From: Ilex aquifolium | Taxonomy: Eukaryota > Streptophyta > Magnoliopsida > Aquifoliales > Aquifoliaceae | Assembly: GCA_951799425.1 (NCBI GenBank) | Contig: OX637398.1 | Location: forward strand, 21,772,270 to 21,836,269 | Direction of reading: 5' to 3' | Length of the DNA stretch: 64,000 nt | Shown here: positions 1 through 64,000 of the stretch, piece by piece | How positions within the stretch are numbered: position 1 is the stretch's first letter | Layout of the letters: the number at the start of each line of letters is the position of its first letter | Position numbers and translations under genes: made by a program | The notes under the pieces: model-generated | Database searches by the model: none | Told to the model about the DNA's origin: nothing | What the model saw: the letters and a program-made list of their open reading frames with translations, nothing else

Positions 1-589
1 AACGCGATTGAGCAGAATGAGAGTACTAAGCGTGCCAAAGAGCTCGGCCTGAGCTTCCAGATTCTTTGGAACAGGGTTTGGGAAGGGGATCAATTCACAT
101 AGGGAAACTATAGTAGTTTACCTGCTCGGGAGCTCGGCTAATCCACTCTTCAATGAAGTCTCTTGCTCCTAGAGAGTATACTGATAAAAAAAGGGGGTGA
201 TTACACAATATGCTGGTAAAATTCAGATATTTTCTCCAGTTGAGGGCTTTGCCTAATACTTACAGTTAATTCTGAGCCTAGCCAGATCTTTAGGCTAGAA
301 CTTTGCTCCTTTCTCGTAACGGCCGCTTGAATTGTGCAACGGCTACGGGTATGTTGGGGCGGTTGCGAATTTGGTGCCTGGACAAGCGTCTGTTGCCACT
401 GAGGGGGTGCTTGGTGGTTGCCAGCTGTCCTCCACTTCGTCTCCTCTGAGGTGTGGATTGAGGGAGCTCGAGGTCAGGGATAAGGGCCTCAATGGTATTG
501 GTCTTCCGACCTTCAGGTCTGGGCTCCCAACCTGCGAGGCTGAACTGGACAAATCGAGCTCAGCCTTTGGTATTTCCTAGGTATCATCA
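1..589 (-). repeat. 3' LTR of element A (cut by window start)
   Basis: Positions 1-589 match 25867-26444 at about 92 percent by eye, with a few small length differences. Read on the minus strand it begins TGATGATACCTAGGAAATAC. It is the 3' copy because a purine tract, not a primer site, adjoins it at 590. About 13 bp of its far end lie before the window. Confidence 0.95.
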
Positions 590-607
590 GTTGCCCCCCA
601 GTCCCTG
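590..607 (-). other. Polypurine tract of element A
   Basis: On the minus strand this reads AGGGACTGGGGGGCAAC and ends directly against the LTR start TGATGATACC. This is the expected place for plus-strand priming in reverse transcription. Elements B, C and D have similar G-rich tracts at the same place. Confidence 0.8.
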
Positions 608-785
608 CTCAAACAGGTTTATTTGAGCTAGGATTGAGCTATGGGTGGGGTGAGCGAGGTTGCCTGGGGTCGACCTTTATTTGCGCATGATGGGACATCA
701 TTCTGATGGTTATGACGGACGTGCAATAATTCTTTTCTCGTTTCTCGCGCACGTCCCTTATTTCGAGGGTCCACGTATGCTTGTC

Positions 786-792
786 TTTAAAT
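786..792 (+). promoter_or_regulatory. TATA-like box of the first opposite-strand gene in element A
   Basis: TTTAAAT lies about 500 bp before the start ATG at 1291. Elements B and C have a TATA-like box at almost the same distance from their matching genes (37965-37975 and 17805-17814), and the flanking bases are similar, for example TGCTATTGTAGAC here and TGTTATTGCAGAC in B. The shared position suggests these genes have their own promoter rather than using the LTR. Function is inferred. Confidence 0.5.
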
Positions 793-1290
793 GCTATTGT
801 AGACAAAAAAAATTGTCTTTCATTTTCTCGAATTATCTTCACATTCTGTCTTTAGGCTTTACTTTTTCTCTTTTTCCCTTGCAATTTCATCTTCTTAAAT
901 TTGTTGGAGATCTAGGGCTTCGTTGGTGATCCCCAAATTTAATTTGAAGATTCTGCGAGGCTAGCTTAGTTCGTTCCTCGGATTTGTCCTGGGTTTTTGG
1001 TTGTCGCTCGTTTACGACTAGGTACGCACTTTGCCCTGTTCTTCTTTTCTTCTTTTCATTCTGGATCCCTCGAATTCGAGGTGATTTTTTAATTTTTGGA
1101 CTTTTCGCTTCTGTTATTTTAAAAATCGAGGTCGTTCCTTGTCCTTCCTTCCTCTCTTATTGGATCCTTATTCTACTGTTAGGATCTTTCTCTTCGGTCG
1201 ATGGTGTCTTGACCCTTCGGCCCTCAGGGACTGTTTTGCTAACGTTCCTTTCCCTTGTACCTCTTTCCATCTCCCTTTCTCCAACCCTAC

Positions 1291-3797
1291 CATGTCTGCC
1301 TCTTCTGAAGCTACCGCTTCATCTGTCTCTCTTGCCATGGGCGAGAGGTCTCCTGAACTAGAGGAGGATGACCTAGGCGATGTGGGGGATGAGATAGACA
1401 AATTTCCTGGTGTTGATTCTATTGATGCTGGGAAGAGGTCGAGGTCCTTATTCCATCACCTTCCCCTGTACTGAGGTCTACGAAATCTCAGAAAGGGAAA
1501 TCTAAGGTGAGCAAAGTTGGGATTTCTGGCAGTGCTGGAGAGACAGAGGTCGCCCCCAAAGCTTTAGACCTCATTGGTTTTAGTGAAGTCACCCCTCCTT
1601 TCATGAGCGTCCTTTCAGCTTGGTTTGGTTGTCCCCCGGGGTATGCAGTATTGGTGTCCACACGTGGACATTCGATATGAATCCCAGGTTCCAAAGAAAG
1701 TTAGCTTCTTCGTGGCTTCTTTCGAAAACGACCTTTGTTTCCCTATGCATCATTTTCTTAAAAGTGTCCTTCAACACTTCAACGTCTGACCCGCTCAACT
1801 TTCTCCCAATTTTTAGGGTGTTCTAGTGGGTCTTCTCGTTTTCTTCAAGAAAAACAAACGTGGTGTCCCCACCGTACCCTTGCTCATGAAGTTCTTCAAT
1901 ATTAAGGTCACCCCCTTTGACGGTTTCCTGTACATTGCTAAGCGGGTGAAGACTTGAGTTTTTATTACTGAGCTCCCACAAGGGTTGGAAGAAGCTTTTC
2001 TTCTTCGTGTCTGGGAAAGAATGGGAGTATAACCCCAGAGATGCAGCTGATACATTCCCTATACCTCGAGCTTGGTCTGCCCCTGATAATCTGGGTAAGT
2101 CTTGCCTGAGTAGGCTTGATCCAGCCTTAGTGTTTCTTTCTATTGACTTTGTTCGGCTTACTTCTTTCAGGTATTTGACCCGACCTTAGTGCTGAGGACA
2201 AGATATTTTGCTGGGCTTGGAGAGTTGTGAGCCAGAGAAATACTCCAAGCTTCTTAAGCCTAAGCTGCTTACTAAATTCGGGTTTAGTTCCCCCGAGGTG
2301 AGGGTAGAGACCCCTATTCCTATTTTCGTTGTTGGCGCAAAAGAGGTTGCTGGTAAGGCTTATGTCTTTTTATCCCTAACTCTTATTTTACTTCTTTCTG
2401 TTCTCACTGAGCTATTTGTTTTGGCTTTGCAGGTTCTAGCTTAATGGCTCCAGACACGGACGCTGTGAAGACTAAGATCGCCCTTATGAAGAAAGACAGA
2501 TGCGAGGGAAGACGCAAGGCAGAGGTCGGGTTTGGAAGTGACTCGACTCCTCTTTCGAAGGTGCAGAGGACAAAAGTGCCCCCTCCTCCTCCTTCCCAGA
2601 CGGTCCTTACGCCTCCACCGATTTTACAGAAGACCCCCCGACCTCAACTTCTCAAGGGACCTCCCCCTTTTTCCTCGTAAGGGCTCTTGGACAGGCTGGG
2701 GCCTCATCTTCTCTCTCGTTGGCAGAGGTTGCAGGGGTTTTGGAGTCCATTGCTTCTTGCCTGCGAGAGCCTCCTCCCTCCCGTCCTATTGAGAAGACTC
2801 ATCGTCTGCACGTAGAGGGTCTATCAGCAAAAATCGAGAAAGGCAGGAGCTCACTTATCAGGGACGTGGGGCTTGCTGCTGAGGTCATTGCCTCGGTTAT
2901 CCCTGAATCAAACATTCAGGAGGCCGTTGCTCTTCCTCTCTCTGCTGCTGCCACTACCGCCTTGTACGGTGTAACTTTGATAAGTTTTGATTTCACAAAG
3001 TCTTATTTCCGCTTTGTGCTATTGCCTTGTATTGACCTTGACTTTTCTTGTGTTTTTTCCAGTTGGCCATTCATGTAAGCGCTCTAGTGAGTCGGGTCCG
3101 GGTTCTAGGAAGCACAGCTGAGGAGGCTCAGAGGGCTTTGAAGGCATCTGAGCTCAAGGTTTCCGAGCTGAGCTTTTCTAATGATGATCTCAAAGCTTAG
3201 GTTGAGGGGCTGGGCTCTATCAACAAAGGCCTGGAGACTGAAGCTAGAAAAGCCAAGGATGAGCTCAAACTGAAGGCAAACAGTTTGTTCCAAGCTCACA
3301 AGGATGCCTTCGAGGCCCTTGAGTCCTTCAAGATAATGAAGAAAAAGTATAACATATTGGCTGAGGTCGACGCTACTCTACTGAAGGAGATTGAGGCTGA
3401 GAGGGCTGCAGCTCGGAAGAAGGATGCTGCGATCACTGAGCTCAAGGACGAGGCTGCCACCAACTGGGCTACTAGGTACCTTGCTTTTCAAGATCAAGCT
3501 ATGGAGAGGTATCTAGACCTGGAATTTGAATTCAACCTCCCTTTGGATAAGGAGAAGGTGAAGCCAAGTGCTAAGAAGGAGGTAAAGGTCTCGACTCCTA
3601 TTGCTTCCGAGGTGGAAGGTAATGGGGTCGAAGTTCCTGAGGCTCAAGTTTCTGAGCTCACCTTTGATGGTGCCGAGGTGTCTGTTCCCCTAGCCGAGGT
3701 CCCTGCTTCTGAGACTCCCTTTGACTTTACTCCAGCGGCTGTTCCTGAGCTGCCCGAGCTGCCAGAAGCTACTGTTGAAGATGTTGTAAAGACCTAG
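1291..3797 (+). pseudogene. Opposite-strand accessory gene 1 of element A (gypsy-type-transposon motif plus coiled coil)
   Basis: The gene runs against the element. Its N-terminus, MSASSEATASSVSLAMGERS, matches the same gene in C (MSASSGATPSTVSLFGDRS) and B (MSTSFEVTASSVSLAMGNRS), which fixes the start. An acidic stretch with PGVDSID follows. Next come a conserved block containing KKVxFFVASFEN and a HPFLKxxLxHFN-like motif (about 1680-1800), a basic segment near MAPDTDAVKTKIALMKK (2444) and an Ala/Glu/Lys-rich coiled coil (about 3100-3500). The acidic tail ends EDVVKT. Intron-like gaps with GTAAG and CAG ends separate the coding blocks, as is known for antisense genes of Tat elements. The middle block resembles the family named 'putative gypsy type transposon' (Pfam Transposase_28). 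The role is unknown; binding of the element's own RNA or DNA is only a guess. Some breaks are present. Confidence 0.65.
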
Positions 3798-4393
3798 GAC
3801 TTTTTCTGTATTTCTTTTTGTACCTTGTAGCAATCTTTATACCTAACCCTTCTGAGGAATGAAAAAATTATTTTGGTCCAGTATTCTTGTATCTTTGTAT
3901 ATTCTTATGTTTTTGTATTTTTCTCTGTATTATGTCTTTTCCCCCCTACTCCAAACAGGTCTTGGCTTATTTGGAGTATGGTGCCTGTTTTTTGCTATTC
4001 CTATGCCTCCCTTGCTTGATTTGCACCATTCTTCGCTGTATTGTTTCGAGCTGCCTGTACTTAAGCTCCATTTTTTTGTGTAAGCTCTGCTCGGCTATTC
4101 TGTTCCTTTAGTGTCGTACATTTTTTGGACCGACATGTACGGATCCGGGTGAAAAGCAATGAATGGACTTTTATTTGTGCCCACCTACCTTCACCTTCCT
4201 TTTTAAGGCACCGCTTTCCTTAGCTGTTGCCATGATTATGGAAGTGTAACGGTTGCCTCTTTGCTTTCGCATGCCTTTTGCTTCCTGAAAACTTGGGATT
4301 TATTCCTTCTTACGTAAAACTTGAGATTTCTTACTTTCTACATTCCCAATTCCCTTTAGAACTTTCCTTGCATTCTGCTTTCTTTTTGGCTTC

Positions 4394-5560
4394 ATGGCTT
4401 CCTCTCCCACTCAATTGTTCAAACATTGAGCCTAGGCTATGATTGATGTGCCATGGTATTCGGTCTTTCTGCTCCCCTCTATGGTTACGGCTTCGGAGGT
4501 GGAGGAAGTTAAGAGGCGATACCTTCTGCTTGACGCCTTGGTCATTCGAGTTCCAACACGCGATGAGCCTTACAACCTTCTCATTCGACGGGAAGTTTGC
4601 TTCTTCAAAGGCGCTTTCGAGATGGGTCTTCGTTTACCCATCCATCCCGCCGTTAGAAGGGTTCTGGCCTTCTATGGGTTGTGCCCCTCTCGTCTTTCTC
4701 CAGAAGGATGGGGTGCTCTGATAAGCTTTTTTATTTTTTGCTGTCTGCAAGGCAACATTGATTTTTCCACTGTTGTCGAGTTCCTTTACTTTTATGATCT
4801 TCCTTTTGACATGCCCCCTGCTTTAGTCGCTTCACATGGAGGCGCCACTTTGACTCTCTGCTGGTCCTCGATGCCCTTAGCTCTCCAGAGGGGTGGACTC
4901 AACATTTTTTTCTATATTTTTGGGGACTCCTGGGAGTCTGTTGAGGCGCTGTTTGTTGAGGCGTGGTCTGAGCGTGCCCGGATCCCTCGCTCTTAGGGGC
5001 GTTTCTCTGATAGAGGTAAATGATTAGGATTTTTTACTCCCATCCGTTGTTTGCAAATATTATGATGAGTCCTAATTGTGCTTGTGTTGTGCAGGTGCTC
5101 CTAGTCTGACGCCTGACGAGTTGGTGAGGGTCAGTCGAGTGGCTTGTGTTGAAGCGGTTCCTTTGTCGTCGTTAGTTACTTCCTAGAACCTTCTCTGGTT
5201 AGGGACCGGAGCTAGCTCTGCTGCCGTTCTGGATGCTATCTCACACCCTTTTCCTCCTATTATTGATGTAGACTCCTCTCCCACTGAATCGGATGAGGAT
5301 GTTGTTACTTCCTCATGGAAGCGCAGAAGGGGCAGCTCATCACCACAATCGTTAGGTTCTTCCTCTAGTGAGATTAGGTTTACAACTGCTGAGCTGGAGC
5401 TTGCATTACGGAATGCGAGCCTCAAAAAGCAGCTCTCTGAGGTGGAGAAGGAATGGGATGAGCTGAAGGCTGAGAATGCTCGTCTGCGGGCTATGAACGT
5501 GCAGTTGGAGGAGGAGATATTTGAGCTAAAGTGGGGACTTGGGGCGGCTTATAACTTTTT
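4394..5560 (+). pseudogene. Opposite-strand accessory gene 2 of element A
   Basis: The start is at MASSPTQLFKH, matching MAPSPTSLFKQ in B and MAAPVSPLFKE in C. The first exon holds the motif REVCFFKGAFEMGLRLPIHP, followed by VLAFYGLCPSRLSPEGW, which is the core of the 'putative gypsy type transposon' family. After an intron-like gap (acceptor near 5095) the second part has a Ser/Asp-rich linker and a nuclear-signal-like basic patch (SSWKRRRGS, about 5310). It ends in a leucine-rich coiled coil (KAENARLRAMNVQLEEEI, about 5460-5530). It lies downstream of gene 1 on the same strand, about 600 bp away. The motif shared with gene 1 suggests the two are paralogues. One or two breaks are seen compared with C. 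The function is not known. Confidence 0.65.
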
Positions 5561-5820
5561 CTCTTCTTCTTTCTGTAACCCTGCCATACTTATGAATTTA
5601 AAACCATTTTTTTTCTATTGGATGCCTTGCTTATTATTTTACTTTGATAGTTGCAATGCTTAGGCTGAAAAGCCCAGTTGATGTAGCGAGCTGAATCAGT
5701 CTCGGTTTTCTAGGAGAACTTTGTTTTTCTGGAAGTGAGTCTGAATTTTGCAAGGTATGAGGCCTGTTACCAATATGAGGAACGTGACTGTTTGTCAGGA
5801 GCTTTTTTGCTTATGATCTA

Positions 5821-6271
5821 GAGAGCTCATCTCTTATTTATGAACTGAGGAGCTCATCTTTTGTTTATGAGCTGAAGAGCTCATCGTTTGTTCATGAGCC
5901 GAAGAACTCATCATTTGTTCATGTGCTGAAGAACTCATCATTTGTTTATGAGCTGAGGAGCTCATCTTTTGTTCATGAGCTGAAAAACTCATCTCTTATT
6001 TATGAGCTGAAGAGTTCATCATTTGTTTATGAGGTGAGGGACTCATCTTTTGTTCATGAGTTGAAGAGCTCATCGTTCGTTTAGGAGCTGAATAGCTCAT
6101 CTTTTGTTTATGAGCTGAGGAGCTCATCTTTTGTTCAAGAGCTGAAAAACTCATCTCTTATTTATGAGCTGAAGTGCTCATCGTTCGTTTATGAGTCGAA
6201 TAGCTCATCTTTTATGTATGAGCTAAAGAACTCATCGTTTGTTTATGAACTAAAGAGCTCATCTTTTGCTT
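5821..6271. repeat. 27-bp tandem repeat array, element A 3' region
   Basis: From 5840 to 6271 there are exactly sixteen 27-bp units (432 bp), preceded by a partial unit. The consensus core is ATGAGCTGAAGAGCTCAT followed by a T-rich spacer. The core is an inverted repeat with 7-bp arms ATGAGCT and AGCTCAT around a 4-bp loop, so each unit can fold as a small hairpin. The array lies just past the integrase end of A and just past the end of opposite-strand gene 2, that is, where the two opposing genes meet. B and C carry the same unit at the same place. Tandem arrays in the 3' region of Tat elements are known. Confidence 0.95.
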
Positions 6272-6445
6272 GAAGCTGATAATGGGATGTCGATTGAGCT
6301 TAAGCTTGTTGTTTCATTGATGATGCACTTTTACAAGTGTTTACTGAAAAAATTTCTTCAGATGGTGAGCATTCCAGGAGTGAGACAAGATTTTCCCTTC
6401 CTCTGTTTGGAGCTCGTAATTCCCAGGCCTAATTATCTTTGTTAT

Positions 6446-7032
6446 TGATGGTACCAAAAATTAATCCTAAGTATGAGCTCATCCCAGGGGATCAGATCGG
6501 GAGGTCAGTTCGGAGCTCTAAAGCTCAGAGGGCCAGAACCTGAGCTCCCTCATGCGAAATTATAGCCGAAATGATAAGGAAGTAGCTGGATGATAGCTGG
6601 CACCCCCGAAGCAATAGCCAAGCAACATCCTGGGCGTAAAACTCTTAATTGACCAAGATCCCTTCCTAGAATTAAGGGGAATTCCATGGATGAAGGGCAA
6701 AGATCTCAGTAGAGATCTCTTAGAGGTAGGAAAGGTATTATAAATACTGTACATTGCCCCAACCAAAGGGGAGAGAGGAACCTTAGCAACTTCAAGAGAG
6801 CAATCTGTAACACCCATTGGATGAATACACATCTCAGGAGCAAGAGCCTCCATTGCAGAGTGGACTAGCAGAGCTCATCAGCCGGTGAACCACTATATTT
6901 CCACTGTGTTACACACACCACACCTCTGATAACCAGAACATTTACCTACCAATTCATGAGCCTTGTAGCTCAGATCTATTCTTAACTATTAACATCAAAC
7001 TCACTGCTTATTTGCGTGAAATAACACCATCA
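6446..7032 (+). repeat. 5' LTR of element C
   Basis: Starts TGATGGTACCAAAAATTAA and ends AATAACACCATCA. It is the same length as the right copy (587 bp), with about 18 substitutions between them, mostly C/T and G/A changes. A TATA-like stretch (TATTATAAATA) sits near 6738. Confidence 0.96.
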
Positions 7033-7176
7033 GTTATGATGAATGGGCCTTCCTAGTTGGGTCCTAGCTTTCCATGAGTGGGATCCTTTCCTGCGGAGAG
7101 GAGTTTTTTGAGGACCAGATCTCCGACTTTGAAACTTATGTGCCTTACCCTCTCGTTGTAATATCTGGCTGTCTTT
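7033..7176 (-). repeat. 144-bp copy of flanking element A DNA inside the left LTR of C
   Basis: 7033-7176 equals 18574-18717 except for one base. The right copy is the proper flank of C: the GTTAT target site followed by the integrase C-terminal region of A on the minus strand. The left copy begins with the same GTTAT directly after the end of the left LTR, then joins the gag region of C. Such a join is expected if an allele with a solo LTR at this site recombined with the full-length allele; an assembly error is the other option. The two copies are more alike (0.7 percent) than the LTRs (3.1 percent). Confidence 0.9.
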
Positions 7177-10100
7177 GAAACTTCTGTCCCCAAAGAGAAG
7201 AGGAAATGTTAGAGACCGCTTAGGCCCTCCGCAACCTAAGCTACAGCCTAGGTATGCACCCTGGCAATTTACCCCGCTCACTGCCGCTGTATCCCAGGTC
7301 CTATATGAGGTCCAGAATGAAAAGTTCATGAGGTGGCCACCTCAGATGAATGCAGACCCAACAAAGAGAGACCCCACAAAATATTGTGACTACCACAGAG
7401 ACCATGGTCATCACACCGATGATTGCATTCAACTAAAGAAAGAGATCGAGTTTCTAATCCAACGGGGGTAGTTTCGTCGCTTTGTGGCCCATGATAATCA
7501 AAATCGAGCTCTTCCACCTCCGCCACCTCAACAACAGGCACCTGCACCACATCAACAACCCCTAGGGGAGATCAGAGTAATATCTGGGGGGTTTTTAGGA
7601 GGAGGAGAATCTAGCTCAGCCAGAAAAGTACACCTCCGAAGGATCAGAGCCGGAGAAGCTCTCGAAGTGCACACTGTGTCCAAAACACCGCGCCTAGACA
7701 CAACTATCACTTTTTCATATTCAGACTTAGAAGGATGTCAATATCCCCACGATGATCCCCTGGTGGTAAGAGCTGTGGTAGCCAACAAAACCATTCATCG
7801 AGTCCTGATTGACAACGGCAGTTCGGCAGACATCATTTTTGCGTCTGCATTCGATAAGATGGACATAGGGAGGGAAAAACTCGAGCCTGTGAGTGCCCAC
7901 CTGCTGGGTTTCTCAGGAGAAAGGGTGTTACCCTTAGGGTCAATTCAGCTTGTGCTCACCCTGGGTGACCTGCCTTGCCAAACCACTACAACCGTAAAGT
8001 TCCTAGTGGTTGACGCACCTTCTGCGTACAATATTCTGCTTGGAAGACCTTCCCTCAATTCTATGAGGGCCATTCCATCTGCCTACCACCTGGTTGTCAA
8101 ATTTCAAACAGAGAATGGAGTCGGAGTGGTCCGAGGAGACCAGTGTATAGCAAGGGAGTGCTACATGGCATCTGTGAAGAGGAAAGAGGTTGAGAACATC
8201 CAACTGGATGAACTTGACATGAGGGTTGAGCTGGAAACTAGACCAATCCCATCGGAAGAACTGGAGCCTATACAACTCGACGAAGAGCTAGAACATCTCG
8301 TTTACGTAGGGTCCAAGCTGAGCAGAGAGATTAAAGACCTCCTCATCCAATTTCTGAGGAAAAATATGGAAGTATTCGCCTGGAAACAAGAAGATATGGA
8401 AGGTATTAACTCCTCAGTCATCACACATAAGCTCAGTGTGAATCCTACCTGCAAGCCCACCAAACAAAAGAGGAGTTTCGCCCCAGAACGTCAGAAAGCC
8501 ATCAATGAAGAGGTCAACAAACTTCTCCATGCCAGAGCCATTAGGGAGATGGATTACCCAGTGTGGCTAGCCAATGTCGTCCTCGTTAAGAAGACCAACG
8601 ACAAGTGGCGCCTCTGCATTGACTTTACTGAACTTAATCGGGCTTGCCCTAAGGACAGCTTCCCCTTACCTCGGATAGATCTGATTGTGGATGCTACCGC
8701 TAGACATGAGCTCCTCAGCTTCATGGACGTCTTCTCTGGGTATAATCAGATTAGGATGGATCTTACCGACCAGGAGAAAACCTCCTTCATAACCGAGCAA
8801 AGGACATACTGTTACCAGGTTATGCCCTTCGGATTAAAGAATGCTGGAGCCACTTATCAACGCCCGGTGAATAAAATATTCCAAAAGCAGATTGGGACGA
8901 CCATGGAGGTCTACATTGATGATATGTTGGTCAAATCACTGAAAGCAGAGCTCCACATCAAGCACTTGACAGAATTTTTTCAGGTCCTGAAGGAATACAA
9001 AATGAAGCTCAATCCCGCCAAGTATGCCTTTGGGGTTTCCGTTGGGAAATTTCTGGGTTTCATAGTTAATAGCGGAGGGATAGAGGCTAACCCAGAAAAA
9101 GTAAAGGCAATTCTGGATATGCAACCGCCATCCAACACAAGGGAGGTACAACGTCTGATAGGAAGAATAGCTGCCCTAAGTCGTTTTGTGTCCAGATCAA
9201 GTGATAAGTGTCAACCCTTCTTTCAAGTCCTAAATAGGGCCTTCCTATGAGACGCCCAGTGTGAGGAAGCGTTCAAGGCGTTGAAAGGTTACCTGAGCTC
9301 CCCACCCATTTTGGTAAGCCCGTTGGAAGGCGAGGTCCTTACTCTATACTTAGCCGTCTTAGATTTCTCAACAAGTGCAGCGTTAGTAAGGGAGCAGGAA
9401 AGAGCTCAGCAACCAGTTTATTACTGTAGCAGAGCTCTGAGGGGGGCAGATGAGAGATATCCAAATATGGAGAAGCTTGTTTTAGCCTTAGTTACGACTG
9501 CCAGGAGGCATAGGCCATATTTCCAAGCTCATACTATCGAGATCCCTACAGATCAGCCGATGAAACAAGTATTACGTAAACCAGAGACTTCGGGTAGGCT
9601 GGTTAAATGGGCCATCGAGCTCAGTGAGTTCGATATTAGGTACAAGCCAAGAACAGCCATCAAAGGACAAATACTGGCAGATTTCATAGCAGAATTCACA
9701 ACAGGAACACCCATGGGGGCCATGCAGTTGGTACCTGACCTCCCCACATAGAAACTTTTAGTAGATGGAGCTGCCAACGCCTAAGGTAGCGGTGTTGGCT
9801 TAATTTTGACTTCACCTGACGAAATAGATGTTGAATATGCACTTAGATTTGGGTTTAAGGCCTCAAACAATGAGGCGGAGTATGAGGCTGTTATAGCAGG
9901 GCTCAATCTTGCTCACTCAATGGAGGCCGAACAGCTGGAGATCTGCAGTGACTCCCAGCTCGTGGTAAAACAGATAGAGGGGTCTTATGAGGCCAAGGGC
10001 AAGAAAATGATCCTTTACCTCAGAAAGGTACAAGGGCTGGTCAGGAAGTTTGTGCAAGTCAAGATTATACATGTCCCTAGATCAGAAAATTCTCGAGCAG

Positions 10101-11464
10101 ATGCGCTAGCGAGACTAGCAACTGCTTCACAGGAGAGCTTGGGTAGGTTGATACCAGTAGAGCATTTGGCGGAGCCATCAGTAAGAGTTGAAAAGGAAGA
10201 AGTGTTCCCAGTTCTTTCCCCACCAACTTGGATGGACTCCATTAGGGAATATCTTCAGAACGGAGCCTTGCTAGCAGACCTTAAGGAGGCCGCAAAGATA
10301 AGGGTAAGGTCAGCCAGATTCTCTATTTTGCAGGGAAACTTATATAAGCGAGGATTCTCGATGCCTCTCCTCAAATGTGTAGGAGATGAGGATGCTAATT
10401 ACATACTTAGGGAGATACATGAAGGAATTTGTGGCAATCATATCGGAGCTCGAGCCCTGGCAGGAAAAGTCTTGAGGCAGAGATATTATTGGCCCACTAT
10501 GCTAAAGGATGCCACCGATCTGGTTAAAAGGTGTAAGATGTGTCAGATACATGCCAACATCTCTCATTGTCCACCAGAGCTCCTAACATCGGTGGTAAGC
10601 CCTTGGCCCTTCCAACAATGGGGATTGGACATTCTTGGCCCTCTTCCCACCAGCGTAGGGTAGTGTAAATTCGCCATCATTGGGGTGGACTATTTCACTA
10701 AATAGACAGAGGTGGAACCTCTGGCAACAATCACAGAGCAGAAGATTCAGAATTTCACATGGAAGTCTATAGTCTGTAGATTTGGGGTACCTAGAGCAAT
10801 TGTTTCTGACAATGGTAAGCAGTTTGACAACCCCAAGTTCAGAAAGTTCTGTACAGAACTAGGGATAAATAATTATTTCTCGGCCCCAACCCATCCTCAG
10901 TCGAATGGACAAGCAGAAGTGACAATCAGAACAATTAAAGCAGCCTTGAAGACCAAGCTTGAGTCTTTGAAGGGAAAATGGGTAGAATATATTCCAGAGG
11001 TGTTGTGGGCATACAGAACAACCCCCAGGACTGCAACTCAAGAGACTCTATTCGCTTTGGCTTTCGGAACCGAAGCAGTATCACCTGTGGAGATAGGATT
11101 CCTATCCCCTAGAACTGAGTTATCAGAGTCTAAGCACAACGATGAATCCCTTCTGCTAAACCTTGATCTCCTGGATGAAAAGAGAGGAAGAGCTCTGCAA
11201 CACATTCAGAGTTATCAGAGAAAGACCGCAAGGTACTATGACAGGAAGGTCAGGCACAGAAGCTTCAAGGTAGGAGATCTGGTGCTTAGGAGGCTTTTGC
11301 TTGCAAGAAGGGATCCCACGCATGGGAAATTAGGGCCAAATTGGAAAGGCCCCTACATCGTTTCAAGAATAATTAGGCCCGGGAACTATGAGTTACAAAT
11401 AGAAGAAGGAAAGGTCCTACCATATTCTTGGAATGCCGAGCATCTTAAGAAGTTCTTTCAGTAA
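7177..11464 (+). pseudogene. gag-pol region of element C
   Basis: A Tat-type polyprotein region. The gag end has the zinc-knuckle pattern YCDYHRDHGHHTDDC (near 7385). The aspartic protease shows VLIDNGSSADIIF (near 7805) and YNILLGRPSLN (near 8025). RT spans about 8.45-9.2 kb with CIDFTELNRACPKDSFPLP, FMDVFSGYNQI, MPFGLKNAGATYQ and the catalytic YIDDM (near 8915). The RNase H that follows RT spans about 9.28-9.7 kb (CSRALRGADERYP). A second, archaeal-type RNase H spans about 9.8-10.13 kb (NNEAEYEAVIAGL, SDSQLVVKQI). Integrase spans about 10.3-11.46 kb, with HEGICGNHIGARAL, CKMCQIHA, VSDNGKQFDNPKF and the C-terminal motif GKLGPNWKGPYIV. It is the best preserved pol in the window, with about five breaks. 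Confidence 0.92.
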
Positions 11465-11554
11465 TTTTTCCTGTAATGAGATTATTCTCAATAAAAATAA
11501 ACAAATTCATGATTCATCCTTGCATGGCTTCCCAAAAGTAGCTAAAAAGCAAAC

Positions 11555-12010
11555 GATGAGCTCTTCAGCTCAAAAAGCGAGAAATGAGCTCTACAGCTCA
11601 AGATGAGCTCTTTGGCTCATAAAATATAGGATGAGCTCTTCAGCTCATAAAATATAAGATGAGCTCTTCAGCTCATAAAGTATAAGATAAGCTCTTCAGC
11701 TTATAAAACAAAAAAGAGCTCTATAGCTCAAGATGAGCTCCTCAGCTCATAAGCAAAAGATAAGCTCTTCAGCTTATAAAGCAAAAAAGAGCTCTATAGC
11801 TCAAGATGAGCTCCTCAGCTCATAAACAAAAGATAAGCTCTTCAGCTTATAAAACAAAAAAGAGCTCTATAGCTCAAGATAGGCTCCTCAGCTCATAAGC
11901 AAAAGATAAGCTCTTCAGCTTATAAAACAAAAAAGAGCTCTATAGCTCAAGATGAGCTCCTCAGCTCATAAACAAACGATGAGCTCTTTAGCTCACAAAA
12001 CCTAAAGAGC
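11555..12010. repeat. Hairpin tandem repeat array of element C with a 73-bp higher-order unit
   Basis: The 27-bp unit seen in A and B recurs here, for example GATGAGCTCTTCAGCTCATA. A higher-order unit of 73 bp starts at 11686, 11759, 11832 and 11905. Each 73-bp unit holds three inverted-repeat cores: ATAAGCT-CTTC-AGCTTAT, GAGCT-CTAT-AGCTC and ATGAGCT-CCTC-AGCTCAT. The array lies 90 bp past the integrase end and about 150 bp past the end of opposite-strand gene 2. Confidence 0.95.
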
Positions 12011-12158
12011 TCCAACCCACGGGTACGCAAAAATTGGAACCTTGTCAAAACCAGAATTCATAGTCACAAACATTCAAAAGGAAAAAAAAAAGGATGCAAA
12101 AGTTACAAAAAGGTCTGGCAGTTCATTGAACAAAAAGAAGTACAAGAAAGAGGAACTC

Positions 12159-13230
12159 CTAGTCCTTTTTAAGTTGCTGCTTCAGCTCAGCAACCTCTCC
12201 CTTTAGGCGGGTGTTCTCCTCTTTCAGCTCGCCCCTTTCTTTTTCCTTTTCAGAAAGAAATTTGAGAAGCTTCTCGCCTGCTGAGGTAAACAAAACAGTG
12301 GCAAGAGAAGAATTAGGTGAAGGAGAACCATCCCTCCTGCGCTTCTTTGAGGACACACCTGCATCCCCTTCCTCGTCAGAATCAGAGGGAGAAGTCCAAG
12401 GAGAATTTGGAATGGAAGAAAACTCCCAAGTAGTTGCCTCAGCGCTAAGCAAATAAAGGTTTTCAGGCGTCATCAGATCTGAAAAAGGCTTGGGGTCTAC
12501 AAGTAGTAGTTGATCAATATTCATCATCTCCAGCAAATCCAGGTCAGGGGGACCTGCATAATGAAAACATAATAAGAATGGATTTTCATAGGATTCAGTC
12601 GAGATAGATCTGCCTGAACATACGTATATGAGAGAAGCTCCCCCAGGAGCGTGGAATTCTAGTCCTAGGGCAGCACTGCTCGGTAGATCTCCAAGACTTC
12701 CCGGAGGCAAAAAATAAGCGTTGGGACCACCCTTCAGGAAGTGGAGGAAGGTCAAGAACCAAAGTGGGTAAGTTGAAGTGCCTCCAACGAAAGAAGCTGA
12801 AGCAGGGGAGCTCATCTTCTTCGATCTCAAAGAAATAAAGAAACTCAGCAACAGTAGGGAATCCACCGTTGCCATATAGACGCCAGAAGAGGAAAAAGCT
12901 GACCATAGTAGCCCAACCTCGGGGCGAGAGGCGAGAAGGACACAAGCCATAGTACGCAAGGACTCGCCCAATGGAAGGATGAATGGGAAGGCGAAGGCCC
13001 ATCTCCATGGCACCCTCGAAAAAGCAAACTTCCCCTCGAGGAAGGTAGTTATAAGGCTCGTCAAAAGTCGGAACTCGTAGGGACAAATCAAGCTCAGGGA
13101 AGAATCATTTTTTGATGTCTTCCAAGTCTGAAGGCTTCATCGTTGAAGGGGTTAAGTAGCGAGAATGCCACTTCCAGTCAATTCCAAAGGAAATGCGTTC
13201 TTTGAACAGGGGAGATACAGGGGCAGCCAT
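12159..13230 (-). pseudogene. Opposite-strand accessory gene 2 of element C
   Basis: The start ATG (13230) begins MAAPVSPLFKE, matching gene 2 of A and B. The motif GEVCFFEGAMEMGLRLPIHP and VLAYYGLCPSRLSPRGW follows at about 12.94-13.05 kb. An intron-like gap ends in an acceptor near 12556. The second part has FSSIPNSPWTSPSDSDEEGD, a basic patch SSKKRRRDGS (possible nuclear signal) and a C-terminal coiled coil (LKEENTRLKGEVAELKQQL). The last exon is well kept. It ends about 150 bp from the repeat array and converges with pol. The role is unknown. Confidence 0.65.
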
Positions 13231-14491
13231 CAAGACTACAATGAGGATAGAAGGTAATCTCTAAGATTCAAGAAAAAAACTCTGAAATCTTTCGGCAATG
13301 GAGGAAGAAATCCAGGAGGTATTGAAAGCTTTAAAGAAAATCATGAGTTTTTAAGAAACCAAGAACCACACAGAAAACAGAGTCGGCGATCCTTTTGGTT
13401 TTCTAATTAATGATGGCAGTTATGGTTTTGGAAAGCAGTTGAGTAAATACAGAAAAAGATGAATCAGCACAGGGTGACCCCCCAATGCGATCAAAGTAAT
13501 GGGGAACCAGTATGAGCTCGACCCAACCTGAACGAAACTTACCTCAGATTTCTTTGGGTTGAGGTCAACCCGAATGGCTACCTAGCCTTTCCAGCACATC
13601 TTTTCGAGACCATCAATCCCAAAGAACCACATTCATATCCTGGATAAAATGGACTGGTATTTCTCAGGCTCCTCTGTCATCAAAGTTCTCATGCATGTAG
13701 CAATATGACCTCAGCAGATCTACCTTTGGAAGAACTCAAGCATCAAGTTGCTTACTCTCTTTTCCAAATCCAGCAAACCTCTCGTCACCGTGAGGAGTGC
13801 TAAGTCCGCTACCCAATGCTCCCTGGAGGGAACCAAAAGTGTGACTACCAGTGTCACATAAGATTCACATCCTAAGAAGCTCTGAAAGGCCTCCTGCTTT
13901 CAAAGGGCGAGATAGAGAAACCCTCCCCAATGGCCTCAACATTCCCCTGATATTCCTCAACCATGTCCAAAACTTAGCAAGCTAAAAGAAGCCCAGCACA
14001 ATAAACTGCAGCATAAGTTGTGGAGGCTAGCTTCAAGTTCTCAAGAAGTAAAACCTCACGGTCCCAAAAGCTCTATTAGCTCAGCAGTCCTTGGTGAAGC
14101 TGTTTGGCAAACTCAGCAGAATAGGAGATCTAAAGGTAACCTCGAAACAAAAAGGGAAGGGGAATCCAGAGCACAAAACCTCATCAGTTAAGTCTATGTT
14201 CTGGCTCTCCATTAGTCCCCATCCAAGTTTGATAAATCTTGCTCGAAAAGGAGGACTAAGGTACTCCTCCAAGCAAGGGGGGCAAGGGGAACCCAGGCAA
14301 AACAATGAAGGTAATAGTGACAATAACAGAGTAGACTGCATTGAAGAGCAGAGTAGACTGCATTGAAGGACAGAGTAGACTATAAAGAGTAGATTGTATT
14401 GAATAGCTCCAAAAACAAAAACAAAGTATGTTTAACATTTACATCAATAATTCAAAGTGTGTTCAACATTTACATCAATAACAACACAGAT
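13231..14491. other. Spacer between the two opposite-strand genes of element C
   Basis: About 1.26 kb with no convincing coding block. It should hold the gene 2 promoter and the 3' end of gene 1. The first part (13231-13450) is A-rich leader of gene 2. The rest looks like degraded C/T-rich coding-like sequence with no family I recognise. A short repeat with GAGTAGACT (14330-14390) is present. Confidence 0.5.
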
Positions 14492-17338
14492 CTACCTTAA
14501 GTTCTGGACTCCTAGGACCCTGAAGAGGCAGAGTGGGGGGGGGGGGGGGGGAAAGCCTGGTAGCTCAGCAGTAGGAGTGCTTGATGGATCAGCAAATGAA
14601 ATCTCTGGCGGGACGAAAGTTGAAGCCTCTCGCAAAGTAACAGTCGAAATCTCTGGAAGAGTCAATTGTGCAGAGACCTCGACTTCAGTTAAAGCCCTCG
14701 TTACTAGGTCAGCAGAAAAAGGGGCAGCAGCAGGAAGGTCAGTAGGCATAGGAGTCAGAGAAGCCTCAGGATTGCCCACGGTTGTAGTGGATACAGAGGT
14801 GGGAATATTCTGAGCCTGGACCTCAGCCAGTGAGGTAGGCACCTCAGAACCCGCAGGAGCAGCCTCAGAGGCAAGAGAGGCCAAGGCACCATCCTCACCT
14901 GCTGAACTAGGCACCTCTGCCTCCTTTTTAGCTAGAACCTCTACCTCCCCCTCAGCCGGAATCTCAAAGTTGAAGTCCAGATCAGGGTATGTTTCTTCGG
15001 CTATGTCCTGAAAAACGATCCACCCTTTAGCCCACTGGGTAATAAAATCATCCTTCAGCTTCGCTATCAGGTCATCCTTCTCTTTAACAGCTGCTCTCTG
15101 AACCTCAAGCTCAACTAGTGTGGCATCGTGCGCCTCTGCTAATACACTGTATTCTCTTTTCATGCTGTTATAAGAGGCCAAGGCCTCAAATTTTTCCTGG
15201 CTAGCTCTGACCCAAGCCTCGGTCTTAAGTTTGAGCTCCTCCGAGACCTTTCTGAGCTCATCTCTGCTCCTTTTCTCTTCCGCTTCAGCCTTCTCTTTCT
15301 CCACCTCCAGGCTCTTGATGGTAGAATCCTGCTTTTCCGCGTGCTCTTGAAGACTCTAGAGTAGAGCTTGGAGGTCATCATTAGCAAAGGTTAGCTCTGC
15401 GGCTTTAAGTTCAAACGCCTTGGATGCCTTGGCAGAGCTCTCCAGAGAGCGAATTCGACTCAGCAAACCCCTCACATGTATAGCCAGCTGGGGAGAGATA
15501 CGATCAGAAACAAAGAATAACGTAAAACGACAAGCATAAGGTGGAAGCTTAAGTAGAACAATAACAGATACTTACAGCTGTGGTTCCATAAATGGCTGAG
15601 TTATTGGAGCTCTCAAGAGGCATCGTGGCAGCCCTCAGAACATCAGAATCAGGAATGATGGAAGTAATGGCACCAGCTGCAAGATCAACGTTATCGAAGA
15701 AAGAGTCTTCGTTCCCATCTGCTTTAGGGAACTTCCCTTTCTCCAACTTGGAGCTCGGTTGAGATGACTAGGAGATTTTCTCAGATGGTCCAAGAGGAGG
15801 AGAGACAAACTGGAGCTGATGAATCAACCCCAAGGCCCTCTCAACCTCAGATGATGAAGGTGAGGTCTGGTCTTGCACATGAGCTCTACCAGGAGCTTGC
15901 AGAACCCCTTTGAAAGAAGGGATCTCTGTGACTTGTGGGGAGCTCAATGGGGGGAGCAAGAGCTCCAGAAGTTGAAGCAGGAGAGCTCGATGGTTTAACA
16001 AGGGCTCCTGTAGTTGAGACAGGGGAGCTGGGGGGCACTCCCGATTTCTACATTTTAGCTCGGGTAACAGGGCTGCTACCGGAACCGACCTCCGCCTTGC
16101 GTTTGCTCCCACTCCTGCCCTTCTTCAGCTGAGCTACCTTAGCCTGGAGTTCTTCGGGGGTAGGCTCCATCGAGGAAGAACCTAAAGAGTCAAAATGGGC
16201 AAGTTAAGAGGAAATAAGGGGGAAATAAAAATTTGAGGAGAACAGGGAGAGGAGAACCACTACCTGCCACTTCAGCCGTAACAACTGAAAGAGGAATAGG
16301 AGCTTCGATAGAAAGAGGAGTAGGGGATTCTATTATCACCCCTGGGGGTCTGAACCCTTGCTCTACAAAAATCCAAGGTTTGATGAGTTCAGAGTATTTT
16401 GCTGTAGCGCACTTCTCTAACCTCAGCAACACCCGTTCGTCCTCTGCAGTGAGCTCAGGGCGTTCACCTAGGAAATAATATAAACAAAGCAGAGTCAGAG
16501 AGAGCCACCAAACCCGATCACAGTTAGTTTTGGGCAAGGACTTACCTAGGTTTTCGGGGACTGACCAGGCTCTAGGGATTGTAAGAGTATCTATTTTATT
16601 TGCAGAGTTGTACTCCCATTGTGAGCCCCCTATGTAAAAGAATTGTTTTTTCCAGTACTTGTGGGAGCTCGGGAGGTCAAAAATAATTACTCTGGCCTTT
16701 GTTCGTTTGGAGATATATAAAAAGCCCTCGGAAGCAGTATGCTTGACGTTGAAAAAATACATGAGTAAGGAAATAGTGGGAACCCCAAGCTTGTGGATCT
16801 TAAAGAAAACGAGGAGACCCACGAGGACCCCCTAGAAATTAGGAGAGAGCTGAGCAGGACAGATATTGAAATGCTGAAGGACACCCTTTATAAAAGGGTG
16901 TAAAGGAAAGCGCATACCATTCTCAAAGGCAGCCACGAAGAAACAAACCTTCTTATGAACCTGGGAGACGTATGGGGTGAATTTGTCTGGACTCCAGCAT
17001 TGAACCCCTGGGGGGAAACCATAACGAGCACTAAGAACCTTCATGAGAGAAGGAGTGACCTCACTAGGGCCCACGAGCTCTACATTTCTGAAAGCAGACC
17101 CTATGCCTGGAGCCGAGATACCTACACCACTCACCTTGCTCTTGCCTTTGTCGGGGTTTTTGACCACAGGGGAGGAAGTCGAGGGAGGCTCATCAGTGTG
17201 TGCCTGAGCATCGACAGAATCGACGCCTGGGAAATTGTCAATCTCCTCACCCACAGCTTCTAAGTTAGAATCCTCTTCAATAGATCGATCTCCGAAGAGG
17301 GAAACAGTGGAAGGGGTAGCACCAGAGGAAGCAGACAT
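14492..17338 (-). pseudogene. Opposite-strand accessory gene 1 of element C
   Basis: Start at 17338, MSASSGATPSTVSLFGDRS, shared with A and B. The conserved block holds KKVCFFVAAFENGMRFPLHP and VLQHFNICPAQLSPNF (about 16.84-16.95 kb). A second block, GVPTISLLMYFFNVKH, RVIIFDLPSSHKYW and IPRAWSVPENLGKS (about 16.5-16.8 kb), follows an intron-like gap. Then comes a basic segment and a long coiled coil (about 14.98-15.3 kb, rich in Glu, Lys and Ala, with EAHDATLVELEVQRAA). The tail is acidic and Pro/Ala-rich. A run of about 18 G at 14532 lies near the end. Introns of about 70-100 bp are visible between blocks. Its order matches gene 1 in A and B. The biochemical role is unknown. Confidence 0.65.
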
Positions 17339-17804
17339 AGCTGGGCAGGTAAATGGAAGCTTAAAAGACCTATAGAGAGGAGGAATTTCAGAGAAACACT
17401 CATTGAAAACTCTAGGGTCGACACAACTATGCGCGATAATAAAGATTCTAGCGGTGGAATAGGGGTCCAAAAAGAGGGGAAGACGACACAAGGAAAGGCC
17501 TCGATTCCTAAAATAACAGAATCGGAAAGTCCAGAAATGAAGAAACCACCTCAGACTCAAGGGATCCAGAACAAAAAATAGCAGGTAGGGAGCCAAGAAC
17601 GTACCTAATCGAAGGCGAATAGCAAGCCAAAGTTCGAAGCGAGCAAGCCCCACACACCAATTTGAAGGGAGACGAGGTTCAGTAAAACCTTAAATTCGCC
17701 GGTAAATTGGGTCAGTCAGAATCTGCTAAGAAGAAGGAAGATGGAGAGCCTGATAGAAGAGAATTCGAGAGGAAGAAATGGGAGCCGTTACTGTCAATTC
17801 AAAG

Positions 17805-17814
17805 GCATTTAAAG
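17805..17814 (-). promoter_or_regulatory. TATA-like box of opposite-strand gene 1, element C
   Basis: On the minus strand it reads GCTTTAAATG, about 470 bp before the start at 17338. It matches the place of the TATA-like boxes in A (786-792) and B (37965-37975). No experiment is implied; the call rests on the conserved position in three elements. Confidence 0.5.
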
Positions 17815-17970
17815 CTGACTGTACAAAGTGGAGAACGTGCTCGGAAAACGTGGGAGTTTATGATTACCTATAACCGTCAAAAACCTGTTTGCACGCCGAC
17901 CGAGGTTGGCAAGTGGAGGTCAGCCTTAACTGAACCTCAGCTCAGCCCCTACCCAAGTTCACTTGGACTA

Positions 17971-17986
17971 AGGGCTGGGGGGCAAA
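17971..17986 (+). other. Polypurine tract of element C
   Basis: AGGGCTGGGGGGCAAA directly before the right LTR, as expected for the plus-strand primer of an LTR element. Confidence 0.8.
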
Positions 17987-18573
17987 TGATGGTACCAAAA
18001 ATTAATCCTAAGTATGAGCTCATCCCAGGGGATCAGACCGGGAGGTCAGTTCGGAGCTCCATAGCTCAGAGGGCCAGAACCTGAGCTCCCCCATGTGAAA
18101 TTATAGCCGAAATAATAAGGAAGTAGCTGGATGATAGCTGGCACCCCTGAAACAATAGCCAAGCAACATCCCGGGCGTAAAACTCTTAATTGACCAAGAT
18201 CCCCTCCTAGAATTAAGGGGAATCCCATGGATGAAGGGCAAAGATCTCGGTAGAGATCTCTTAGAGGTAGGAAAGATATTATAAATACTGTACATTGCCC
18301 CAACCAAAGGGGAGAGAGGAACCTTAGAAACTTCAAGAGAGCAATCTGTAACACCCATTGGATGAATACACATCTCAGGAGCAAGAGCCTCCGTTGCAGA
18401 GTGGACTAGCCGAGCTCATCAGCCGGTGAACCACTATATTTCCACTGTGTTACACACACCACACCTCTGATAACCAGAACATTTACCTACCAATTCATGA
18501 GCCTTGTAGCTCAGATATATTCTTAACTATTAACATCGAACTCACTGCTTATTTGCGTGAAATAACACCATCA
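17987..18573 (+). repeat. 3' LTR of element C
   Basis: 587 bp, the same length as the left copy. The GTTAT target duplication follows at 18574-18578. Confidence 0.96.
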
Positions 18574-21500
18574 GTTATAATGAATGGGCCTTCCTAGTTG
18601 GGTCCTAGCTTTCCATGAGTGGGATCCTTTCCTGCGGAGAGGAGTTTTTTGAGGACCAGATCTCCGACTTTGAAACTTATGTGCCTTACCCTCTCGTTGT
18701 AATATCTGGCTGTCTTTCTTTGATAACTCTTGATATGCTGCAAGGCCCTTTCCCTCTTTCCATCTAAGAGGTTGAGGTTGAGTAGAAGTGACTCGTCATT
18801 GTGCTCTGGTTCAGATAGCTTTGTTCTTAGAGATGGGATGCCGATCTCCACAGGAGCTACTGCCTCGATTCCGAATGCTAGGGCGAACGACGTTTCCTGA
18901 GTTGTCGATCTGGTTGTGGTCCTGTAAGCCCATAGCACTTCTAGAACGTGTTCCACCCATCTTCTTTTTAGGGCTTCAAGTTTAGTCTTTAGAGCCGCCT
19001 TTAAGGTTTGAATGGTTACTTCTGCTTGTCCATTCGATTGAGGGTGAGCGGAAGTAGAGAAATAGTTCTTTATGCCTAGCTCGACCTAGAAATTTTTGAA
19101 CTTGGGATTGTCGAACTGCTTCCCGTTGTCTGAGACGATTGCCCTAGGTATTCCAAACTTGCAGACTATGGATTTCCAAGTGAAGCTTTGAACCTTATGC
19201 TCTGTAATTGTCGCCAAGGGCTCCATCTCAACCCATTTGGTGAAGTAATCCACCCTAATAATTATGAACTTGCATTGCCCAGTGCTGGTTGGAAGAGGTC
19301 CAAGTATATCTAATCCCCACTGTTGGAATGGCCAGGGGCTAACCACCGAGGTGAGGGGCTCCGGTGGGTAGTGTGGGATGTTGGCGTGTAATTGGCAGGT
19401 CTTGCACCTTCTAACTAGCTCTGTTGTGTCTTTGAGCAGGGTGGGCTAGAAATATCCTTACCTCAGTGTTTTTCAGCCAGAGCTCGAGCTCCAATGTGAT
19501 TGCCGCAGATGCCTTCGTGAATTTTCCTTAGGATGTAGTTAGCCTCTTCGTCCCCTATACACTTCAGAAGAGGTGTGCTTGATTAAAACCGTTGTAGTAT
19601 ATTCCCTAATCTCCGCACATCACCCTCAAATGTGTATATGACTTATGTGTGAAGGGAATGTCACTCTCCCTCGGAATGATGTGGGAAATAGGGCAACGAA
19701 ATGGTGGTGGAAATGAAATGTATGAAATGGGAAACGTCCGTAATGAACAAAAGTGCTCCCCAAGCGCAAGGAGTCTTTTGAATGTCGTGTTTTACTTGGA
19801 AAAGTATTCCAAGGTCGTCTCCTCAGGGTAGGAAAGCTTAAGTGTGTGAAGGTGATTTTGGTGAACAAAAGAGAAAAGTGTAAAATCTTTTGTTTGTATT
19901 TTGGTGATTGAAGTTTGTGAATGAAAATGCAATGGAAAACAAATGTTGGCTAATCCAAAGAGGTCAATCCAATAGGAATACCAAATCAACTCAAGCCTTC
20001 CTCCAATAGAGCCTAGATGTACGATTGATTAGTGAGAAGCTCGGGACTAAAATGGAGGTGAGGATTCAAGCATACCCACTGATGATGCCTACGGTGTATC
20101 AAGAACTCACAACCATGTCCTCACCCCAACCCAGTCAAACCGAGCCATCGTACTCTGAGAGGAGGAATGGAAATGAGTTGAAGTGGCACACCCAAGAGGA
20201 GTTCTCCCTTGGATTAACCAACTTAAAATCTAGCTACTCATGAAAACAAGAAAGACATGCATAATGTAAAGGGACATAATGAAGAAATGGAACATGGAAC
20301 TTGGTTTAATGCAAGAAAATAGAAACTATGAAGAGAAATATGCAATACCCATTTTAATCTTAAAAATGAAGATAACTTGCTGCAACAATGGTGAAATCTA
20401 AAATGTAGCATTAAACTTGAAATGTACTTGAAGTAAATGACATTAAAGATAATAAATGAAGTTTACACAAGTCTTACAATAAACTACAAGAGAAAGGATG
20501 GAAGAAAATGCAAAAATCTAAGCTTTCTAACTACTATTGATCTTCTTCCTCCTTGGAGCTTTCTAAGTTTAGGTAGCCACCCCCCAAATGCTTGTTGAAA
20601 ATCTGAATATATGGTGAAGGGCCTTCCATTTTCGTCCATGAGGGTCCCTAGGGTCTGTGTGAAAGGCCTCCCATTAATAGGGGGCTGAATAGATGGGTTA
20701 GGCAGGCTAGCACAGGCTTAGCCTGCACACCCATCATCCTCTCTCTCTCTTCTCCCATGCCTTCTCTTCCAAAGTCAAGAAATTGTGTAAGGATGACATG
20801 GTTATGTGTAGAATATGTTAGGGTAGGTGTGGGAGAAGTGTAGGTGGGCCCCCCGAGAAGTTGGAGAAGACTTGCAGGCGTTCTGGGCATTTTGGGCTGT
20901 TTCAGAAGAGCGTACCGGTACGTCGAACTCCAGTAGGTAAATCGTACCGGTATGGCATACCAGTACGCTTCTGCTTCGGACTAGTTTTCGTAGAATTGTC
21001 ATAACTTTTGATCCAACTGTCCTCTTGAGCTGAAATTTTGACACAATATAGAAGATATCCAGATCTACAACTTTCATTTTTTAAACTTTTTCAGATTAAA
21101 AGTATATCATGGTCAAAATGGAGGAAAACCAAGGTACTGCCACCAAATGGTGCGGGTGCTGGTGCCTATGCTACCAAACACCGATACCTCCTTGATTTAT
21201 TTCACTTTTAAGCCTCCAAATCCTCAAGTAATGTGTCTATGCCTTCACCACACATCCACACTTAGTTGCAAGGTTCTAAAATCCATCATTTAAGCTATAA
21301 TTACCTGCAACCACAAGATTTCAACATTATTCACAACTTTGGCTAACTCTAAGTAATTAATTACAAAGTTGAGTTAAAATGCATGTAATGAGGCCATCAA
21401 ATATGCAATATTTTGTGTTCATCAAGGTGTCGAGAAGCCCCGTTTGTATAGGTTCCCTTGGAAGAGGGTAAATCTGGATGATCTGAGTCTTAATTTTGTG

Positions 21501-24500
21501 GTTTCTTTGGGATTTGCTGGTAGGGTTCCACTCTGAAGATACTCCCTGATTGGATTCATCCAAGTTGGTTGGGCCAAAATAGGGAACACTTCTTTCTCCT
21601 CGTGGCTTACTGATGGCTCAACCAGGTGCTCAACTGGAATCAACCTGTCCAAGTTTTCTTGAGAAGCTGTAGCCAACCTTGCTAAGGCGTTAGCTCGGGA
21701 GTTCTCGGTTCTGGAAACATGTATGACCCTAACCTGCACAAACTTATTTATTAGGTCTTGTACCTTCCTCATGTATAAGACCATTCTTTCTCCCTTGACT
21801 TCATAAGTCTCCTCAATTTGTTTCACCGCGAGCTGGGAGTCGCTGTAGATCACGAGCTATTCTGCCTCCATGGAATACGCCAAGTTGAGCCCTACAATGA
21901 TGGCTTTATATTTCACTTCGTTGTTTGAAGCCTTGAATCTGAATCTGAGGGCATATTTGATATCCACTCCATCGGGGGAGGTTAGAATCAACCCAGCACT
22001 TGGCGGCTCCATCTACTGAAAGCTTCCATGTGAGGAGGTTGGGTACTAGCTGGGTTGCCTCCGTGGATGCTTCTGAGGCTATAGTGAATTCTGCGATGAA
22101 ATCTACCAAAACTTGCCCTTTGATTGCGGTTCTGGGCTTGTATCTAATATCGAACTCGCTGAGCTCTATTGCCCATTTAACCAGCCTTCCTGAGGACTCT
22201 GGTTTGTACAACACATGCTTCATTGATTGGTTTGTAGGGATTTCAATGGTGTGAGCCTGAAAATAGGGTATGAGCCTTCTTGCCACCGTAACTAGAGCTA
22301 AGACCAATTTTTCCATTTTCAAATATCTCTCATCTGCCCCCCTCAAAGCTCTGCTACAATAGTAGACCGGTTGTTGAGCTCTGTCTTGTTCTTTAACTAT
22401 TGTTGTATTGGTTGAGAAATCGGAAACATCAAGATACAAGATGAGCACTTCTCCCTCTCTAGGGCTTACCAGGATTAGGGGTATGCTGAGGTAACTTTTG
22501 TGGGCTCTGAATGCTTCCTTGCACTGTGCATCCTATTGGAAAGCCTTTTTTAGGATCTGAAAGAAAGGCTAGCACTTATCGCTTGACCTGAAGACAAAGC
22601 AACTCAAGACTGTTATCTTTCACATCAGGCATTGGACTTCCCTTGTGTTTGAGGGAGGTTGCATGTCTATCTTTGCCTTTACCTTCTTTGGTTTTGCCTC
22701 TATGCTTCTGCTGTTGACTATGAAACCCAGGAATTTTCCAGCGAAGACCCCAAAGGCGCATTTGGCTGGATTGAGCTTCATTTGGTAATTCTTGAAGATT
22801 TGGAAAGATTCTTTGAGGTGTTCGATGTGGAGCTCAGCTCTTAGCGACTTTACCATCTTGTCGTCGATATATACCTCCATTGATGTCTTGATCTAATTTT
22901 GGAACATTCGGTTCACCAGACGTTGGTACGCAGCTCCAGAATTCTTCAACCCAAATATCATGACTTGGTAGTAGTATATCCTCTGCTCAGTCACGAAGGA
23001 TGTTTTCTCTTGGTCACTGGGATCTATTCTGATCTGGTTGTATCTAGAAAAAACATCCATGAAGCTGAGGAGCTCATGTCCTTCTGTGGCATCCACGATC
23101 AGGTCGATCCGACATAAGGAAAAGCTGTCCTTGGGGCACGAGCGATTCAGGTCAGTGAAGTTGATGCAGAGGTGCCACTTCCCATTTGACTTCTTGACAA
23201 GGACCACATTGGCTAACCAATTCGGATAGTCTATCTCCCTGATGGCTTTGGCGTGGAGAAGTTTAGTGACCTCATTGATTGTTTTTTGGCGTTCAGGGGC
23301 AAAACTCCTCCGCTTGTGTTTGATGGGCTTGAATGTTGGATTCACACTGAGCTTGTGCGTGATGACTGAGGGGTCTATTCCTTGCATATCCTCATGTTTT
23401 CACGTAAACATCTCCATATTTTTTCTGAGGAATTGGATAAGGAGGTCTTTGACCTCTTTGTGTAGCTTCGATCCCACATATACCACATGTCCTGGTTCCC
23501 CATCAAGTTGGACTAGTTCCAGCTCTTTCGAAGGTGTGGGTCTTGTTTCCAGCTCATCCCTCATGTCGAGCTTATCCAGCTGAATAGTCTCGACCTCTTT
23601 TCTCTTCATAGATGCCATGTAGCATTCCCGTGCTACTCCCTGGTTTCCTCGGACCACTCCATCGCCATTCTCAGTGGGAAACTTCATGACAAGATGGTAG
23701 GCAGAAAAGATGGCCCTCATGGCGTTGAGGGAAGGTCTTCCGAGCAGAACATTATATACCGAGGGGGCGTCGACCACCAGGAATCTTACGGTGGTGGTGG
23801 ACTGGCAAGGTGGATTTCCCATGTGAGAACAAGTTGTATTGACCCCAGAGGTAGCACCGTTTCCCCTGAGACTCCCAGGAGGTGAGTCTTTATTGGCTTA
23901 AGCTTGTCTCTGCCTATATCTATCTTGTTGAAGGCGGATGCGAAGATGATGTCGGTAGAGCTTCTGTTACCAATCAGAACCCGATGGATGGTTCTGTTTG
24001 CAATGAGGGCCCTCACCACCAAGGGATTATCATGGAGATGCTGGCAACCCTCTAAATCTGCGTCTAAAAAGGTGATATCCATGCTCAGCCGAGGTGCTTT
24101 GGTCACAGCCTGCACCTCTAGTACCTCTTCAGTTCTGACCTTGCGCATGTGAGACTTTCTGGCTGAGCTGGACTCCCCACCTCCAGCAAATCCTCCTGAT
24201 ATCACCCTGATCTCTCCCAGTGGTTGCTGATGTTGTGCAGGAGTTTGCTGCTGAGGTGCATGAGGAGGGTGAGCTCTATTCTGATTATCTTGCGCCACAG
24301 AATTACGAACTCAATCTCCCTCGTTAGTTGGATGTAGTCGTCAGTGAGGTGACCATGATCTCTGTGGTACTCACAGTACTTTGTTGTATTACTCTTTGTA
24401 GGATTTGTCTTCAACCGAGGTGGCCACTTTAGAAATTTTTCGTTCTGCACCTCATGAAGGACCTGGGACACTATGGCTGTGAGGGGAGTGAACTGTCGAG

Positions 24501-25772
24501 GTGCAAAGCTTCGCTGCAATTCCTGTGGTGGAGGAACCAGGCGGTCTCTAATGTCTCATCTCCTTTTCGGAGAGTGGTCCCTGTCTCTTCGTGGAGACCT
24601 ATCTCGACCTATCTCGACCTCTCTCCTTTCTAGGACTTCGGTCCCTCTTCTTCTCCTTCTCCTTGTGCATGGATGAGCTTCCTGTCTTGGAAAGGAGAGC
24701 TTCCTCGCCATTGATGTATTTCTCCATCTTGGCAAGGACTTCTGCCATACTGGCTTGCGGGTTTTTGGATACGAAAAATATCAGGTCTTTTGACTGAACT
24801 TCCAGCCTGACAATAAAAGCAGTAATGACAAACTTTTCATCAGGGACGTCCACTTTCAGAGATTCTGAGATGAAGCTCTAAACATAGCTTCCCAGGTTCT
24901 CATTGGGTCCCTGCTTCACATTCAGCAAATGGTAACTCGGCTTTCGATAAGTCCGAGCTCCTATGAAGTGTGAAACGAAAGAAATTGAGAGTTCTCTGAA
25001 GGATGAGATGGATGCCAAGGTCAGCCTATTGAACCATGCTAAGGCTGAACCCTTCAAAGTGATGGCGAAGGCTCGGCATCTTACTGGGTCCTGATATCCG
25101 TGGAGCTCCATTTAGTTTTTGTATGTGTTGAGATGGTTCATGTGATATTTTGTCCCATCAAAGGCCTCCATTTAGGGCATTCTGAATTTCGGTGGGAGGG
25201 GGGAAATGCAATACTTCAGCAGTAAAAGGAGATTCAGTCTTCTGTACTAGGGCATCCATGGTCACTGGAGTTTTGCTTCTTACAGCCTCCTTCATGTGAC
25301 TGAGCTCTTGCTGAATGTCTCTGAAGCGCTGCTACCAGTATTATTCCTTTCTTTCCTACTGGAATGGGAGGAATTCATTTTTATGAATTCCCCTATTCTG
25401 ACTTTGCACTTCATCGTTGTCTTAATTTCTGGGGGCTTGATGATGGGCGTTGCCCATAGTCTGGCTATGCTCATCCACTTCAATGACGTTCCTTAGGGGG
25501 TTAATGCGTTGATGTTCCTCCGGTGGGGGATCATCCTGGGCTGGTTGTGCCCTCTAGGGATGCTGGAGGAGATTCAACAGTCCTTCATTTTGTTGGAGAA
25601 GACGCTAGTTGGCTAGGCGAAGAGCCTTGAGCTTGTTGTTCGGAGGGGGATCTACCATGGGGGGATTAGTTTTAGCGGTGGGCAAGAAATCATGAAGATT
25701 TTCCTACTGTCTTCTGTTGGCGGCTTCCTGTTGGTTCTGTAATCGTAGGGGATTCATCTGACTTCTACTCAT
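18574..25772 (-). pseudogene. gag-pol region of element A (interrupted)
   Basis: Read on the minus strand from about 25772 (MSRSQMNP-like start) to the C insertion, with its last 0.1 kb at 6341-6440 beyond C. The gag domain includes AFAITLKGSALAWFNRLTLA and the zinc-knuckle pattern YCEYHRDHGHLTDDY (24.3-25.1 kb). Protease has YNVLLGRPSLNAM (near 23.75 kb). RT lies at about 22.6-23.4 kb, with CINFTDLNRSCPKDSF and YIDDK. RNase H is at about 22.0-22.45 kb (CSRALRGADERY). The archaeal-type RNase H is near 21.6-21.95 kb (IYSDSQLAVKQIEETYE). Integrase is split by the solo LTR and then by C (SDNGKQFDNPKF near 19.1 kb, ALAFGIEAVAPVEIG near 18.87 kb). Well over ten breaks are present. Confidence 0.88.
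19576..21424. repeat. Solo LTR of another LTR family, inserted in integrase of element A
   Basis: A 1849-bp block begins TGCTTGATTAAAACC and ends GTGTTCATCA. It is flanked by the exact 5-bp duplication AGGTG (19571-19575 and 21425-21429), and the integrase sequence of A resumes on both sides. TG...CA ends plus a 5-bp target duplication without an internal coding region mark a solo LTR, left by recombination between the two LTRs of a full element. It contains no open frame of note. A TATA-like or poly-A signal could not be fixed, so strand and family stay open. Confidence 0.85.
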
Positions 25773-25833
25773 GTTGAGTGTAGAAAACATCACTTACTGA
25801 AGAAAATCAGTATATTTGTAACATAAACAATCT

Positions 25834-25851
25834 TTCCCACAGACGGCGCCA
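25834..25851 (-). other. Primer-binding site of element A
   Basis: On the minus strand TGGCGCCGTCTGTGGGAA follows the 5' LTR after three bases. The same core is present in B (27492-27509) and D (59479-59497). It is the usual primer site of this group of plant Ty3/gypsy elements; the tRNA species is not assigned here. Confidence 0.85.
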
Positions 25852-25853
25852 AT

Positions 25854-26444
25854 TGATGATGTAAGTAACGCGATTGAGCAGAATGAGAGTACTAAGCATG
25901 CCGAATAGCTCAGCCTGAGCTTCCAGATTCTTTGGAACAGGGTTTCTGGGAAGGGGATCAATTCACACAGGAAAATTATAGTAGTTCACCAGTTCGGGAG
26001 ATTTGTTAATCCACTCTTGCTCCTAGGGAGTATATTGATAAAAAAAGGGGGTAATTACACAGTATGCTGGTAAAATTCAGATTTTTTCTCCAGTTGAGGG
26101 CTTTGCCCAATACTTATAGCTAATTTTGAGCCTAGCCAGATCTTTAGGCGAGATCTTTGCTCCTTTCTCATAACGCCCGCTTGAATTGTGTAACAGCTGC
26201 GGGGTATGCTAGGGCGGTTGCGAATTTGGTTCCTGGACAAGCGTCTGTTGCCACTAAGGGGGTGCTTGGTGGTTGCCAACTGTCCTCCACTTCGTCTCCT
26301 CTGAGGTGTGGATTGAGGGAGCTCGAGGTCAGCGATAAGGGCCTTAATGGTATTGGTCATCTGACCTTCAGGTCTGGGCTCCCGACCTGTGAGGCTGAAC
26401 TGGACAAACCGTGCTCAACCTTTGGTATTTCCTAGGTATCATCA
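25854..26444 (-). repeat. 5' LTR of element A
   Basis: 591 bp, TGATGATACC to CATCATCA on the minus strand. It shares its first 60 or so bases with the LTR of B (TGATGGTACCTAGAAAATAC), so A and B belong to one subfamily. Confidence 0.95.
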
Positions 26445-26908
26445 CATAGCAAACTCTACTTGGTATTAATCATCCTTACCATGGAAGTTTAAGATTCAAG
26501 CTTATTACAATGTACATGCTCTTTATAGCATTCAAAACACAAATTAAACGCAATCTACCAGTTCAGTTATACACAACATCTACGCCGGTCCGAGCTTATC
26601 TAAAAAGAAGGAAATTAGGTGGGGTGTTCATCAATAGCTTAGTGGAATAACTCAATTTCAATACACACGGGTTTGAAAATAAATAATTTGATCTGATTGT
26701 GCAATAAAGAACAATCATTTCATACATTGATATAATGTAAAACATTCAACGAAAATAGTTATGTACGAAAATGATAAAACAAAACCAATACAGTGTCACA
26801 TCGACTGAGCAAATATCTTAATAGACCACTCATGGTCGATATGAACCATACAATATAATATTTTAGGGAACTTGCACCCCAAGAAAGATATGTTCCCTAA
26901 TTCAATAT
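26445..26908. other. Non-coding flank between elements A and B
   Basis: AT-rich DNA without a supported gene. It starts with the CATAG target copy of A and ends with AATAT (26904-26908), the left target copy of B. The sequence continues after B at 38753. Its style (long, AT-rich, intron-like) suggests an older decayed LTR, but I cannot name it. Confidence 0.6.
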
Positions 26909-27489
26909 TGATGGTACCTAGAAAATACCTAAGGATGAGCTCGGTTGTCCAGCCTAGCCTCGTAGGTCGGGAGCCCACTCTCATTGAGGCCCTTGCCCCT
27001 GATCTCAAGCTCCCTCAATCCACACCTCAGCGAAGGCGAAGTGGAAGACAGTGGGTGCCCACGAAGCACCTCCTCAGTGGCAACAGATGCTTATTCAAGC
27101 ACCAAATTCGCAACCGCCCCAGCATACCCTGCAGTCGTTGCACAATTCAAGCGGTTGTTACGAGAAATGAGCAAAGATCTTGTGTTAGATCTGGCTAGGC
27201 TCAGAATTAGCTATAAATATTAGGCAAAGCCCTCGACGGGAGGCAAACAATCTTAGTTTTACCAGAATACTGTGTAATTACCCCTATTTATTATTACATT
27301 CTCTAGGAGCAAGAGACTCTATTGAAGAGTGGATTAGCCGAGCCCCCGAGCTGGTGAACCACTATAATTTCTCTGTGTGGATTGACCCCCTCCCCATAAA
27401 TCTTGTTCTAAAGAGCCTTGAAGCTCAGATTGAGTCCTTCAGTACACATATCCTTCTCATTTTGCTCATTCGTGTTACACACATCATCA
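26909..27489 (+). repeat. 5' LTR of element B
   Basis: Begins TGATGGTACCTAGAAAATAC and ends TTACACACATCATCA. A TATA box CTATAAATAT lies at 27211-27220 and is kept in the 3' copy near 38471. Confidence 0.97.
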
Positions 27490-27491
27490 GT

Positions 27492-27509
27492 TAGCGCCGT
27501 CTGTGGGAA
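27492..27509 (+). other. Primer-binding site of element B
   Basis: TAGCGCCGTCTGTGGGAA lies two bases after the 5' LTR. It differs at one base from the site in A and D. Confidence 0.85.
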
Positions 27510-27570
27510 AGATTGTTCCTATTACAAATATACTGATTTTTTTCAGTAATTGATGGTTTCTACACGCAAC

Positions 27571-30500
27571 ATGAGCAGAAGTCAGATGAATCCCTATGAT
27601 TATAGAAACAACAGGAAGCTGCCGTCGGAAGACAGCAAGAAAATCTTTATGATTTCTTGCCCACCACTAAAACTGATCCCCACATGGTGGATCCCCCTCC
27701 AAACAATGAGCTCGAGGCTCTTCGCTTAGCCAACCAGCTTCTTCTCCAACAAAGTGAAGAGCTGTTGAATCTCGTCCAGCGTCCCAGAGGGCACAACCAG
27801 CCTAGTATGATCCCCCACCGGAGGAACATGAACGCATCAACCCCCTAACGAACGTCACTGAAGGGGACAAGCATAGCCAAACTATGGGCAACACCCATCA
27901 TTGAGTCCCCAGGAATGAAGACAACGATGAAGTGCAAATTCAGAATAGAGGAATTCATAAAATGAATTTCTCCCATTCTAGCAGGAAAGAAAGGAACAAT
28001 ATTGGGAACAACGCTTCAAAGACATTCAGCAAGAGCTCAGTCACATGAAGGAGGCTATAAGAAGCAAAACTCCAATGAGAATGGATGCCTTAGTACAAAA
28101 GACTGAATCTCCTTTTACAACTGAAGTATTGCATTTTCCCTTCCCACCGAAATTCAGAATGCCCCAAATGGAGGCTTTTGATGGGACAAAAGATCACATG
28201 GACCATCTTAACACATACAAGGACCCAATACGATGCAGAGCCTTCACCATCACTTTGAAGGGTTCAGCCTTAGCGTGGTTCAATAGGCTGACCCCGACAT
28301 CCATCTCATCATTCATAGAACTCTCCATTTTTTTTGTTTCACATTTCATAGGAGCTCGGACTTATCGAAAGCCAAGTTACCATTTGCTGAATGTGAAGCA
28401 GGAACCCAATGAGAACTTGCGAAGCTATGTTCAGAGGTTCAACTCAGAATCCCTGAAAGTGGACGTCCCTGATGAAAAGTTTGCCATCACTGCTTTCATT
28501 TTTGGGCTGGAAGTTTAGTCAAAAGACCTGATGTTTTTCGTATCCAAAAACCCGCAAGCCAGTATGGTAGAAGTCATTGCCAAGGCAGAGAAATGCATCA
28601 ATGGCGAGGAAGTTCTCCTTTTCAAGGCAGGGAGCTCATCCACGCACAAGGAGAAGGAGAAAGAGAAGAAGAGGGACAAAAGTCCCAGAAATGAGAGAAG
28701 TCGAGATAGGTCTCCACGAAGAGATATGGACCGCTTTCTGAAAAGGAGAGGAGACATCAAAGACCGCCTGGGTCCTCCATCGTAGGAATTGTAGCACAAC
28801 CACAGTGTCCTAGGTCCTATATGAGGTATAAAATGAAAAATTTCTAAGGTGGCCACCTCAGATGAAGATAGATCCTACAAAGAGGGATGCAACAAAGTAC
28901 TGTGAGTACTACAGAGATCAAATTCCTAATTTAGTGGGGGCAATTGCGCCATTTTTTGGAGCAAGATAATCAAAACAAAGCTCACACTCCTCAAGCACCT
29001 CAACAGCAAACTCCTGCACAACATCAGCAACCCCTGGGAGAGATCAGGGTGATATCAGGAGGATTTGTCGGAGGTAGGGAGTCCAGCTCAGCCAGAAAGG
29101 CTCACATGCGCAAGGTTAGAACTCAAGAGGTACTGGAGGTACAGGTTGTGACCAAAACACCTCGGTTGAGCATGGATATCACATTTTCAAACGTAGATTT
29201 AGGGGGTTGCCATCATCCCCACGATGATCCCTTGGTGGTGAGGGCCATCATTGTAAACAGAACCATAAATCGGGTTTTGATTGATAACGGAAGCTTTGTC
29301 AACATCATCTTCGCATCCGTCTTCGACAAGATGGATATAGGTAGAGACAAGTTTGAGCCAATAAGGACTCACCTCCTGGGATTCTCAGGGGAAAGGGTGC
29401 TACCCTTGGGGTCAATACAACTTGGTCTCACCATGGAAAATCCACCTTACCAGTCCACCACCACCGTAAGATTCCTGGTAGTCGACGCCCCCTTGGCATA
29501 CAATGTCCTATTGGGAAGACATTCCCTCAACGCTATGAGGGCCATCTCTTCTACCTACCACCTTGTCATGAAGTTCCCCTACAAAAAAATGACGTGCGAG
29601 TGGTTCGCGGAGACCAATGAATAGTATGAGAATGCTACATGACGTCTATGAAGAAGAAAGAGGTCGAGACTATCCAGCTGAGCGAGCTCGACATGAGGGA
29701 TAAGCTGGAAACGAGACCTACAACTTCAGAAGAGCTGGAGTCGGTCCAACTTGACGAGGAACCTGAGCATTTGGTGTATGTGGGATCAAAGTTGCCCAAA
29801 GAGCTCAAAGACCTCCTTATTCAATTCCTCAGAAAGAATATGGAGGTATTTGCTTGGAAATAGGAGGATATGCGGGGGATTGACCCCTCAGTCATCACGC
29901 ATAAGCTTAGCATAAACCAAACCTTTAAGCCCATCAAACGAAAATGGAGGAGTTTTTTCCCAAAACGCCAAAAAGCGATCAATGAGAAGGTCAGCAAACT
30001 TCTTCACGCCAGAGCCATCAGAGAGGTGGATTATCTGACCTAGTTAGATGTGGTCCTCGTTAAGATGTCAAACGAAAAGTGGCACCTCTGCATCAACTTC
30101 ACTGACCTGAATCGCGTATGCCCCAAGGACAGCTATCCCTTACCTCGGATTGACCTGATCGTGGACGCCACAGTAAGACATGAGTTCCTCAACTTCATGG
30201 ACGCTTTCTCAAGATATAATCAGATCAGAATGGACCCTAGTGACCAGGAGAAGACGTCCTTTGTGACTGAGCAGGGGACATACTGCTACCAAGTCATGCC
30301 ATTTGGGCTGAAGAACGCCAGAGCTACATACCAATGCCTGGTGAACTAAATGTTCTAGAAACAGATCGGGATGTCAATGGAGGTATACATCGATGACATG
30401 TTGGTGAAGTCATTAAGGACTGAGCTCCACATCGGATACCGCAAAGAATCTTTTCGAATCCTCAAGAAATACCAGATGAAGCTCAATCCAGCCAAATGTG

Positions 30501-32922
30501 CCTTTGGAGTCTCCGAGGGAAAATTCCTGAGTTTCATAGTCAACAGTAGAGGCCTAGAAGTAAGCCTAGAGAAGGTCAAGGAAGTAATAGACATGCAACC
30601 TCCCTCAAACACAAGAGAGGTCCAATGTCTGACAGGAAGGATAACAGCCTTGAGTCGTTTTGTCTCTAGGTCAAGCAACAAGTGCCAGCCTTTCTTTTAG
30701 ATCCTGAAAAAGGCGTTTCAATAGGATGCACAGTGTGAGGACGCATTTAGAACCCTCAAATATTACCTCAGGACACCCCCAATCCTAGTAAGCCCTAGAG
30801 AGGGAGAAGTGTTCACCTTATATCTTGTTGTTTCAGATTTCTCAACCAGTGCAGCACTAGCCAGGGAGCTCGACAGAGCTCAGCAACCAGTCTACTACTG
30901 TAGCGGAGCTCTGAGAGGTGCAGATGAGAGATATCCAAAAATAGAAAAACTAGTTTTAGCTCTAGTCACAGCAGTAAGAAGGCTCATACCCTATTTCTAG
31001 GCTCACACTATTGAAATCCCTACAGACCAACCAATGAAACAGGTGTTGCACAAACCAGAATCCTCTAGAAGGCTGATTAAATGAGCAATAGAGCTCAGTG
31101 AGTTCGATATCAGATACAAATCCAGAACCGCAATGAAAGGGCATGTTTTGGCAGATTACATCGTAGAGTTCACTACAACCTCAGAAGCATCCATGGAGGC
31201 AACCCAGTTAGTACCCTACCTCCCCACGTGGAAACTTTCAGTAGACGGAGCCACTAACGCCAAAGACAGCGGTGCTAGGTTGTTTCTGACCTCCCCCGAT
31301 GGAGTAGATATCGAATATGCCCTCAAATTCGGATTCAAGGCTTCAAACAACTAAGTAGAATATGAAGCCGTCATTGCTGGGCTCAACTTGACGCATTCCA
31401 TGGAGGCAGAACAACTCGTGATCCATAGCGACTCCCAGCTCGTGGTGAAACAAATTGAGGAGACTTATGAAGCTAAGGGAGAGAGAATGGTCCTATACCT
31501 GAGGAAGGTACAAGAACTAATAAAGAAGTTTGTGTAGGTTAAGGTCACACATGTTCCCAGAGCCGAGAAATCCTGAGCTGACGCCTTAGAAAGGCTGGCT
31601 ATAGCTTCTCAAAAAAACTTGGACATGTTGATTCTAGTTGAGCACCTGGCTGAGCCATCAGTAAGCCACAAGAAGGAAGAAGTGTTCCCTATCTTAACCC
31701 AGCCAACCTGGATGGATCCAATTAGGGAATATTTTCAGAGTGAAACCCTACCGGTGGATCCCAAAGAAGCCACAAAGCTAAGAGCCAGATCATCCAAATT
31801 CACCCTTCTGCAAGGGAACCTGCACAAATGGGGCTTCTTGGCACCTTCTCTGAAGTGTATAGGGGATGAGGAGGCTAACTACATCCTATGGGAAATCCAC
31901 GAAGGCATCTGTGGCAATCACATTGGGGCTCGAGCTCTAGTTGGGAAAACACTAAGGCAAGGATATTTCTGGCCTACCCTGCTCAAAGATGTAGCAGAGC
32001 TGGTCAGAAGGTGCAAGACCTGCCAATTGCACGCTAACATCCCACACTGCTCATCGGAGTCCCTAACCTTAGTGGTTAGCCCCTGGCCATTCCAACAGTG
32101 GGGATTGGATATACTTGAACCTCTTCCAACCAGCAATGGGCAGTGCAAGTTTGCTGTTATTGGGGTGGATTACTTTACCAAATGGGTTGAGATGGAGCCC
32201 TTGACGACAATTATAGAGTAGAAGGTTCAAAACTTTACTTGGAATACCCACGACAATCATCTCAGACAACGGAAAGCAGTTCAACAACCCCAAGTTCAAA
32301 AACTTCTGTGCCTAGCTGAGCATAAAAAAATTATTTCTCTGCTCCAGCTAACCCTCAATCGAATGGACAAGCGAAAATAACCATTCGAACCTTAAAGGCA
32401 GCTCTAAAGACTAAACTTGAAGCCCTAAAAAGATGATGGGTGGAACACATTCTAGAAGTGCTATGGGCTTACAGGATCACAACCAGGTCGACAACTCAGG
32501 AAACGCCATTCGCCTTAGCATTCAGAACCGAGGCAGTAACTCCTTTGGAGATCGGCATCCCATCTCCAAGAACAGAGCTCTCCGAACCAGAGCACCATGA
32601 CGAGTCACTTAAACTCAACCTCGACCTCTTAGATGAAAAAAGGGAAAGGGCCTTACAGCACATCATGAGCTATCAAAGAAAGACAGCTAGATATTACAAC
32701 AAGAGGGTCAGACACATAAGTTTCAAAGTCGGAGATTTGGTCCTCAAAACACTCCTCCCCGAAGGAAAGGATCCCACTCATGAAAAACTAGGACCCAACT
32801 GGGAGGATCTATACATAATAACAAAGATAATCAAACCTGGGAACTACAAACTGCAAATGGAGGAAGGAAAAATCTTGCCTCACTCCTAGAATGCTGGTCA
32901 TCTGAAGAGATTTTTTCGGTAA
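27571..32922 (+). pseudogene. gag-pol region of element B
   Basis: The gag start reads MSRSQMNP. The central gag domain (about 28.05-28.5 kb) has FRMPQMEAFDGTKDHMDHLN and GSALAWFNRLTP. A Lys/Glu/Arg-rich tail follows near 28.65 kb. Protease spans about 29.2-29.6 kb (VLIDNGSFVNIIF). RT spans about 29.9-30.7 kb (FTDLNRVCPKDSYPLPRIDL, MPFGLKNA, YIDDM). RNase H lies at about 30.8-31.2 kb (GADERYPKIEKLVLAL). The archaeal-type RNase H lies at about 31.25-31.6 kb. Integrase spans about 31.8-32.92 kb (HEGICGNHIGARALVGK, CKTCQLHANIPH, VSPWPFQQWGLDI). It is widely broken but easy to align with C. Confidence 0.9.
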
Positions 32923-33000
32923 ACACTTGTAAAAGTCCATCTCCAATAAAACTACAAGTTTCAGCTAAGTCAACATACCATTGTTAGCTTAAAGCACGTA

Positions 33001-33164
33001 ACGAGCTCTTCAGCTCATAAACAAAAGATGAGTTTTTCAACTCACAAACAAAAGATGAGTTCTTCCGTTCATAAACAGACGATGAGCTCTTCAACTCACA
33101 AACAAAAGATGAGCTCTTCAGCTCATAAAAAGACGATGAGATCTTCAGCTCACAAACAAAAGGC
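33001..33164. repeat. 27-bp tandem repeat array of element B
   Basis: About six 27-bp units of the same kind as in A and C, for example GATGAGCTCTTCAGCTCATA. One unit has GAGTT-TTTC-AACTC, where both arms have changed together relative to GAGCT-CTTC-AGCTC. The array lies about 80 bp past the integrase end. Confidence 0.93.
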
Positions 33165-33394
33165 TGGAAATAGGCCTTATACTTACCAAAATTCAGACTC
33201 ACTTCCAGAAGAAAAGAATTCTCCTTGAAGTAAAGGGGCCATCCAATTCGGCTCGCTATATCGATTGGGATTTTCAGCCTAAGCGTTGCAACTACCAGAA
33301 TAAAATAACAAGGAAATAAACAAGGCATTCAACAGAAAAAATGGCTTCATATTCATAAATATAACAGGGTTACAGGGAGAAGAAAAGGAAAAGT

Positions 33395-34429
33395 TTAAGC
33401 CCCCCCAAGCCCCCGCTTCAGCTCAGATATCTCCTCCTCCAACTGTGCGTTCATAACCCGTATACGAGCATTCTCAGCTTTCAACTCGTCCTGTCCCTTC
33501 TCCGCCTTAGAAAGTTGTTTTTTGAGGCTCACGTTTCCCAATGCAAGCTCCAGCTCAGCAGCTATAAACCTAATCCCACCAGAGAAGGAATCTGACGACT
33601 GTGGTGACGAGCTACCTCGTCGGCGTTTCCTCGAGGAAGTAGCAACATCCTCATCCGATTAGGTGGGAGAGGAGTCTACATCAATAACAGCAGGAAGAGG
33701 GTGAGAAATAGCATCCAAAGCTAGCTCCAGTCCCGAACCAGAGAAGGTTCTAGGGAGTGACTAATGTCGACTCATCATAATATTTGCAAACCACAGAGGA
33801 AAGTAAAGACCCTGATCCTTTACCTCTGTCAGGGAGACGCCCCCAAGAACGAGGGACCTGGGCAAGTTCAGACTACGCTTCAGCAGACTCCCAAGAATCC
33901 CCAGAAATAAAGAAAAAAATGCTGAATCCACCCCTTTGGAGAACTAGGGGCATCAAGGACCAGCAGAGAGTCAAGTGATGCCTTCATGTGAAGCGACTAA
34001 AGCAGGGGGCATGTCAAAGGGAAGGTCATAAAAATATAGGAACTCGGCAACAGTGAAAAAATCACTGAAGCCTTGCAGGTGCCAAAAAATTAAAAAGCTT
34101 ATCAGAACACCCCATCATTCTAGGGAAAGACGAGAGGGACATAACTCAAAGAAGACCAGAACCCTTCCAATAGAGGGATGAATGGGTAAACGGAGACCCA
34201 TCTCAAAAGTGCCCTCGAAGAAGCAAATTTCCCGTCAAAGGAGAAGGTTGCAAGGCTCATCGAGAGTTAGAACTCGAATGACCAAGGCATAAGGCAGAAG
34301 GTACCGCCTCCTAACTTCCTCCACCTCAGAAGCCGTAACAACAGAAATGAGCAGAAAGACAGAGTACCAGGGCACGTCAATCATAGCCTGCGCTTGCTGC
34401 TTGAACAATGAAGTAGGAGAGGGAGCCAT
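33395..34429 (-). pseudogene. Opposite-strand accessory gene 2 of element B
   Basis: Start at 34429, MAPSPTSLFKQQAQAMIDVP, with the A copy as support. The motif region (EICFFEGTFEMGLRLPIHP-like, about 34.15-34.24 kb) and the GWGVL-like segment follow. A Ser-rich linker with a basic patch (SRKRRRG-like, near 33.63 kb) leads to a coiled coil of the form NAQLEEEISELKRGL, ending near 33395. It is convergent with pol across the repeat array. A few breaks are seen. The function is unknown. Confidence 0.6.
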
Positions 34430-34953
34430 GATGCCAGAAGGAAAACAAAAGGCAAGGAAATTTCTAAGAGGAATTGGGAACACGAAGAATAAGAAATCCT
34501 AAGTTTTACGCAAAAAGTAAAACATCTCAAGTTTTAAGGAAGCAAACGGCATGCGAAAGTGAAAGAGGCAACCATTAAGATTCCATAATCATGGCAGTAG
34601 TTAAGGAAAGTGGCGCTTTAGTAAGGTAGGTGAAGATAGGTGGGCACAAATAACGGTCCATTTATTGCCTTTTTGTCCAAAAAATGTACAACACTAAAGG
34701 AACAGAACAGTCGAGCAGAGCTTACAAAAAATGGAGCTTAGATACAAGCAGCTCAGAACAGCAAAAACATGCACCATACTCCAAATATGCCAAGACTTGT
34801 TTGGAGTAGAAGGGGAAAAAACAGAATACAAAGCAAGAATACAAGAACATAAGAGTAAGCAAGAGTATTAAACAAAGATGTGTTTTTTCATTTCATTTCT
34901 CAAAAAGGGTACAAAGTTTACTACAAAATACAAAAGGAAGTATAGAGAAAGTC

Positions 34954-37478
34954 CTAAGTCTCTACAACATCCTCAACAACAGCTTCAGGCCACTCAGGTA
35001 GCTCAGAAGCAATAGATGGAGTAAAATCAATAGGAGCTTCAGAAGCGGGGATCTCGGCTGAGGGCAGAGACCCCTCAGCACCATCAGAAATGAGCTCAGA
35101 AACCTGAGCCTCAGGACCAGCAGGGACCTCAACCCCATCACCATCCACCCTAGGAGCAATAGAAGCTGGGATTTCTGCCTCCTTCTCAGCACTTGACTTC
35201 TCATTCTCCTTATCCAAAGGAATATCAAAGTCAAAGTCTTGATTTGGGTACTTCTCTGCAGCTTGCTCTTGAAAAGCAAGCCACCCAGTAACCCAGTTGG
35301 TAGCAGCTTCATCCTTCAACTCAGTAATCTTAGCATCATTCTTTTGAGCTGCAACCCTATCAACCTCAATCTCCTTTAGTAGAGTAGTATTGACCTCAGC
35401 CAACATGCTAGACTCTCTTTTCATGGTCTCAAGGGAGTCAAGGGCCTTGAAGACCTCCTTCCGTTCTTGGAATAAACTGTCTGCCTTCAGTTTGAGCCCA
35501 TCCTTAGCTTTCCTGGCTTCAGTCTCCATGCCTTTGTTAGTTGAGGTCAGCCCCTCAACCTGAGCTTTGAGATCATCATTAGAAAAGCTCAGCTCAGAAA
35601 CCTTGAGCTCAGATACCTTCAAATCCCTCTAAGCCTCCTCAGCTGTGCTTCCTAGAGCTTGGACCTGGCTCACCAGAGCGCTTACATGAATGGTCAGCTG
35701 AGAAAAACACAAGAAAAGTCAAGATCAGTATAAGGCAACAACACGAAACATAAGTAGAACTTGGTAAAATCAAAACTTACCGAAGTTACACCGTACAAGG
35801 CAGTAGTGGCAGCAGTAGAGAGAGGAAGAGCAACGACCTCCTGAATGTCTGATTCAGGGATAACCAAGGCGATGACCTCAGCGATAAGGCCCACGTTCCT
35901 GATAAGTGAGCCCTTTCCTTTCTTGGCTTTTGCTGATAAACCCTCCATAGGTAGACGAGGAGCCTTCTCAGCAGGTCGGGAGGAAAGAGGCTCTCGCAGG
36001 AAAAGGAGCAATGGAATCCAAAGCCCCTGTAACCTTTATCGAAGAGGGAGAGGATGAGGCCCCAGCTTGTCTATTAGCCCCTACGGAGGGAAGAGGGGAG
36101 TCCCCTTGAAGAATTGAGATATGTGTGGTCTTTGGTAAGCTCGGTGGAGGCGTGAGGACCACCTGGGAAGGAGGAGAAGGAGGAGGCACCTCCATCTTCT
36201 GCACTTTTGAGAGAGGAGCATAGTCACTTCTTGACCCGACCTCGGCCTTGCGTTTTCCCCCACTCTGATTTTTCTTGAGAAGAGCAACCTTGGCCTTCAC
36301 AACGTCGGCGTCCGGTGCCATTGAGCTTGAATATGAGAAGTCAGAATGAATAGGCCAGGAAGAATAGAAAAGAAGATGAGAAGAGCTAGGAATGGATGAA
36401 GAGCCTCACAAGTAAGTCCCTCAGCACCAACTACAGAGATCGAAATGGGGGTCTCAACTCTCACCTCGGGGGGACTAAACCCGAACTAAGTAAGCACCTC
36501 AGGCTTGAGAAGCTTGGAGTATTTCTCTGGCTCGTAACTCTCCAAGCCCAGCAAAACTATCCTATCCTAGCACTAAGGTCGGGTCGAATACCTGAAAGGA
36601 ATAAGAGAAACAAGGTCAGCAAAATGAAAACGCTGAGGCTGGATCAAGCCTACCCAGACAGGACTTACCCATATTATTAGGGACATAATAGGCCCGAGGT
36701 ACAGGGAGTGTGTCAACTGAATCTCTGGGGTTATACTCCCACTCTCTCCCAGATGCGAAGAAGAAAAACTTCTTCCAACCCTTGTAGGAGCTCGGAAGGT
36801 CAGTAATGAGAACACGGGTCTTCACCTGTTTAACAATGTACATGAATCTGTCAGAAGGATTGACCTTAATGTTGAAGAACTTCATGAGCAGGGGCACAGT
36901 GGGGACACCAAGTTCGTTCTTCTTGAAGAAAACGAGAAGACCCATCAGAACACCCCAAAAATTGGGGGAAAGTTAAGCAGGGCAGATGTTGAAATGTTGA
37001 AGAAGACTTTTAAGAAAGGGATGCATAGGGAAACAAAGGTCGTTCTTGAAAGAGGCCACAAAGAAGCAAACTTTCTTAGGAACCTGGGAGTCATACCGAA
37101 TATCCACATGTGGGCACCAATACTGCATACCCCAAGGAAAACCAAATCGAGCTGAAATGACGCTCATAAAAGGAGGGGTGACCTCACTGAAACTAATGAG
37201 GTCTGAAGCTCTGGGGGCGACATCTGTCTCCCCGGCACTGCCAGAAACCCCAACATCACTCATTTGGATTTTCCTTTCTAAGATTTCTTAGACCTCGACA
37301 TAGGGGAAGATGATGGAATAGGGACCTCGAACTCTTCCCTAACATCAATAGAATCAACACCGAGAAAGTTATCTATCTCGTCCCTAACATCGCCCAAGTC
37401 ATCCTCCTCAACCTCGGGAGACCTATTCCCCATGGCCAGGGACACAGAGGAGGCGGTGACCTCAAAAGAAGTAGACAT
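34954..37478 (-). pseudogene. Opposite-strand accessory gene 1 of element B
   Basis: Start at 37478 (MSTSFEVTASSVSLAMGNRS). The acidic N-terminal part has EEDDLGDVRDEIDNFLGVDS. The conserved block at about 36.97-37.2 kb has KKVCFFVASFKNDLCFPMHP and LLQHFNICPA. The next block at about 36.6-36.94 kb has GVPTVPLLMKFFNIKV and ITDLPSSYKGWKKFFFFASG. A Lys-rich segment (MAPDADVVKAKVALLKK, 36.3 kb) and a long coiled coil (35.2-35.62 kb) follow. The tail is acidic and Pro-rich and ends EAVVEDVVET. Blocks are separated by intron-like gaps of about 70-110 bp. Of the three copies of gene 1, this one has the longest continuous blocks. It looks broken in only a few places. Confidence 0.68.
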
Positions 37479-37964
37479 TAGGGAATATGGGACAGGAAGA
37501 CTGAAAGAGGAATAAAGGGGAGGAATGTGACTAAAACAATCCTTAAGAGCCCTAGGATCAAGACTCCAACAACCAAAGATGAAAATCCTAGCAGTAACGT
37601 AAGGGTTTAAGAAGAGGGGAAGAAAAGTTAAGGAACGACCTCGGCTCCTAAAGAAGCAAAAATGAAAAGTCCAAAAATGAAGTAACAGAGCGAACAAAGG
37701 CTCAAAGGAGAAAGAGAAGAACAGAGCAAACAACGTACCTATCCGAAAGTAAGCGATAATCAGAAACCTGAGAAGAGCCTAAAGAACGAACTAAGCTAGC
37801 CTTGCAGAGTCCTCGGAGTGAATCTAAGAAATTTCCAGCAAAACCTTAGAAACCCAGAAGTTTGGGGAAGACGAAAATCGCAGAGAAAAAAAGGGGGAAA
37901 AGCCTGAAGATAGAACGTGAAGAGAATTCGAGAAAATGAAAGACGATTTTTTCGTCTGCAATAA

Positions 37965-37975
37965 CATTTATAGCC
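37965..37975 (-). promoter_or_regulatory. TATA box of opposite-strand gene 1, element B
   Basis: On the minus strand GGCTATAAATG lies about 490 bp before the start at 37478. It is the clearest TATA box of the three matching sites (A, B and C). Confidence 0.55.
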
Positions 37976-38151
37976 AAGCGTACATGGACCCTCGAAATAA
38001 GGGACGTGCGCAAGAAATGAGAAAAGAATGATTGCACGTTCGCGATATCCGTCAGGATGAAGTCCTATCATGCGCAAATCGAGGTCAACCCCAGGTGACC
38101 TCACTCACCCCAGCCATAGCTTAATCCCTACTCAAATTGACCTATTTGACC

Positions 38152-38167
38152 AGGGATTGGGGGCAAT
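38152..38167 (+). other. Polypurine tract of element B
   Basis: AGGGATTGGGGGCAAT directly before the right LTR. Confidence 0.8.
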
Positions 38168-38747
38168 TGATGGTACCTAGAAAATACCTAAGGATGAGCT
38201 TGGTTGTCCAGCCCAGCCTCGCAGGTCAGGAGCCTAGTCTCATTGAGGCCCTTGCCCCTAATCTCAAGCTCCCTCAATCCACACCTCAGGGAAGGCGAAG
38301 TGGAAGACAGTGGGCGCCCACCAAGCACCCCCTCAGTGGCAACAAACGCTTATCCAGGCACCAAATTCGTAACAGCCCCAACATACCCCGCAGTCGTTGC
38401 ACAATTCAAATGGCCGTTACGGGAAAGGAGCAAAGATCTCGCCTTAGATCTGGCTAGGCTCAGAATTAGCTATAAATATTAGGCAAAACCCTTGACTGGA
38501 GGCAAGCAATCCTAGTTTTACCAGAATACTGTGTAATTACCCCCTTTATTAATACATTCCCCAGGAGCAAGAGACTCCATTGAAGAGTGGATTAGCCGAG
38601 CTCCCGAGCTGGTGAACCATTATAATTTCCTTGTGTGGATTGACCCCCTCCCCAAAAATCTTGTTCTAAAGAGCCTTGAAGCTCAGAATGAGGCCTTCAG
38701 TACACATATCCTTCTCATTCTGCTCACTCGTGTTACACACATCATCA
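38168..38747 (+). repeat. 3' LTR of element B
   Basis: 580 bp; the target copy AATAT follows at 38748-38752. Confidence 0.97.
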
Positions 38748-38752
38748 AATAT

Positions 38753-39238
38753 GATCCAATTCAGTATGCAAGTTCAAAGACCAACTGGGCTACACAGGTA
38801 TTTACGAACTCAATGAAACCTTCTACGGTCTCAACCTGTAACGTAAATTCTCCGTCACTCGATCGTGTGTACACTTAATTTAATATAAATGATCCCGGAG
38901 CACCAAATCAATACAAATAGTTCGAACAATTGCACAACACTCATTTCAAAAATCTTAACTGGGTCTGAAGTTCCAAGTGAGCGTGAACCACCCAATCATG
39001 AGTTTGTTTTGGAATTGAGAAACCTTACCTGGGGAAGCATGTTAATCCAAAGTTACCAAAAATAAAAAAGTTAAACTTTTTAGAGGCGACTCAAAAATAA
39101 ATTCCTTAGAGCTATTAAAACAAAGAAATAAACTTAGTTTTAGTCAAAAATTGCATCGGGTCAAAACCAGTACCGGTAAAGGGAAAACGAGCACTTTCAA
39201 TTCAATAGGCAAACGATGTCAAATTTTTACAAGCCACT
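38753..39238. other. Non-coding flank between elements B and E
   Basis: The continuation of the DNA left of B. AT-rich, no supported gene. It ends with CCACT, the left target copy of E. Confidence 0.55.
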
Positions 39239-40373
39239 TGCTACCCCCTTAGCTTTTGGTTCAGAATTAGTATGTGGCTGTCTCACCAAAAGGTGTCTAT
39301 GCATTAGCCAAATTAGGTTTTGCTTGGTGAAACAAACCCTTAGTGCAAAGTTGGCTTCCTAAGGACTTGGACTTGTGTTTTGTTGGGTTACAAAGTGGTT
39401 CGACAAAGGCTTAAGTGACATGCAACGACTATGCCCCAGGCTCAAGTCATTATGACTCCTTGGCTCAGAGTATGTCCATTGCTGTCAGTAGGATTTTGCT
39501 TACGAGACAACACATGCATGTGCATAATCAATGGGTTAATTGAAGCCCTATGCATGGCTGAGGAAGACAACTCATACATGGGCACAACCAATTGAAGGCC
39601 CATGTATGGCTGGGGAATGCAGCTCATGCGTGGACACGTTGGGCACAAGTAACCAAGGCTAGCCTGTGGGCTCAAATTATGGGGCATTGCTAGCTTGGAA
39701 GACCAAGCCATGGGCTAGGCATGGCTTGGCACGAAGATAAGGCTTATCAGGTGATGTGGGTTCACAAAGAAGGCAGGTGCACAACATGTGAGGCGGTTCC
39801 AATCAATTGGGGCATGTGCACTACAGATGGTGGCAGTTCTAGATAGTTGATGGCATGTGCATGACATGCAGAGCGGTTCTTGCAGTTGTTGGCATGTGCA
39901 CAACATGAGGGAGATGCTAGCTTGTGCATATAACATGCAAATAGTTATGGGTAGTTGCTGGTTGGGTTAGCCAACAGTTGCAACTACCCCTGCTATGATC
40001 AACACATTATAGGAGTGGCAGAGGGACTCAACCATGATCAGTAGGTTGTGGGAAGCTTTCTAGGTGAATTTGATTGGTTCTTTGCATTGCTTAGGAGGTT
40101 TGGTTTGTAACCGCCACATTATATGCTATTTATAGGCATGACAGGGTCTGTTGTGCAACCAAGAGAGTTTGTGTACATTTTGTAAGCACACCTTAGCCGA
40201 CTTTCTTTAGACTTGCTGAGAAGTGAAAGGTTTGGCCATTTGGCTTGTAATTCTTGTTTGTTTGTTGTGAGTTTGTATGCTTGTCCATATTCTGTTCATT
40301 GTCTGAGATAGAGTATTGGATCTCAGTGCCATCACGAGGTAGAAAATTCGATTGAAGTTTGACCCCCGTGACA
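39239..40373 (+). repeat. 5' LTR of element E
   Basis: 1135 bp. It contains diverged short repeats around CATGCATGGCTG and GGCATGTGCAC (about 39535-39935). The terminal TGTTACC/GTGACA style is common in plant Ty3/gypsy chromoviruses, though no chromodomain is visible here. Confidence 0.9.
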
Positions 40374-40375
40374 AT

Positions 40376-40387
40376 TGGTTTCAGAGC
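40376..40387 (+). other. Primer-binding site of element E
   Basis: TGGTTTCAGAGC differs at one base from TGGTATCAGAGC, the usual site for initiator tRNA-Met in plant LTR elements. Confidence 0.75.
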
Positions 40388-40429
40388 TACAGTTTTCGAT
40401 CACGGCTGGTGAAAACACTGCTGAATTAC

Positions 40430-42170
40430 ATGAACGTGTGACTCGTCTAGAGGATTTTCTAGGCGCCTATGCTAATGATGCTGAAATCAGTGTGTCTGTG
40501 CAGATGGAGTAGTGTTTTTCAGATCGCAGGTTTAGGAATGGCCCTTGACAGTTATGTGATAGACACCGACACTAAGATTGCGACGATGATGGATGATGTT
40601 TTATTCCTCACTGATGCTGTCAAGACTAATCTCAAGAATCTTGAAGACGAATTGAACCTAGTGAAAAAGGCCATGCATTCTCGACCTGGTGTGGACGAGA
40701 CATCTTCAAAGATCAAAGTCCCTGAACCTAAGGCCTCGGAGGGACTCAGAGTGCCAAGAAATTGGAGAAATTTCTATGGGACATGGAGCAGTACTTTAAA
40801 GTTGTCCATGTGCCTGCAAGAAAGAAAGTGACCATAACCAGCATGTACCTCTTTGGTAATGCCAAGCTTTGGTGGCAAACCCGAAGTGAGGATGATGCTA
40901 TTGTGGGACGAGCCAAAATTGAGACGTAGGGTACGTTAAAGAAGGAGTTGAAGGATCAATTCCTTCCTAACAAGACGATATGGATTGCTAGAGAGTCGTT
41001 CAAGAAACTCAAGCACATGGGAACCATTCATGACTATGTAACAGAGTTCAATTCTTTGATGTTGGATATCAAGAACATGTCCGAGGAGGATAAGCTCTTC
41101 AATTTCATGTCCGGTTTGCAAGGTTGGGCACAGGCTAACTTGCGTAGATAGGGGGTGCGCGATTTGTACACTGCCATCATTGCTGCGGACGACCTAATTA
41201 ACTTCAAAATGGGCAACAGTCAAGGCCTTTTCGAAAAGAAAGACCTTGTACTTTCAAAGACGCAGATGAGGCGAATTGGAAGAAAAAGATAAATGGAGGT
41301 GGTTCTAAAAAGCCAGACAACAATCAAAAGAAGAAAAGCTTCGATTCTGGTTGCTTTATTTGCAGTGGCCCTCACTGTGCCAGATATTGCCCCAAGTAGG
41401 AGAAGTTAAGTGCCCTTGACATTGAAAGTGGAGATGACAATGATGATGCATACCCCACTCGGGTTAATCCTCTACAATTACTGAATGCAATCATGGTGGG
41501 AAAGGTTCAGCAACCTCATAAGGGCCTTATGTTTGTGCAGGCCTGGGTGAACCAGAAAGAAGTTCTGGCCATGGTGAACACAGGTGCCACCCATAACTTC
41601 ACTGTGCAGAAGGAAGTGGGAACGTTTGGCCTATAGTTGACAGAGAACTCTAGCAAGCTTAAGGCTATCAATTCGGGAGCAATTCCAGTGCGTGGCAACG
41701 TAGAGACAGACCTGAAAGTGGGTCTATGGGAAGGCCGGGTGTGAATGATGGCTATACCCTTGGACGACTTTGATGTCATCCTCAGGAACGATTTCTTCGT
41801 AAAGGCCAAGGTGGCGCTGATGCCACATATAAATGGGATTCTGATCTCAGATGAGTAAGCAGTATGCTTTGTGTCTGTAGTGGTGGCAGACCAAAGCAAA
41901 AGAGATGGCAAGCAGAAAGTGGAGATGTTGTCCGCTATGTGGGTGAATTCTTGGTTGTGGGAAAGGGGTATGACATATCTCGCTGCCTTGGTAGGGAACA
42001 AACCTAATGAGAAGGTTGAACTTCCCGGTTTGGTGGAAGAAGTTTTGGAGGAATGTGTCGAGATTATGCCTCCAAAACACCCTAAGACCATTCTGCCCGA
42101 ATGTGGAGTTGACCACAAAAATGAGCTAGAGCATGGTGCAAAGTTTCTAGCCCGTATCCCTTATTAGATG
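40430..42170 (+). pseudogene. gag-protease region of element E
   Basis: The gag domain lies at about 40.75-41.15 kb (DQFLPNKTIWIARESFKKLK, FMSGLQGWAQANLRR). A CCHC zinc knuckle, CFICSGPHCARYCP, is at about 41.36 kb. A retropepsin with active-site context VNTGATHNF (41.58 kb) continues to FDVILRNDFFVKAKVALMPH near 41.8 kb. The last part, HPKTILPECGVDH (about 42.08 kb), resembles the linker just before RT in chromovirus-like elements. Several breaks. Confidence 0.8.
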
Positions 42171-42240
42171 AGAAGATTGTTGATCCTGATCAGATCAAGG
42201 AGAATCGGGACAACCTCTCGACAAGGATGTCGAGCTCTTC

Positions 42241-42254
42241 TAGTGGGGGTGGTT
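42241..42254 (+). other. Polypurine tract of element E
   Basis: TAGTGGGGGTGGTT directly before the right LTR. Confidence 0.7.
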
Positions 42255-44328
42255 TGTTACCCCCTTAGCTTTTGACTTGGCATTAGCATGTGGCTGCCTC
42301 TCCCAAAGGCACTTATGCCTTAGTCAAATTGGGTTTTTCTTGGTGAAGTAAACCCTTAGTGCAGAGTTAGCTTCCTAAGGACTTGAACTTGTGTTTTGTT
42401 GGGTTACAAAGTGTTTTCAACGACCCATAAAAATCACACAAAAAGCTTAAACCTAGGATGTGATGGTTCTCTTCACTCAAACCACGACAAGGACTGAAAT
42501 TTGGATTATACACTCTTTAAGCTAAAAGGAAACTTACCCTCAGATGGTTTTGCAAAAGGTGGTGCAGAGTTTCAAGTTCATCCTCTTCAATCTCTTCTAC
42601 CCACCTTCAACAAAAGCATGAAAAGATAAACAATGCAGTATGAAAAATACCTCCAACCATTCTTCTAAATAACAAGAATTTTCGAACAAATCGCCATCTG
42701 CCCATGAAATCCCTATAAGACAACAAAATAGTTTACTAAATGCACATCAATTAGCTGACTTTGGATTTTTTTAAAACTAGTTCAATAATTATCCGTATAG
42801 CAAATCAAAGCATTTGAATAAAAACAATGCTCAATAGCTCATGATTAATTAGCCATAAAAACAATAGTATGAAAATAATGTTTCATAACAAAAAAAAAAA
42901 CACCATACCACATTATATATCCGGAGATAACCATTTATTAACCAATATCAGGGTCAAATCAATTAATTCAAAGAAAGTGAGAAAGCTAATCTATAAGCGC
43001 TCGATCATTTATTCAACAATTAATAGTATGTTATCACCGACAATCAAAGAAATTCAATGGATTCAACAGTGAAAAAAATCCGTTAGGGCTATGAGGTCAC
43101 CTAGTAAAAAAAGTAAGAGCACCGACTCAAGAACAAATCAAGATGTAAGAACACCAAATAAGAGCTTACCATTTTACATAGAACAAATTGATACCTTTAG
43201 GGATTGAGGATCAATGTTCTAGTCGAACCCAGGCTATTGCGTATCATGTTGCACCGTTGCTAGCTCGAGAGGAGGAGGAGGAAGAATTTAGATGACTGTA
43301 CCAACAACTCCAGTCAATGGAATTCAAGAAAATAAACATCATAGCATGTAGCTACAACAATAGTTTAAACTCAAATGTAAGCAGATGGTCAGTGGGACAT
43401 GTCGTTGGCGGAATTCCCATGCATAGCTGAGGGAGGCAGCGCATGCGTGAGCACGTTGGGCATAGCTAATGGGTTAATTGAAGCCCCATACATGGCTAAG
43501 AAAGGAAACACATGCATGGGCACAACCCACTGATTGAAGCCCCATGCATGGCTGGGGAAGGCAGCTCATGCATGGGCACAAGCAAGCAAGGCTAGTCGGT
43601 GGGCTCGAATTGTGGGGCATTGTTAGCTTGGAAGATCAAGCCATGGGCTGGGCATGGCTTGGCACGAAGGCAAGGCTAATTAGGTGTTGTGGGCTTGCAA
43701 GGAAGGTAGGTGCACAATATATGAAGCGGTTTCGAGCAGTTGGGGCATGTGCACTGTAGATGGTGGCGGTTCCAGATGGTTACTAACATATGCATGGCAT
43801 GCAGGGCAGTTCTATGTTGTTGCTGACATGTGCACACCATGAAAGAGATGCTGACATGTGTATACAGTAGTTATGGGTAGTTGTTGACAGAGTCAGTCAA
43901 CAGTTGTAACTGCCCCTGTTATGATCAACACATTATGGGAGTTGTAGATGGACTCAGCCATGATCAACAGGTTGTGTGAAGTTTTGTGGGCGAATCTGAT
44001 TGTTGCTTTGTATTACCTAGGCGGTTGGTCTTGTAACTGCCACATTGTATGCTATTTATAGGCATGCCAGAGTCTGCAGTACAACCAAGAGAGTTTGAGC
44101 ACGTTTCATAAGTAAACCCTAACCGGTTTCCTTTAAGCTTGCTGAGAACTAAAAGGTTTGGCCATTTGGCCTGTAATTCTTGTGTGCCTGCTGTGAGTTT
44201 GTATGCTTGTCCATATTTTGTTCATTGTGTGCTTCTGTGAGCGATTGTGTGCATTGTCTGAGACTAAGTGTTGGATATCAGTGCCATCATGAGGCAAAAA
44301 ATTCGAGTGAAATTTGACCCCCGTGACA
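42255..44328 (+). repeat. 3' LTR of element E, enlarged by an inserted segment
   Basis: Both ends align to the left LTR. Between about 42414 and 43386 lies DNA absent from the left LTR. Near 43405-43590 three diverged copies of a unit of about 60 bp with CATGCATGGCTG are seen, against two in the left LTR. Confidence 0.88.
42414..43386. other. Unidentified insert in the right LTR of element E
   Basis: About 0.97 kb of AT-rich DNA with no coding block and no clear terminal repeats or target duplication. It begins near TTTTCAACGACCCAT and ends near GCAGATGGTC. Alignment with the left LTR suggests that about 90 bp of LTR is replaced rather than simply split. Origin unknown. Confidence 0.5.
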
Positions 44329-44333
44329 CCACC

Positions 44334-45706
44334 TATTGTTGGAAAGCTCTTGAATAAAGGTTCTAAAGCCACCAACCACAACCCTGGCAGAGCTCTCACA
44401 CGCCGTCGGGAGTTGTTGCCCTTCCACCCCCTCATCATTTCTTTCCCAACTTGACCTCCTCTTCTTGTTTCAAGCGTAACTTGCTCATTTCTTATCTAAA
44501 TCAAGTGATTCAAAAGCCAAAATACTCCTAACTTAATCCTCTCAAAGTTGAGCTTCAAGTTAAGAACTTCCACACACAGAATTGTAAATTGATTTTTGAC
44601 CAACCAAATGACCATATCAATTCAAACCAAGCCCAAAAATAGATTCCTTGATCCCAAAAATATTAGACATTGTCTCCCATTGAGCTGAAATCCAAATAAA
44701 TATTACCATTACAACAAATTTGTACATACAAAAGGATTCAATTTGGGTCCAAATGATTAACATAACGATACATTCCTATAAAATAGGATAACCCATGAAT
44801 CAATATCATGCCTATTTCAACAAAATATAATCAATGATTTCGTCCAAAATATTAATCAAGGTATGATAGAGAACTAATTCAACGTATATCCAAAAAATCT
44901 AGCATTAAGCAAGAATCCAATTGCAATCCAAACATTGAAATCAAAAAATGACCTCAAAATCGAAATTGAATTGGGGGGGGGGGGGGAGGGGAGATGTTGG
45001 GTGTGTGCCCAGTGTGATCCAATGTCATTCACTCATATAAATTCAAATAAAAACTTCCAAAGTTTATGAGGCATTTTAACAAATAGTTAATGTATAAGAA
45101 TGGTGTCGGGCTTTGTGGTGGTTGGGGTTGGCTATGGTTTGATGAAAGGGGTGGGGGTGGCAGATAGTTGGGTTAGGGGGTGGCTATGGTTGGTGGTTTT
45201 AGTTGGTAGCTGTGGAAGTGGTCTGATGAAGGGAATGGGGTTGTCGATACACACAGACGGTTTAGAAGGGTTATGGGTGTCGATGTAGTGTCGAGGGAGT
45301 GTTGGTGTCGATGTGTTGTGTGTGTGTAGAGATGAAGACAGAGAGGGAGAAACACAACCCTATTAACTACAAATTAACAACATCAATTTACTCTAATTAA
45401 CAACCCTAATTTTGAAATTATCTGTGTGTGTCTAGGCGATGGTTTTGTGTGTGAGTATGTGGTTGATGGGTGTGTTAATGTGTGTATGCATTGTGTGTGT
45501 GTGTGAAAACAGAGAAGAGAGAGAGAGAAGAGGATGAGAGGAGACTAACCTTAGAGAGGTTCTCTGGACGGGGAGAGCTTGGGGGGATTCGTTGAGTGTG
45601 TGACTGTGTGTGAGAAAGAGAGAGAGAAGCAAAGGGGTTGGGGTGGGAGCAGGTTTTATCCTTGTGTGTGTGAGGGAAAAAGAGAGAGAAGCAGAGAAGA
45701 GGGATA
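44334..45706. other. Non-coding region with simple repeats
   Basis: No supported gene. 44340-44970 is AT-rich. A run of about 15 G with one A lies near 44975-44992. 45100-45300 is G/T-rich and 45420-45690 is rich in GTGTGT and GAGAGA. Long frames over this part (45432-45738, minus) are read from the simple repeats. Confidence 0.6.
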
Positions 45707-45711
45707 CCTGG

Positions 45712-47017
45712 TGTTGGAACAGAAATCCCAAGAATCATTGATAATGCGTATGTATTGAATACAATTTTTTTTTATTAAAACCCTAAAAGGCGGAATTAGG
45801 GTTTATCTTCGAGTTCGCTCCGGTTTGATCCAGTCTCAGCACGAATGCAAAAAACAAAAGACAGACGCAGAAGGTAGCTCGTTGAACCTCACGATCTTCT
45901 GTCGTATATCCCCAAGCGCCAAAAATCCGGATGCAGTGTGGGTTGCAAGAACCTCCGAACTTCTGCTCTGTCTCTAAGCCTCTCTCAAAATGTGAGAAAT
46001 GAATTGATGCTAATTTAGAGAGCCTAGACGTCTATATATAGGCTACGACAAAAATCTTAAGGAGAAATAAGGATCGAACTTTCAATGGGCCTAGGATTCC
46101 TATGTTCAACCTAGAACAAATATCCTACAACTCATTAATAATAAGTTAGTCCACTAAAAACTTATTATTGATCTCTTGAGTCTTATCTCAAAATTATATT
46201 AGAGCTCCTTATTATTATATGTTTAATAATCTCATCACGTTTAAGATTACAGATGTCCATCAATTAAATAAATTACTGACAATTATATTTAATTGACTTC
46301 TTTTATTCCTTGAAACTTTACCACTCAACTTATTTGTCATGTCGGATAATTAAATCCACCTGTAGGGTTTGACATGGACAAAACTTATGAGCTTTCTCAA
46401 GAGGACATTATCAACCAATTTTAATACTAGGATGTAGTTTCCTTTAATAATGAAGTTTCATCATACAAATAATATCGTCTCCCAATTCACCGAGCTTATT
46501 AAATCTCACTCTTTGATGAATTAAAGTGACAAACATTATATACACGTGACAATTAAATATTTCGGGATTAAGAGTTTAAGCAACCATAATAATCATGAGG
46601 TATTTATTATCTTATTGAATCAATAAAAGATAATAACTTCAATATGAGTCTGTTCAATATACAAAGTGTACTAGTGAAATATCCGAGACATTAAACAGCC
46701 TCCTATAGTCAAGACAGACTATGCCAGAATATTAAACTATAATCATACTGATGATGTGTTCAATTCTATCTACGATTGTGAACCTATACTCATATTATAC
46801 AAGGATCCGATAATCTAGTCTTCTGCGCATAAGCCGAACTCTACATATCAGATTATCTACAATGTAAAATATAAGACACACAAGCATACCATATATTAAA
46901 TATAATGCAAACATTTTGTCCACATATATTCTCAATAAAAGGGAAAGAACAAACTTCTATTAATTAATAAAATGAGTTTCACTACAAAAAATAAGTTTTT
47001 AGTATATAACTCTATCA
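45712..47017 (-). repeat. Solo LTR, 1306 bp
   Basis: Begins TGTTGGAACAGAAATCCC and ends ATAACTCTATCA on the plus strand, flanked by the exact duplication CCTGG (45707-45711 and 47018-47022). On the minus strand a TATA box (CCTATATATAGACG, near 46030-46045) precedes a stretch of about 320 bp to the end, as in U3-R-U5 order, so it likely reads on the minus strand. There is no internal region. The lineage is not assigned; length and style would fit Ty1/copia. Confidence 0.85.
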
Positions 47018-47022
47018 CCTGG

Positions 47023-47229
47023 GAGGGGTGTGGTTGTGGCTATGTCGCTGGCGATGGTGGTGTTGCTAGAGATGGCGTAACAGATAGAGAGAGAGAGAGG
47101 GGGGGGGGGGGGGGGAGTAAAAAACAAAGGACTTGAAATGAATTTTTGAGAGGTAACTTTTTCACCGTTGGATAAATGAATTTAAGACCGTACGACGGAT
47201 TTGTTGAAGCCGCCCTATTTTATATTATA
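47023..47229. other. Short spacer with GA and G runs
   Basis: Continuation of the DNA left of the solo LTR. It holds a (GA)n tract and about 18 G near 47100-47117. No gene is supported. Confidence 0.5.
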
Positions 47230-47425
47230 GATATCAGGGTTAGGAGGATTTAGTGGTAGGGCAATGATAAAAAGACATAACAAATTCGGTGCATAGCACA
47301 GACTGCCCACTAGTTTTAGTCTAATGCTAAGAATTGGATATTATCTATTGACTGGCAAACATGATTCAGTTCTAAAGGGTTTTTTAGATACATTTTTGTT
47401 TTTTTTCATTTTGTGGACACAAGAG

Positions 47426-47608
47426 ACAATAGAAAATTTTGCACAAGTTGTGCCAATGGTTTTGAGCTCATTTCCAGATCCCCACCCTCGCGTGCGGTGT
47501 ACAACTATTAATGCAAGTCGGCAGTTGGCTATGGATTTGGGCATCCACTTGCATATGCCGCCATTATTAGCTGCAGAGATGGATGACTTCCCAACCCCAG
47601 TAGCGAAG
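47426..47608 (+). CDS. Importin-5-like HEAT exon, copy 1 (partial gene)
   Basis: The frame reads TIENFAQVVPMVLSSFPDPH and continues PRVRCTTINASRQL, then DLGIHLHMPPLL and MDDFPTPVAK. This matches the HEAT repeat of plant importin-5 (karyopherin beta-3) that normally reads near SFQDPHPRVRWAAINAIGQL and AMDDFQNPRVQ (recalled from the family, not searched). Importin-5 carries cargo such as ribosomal proteins into the nucleus with Ran. The exon ends AAG|GTTAGT, a good donor in phase 0. The acceptor is weaker: AAG at 47423 or GAG at 47425, the latter giving phase 0. Neighbouring exons of a full gene are not in the window. It could be an exon of a duplicated gene or a relic. Confidence 0.6.
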
Positions 47609-48008
47609 GTTAGTGGGCTTATTTACGTATTTTTACTTTGCATTTGAACTTCTTTAAGACATGACACTCATCCTACTAACTTTTTCAACGAATTAATGGA
47701 TTCTAAACATTTATAAGCGCGCCCACATTTTAGTTGTTTTCTCTTAATAGAAAAAAGAAGCATTTTTATTTATTTAAATGAATACTATTTTAACACGTTA
47801 ATAAGTAATTGTCTAGTGATATTAGAGTTAGAGAGTATTTAGTGGTAGGACGATGGTATGAAGAGAGAACAAATCCGTGCATGGCACGGAATGCCAACTA
47901 ATTTTAATCTAATACTGAGAATTGAATATGATCAATTGATTGTGAAACATCATTATGTTCTGGAAATTTTTCGAATACATTTTTTGTTTTTTCATTTTGT
48001 GGACACAG

Positions 48009-48158
48009 GAGATGACAGAAAAGTTAAAACAACTAGTGTCAATGGTTTTGAAATCATACGAAGATCTCGACCCTCGGGTGCGGTGTGCAGCTATTAATGC
48101 AATTGGACAGTTGGCAAACAAACACGGGATGTATGACTTCCGATATTCACGAACAGAG
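48009..48158 (+). CDS. Importin-5-like HEAT exon, copy 2 (partial gene)
   Basis: The acceptor ACACAG ends at 48008 and the donor GAG|GTTAGT starts at 48159, so the exon is 150 bp and phase 0 at both ends. It reads EMTEKLKQLVSMVLKSYEDL and continues DPRVRCAAINAIGQLANKHG. It keeps the key HEAT motif DPRVRxAAINAIGQL but is 17 residues shorter than copy 3 at its C-terminal side, where MDDF-like residues are missing. It lies 583 bp after copy 1. The open frame and kept splice sites argue for past or present use. Transcript support is not visible from sequence. Confidence 0.6.
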
Positions 48159-48345
48159 GTTAGTGGGATTGTCTACATTTGAAGTTCTTTGGGACATTAC
48201 ACTCAATCCTGCTTGCCTTTTTAATGAATGAAGGGACTCTAAACATTATCAGCACATCCACATTTTAATTGTTTTCTCTTAATAAAAAAAAGAAGTATTT
48301 TCCTTTTATTTACATGAACATTAAACATTAATTGGTAATCGTCCA

Positions 48346-48792
48346 GTAATATTACTATTAGGGGTAGGAAGGATTTGGCGGTAGGGGATGGTATAAACTA
48401 GACCACACAATTTGCAATTTGTGCTCAGAGGAAAAGGTTGATGAAGATAGGTTGCTGCTGTTGATCTCTCCTACGAAGAAGGTCAATGAAACAACGCTCT
48501 AATAGTAAATTCACAATTTTAGAACGAATTCAACATAAATTCACAAATTCAAAATATTAAATTTACATTCATTTTTACAATCCACAAACTGAACAAATTT
48601 TAGAATCCACTACACAATTTCAAACAAATTTAGTTAATTTATTAATTTTAACCATGGCCCAGGCTAAAAAAATTCGATACTCTATCTTAACGAGACTCAA
48701 AGTGCAAGGGAATGCAAGTGTCCAACTATCTTGTTCTCTTCAACTTTTTCATAAAGAACCGATGTGGGATGTTGGTTGCCTTTATAAACTTT
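48346..48792. other. Start of a third array unit, then unassigned DNA up to element D
   Basis: About 60 bp resemble the start of units 1 and 2. The rest (48405-48787) is AT-rich with no gene seen. It ends with ACTTT (48788-48792), the left target copy of D. Confidence 0.55.
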
Positions 48793-49887
48793 TGTGCGCG
48801 GTGATTTTCGCACAATAGTTAAAAAGACAGATCTCTCCCTTGATGAGCTTGTATTCGCCTCGAATGTCGAAGATCCCGTGGCAAGGAAAGGTTTGAGATG
48901 GCCAAAGGGGGCCTAAGGAGTGGTGATGAATTGTTTCAGAGAAAGTTCAATTGATTCCGGCGTATCCCTGGTGGTTCTTGGCGCACAAAAGACAGGTTAG
49001 AAAGGGCACCCGAGTGTTCTCCGGCATATCCCCTCCTACGATCAAGTCAGTTCTTTGAGAGAGGGGAAGAAGAAAGCACTGTTATGTATTCTTGAGGAGT
49101 GATTTTGCGTACTTTTGCATTGTATTTTTGAAGGCTATTTATACCTCCAAATCCTCATCATTGCTGAGGGCTTAGGCAGTAGGTAGAGCCCAGGTATAGG
49201 GCAGTGCGCCTCCTATTTTGCGTGGGGGACACCCCGTTATTAATTGCTCGGGCCCCTGAGCAGTTAATGATTTTTCTTCAATGCTGAAGTATTAAATGCT
49301 CGGGTCTTGGAGCATTTAATGCTCATTCTTCTCAGCTTTCCTAGCTATTATGAGCATCCCATCAACTAAGGGTTTATTAAATGCTTACCTGAGATTGCCG
49401 TATGTCAGTAGGGGTACTAGTCCCCTTTTACCCCTTATCCTGCACATCGTGCTACGTGTCCAACTCTCATTGGCTGAGTGTCTCATCCTCTCTGCCATTC
49501 TGACCTCACTGGGGAAGGTAAGCCAATAATTCGTTTTGAGGTTGATGTACTGCTCCTGTCAGTGACTTTCTCAAAAAAGAGGTGACGTGTCCGCAACTAG
49601 CCCCCAACCAAGTACTGTGTGGAATACGTGGATTCGTCGGAGAATAATGGGTGTCCTTGGTATCGAGGACACGTGGCTGTATCGGGTGGAAGAATGTGCC
49701 TTCGACGCCGAGAACAGGTGGCTCCACAGATGGGAGGATGTGCCCTAGGTGCAGAGGACATGTTGGTCCATCAGAGGGAATGATATGCCTTGGTGCTGAG
49801 GACACATGGCATCATCAGAGAGGGGAAGTGCTCTCGGAGCCAAGGACACGTATTGGGATCCTAGAATTTCTCAAAAGTGTCCCATCA
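48793..49887 (-). repeat. 3' LTR of element D
   Basis: TGTGCGCGGTGATTTT to GTGTCCCATCA on the plus strand. The U3 side (49665-49860) holds 44-45 bp tandem units with ACACGTGG-like cores. Confidence 0.95.
49665..49860. repeat. 44-45 bp tandem units in the U3 part of the D 3' LTR
   Basis: Units start at 49665, 49710, 49754 and 49798, with a partial fifth near 49842. Each opens with a variant of GAGGACACGTGGC. The G-box core CACGTG is intact in the first and altered in others. The matching array in the right LTR is at 60018-60210. Frames that read through it (for example 49651-49908) are by-products. Confidence 0.85.
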
Positions 49888-49905
49888 ACTGCCCCCCCAG
49901 CCCTT
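49888..49905 (-). other. Polypurine tract of element D
   Basis: On the minus strand AAGGGCTGGGGGGGCAGT directly before the 3' LTR. Confidence 0.8.
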
Positions 49906-50053
49906 TGATCTTTGTATGACAGGAAGACGTGTCGTTAGGAGGTGAAAGGGCTCAACTGCCTCATCATTGCTTCAGCCGCCATCCCGTTTTCAGACGTCGT
50001 GCGCATTGAATACACCCTCTTCGTGCTCTGTGCGCAATGATGGGGATATACTC

Positions 50054-50060
50054 TATATAA
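50054..50060 (+). promoter_or_regulatory. TATA box of the opposite-strand gene of element D
   Basis: CTATATAAACT, about 350 bp before the start at 50409. A C/T-rich leader with a likely 5' UTR intron (CCGGTGAGTACC near 50231) follows. It is the strongest TATA box among the opposite-strand genes in this window. Confidence 0.55.
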
Positions 50061-50408
50061 ACTAAGTCTTGTCCTCACTTTGCCACTTTTGACTCTCAAG
50101 CTTTCTCAGAGACCTTTGTCTGAAGAACTCACCGGAGTCCACCGCCGCTTGCCTGAAGAACTCACCGCTTCTTTCTAGCCACCGTCGAAGCAGAAGCCCC
50201 CAAGCCCTCTGTTCCTCCTTCCAGTCTCTTTTCCGGTGAGTACCTATTCTTTCTTCCATCTTTTTCCTTCCTTTTTCATTTTTTCGGCGACTGGTCACCT
50301 TCCAGGCCTCCATCGTCTTCCCTTGTCGTTTTTGTGTCCAGTAGTGCCCTTTAGGACTCTCATTTCAGAGAAAGTCCCTTGGAACCCCCTTCCTCTCCTT
50401 TTTGAGTC

Positions 50409-52777
50409 ATGCCGAGGAGTCGTCGCCCTGTCGCAGAGGTCCAAGAGGCAAGGACCTCTAGACCGAGGAAATTCGAAGTTAAGGGCATCCAACAAATAAC
50501 CAACTTCAAAGCCCACTACGATATTCCTCAAAGCGTCGGCGTTGACGATTTTAACCGAGCAATTCACTGTCATAATGTCGGCGCCGAGGACGCCATGTCT
50601 TTCTATACCAAGGTTATCATGGAAGGCGGGATTAGATTCCCCCTTCCTCCACTTCTCCTCCAATTTTTGTCACGATTCTGCCTCTTCCCGGGGCAATGCT
50701 GCCTAAATGTCTTTAGGATAATCACGGGGGTAGTTGAGCTCAACAGATGCCTCGGGGTCAACCTCGGCCTCGGGGTCAACCTCCATGTACCTTGTCACGC
50801 ACCTCCCCGATTCTGACAAATGATACAAGGATGACTTGCTGGTCTCTAGCGGCGCCTAGGAGAGGGGGGTTGGCCCCGAGTACGACGTCTTGAGTTGCCC
50901 CAAGGAGTGGCAGATGACAAGTACATCGGCTTATCCCTCTCTTCTCTTGGCTTCTTTAATTTCCTGAATAATTTGTGCAAGTGCTAATGCTCTCCTACTT
51001 TTGTGCAGACGTCTCTAGCCGTGAAACTGCTCCTCCTGCTCGGCACTTGGTGAACTTTGAAGACCTAGTCACCGTTTGGGGGTACATAGGCGACGGGTTC
51101 GGTCGAGTAGCTCACGTACTCTTGGGCTACATACCGGGGTACAAGAAGTTCTCTAAGACCCCTCAGCCTTTCGATCCTTCGAGGTGGTCCGATCTCTTTG
51201 AGGAGAACTTGGAGGAGGATCCTAACAGGGCCCCTGAGGAAAGAGGTAGAAGGTGTTGCCGAGGAAGGTGAAGAAGGGGCGGCAGAAGTCAGGGAGCCTG
51301 CCACCACAGTCCACGCCGAGGCCAGTATGTCTGGGAGAGAGACTTGGCCTGATTTTAATATCTTCCGGAGTTTGGACGAGGAGGACGCGCTAGAGGTAGC
51401 TATGTCCCGCCAACCTCGCATCGACCTCAACTTTCTGAACCAGAGGGTCACCTTGGCCGCCGGGAGGGGCAGGGGAACCTCCAGTAATGCCCCTCCACTT
51501 CCTCCAAGAACCAACGCTCCTCCCCCTCCCCCGGTACCGCTACGGTCCACTAGTCGGGGCCTAGTTCATGACCGAGACCCTCCTCATGAGGAAGAGAGAA
51601 GGGTCAAACATCGGCACGATGGAACGGGCCGGGGCAGAGGCACTCCACAACAACAACAACAACAGCAGTAGCAGAATCAGACAACTCCTCCTCCTCCTCC
51701 TGCGTCGGCAACAACCGCGGAGGAGTGGCGCCCCCGGGCCCGGGATCGGGACAGCAGGCCAATCCGGGTTGAGGATTCCCTCATCCATTCTCCTCACGTA
51801 GCTTATGCCGTGAGTGAGACACTTTTTTTCAGGGCGGACATGGACGAACATCGAGGGCGGCTGACCAATCACCACTTCCGCTCAATTATTCAGAATTCCT
51901 TGGTGGTAAGCCCAGTGCTTTGTCACTTCATTGTCTTTTATTCTCTTCGTTAGTGTGATTGTTAGTTTTTCCTTTTCAGACTGCCCAGCAAATCTCGGTC
52001 ATCGCCGAGCGCTATCATGACCAAAGGCAAAGTCTCCAGGAATCTGATAGGTTAAAGGCTGAAGCTGAGGTGGCTCTAGCTGCCGCCAAGGAGGACGTGG
52101 CGGCCAGGGACAACACTCTTTCTGCCCAAGCAGCACAGATTGCTCGGCTCCTGCAGGATGGCGAGACTGCGAAGGCTAGCGCTGAAAAGCTAAGTGTAGC
52201 CCTCGCGGACGCCGAGAGAAAGGTAACTGAGGCAACCGAGTGGCTTTCTTCGACGGAGGTGAAGGTTGAGGAGTCGGAGCAGACCTGCTTGGCTCTGACC
52301 TAGGAGCTGGACAGGATGAGGGCGGAGATGGAAGCTAAAAGGAGGACGGCGCAACAGATTGCCGATGAATGCGCCGACGACATCCTACCTGCACTTGAAG
52401 AAAACAAGAGGGAATTCTTCAAGAAAGGTTGGGACGAGGCGCTAAGGGCAGCTGGGGTTCCTCCTGAGTCTCCCCTATTCCTCATGCATGAGTACGCACC
52501 TTCAGAAGCTATGCTACAGGCCATGACAGAGGTTGCAGCTGAAGGTGCAGCCAATGCCTAAGTGCAAGGCTCGGGGGAACCCTCCAACATCGCGGCCCCG
52601 GTCCCAGATGTTGATGTGCTGCCAGAGGCCGACCTTCCAACTCTTGCCTCATCTGTTCCCGCTCCTCTAGCCAACGCCCCCACTGCTGCCTCCTCTCCCA
52701 GCATAGAAGAACTTTTTGGGGATGTTGCTGGAGATGCCGGTGGTGAAGTGTTCAGCCCTCCCCCTCTAGCTTCTTAG
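50409..52777 (+). pseudogene. Opposite-strand accessory gene of element D
   Basis: Starts MPRSRRPVAEVQEARTSRPR. The first block (to about 50.8 kb) has FYTKVIMEGGIRFPLPPLLL and LSRFCLFPGQC, which align with the shared motif of genes 1 and 2 in A, B and C. The next block (51.0-51.25 kb) begins after an intron and has VSSRETAPPARHLVNFEDLV. Then follow a Glu-rich part, Pro-rich runs and a CAA/CAG run coding for Gln (51648-51670). After an intron (acceptor TTTTCAG at 51979) comes a long Ala/Glu coiled coil (52.0-52.45 kb), then an acidic Pro/Ala-rich tail ending FSPPPLAS. AATGAAAAAT near 52848 may be the poly-A signal. One gene here stands in place of the two in the other elements. A few breaks. 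The function is unknown. Confidence 0.65.
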
Positions 52778-52859
52778 ATTTAGGCTTTTATTTCTTTTGT
52801 AATATCCTTTTTGTAGCTTGGGGGATGCAAAACCCTCTTCCTTTTGATAATGAAAAATT

Positions 52860-53570
52860 AGGCTTTGCTTTGCCAATTCACTCTTCACTTCTTTTTGCTT
52901 GCAATATATTCTGATGTGTTACATGTGCTCTTCTGTCGTCCTTGCGTACTTGTAACTTTTAACCCAAAGCAAACTTCTGTCTTCCAAGTGTTGACCCTCG
53001 GGGCCAAAATGCACAGAACTTTTAGAACGTTGGTATATCTCGGTCCCGAGGATTCGATACAAACATTGTCAAACTCGGCAGGTACTGATGCCAAGGTCTT
53101 GTGTCGGGAATAGAGGGCTCCGAGAGATATCGGTGCCGAGGGCAAAAAAGGTGAACTTTCACTTCGGTTAGCTTCTTCTTCCTTGTTAACCGATCCGAGG
53201 GGATAGGTATCCCTTGCCCTATTAACACCGAACTGAGTTAACCTCACCCATGTACTTGTGCAAGCATACCCCAGGCGTCGGCCTCGATGTTTGTGAGAAC
53301 ACTTGGGGGTGATCATGCTCAGATTATATGCCAGCTGCTTTCTTAAGATCTCCCTTCTTCCTAGTTCCTCGGGGCGTGGTCACCATGGGACCAGATCATA
53401 AGGACACATTTCTATGGACAGCCCATTTCTAGGCATCATTTACTTAGCCAAGCATGTCTTCCAGGGATCCCAGATGATGAACTTCCAATGATCTATGCTT
53501 ACGGCAGGGCAAAGTATCCTTATCCCAAGCAGTATATACGATGAGTGCTCTTATCCAAGGTCATTTTCCA
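52860..53570. other. Stretch between the opposite-strand gene and repeat array of element D
   Basis: About 0.7 kb without a supported gene. It is rich in short CTCGG/CCGAGG words (for example near 53000-53170) and is not repetitive in a regular way. Confidence 0.5.
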
Positions 53571-53573
53571 TTT

Positions 53574-53876
53574 AGGAGGTATGCTCCTGTCATTTAGTCG
53601 AAGGCTAGGGTTCCTTGGATCCCATCTCCAGGATCGTGCCCTCCCCAAAGGTGAGCTACTGTTTTTTTATTTGGAGGCAGGAGTCCCTGAGACTCCATCC
53701 CCAAGGCCATGCCCTTTCCAGGAGGCTTGCTCCTGTTGCTTATTTGGAGGCAGGAGTCCCTGAGACCTTGCCCCTAGGGCCATGCCTTTTCCAGGAGGCT
53801 TGCTTCTGTTCTTTATTTGGAGGTAGGAGTCCCTGAGACTATTTTTTTACATGCCCTTTCCAGGATAATTCGCTTG
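53574..53876. repeat. 73-bp tandem repeat array of element D
   Basis: Units with GGAGGCAGGAGTCCCTGAGA start at 53673, 53746 and 53819 (73 bp apart), and a diverged one near 53600. They contain inverted repeats such as AGGAG-GCTTG-CTCCT. The array lies just past the integrase end (53900), the same place as the unrelated 27-bp arrays in A, B and C. Confidence 0.9.
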
Positions 53877-53897
53877 GCATGAAAATGAGCTCTTAAT

Positions 53898-56800
53898 TCT
53901 CAAAAGTAGTATTTCTTCAAATTCATTACATTCCAAGGACGAATTACAGCATTTTCGTCCAAGTCTTCCGGCCTATATGATCTAGTGCCTCCTACTGACG
54001 TGACTTTGCATGGTCCTTCCCAGTTGGGCCCCATCTTTCCATCTACTAGATCTCGGGTGTTTGCTACCACCCTTCTGAGCACCAGATCGCCTACTTGGAA
54101 CTCTCAGGGTCTGACCATTCTATTGTAGAGTCTGGACACCCATTCCTGGTACTTGGCCAATCTCAAGGCAGCCATTTCTCTCATTTCCTTTGCAAGTTCC
54201 ATGTCCAAGCTGAGTTGGCGGTTGTTGTCTCCCGTGTCGAAGGCTTGTGTCCTTATGGTAGGGAGGCCTACCTCAAGTGGGATGGCCGTCTCCACCCTGT
54301 ATGTGAGAGCGTAAGGCGTTTCCCCTGTTGAGGTTTACGGTGTGGTCCTGTATGCCCATAAGATGTTCAGGAGCTCATCCACCCATTTCCCCTTGGCCTT
54401 TTCCAACCTTTTCTTGATTCCACTGATGATGGTCTTGTTTGAGGACTCTGTCTGTCCGTTGGCCTGTGGGTATGCAGGGGTGGAATAGTATTTTCGAATC
54501 CCAAGATGCTTGTAAAAGGACTTAAAAGGTCCGCTGTTGAATTGTGTTCCGTTGTCCGACACAAGTGCATGAGAGACTCCAAACCTTGTCACTATGTTCT
54601 TTCATACAAACTTTTTGGTGTCTACGTCCCTGATGTGAGTTAAAGGCTCTGCCTCGACCCACTTTGTGAAATAATAATTTCCTACTATCAGGGATCTCTT
54701 GTCTCCGGGGGCCGACCAACTCGAGTCCCCACTGGGCAAACGGCCAAGGACTAGTTAGTGGATGCAAGTCTCCGGCCGGCTGTCGAATGAATGGTGCGAA
54801 CCTCTGACACTGATCACATTTTCGGACATCAGACTGCGCATCTCTTTGCATCCGCGGCCACCAATACCCTTGGGACATGATATGGTGGGCCATGGACCGT
54901 CCACTTGAGTGCCCCCCACATATGCACTCGTGTACCTCATACAGGAGTGACTCAACTTTATCTTCATGGACGCAAAGCAGATAGGGTCCAGAGAATGACT
55001 TTTGGTACAACTTCTGATCCGGGGAGATCCAAAATCTCGGGGCCCTCAGCTTTATCTTTCTGGCCTCCTTGGGGCATTCGGGGAGTTCTCCGGAAAGGAG
55101 ATACTTGAGTAGTGGATTGATCCAGCTGGGAGGTTCTTCCCTTTCCTAGATGGCCACCACCCTGTATGCTTCGTCTATGCTGGAGTTAGGAAGGTACTCC
55201 ACCGTGATCCTTCGCGTGGTGTCGGAGTTTCGCGCCGAGGCTAGGCAAGCCAGGGCGTCTGCGTGGGCATTTTTATCTCGAGGAACTTGCTTAACATCCA
55301 CCTTCCTGAACTTGTGGAGTAAAACCATCGCCTCACAGTGATAAGCCTTCATCTGGTAGTCCCTTGCCTCGAATTCTCCATTGATTTGGTTGACCACTAG
55401 CATGGAATCGCAGTGGACAATCAGATCCGCTGCTCCTACTGCATCGGCTAGTTTGAGCCCGAAGATTAGGGCCTCATACTCTACTTCATTGTTGGACGCC
55501 TTAAAGCCTAGTCGGACGGCTTGCTCTGTGACCAATCCTTCCGGAACCCCTACTGTTAGAGGATTCGTCCACGCACAGGCTCCAGGAAAGCTCTTGATTG
55601 TCCGCCGAGGGTACCTCCCCGAGGAGGGGAGGCCCCTCGGGCAGAGGAGGCTCCCCGAAAAATTCCGCTATGAAGTCTGCCAGCACCTGCCCTTTTATGG
55701 AAGTGCGAGATTTGAAGTGAACCTCATGTTCCCTAGCTCTACCGCCCATTTGGCTATTCTTCCCGAAAGGTCTGCCCTCCTAAGAATTACTTTCAGTGGT
55801 TGGTCTGTCCAGACAGTGATCGGGTGCGCTTGGAAGTAATGCCTTAATTTCCTTGCTGCCGTGATCAGTGCCAATGCTAACTTTTCCAGGGGCAAGTATC
55901 TCGTTTCTGCACCTAGTAGAGCTTTGCTTACATAATATACTGGCTTCTGTTCCTATTCGTGTTTATTGACCAGCACACCACTGGCCGCGAACTCTGACAC
56001 GACCAAGTATAGGAACAACATCTCCCCCTTAGTCGGGACGGATAGGGTTGGAAGGATCCTAAGGTACTCCTTGATTCCACTGAGAGCCTCCTCGCATTCC
56101 TGATCCCAAGTATCCTTCCCGGATCTCTTGATGGCCCCAAAGAAGGGCTTCCATTTGTCTGACGAGCGAGAGATATATCGGTTTAATGCAGCCAGCATCC
56201 CTGTGAGTTTATGGACTTCCCGGACTGTCTGGGGACTCCGCACATCCATGATGGCTTGTATCTGCTCCGAGTTCGCCTCTACTCCACACCGACTTACCAG
56301 ATATCCAAGGAATTTCCCTGAACCCACTCCGAAGGCGCACTTAGTCGCGTTCAGCTTTAGCCCGTACTCACGGAGGGTGGAGAAGGTGTCTTCCAAGTCC
56401 GTGAGGTGATCACCCTCCCTCTTACTCTTGATCATCATGTCATCTATATATACTTCCATGGTGTTCCCTATCTGTCGCTTGAACATCCGGTTCATGAGCC
56501 TTTGATATGTGGCTCTCGCGTTCTTTAGGCCAAACGGCATGACCTTGTAGCAATAGACTCCCCTCAGAGTAATGAAGGCAGTCTTCTCTTGGTCAGATGG
56601 ATGGAGGGAAATTTGATGATAGCCAGCCCTAGCATCCAGGAAAGTCATGCGCCGGTGCCCGGCCGTAGCGTCCACCAGTTGGCCCACCTTTGGAAGGGGG
56701 AAGTCATCCTTGGGGCAGGCTTTGTTCAGATCAGTGAAGTCTACGCAGACGCGCCATTTCCCACCCTTCTTCTTCGCACAAACCTTGTTCGACAATCACT

Positions 56801-59456
56801 CCGGGAACTGAACTACCCGGATGGTGTCAGCTTCCAGGAGCCTCTCTACCTCTTCGTTTACTGCTTGGGTGTGATGCGGCGCTGTACGCCGAGGCTTTTG
56901 CTTCACCGATTTATGAGTGGAGTTAACATGAAGCTTATGAGTTATAACGTTGGGGCTTATTCCCTTCATTTCTGTGGCCTTCCAGGCAAATACATCTACA
57001 TTTCTTCTCAAAAAATTGGCCATCTCTTCCTGTTCCGCTGGAGACATGGTGGAGCCAATCAGGAAGTATCTGTCTTCGTTTTCGTCTGCCAGAAGTACCT
57101 TCCGGAGATCCTCCACCGAGCGGTCTGCCGGATCCATCCGCGGCTCATCGATCCCCAGTCACTCGGACTGTAATTGCTATTTGTTCAGGACCTCCTCGGG
57201 GGCTCGCTCCTTTTCCTTGTAGGTGACCCCTGCCTTACTGCTGAATAGAAACAATTTTTTGTGGACACTTGGTCCCCGCGGATCTCCTTCACTCCCTCAG
57301 GGGTGAGGAACTTCAATTTCTGGTGATAGGTGGAGTGCACCGCCCCCAGTGCATGCAACCAGGATCGCCCCATGATAATGTTGTAAGGTGAGTCGAAATC
57401 GATCACCACGAACTCTGTGTTGATTATGATGGGCCCGGTGGTAATCAGCAGCGTGATCTTGCCCAAGGGTAAGGCGTACGAACAGTTAAATCCAACGAGG
57501 GGCGTACCGAATTTGGTAAGATCTTGACAACCCAGCCCCATGCGTTTCAATACTTCGAAGTACATTACCTCGGAAGAGCTTCCGGAGTCCACCAAGACCC
57601 TTTTGACGTCAAAGTCGCCAATCTTCAAGGTCAAGACCAAGGCATCTTCGTGGGGGAGGACCACGCCTGCGAGGTAGGCATCAGAAAAAGTAATGTCCCC
57701 CATGCCAGTTCGGGGCCTCTTGTCTGGCAGACCCCCATCTCTCTCATCCATCTTTCTTGTGAAAGCCACTCTCTTAAGGTCGGATTTGAGGGTTTTGGAC
57801 GTCGGACGCTCCAGAGGGCAGACGTGGATAACGTCAATCACATTGCCTCGAACAACAGCTTGGTCGTTGGCACCATGGACCTCCACTGGCGCCGCTTCCT
57901 CAATGTATTCCTTCAAGTGCCCTTCCTGCACCAGCTTCTCCAGGAAAGACTTATAGACCCTACGATCTTTTGTGAGGTGTCCAAAATCCTGGTGGTATTA
58001 ACATTTCACCTTCTGGTTTCGGGTGGAAGGATCTCCTTGCATCTTGGGCGGCCATTTAAAGAAAGGCTCCCTCTTGATCCTGTGGAGTAGTTTGTAAATT
58101 GGCTCATTGAACAGAGTATGGACCCCTTTGAAGGAGCTCCCTGACAGAGGCACTAGTCCCTTCTGGGAAGGGGCTACCTCCCTTTCCCTTTCCTTCTTCT
58201 TCGGGGTGAGAGTCTTTCCTCTGCCCCCCATCATTTCATCTTCCACCCGAGAATACTTGTTGATTCGGGCCATTAGGTCACACATGTCTTCTGGCGTTTT
58301 CTTCGTCAAGGACCTATAGAGATCAGTGTCCCGTGAGAGGCCAAGTCTGAAGGAGGCCGCTGCCATGACCTCAGAACATTCTTCCACCTCGTTCACCTCC
58401 TCCCAGTACCGAGCGGCATACTGGCGAAGCGATTCTCCTTCATTCCGTCTCAGGGTTAGCAGCGACTCAACGTCCTTGGGGCGTCTGCTCCGTGTGATGA
58501 ATTGGGCAGTAAATCGTCTGGTCAGCTCCTTCCAAGACCCTGTGTTGTAAGGTGGGAGGGTTTCAAACCAGTTCATGACAATGTCCCCCAAGCTGATTGA
58601 GAACACTCGGCATAACAATCGATGGTTTGTGTGGTATAGGGACATCATTTGCTTGTATTGCCGGAGGTGGGCTTCTGGGTCGGAGCGTCCATCATATACC
58701 TTGAACCTTCGCACCACGAATTTCTTCGGGACCTCCATCTCTGTAATCTGCATAGTAAAGGGCGATTGGATAGCCTCGTCGTCAGTGTCATCATCCGGGA
58801 TGGTCCTATCCCTTCTTGCTGGGTGGAACTGTGCCACATGGTCTCCCCTTTGCTCGGGGTACGCCTCACCTCCTCGGGGTCGGTCTCCACGCCCTCCCGT
58901 GTCAAGGTGTCGGACGAAGAGGGTCGAACCCTCCTTGGACTCGTCCGCGTCTCCTCGCCCAGATAACCTCCGTCGGAGGTCACTTCAAGCCAATGTTCTA
59001 GTCTTCTTGGCTGGAATCTCCGTGAGCTGCCCCTTGGCCATTGGGCGTTTTGGAGCCTTGGAACTCCTTGCTCCGCCACTCAAGCGGTTTCTCAGATCCC
59101 CTGGTCCGACCTCCCTGACGGAGGGTTCCCGGGACCGCGGCAGGTCTCGAAATCCCCCACCGGAGGACGCAAATTCTTCCAGTCGGTTTAGGACGTTAAC
59201 GTTGTCTTCTTCTAACTGCCGTAACCAATCTCCGAATTTTTCCTTGATCACCTCAGCCAGTTGACCGGGCTAACGGGGTGGATCTTCCAGACTCGATACC
59301 CACACTGGTTTGGCGGGTTTGCTCCCTCGAGTGAACTGAAAGTTCCTTGTTGACACTTTCGACGAGGTCCTTTGTTCTTGATATGGAGGGTACTGGAAAA
59401 TCAACATTCCTCTGTTGAGGGCCCTTCCCTTTTTGACGAGTATTCACCATGGTCAC
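53898..59456 (-). pseudogene. gag-pol region of element D
   Basis: The N-terminal gag part starts near 59456 (MTMVNTRQKGKGPQQRNVDF). The central gag domain at about 58.0-58.8 kb has RFKVYDGRSDPEAHLRQYKQ and LRRNEGESLRQYAARYWEEV. Protease at about 57.2-57.75 kb has VLVDSGSSSEVMYFEVLKRM and YNIIMGRSWLHALGAV. RT at about 56.0-57.0 kb has VCVDFTDLNKACPKDDFPLP, FLDARAGYHQI, MPFGLKNARATYQRL and YIDDM. RNase H is at about 55.5-56.0 kb, and archaeal-type RNase H at about 55.15-55.53 kb ([20 protein letters not shown]). Integrase at about 53.9-55.0 kb has HECICGGHSSGRSMAHHI, CDQCQRFAPFI, VSDNGTQFNSGPF and ILWAYRTTP. Fairly well kept, with fewer than ten breaks. Confidence 0.92.
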
Positions 59457-59478
59457 TATTCTTTGGAAAGTTTAGTCG

Positions 59479-59497
59479 TTTCCCACAGACGGCGCCA
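59479..59497 (-). other. Primer-binding site of element D
   Basis: On the minus strand TGGCGCCGTCTGTGGGAA lies three bases after the 5' LTR; the core is shared with A and B. Confidence 0.88.
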
Positions 59498-59500
59498 AAT

Positions 59501-60240
59501 TGTGCGCGGTGATTTTCTCACAATAGTTGAAAAAGACAGATCTCTCCCTTGGTGAGCTCGTATTCGCTTCGAATGTCGAAGATCCCATGGCAAGGAAAGG
59601 GTTGAGAGGGCCAAAGGGTGCCTAAGGAGTGGTGATGAATTGTTTCAGGGAAAGTTCGATCGATTCCGGCGTATCGCTGGTGGTTCCTGGCGCACAGAAG
59701 ACAGGTTAGAAAGAGCGCCATAGTGTTCTCCGGCGTATCCTCTCCGACGATCAAGTCAGTTTTTTGAGAGAGGGGAAGAAGAAAGCATTGTTATGTGTTC
59801 TTGATGAGTGATTTTGCGTACATTTGCATTGTATTTTTGAAATCTATTTATACCTCCAAATCCTCATCATTGTTGAGGGCTTAGGCAGTAGGTAAGCCAA
59901 TGATTGACAACATGTCTTTTGAGGTTGATGTACTGCTCCTGTCAGCGACCTTCTCAGAAAAGAGGTGACGTGTGGAATACGTGGATTCGTCGGAGAACAA
60001 TGGGTGTCCTCGATACCGAGGACACGTGGCTGTATCGGGTGGAAGGATGTGCCTTCGGCGCCGCGAACAGGTGGCTCCACGGAGGGGAGGATGTGCCCTC
60101 GATGCAGAGGACACGTTGGTCCATCAGAGGGAAGGATATGCCTTGGTGCCGAGGACATGTGGCATCATCAGAGAGGGGAAGTGCTCTCGGAGCCGAGGAC
60201 ACGTGTTGGGATTCTAGCATTTCTCAGAAGTGTCCCATCA
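59501..60240 (-). repeat. 5' LTR of element D
   Basis: 740 bp; it lacks a middle part that the 3' LTR has. In its U3 side (60018-60210) are the 44-45 bp units. A 22-bp inverted repeat, GTGTCCTCG-ATAC-CGAGGACAC, lies at 60005-60026. Confidence 0.94.
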
Positions 60241-60245
60241 ACTTT

Positions 60246-60440
60246 GTTTCCATTGCTTTTCCTGGTAAGTTACCAATGAGGGAATACATAGTTAATTGAA
60301 AAATTATGTAGACTTTCTCTAACTTCTATCTATTATTTTTTGTACTTTTACATCCACTTTTCTTGTACGTATCACAATACTATATATATAAATTTGACGT
60401 TTTTAGGGATGCTCCTGCTCTTGCTCCCGCTCCATGTGAT
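60246..60440. other. Unassigned DNA right of element D
   Basis: AT-rich continuation of the DNA left of D. No gene is seen. The array unit with importin exon copy 3 begins near 60440. Confidence 0.5.
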
Positions 60441-60590
60441 CTAGAGTATAAAGAGATAACAAATTTTGTGCATGACACAAGATGCTCGCTAGTTTTAGTC
60501 TAATGCTAAGAATTGGATATGATCGATTGACTGTCAAACATCATTCTATTCTGAAGATTTTCGGATACAATTTTTTTTTTCATTTTGCAG

Positions 60591-60791
60591 GTGAGGACGA
60601 AAATTTTAAAACGGGGAATGGACGTGGTTTTGAGCTCATTTCAAGATCCCGACACTCGCGTGCTGTGTGCAGCTATCAATGCAATTCGGCAGTTAGCTAC
60701 GAAATATGGCTTCTACTTGGAAGACGAATATCCCCCCGTGCTGCGTGCATTAGCTGAAACAATGAATGACTCCGACAATCCACGGGCGAAG
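60591..60791 (+). CDS. Importin-5-like HEAT exon, copy 3 (partial gene)
   Basis: The acceptor TTTTGCAG ends at 60590 and the donor AAG|GTTAGT starts at 60792. The exon is 201 bp, phase 0 at both ends and fully open. It reads VRTKILKRGMDVVLSSFQDP and continues DTRVLCAAINAIRQLATKYG, then DEYPPVLRALAETMND and SDNPRAK. It covers the whole HEAT repeat (both helices and the NPR-like end), so it is the most complete of the three. The intron before it matches that of copies 1 and 2 (TTTTAGTCTAATGCTAAGAA at 60493). It is 12.4 kb from copy 2 because element D lies between. Confidence 0.65.
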
Positions 60792-60881
60792 GTTAGTAGG
60801 CTTATATATGTAATCTTACTCTGGGACATGACAGTCAAATCTTCTAGTCTTTTCAACGAGTTAATGGACTCTAAACATTTA

Positions 60882-61264
60882 TGGACTTGATTACGGTACC
60901 GTTAAATTTTTTTTGATACATCTAAAATTTATTACTTCAAAAAGTATTTTTATAATTTTAGGATCATTTTATAACAAAAAAAAATATCAATTTTGTGGTT
61001 AATTTATCATTTTTGTGGATATTAATATCATATTTGTTATAAATATTTATCACTTTTCTTAAGTATAAAAAATTTTATTATTTTTGTAGGTGATTTACCA
61101 TATTTGTGAATGTTTTTACCACTGTTGTGATAACTATTTTTACCATTTTTTTGGATATCACAACAGTGATAAAAGTACTCACAACTATGATAAAAAATAC
61201 CACAAATATGAAAATTTTCGATATGGTATTGAAAAGCTCTTTGGCTCTACTGTAGCCAACTCCG
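60882..61264. mobile_element. MITE-like insertion with 7-8 bp target duplication
   Basis: The array unit reads ...CTAAACATTTA, then 383 bp of foreign DNA, then ACATTTATAAGC. Unit 1 has the empty site CTAAACATTTATAAGC (near 47705). The duplication is ACATTTA, or ACATTTAT if the next base is counted. The ends TGGACTTGATTACGGTA and, reversed, CGGAGTTGGCTACAGTA form imperfect inverted repeats (about 12 of 17 matches). The inside is AT-rich and has a further inverted repeat around CACTGTTGTGATA (61128 and 61155). No transposase is present. An 8-bp duplication would fit the hAT superfamily; this is an inference. Confidence 0.75.
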
Positions 61265-61329
61265 ACATTTATAAGCACATCCACATTTTAGTTGTTTTCT
61301 TTAAATAAAAAAGAGAAGCATTTTCCTTC

Positions 61330-62280
61330 TTCGTATTGGGAGGATGTATTATATACGCAAAATACTTATTGAGAATTTAAATTTAAATTATGTAATTAAG
61401 AATAAAACAGTAACACATAAAATTGACCCAATTGCCAAACATGAACAGTTTAAGAATTTAATCAAGGTTAGTGTTTGACCCTATGCCCTTAAAACATATT
61501 TTGCCTCCCCCGCGATGATTATGGATTTTTTAGCGTCTGCCTCTCAACATACAATGATAACACAACGCACCAGAAATTGTATTTCGTACTCTCATAAATG
61601 GACATTTATAATGACATAAATAATGCATGTTAAAAACTTTGGTAATCACCAACTTTGTGAGTGTTTTGTTGGTGCAGAATGCTAATAAATCTAGGTTATT
61701 TATAGATATGTAGAGGTACTATTCGGAACAATCCTCAGTGATCAAATGCAACCTAGAAGACACCATTCATGCATGTCCATTCATGAATAGAAAGAAAATT
61801 CAAATTCGAAACTGGTGAAAAATTCAAACTCGAACCAGTGATAATTTGAATTCCAACGAGCAACAATTAAAACTCAAAAATTAAGGACTCATTTAGCAAA
61901 ATAAATTTATTCAAAAAAATAAGATTAGACCCACACCTGAGCCAAAGCCCGAGTCCGGCCAGACGGGGATGGCACGTGTGCGTTTATGGTTGAACCCAAA
62001 CCCATTTAGGTCCACTGTCGTCCACAAAAATGGTGTGCCCCTTTAAGCCCAACCCAAAGTGAAAACTTGTGCCATATATGCTCTCCAAAGTTTCTTTGCC
62101 CAACTAATGTGAGATTAATGTCAAATTCCACATTGTCTCAACTTTTATTTTGCATTTTAAGAGGGTCATTTTTGAGTCTATTTTCTCATTCATTTCTTAC
62201 TTGATTTAACCAAGCAAATATATTACATTATTCTGCTCATGTAGTAGAACACAAACTCACAAAAATTTATTCAAAGCAAT
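61330..62280. repeat. LTR-like repeat, copy 1
   Basis: Shares scattered but collinear identity with 63050-64000, for example GTTAGTGTTTGAC at 61466 and 63177, AACTAATGTGAGATT near 62102 and 63855, and CTCATTCATTTCTTAC at both. On the minus strand TATA-like stretches (CTATAAATAACCTAG near 61690) lie downstream of G/C-rich parts, as in Ty1/copia LTR promoters. It may be an old LTR or a genomic duplication. Exact ends are not resolved. Confidence 0.5.
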
Positions 62281-62506
62281 GAGTGGGTTCCACTTTAATT
62301 TAGACTCAAAATCTATAAAAAAAAATCAATTTTTGTCCTACACTTCCTGAGCTATTTTTCCTAAATATTAAGGAATACAATTTTATTCATGAAGGAAAAT
62401 TTGTCTATCTCTTGGATGAGTACCATTCAGTTGTCCTTCTTATGCAGATTATAGTCTACCAATGTGATGAAAGAAGAGATCACTGGATGATGGTGTTTAT
62501 TTTTAT

Positions 62507-62747
62507 TGTTTTAAATCATCATTTATTCTAAAAGTTCAAATTCTTAGGAAGAGTGTAACTTAAGTATTTATCTTTTTACATAACTCCTAGGCTAGATTTT
62601 GTGTCTAGTACATGAAAATCTTTTTATGAATAGGTGGCAACGAGATGTTAACACTGGACCTCTGCTCTGATACTATGTTAAACAACTTTCTATTCTAAAA
62701 GTTTAAGCTATTAGAGAATGTGTAACTTACAAATTTTTCCTTTAACA
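62507..62747 (-). mobile_element. TRIM-like miniature LTR element
   Basis: Two short direct repeats, 62507-62580 (74 bp) and 62676-62747 (72 bp), both start TGTT and end ACA and share ATTCTAAAAGTT and GTGTAACTTA. Between them, directly against the right repeat, the plus strand reads GCTCTGATACTA (62664-62675), the complement of a near-perfect initiator tRNA-Met primer site. This gives a 241-bp terminal-repeat element in miniature on the minus strand. There is no coding capacity. No clear 5-bp target duplication remains. Such elements are common in flowering plants and are moved by other elements' enzymes. Confidence 0.7.
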
Positions 62748-63050
62748 TTGCATATTACATGTTTAAGAGGTTTGTTACTTGTTGAGTGGGGTCATGTAGT
62801 TTAATTGTGCAAGCGTTATATGCATGTCACGACTTCAAATGTTTATACCTATTGATAAGCTCATTCATATTTCATGAGTGTTTTGGAGGCATTTGTTCCT
62901 TTATCCCTTCCTTCTTTTATTGCTCCCTTTTTGTTATTGGATCTATTTTTTACATCACATTCTTGAATTTGTTGATATTGCATTTGAAATATATTGAAAT
63001 TTATGATTTATATCATGCAACTTAAAATAAACAGTAATAATAAAAAACGA
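62748..63050. other. Unassigned AT-rich DNA
   Basis: No gene, repeat or RNA is recognised. A frame of 79 codons (62786-63025) is hydrophobic and has no support. Confidence 0.4.
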
Positions 63051-64000
63051 AACAGTTACACTAATATGCACGAAACAGTTATGTATAAAATAGTTACACA
63101 TAAATCTGTAATCAAACCAATATATAAACTGACCCGTTTACAGATCATGAACTATTATTAAACTTTCTGCATATCAATGTTAGTGTTTGACACTATGTCT
63201 TTAAGATAAATTGCGCCCCCACATTTGGTGCTTATGGAAATCAAAACATTTGCCTCCTAGTAGACAATGATCTTCACACAAATGAAAGTAACACTCCAAT
63301 CTACTTGCCCAGCGAACTAGAAATTGTGTAGTGTACTCTCAAATGCAGACTGCTAATGCCAAACATATAACTATATGAGACTGCCTTAAATGCCAAAATT
63401 CAATGATGAAGAATGGAGTGAATCTGTGTTATTTATAGAGAGAATGATGACTGATCCGAACAGTCACCATGTCGAACGGATGCAACCCAGAAGACTTGTA
63501 GTCAGAAGACACCTTTTTGTATAATTGTTCACTCTTGAACAGATGCAACTAAAATTTGGAACTGGAGGGAACACTAATCTGAACCAGTGTGAATTTTAAA
63601 TCAAAAGGATATCGAAATTAATTTCACATTAAGAAATTCACGCCCAATTTGTTAAACGAATTTTCTCCAAAAAGATAGGACTTGGTCTAACCTATTCCTG
63701 CGCCCGGCCGGGTCGTGGCAAGGCGGGCGGTGCGCATGTGTGGTTGAACTAAAAGCATGTAGGCACTTGCTCCGCTCATAAAATTATGGTACCCCTTAGG
63801 GCTCAATCTCATAGAGCAAACTTAGCCTATATATACCCATGTAAAATTTCTTCCTCAACTAATGTGAGATTGGTGTTAAATCTCACATTGCACGACCTCT
63901 ATTTCCACAAATCAAGTGGGTCACTTTGGGACATATTTTCTCATTCATTTCTTACTCGATTTGAGCAAGCGAATATACTATGTTATTCTTCACATAGAGT
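63050..64000. repeat. LTR-like repeat, copy 2 (cut by window end)
   Basis: The second member of the pair described at 61330-62280, offset by about 1.71-1.75 kb. On the minus strand GGGTATATATAGGC (near 63825) and CTCTATAAATAACAC (near 63440) are TATA-like. The copy runs to the window end. Confidence 0.5.

Follow-up and report, generated by a model that had tools for sequence, protein, structure and literature searches.

Sequence comparisons support a duplication of an antisense gene within a lineage of LTR retrotransposons in Ilex aquifolium, with both copies retained. The two copies are homologous over the full domain, their profiles match each other's members, and they form two clades in a tree. 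They also share a predicted phase-1 intron donor, show signs of purifying selection and keep a conserved order and strand. On balance we consider it probable that these are Tat/Retand-type elements with two accessory genes, antisense to pol and placed in the long stretch that separates it from the 3' LTR, both derived from one ancestral TRP28 gene (Pfam PF04195, Transposase_28) and since specialised as nuclear accessory proteins. A preliminary description of this DNA had proposed the duplication from a motif common to both genes, and the proposal is supported.

Elements and genes of the window

The window, meaning the whole stretch of DNA analysed, comprises 64,000 nt of Ilex aquifolium (GCA_951799425.1, contig OX637398.1, 21,772,270-21,836,269 of the forward strand). 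Its features are as follows; the element labelled C in the motif example of the preliminary description is the nested element B here.

1..26444, minus strand: element A, split by B, with LTR pieces at 1-589 and 25867-26444, 89.7% alike
1292..3797, plus strand: gene 1 of element A, antisense to its pol
4436..5560, plus strand: gene 2 of element A; domain ORF 4436-4993, tail in 5187-5660 with a basic cluster and heptads
5724..6325, no strand assigned: 27-base tandem repeats lying between gene 2 and pol in element A; element B has them at ~11540-12048 and element C at 33003-33162
6446..18573, plus strand: element B, nested within A, with target duplication GTTAT and with LTRs at 6446-7032 and 17987-18573
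7484..11464, plus strand: pol of element B in three ORFs, with reverse transcriptase, RNase H, a second RNase H-like domain (RVT_3) and integrase
12162..13260, minus strand: gene 2 of element B; its domain ORF spans 12598-13104, the N-terminal part lies in a different frame (13108-13260), and the tail exon runs to 12162
14495..17689, minus strand: gene 1 of element B; domain pieces 16835-17689 and 16193-16831 with one stop codon between, later exons to 14495
26907..38747, plus strand: element C, a member of A's family, with LTRs at 26907-27489 and 38166-38747, 91.8% alike
33398..34498, minus strand: gene 2 of element C, broken into pieces 34238-34498, 33974-34114 and 33398-33658
34957..37778, minus strand: gene 1 of element C; domain pieces 36976-37287 and 36619-36972
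50406..52300, plus strand: single antisense gene of element D, whose TRP28-like domain is diverged and closer to that of gene 1

The LTRs of A and C are ~79% alike, and self-BLAST (E 1e-10, pieces >150 bases) listed no match between them and the LTR of B, so that A, B and C represent two LTR subfamilies as first described. The 5' end of element B is rearranged. In the window's elements both genes lie antisense to pol; in A, for instance, pol is on the minus strand and both genes are on the plus strand.

The claim that both copies were kept in three elements stands insofar as gene 1 and gene 2 are present in A, B and C, but both are intact in none of the window's elements. In gene 1 of A, exon 1 (~1292-2094) is followed by a predicted intron (~2095-2170), an exon from 2171, a last intron (~2980-3062) and a last exon to 3794, and the TRP28 domain lies in broken pieces (1607-1786, 1817-1954 and 1950-2186). 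The motif on which the homology was first based likewise holds in all three elements as homology but not letter for letter. The window contains its literal form, VCFF..A.E.G.R.P.HP, three times, at 4595 (A gene 2), 16895 (B gene 1) and 12976 (B gene 2); gene 1 of A (1703) and of C (37018) match only a relaxed form, and gene 2 of C is broken at the motif.

Common descent of the two genes

The similarity between gene 1 and gene 2 extends well beyond the motif. Alignment of their profiles with hhalign gave 31% identity over 174 columns (P 6.8e-27), a shared domain of ~175 aa, while the reversed and column-shuffled controls both failed (P 0.18 and 0.075). Pieces of the two genes match by BLASTP down to E 3e-15, and 122 of the 161 ORF pieces matched by either gene profile are matched by both. 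A weaker similarity, suggestive only, is seen between the second exons and lies in register with the acceptor (P 0.02).

Both genes also pass the curated cut-off of PF04195 (26.2 bits), as had been asked of a profile search, and so do not fall into unrelated families. Gene 1 reaches 30.9 bits in B, 50.4 in L001 and 35.5 in L075; gene 2 reaches 40.1 in A, 41.9 in B, 40.4 in L079 and 33.1 in L075. Below the cut-off are the broken copies of gene 1 in C (15.0 bits) and A (no PF04195 match in its pieces) and gene 2 of C, with no match in the two pieces scanned. In the proteins that were scanned, Pfam listed no plant mobile domain (PF10536). Searching the PDB with a 13-row profile gave no match at E up to 1. 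No relatives came from IMG/VR or from prokaryote genomes, each scanned once with a single gene-2 protein as query. The structure model built from eight window rows was too poor for use (mean pLDDT 43.9).

A tree, the other check that had been suggested, separates 27 gene-1 copies from 36 gene-2 copies by one branch with 100/100 support and gives no sign of convergence. The tree of gene 1, gene 2 and the D gene is read as unrooted. On this sequence evidence, the split between gene 1 and gene 2 is shown to predate the divergence of the families sampled in this genome.

The branch between the two genes is far longer than the distances inside either, as would be expected if the second gene had been acquired from another TRP28-bearing lineage by recombination or template switching, the genes still being homologous. 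Element D shows that a related element with a TRP28-like gene shares the window. Its antisense gene had been described as single and of diverged form, which the motif scan confirmed; L074, a homologue of that gene, has no PF04195 match, so that D is tied to the PF04195 genes through profile comparison with gene 1. However, D aligns with gene 1 (hhalign P 7e-9) and not with gene 2 (P 0.034), which rules out the D type as donor of gene 2, and no other donor was seen within this plant's sequences. We therefore regard acquisition from another element lineage as a rather unlikely origin of the pair.

Introns, selection and arrangement

Both genes have a predicted intron donor at the same aligned column and in the same phase (phase 1), and the predicted acceptors read AG|GT in gene 1 and gene 2 alike. 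That the two share this intron independently marks their common descent, and annotation by open reading frame alone will split or miss these genes as a result. The intron-like gaps noted earlier are thus of two kinds: predicted GT-AG introns lie 3' of the domain, but within the gene-1 motif the breaks come from stops or frameshifts. An intron inside that motif was rejected: in B the frame is continuous apart from a single stop codon, and in A and C the frame changes. Comparison of L001 with L002 shows a third-codon-position bias in the predicted exons that is absent from the introns. Because they are antisense to the genomic RNA, the introns would not be spliced from it and so would outlast retrotransposition.

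Between diverged copies of either gene the median dN/dS is ~0.12-0.22, which answers the earlier call for such a test with purifying selection on both. The further statement that both genes end in coiled coil holds clearly for the gene-2 tail, where 0-34 of 500 shuffles score as high (six copies), but for gene 1 the result is mixed (23-248 of 500; four copies).

Across the genome, the matches listed put gene 1 on the same strand as gene 2 and upstream of it at at least 132 of the 441 gene-2 places listed; five have it in another arrangement and 304 are without it among those matches. Wherever the matches include both genes, they keep one order and strand, with gene 1 closest to the 3' LTR and gene 2 ~3-4 kb further in. 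Among the matches listed, a gene-1 domain or coil lies upstream at 16 of the 47 gene-2 places nearest family E and at 10 of the 103 others, and one group of gene-2 places is mostly without gene 1. These low shares suggest that some subfamilies may lack gene 1 or carry a strongly diverged form of it.

Two genes on the same strand, 3-4 kb apart and both with predicted introns, might also belong to a single antisense transcription unit that yields one two-domain product by splicing or read-through. Each gene, however, has its own tail exon ahead of the start of the next, and the spacer between them shows no codon bias when A and C are compared (33/29/34), which makes a single unit improbable. Less probable again is that the antisense RNA matters and not the protein, for example in control by double-stranded RNA, as discussed in PMC7264820. 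Antisense transcription of such regions is reported there, yet both genes carry constraint at the amino-acid level and third-position bias. That unrelated genes came to share the motif by chance or convergence can be set aside almost entirely, given collinear similarity over 174 columns with failing controls, membership of one Pfam family above cut-off and an intron donor in the identical aligned column.

Known elements and possible role

The antisense genes had been likened to the extra genes of Tat elements, and the domain content agrees. In the pol of B, Pfam places RT_RNaseH in 9281-9751 and RVT_3 followed by Integrase_H2C2 in 9806-10663; with RVT_3 inferred to be the second RNase H, this is the order of RNase H, second RNase H and integrase given for Ogre and Retand (PMC6317226). 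An antisense TRP28 gene lies between pol and the 3' LTR, as PMC6317226 and PMC11963269 describe for this group.

Antisense PF04195 genes are already known as a mark of Retand elements. As reported by Vicient (2025; PMC11963269), these have a long region between pol and the 3' LTR, antisense TRP28 ORFs in 61 of 63 clusters and tandem repeats in many clusters, much as found here. Their antisense ORFs outnumber the clusters (104 in 63). In contrast to the Ilex pair, the text and Table 1 of that study yield 57 TRP28 ORFs >600 bp in 56 clusters, hence hardly any element with two, and paralogy and introns go unmentioned in the available part of the article. Silene Retand ORF3 and ORF4, compared by description only, likewise put more than a single extra ORF in this region, and at least ORF4 has TRP28 (PMC7264820, PMC11728184). 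Maize Grande gene23, set beside the Ilex pair by description only, is an accessory gene that also lies antisense in the region from pol to the 3' LTR, reported to be nuclear in product and to be transcribed from its own promoter, but it is described as one gene (PMC7264820). Ogre elements with plant mobile domain ORFs belong to the Tat clade by domain order and carry extra ORFs, although with a different domain, PF10536 (PMC6317226). A retained paralogous antisense pair sharing an intron was not found in the literature searched.

TRP28 is predicted to bind DNA, and the product of the Grande antisense gene is nuclear (PMC7264820, PMC11963269). Under the duplication reading, gene 2 would have changed faster after the duplication and the products would have specialised. 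With a basic cluster and a coiled-coil tail, clearest in gene 2, they would act as nuclear accessory proteins; both would bind nucleic acid, perhaps as partners, and might regulate element expression, silencing or nuclear import. The ancient duplication, the shared intron position and the signs of selection on both genes suggest that one accessory protein exists in two different versions, both used by the element. More tentatively, and with doubt outweighing confidence, the duplication may have produced a two-protein antisense module: two interacting nuclear proteins, both needed by autonomous elements and encoded by intron-bearing genes that could be kept only because they are antisense to the genomic RNA.

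These findings bear on the role of antisense TRP28 genes in an abundant group of plant retrotransposons. With a diverged pair retained under selection, one copy may not suffice, and heteromers and a division of labour become testable.

Layout of the elements

Four LTR retrotransposons, probably of Tat/Retand type and here called A to D, lie in the window, with B nested in A.

Element A: minus strand, LTR pieces at 1-589 and 25867-26444, 89.7% alike, interrupted by B (self-comparison)
Element B: plus strand, LTRs at 6446-7032 and 17987-18573 (self-comparison)
Element C: plus strand, 26907-38747, LTRs 91.8% alike (self-comparison)
Element D: about 48.8-59.9 kb, pol on the minus strand

A and C belong to one family (78.9% over 5 kb) and B to another. 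In each element the extra genes sit between pol and its 3' LTR and run antisense to pol; where both are present, gene 1 is nearest the LTR and gene 2 further in. The LTRs of B lie inside a terminal match of 731 bases (97.4%), and GTTAT flanks the element at 6441-6445 and 18574-18578. A third GTTAT (7033-7037) follows its 5' LTR, succeeded by about 144 bases that match the integrase flank found beyond its 3' LTR (6441-7186 with 17987-18730). It seems that LTR and flank have taken the place of the 5' end of B, including the primer site and a large part of gag, in the manner of a conversion or an end-joining event proceeding from the 3' side. Arrays of tandem repeats, with units of about 27 bases, separate gene 2 from pol in A (5724-6325), B (11540-12048) and C (33003-33162), and a repetitive stretch also lies downstream of gene 2 (L079:3291-3980) in family E, an element family elsewhere in this genome. 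D is flanked on both sides by similar, protein-coding-looking short pieces (47230-48397 and 60447-60882), which we take to resemble fragments of a HEAT-repeat (importin-type) gene. Between C and D (39238-44328) there are two pairs of direct repeats, 39519-40373 with 43457-44328 (79%) and 39238-39400 with 42254-42416 (85%).

Paralogy of gene 1 and gene 2

The preliminary description had read one pattern in both genes of A, B and C. Its strict form, VCFF..A.E.G.R.P.HP, is present in A gene 2 and both genes of B, but in gene 1 of A and of C the pattern is found only in relaxed form. The cut-off of the Transposase_28 profile (PF04195, or TRP28; 26.2 bits) is passed by A gene 2 and, again, both genes of B, while C gene 1 stays below it at 15.0 bits and pieces of gene 1 from A and of gene 2 from C gave no match. 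Elsewhere in the genome, both genes of one family E element pass it (records L001 and L079, 50.4 and 40.4 bits), as do both genes of record L075 (35.5 and 33.1 bits). By BLASTP, B gene 1 resembles A gene 2 (37.7% over 77 aa, E 3e-15) and B gene 2 (45.7% over 46 aa, E 2e-10), and block two of C gene 1 resembles B gene 2 (28.9% over 97 aa, E 2e-9). When a gene-1 profile (five rows) and a gene-2 profile (six rows) were run on all ORF pieces of 99 records, 122 of the 161 pieces matched by either were matched by both.

That the two genes are paralogous, as had been proposed, is borne out by profile alignment. With hhalign, the alignment of 27 gene-1 to 36 gene-2 domain rows spans 174 columns (31% identity, P 6.8e-27), whereas reversed and column-shuffled gene-2 controls fail (P 0.18 and 0.075). 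The common domain is about 175 aa long; PF04195 itself has 69 positions. Two D-type rows can be aligned to gene 1 (P 7e-9) and barely to gene 2 (P 0.034), and the D copy is therefore a distant one, nearer to gene 1.

In a tree of 63 domain rows, from which we omitted D rows, identical copies and any piece below 72% profile coverage, a single branch parts the 27 gene-1 from the 36 gene-2 rows, with support 100/100 and 100% of 200 bootstrap trees. Since both sides include A-like, B-like and E-like rows, the split predates these families. A quicker tree including D (66 rows, one D locus present twice) has stems of 1.5 changes per column for gene 2 and 0.35 for gene 1. Were D a fair outgroup, gene 2 would have changed faster; this tree does not fix the root and drew a warning that long branches meet in it.

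Exon structure and selection

In both genes a splice donor follows a common PR[A/S]W at the identical codon and phase; the donor search motifs preset the residue spacing, yet in the free hhalign alignment the two glycines still fall in the same column. The gene-1 donor reads GTAAGT, GTGAGT or GTAAGC after ..W..PDNLG-like residues, with GT in 19/19 matches (one ends after GT). That of gene 2 reads GTATGT, GTAAGC and similar, with GT in 31 of 32 matches and GA in L021. These counts contain repeats of window loci (L069 and L009 for B, L071 for C) and near-identical copies among L001-L008. The acceptor is AG|GT in 7/7 gene-1 and 22/22 gene-2 matches, window-locus repeats counted. Exon-2 homology between the genes is weak (P 0.02). 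An extra gene-1 intron precedes the coil exon; in A its donor is AT instead of GT.

Comparing the gene-1 copies of L001 and L002 by codon position (1/2/3), we count 32/19/92 substitutions for exon 1, 35/27/62 for the exon that the last intron follows, 12/13/29 for the coil exon and, within that last intron, 7/8/7. The 267 bases 5' of the presumed start methionine (L001:838-1104) give 6/6/26 in the same frame, a third-position bias by which gene-1 coding probably starts further upstream, nearer the LTR. A, B and C also match one another at the protein level upstream of this methionine. The contrast is less marked between the older copies A and C, where gene 1 gives 29/30/65 for exon 1 and 41/36/60 for its coil exon, gene 2 gives 18/27/31 for exon 1, and the spacer gives 33/29/34.

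Among unbroken copies, median dN/dS for gene 1 is 0.22 at pS 0.15-0.45 (14 pairs), 0.14 at 0.45-0.6 (46) and 0.12 at 0.6-0.74 (168), and the gene-2 medians are 0.22 at pS 0.15-0.3 (159), 0.21 at 0.3-0.6 (81) and 0.15 at 0.6-0.74 (188), values that the open-frame requirement pushes downward and that are rough near saturation. Saturated pairs (115 gene-1, 149 gene-2) were excluded. The closest pairs give 0.39 for either gene (4 gene-1, 52 gene-2 pairs). Within the window, where many pieces are saturated and give no value, the comparison of B with A and C yields 0.06-0.09 (RT region), 0.11-0.14 (gene-1 block 2), 0.42 (a single piece of gene-1 block 1), 0.16-0.17 (gene-2 domain) and 0.31-0.37 (gene-1 coil). 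Comparing A with C yields 0.40-0.44.

Pairing across the genome and possible function

Best-150 match lists drawn from the 800-Mb genome, which contains the window, were merged into at least 507 gene-1 places (four lists) and at least 441 gene-2 places (three lists). Among the matches listed, the one nearest to 132 of the 441 gene-2 places is a same-strand gene 1 lying no more than 12 kb upstream (median 3859 bases), against a chance expectation of about 7 in any arrangement (507 x 24 kb / 800 Mb x 441). Five show another arrangement and 304 are without a listed gene 1, which does not amount to absence. In family E, which offers the best test of pairing, the gene-1 coil lies downstream of 30 of 32 near-identical gene-1 domains (97-100%), and a listed gene 2 lies within 25 kb downstream of 16 of the 32. 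A gene-1 domain or coil is listed upstream of 16 of the 47 gene-2 places nearest E and of 10 of the remaining 103. The other gene-2 group has dozens of equal-scoring copies at 91-96% identity to family E gene 2, suggesting recent amplification; some of these copies may accompany a much diverged gene 1 or none. Such copies would speak against both genes being strictly needed. The exon-1 frames of both genes are open in L075 and in L001 with L079.

Antisense TRP28 genes have been described as a hallmark of Retand elements (PMC11963269), and Transposase_28 is reported in 23% of them (PMC6317226). More than one extra ORF per element is already known, since ORF3/4 are named in Silene Retand-2 (PMC11728184) and Silene Retand ORF4 carries TRP28 (PMC7264820). 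By our own count from Table 1 and text of PMC11963269, its elements have 57 TRP28 ORFs over 600 bp in 56 clusters, hardly any with two, and paired genes may be confined to some lineages. Our literature search, which did not extend to Steinbauerova 2011, Kejnovsky 2006 or Gomez-Orte 2013, turned up no mention of introns in such genes, nor of antisense genes that form a paralogous pair.

The gene-2 tail combines a basic cluster with a heptad pattern, which 0, 6, 34, 11, 4 and 23 of 500 shuffles equalled in six copies; the gene-1 heptad pattern is mixed (45, 248, 23 and 225 of 500 in four copies). DNA binding of TRP28 is suggested by a published predictor (PMC11963269), and the antisense product of Grande is reported as nuclear (PMC7264820). 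A fuller reading, in which an ancient duplication gave two interacting nuclear proteins that autonomous elements both require, their intron-bearing genes being kept only because they are antisense, seems to us rather unlikely, and slightly more so in view of the many gene-2 places that are without a listed gene 1 upstream. The products of gene 1 and gene 2 would most likely be two nuclear proteins, possibly acting as partners, that regulate the element.
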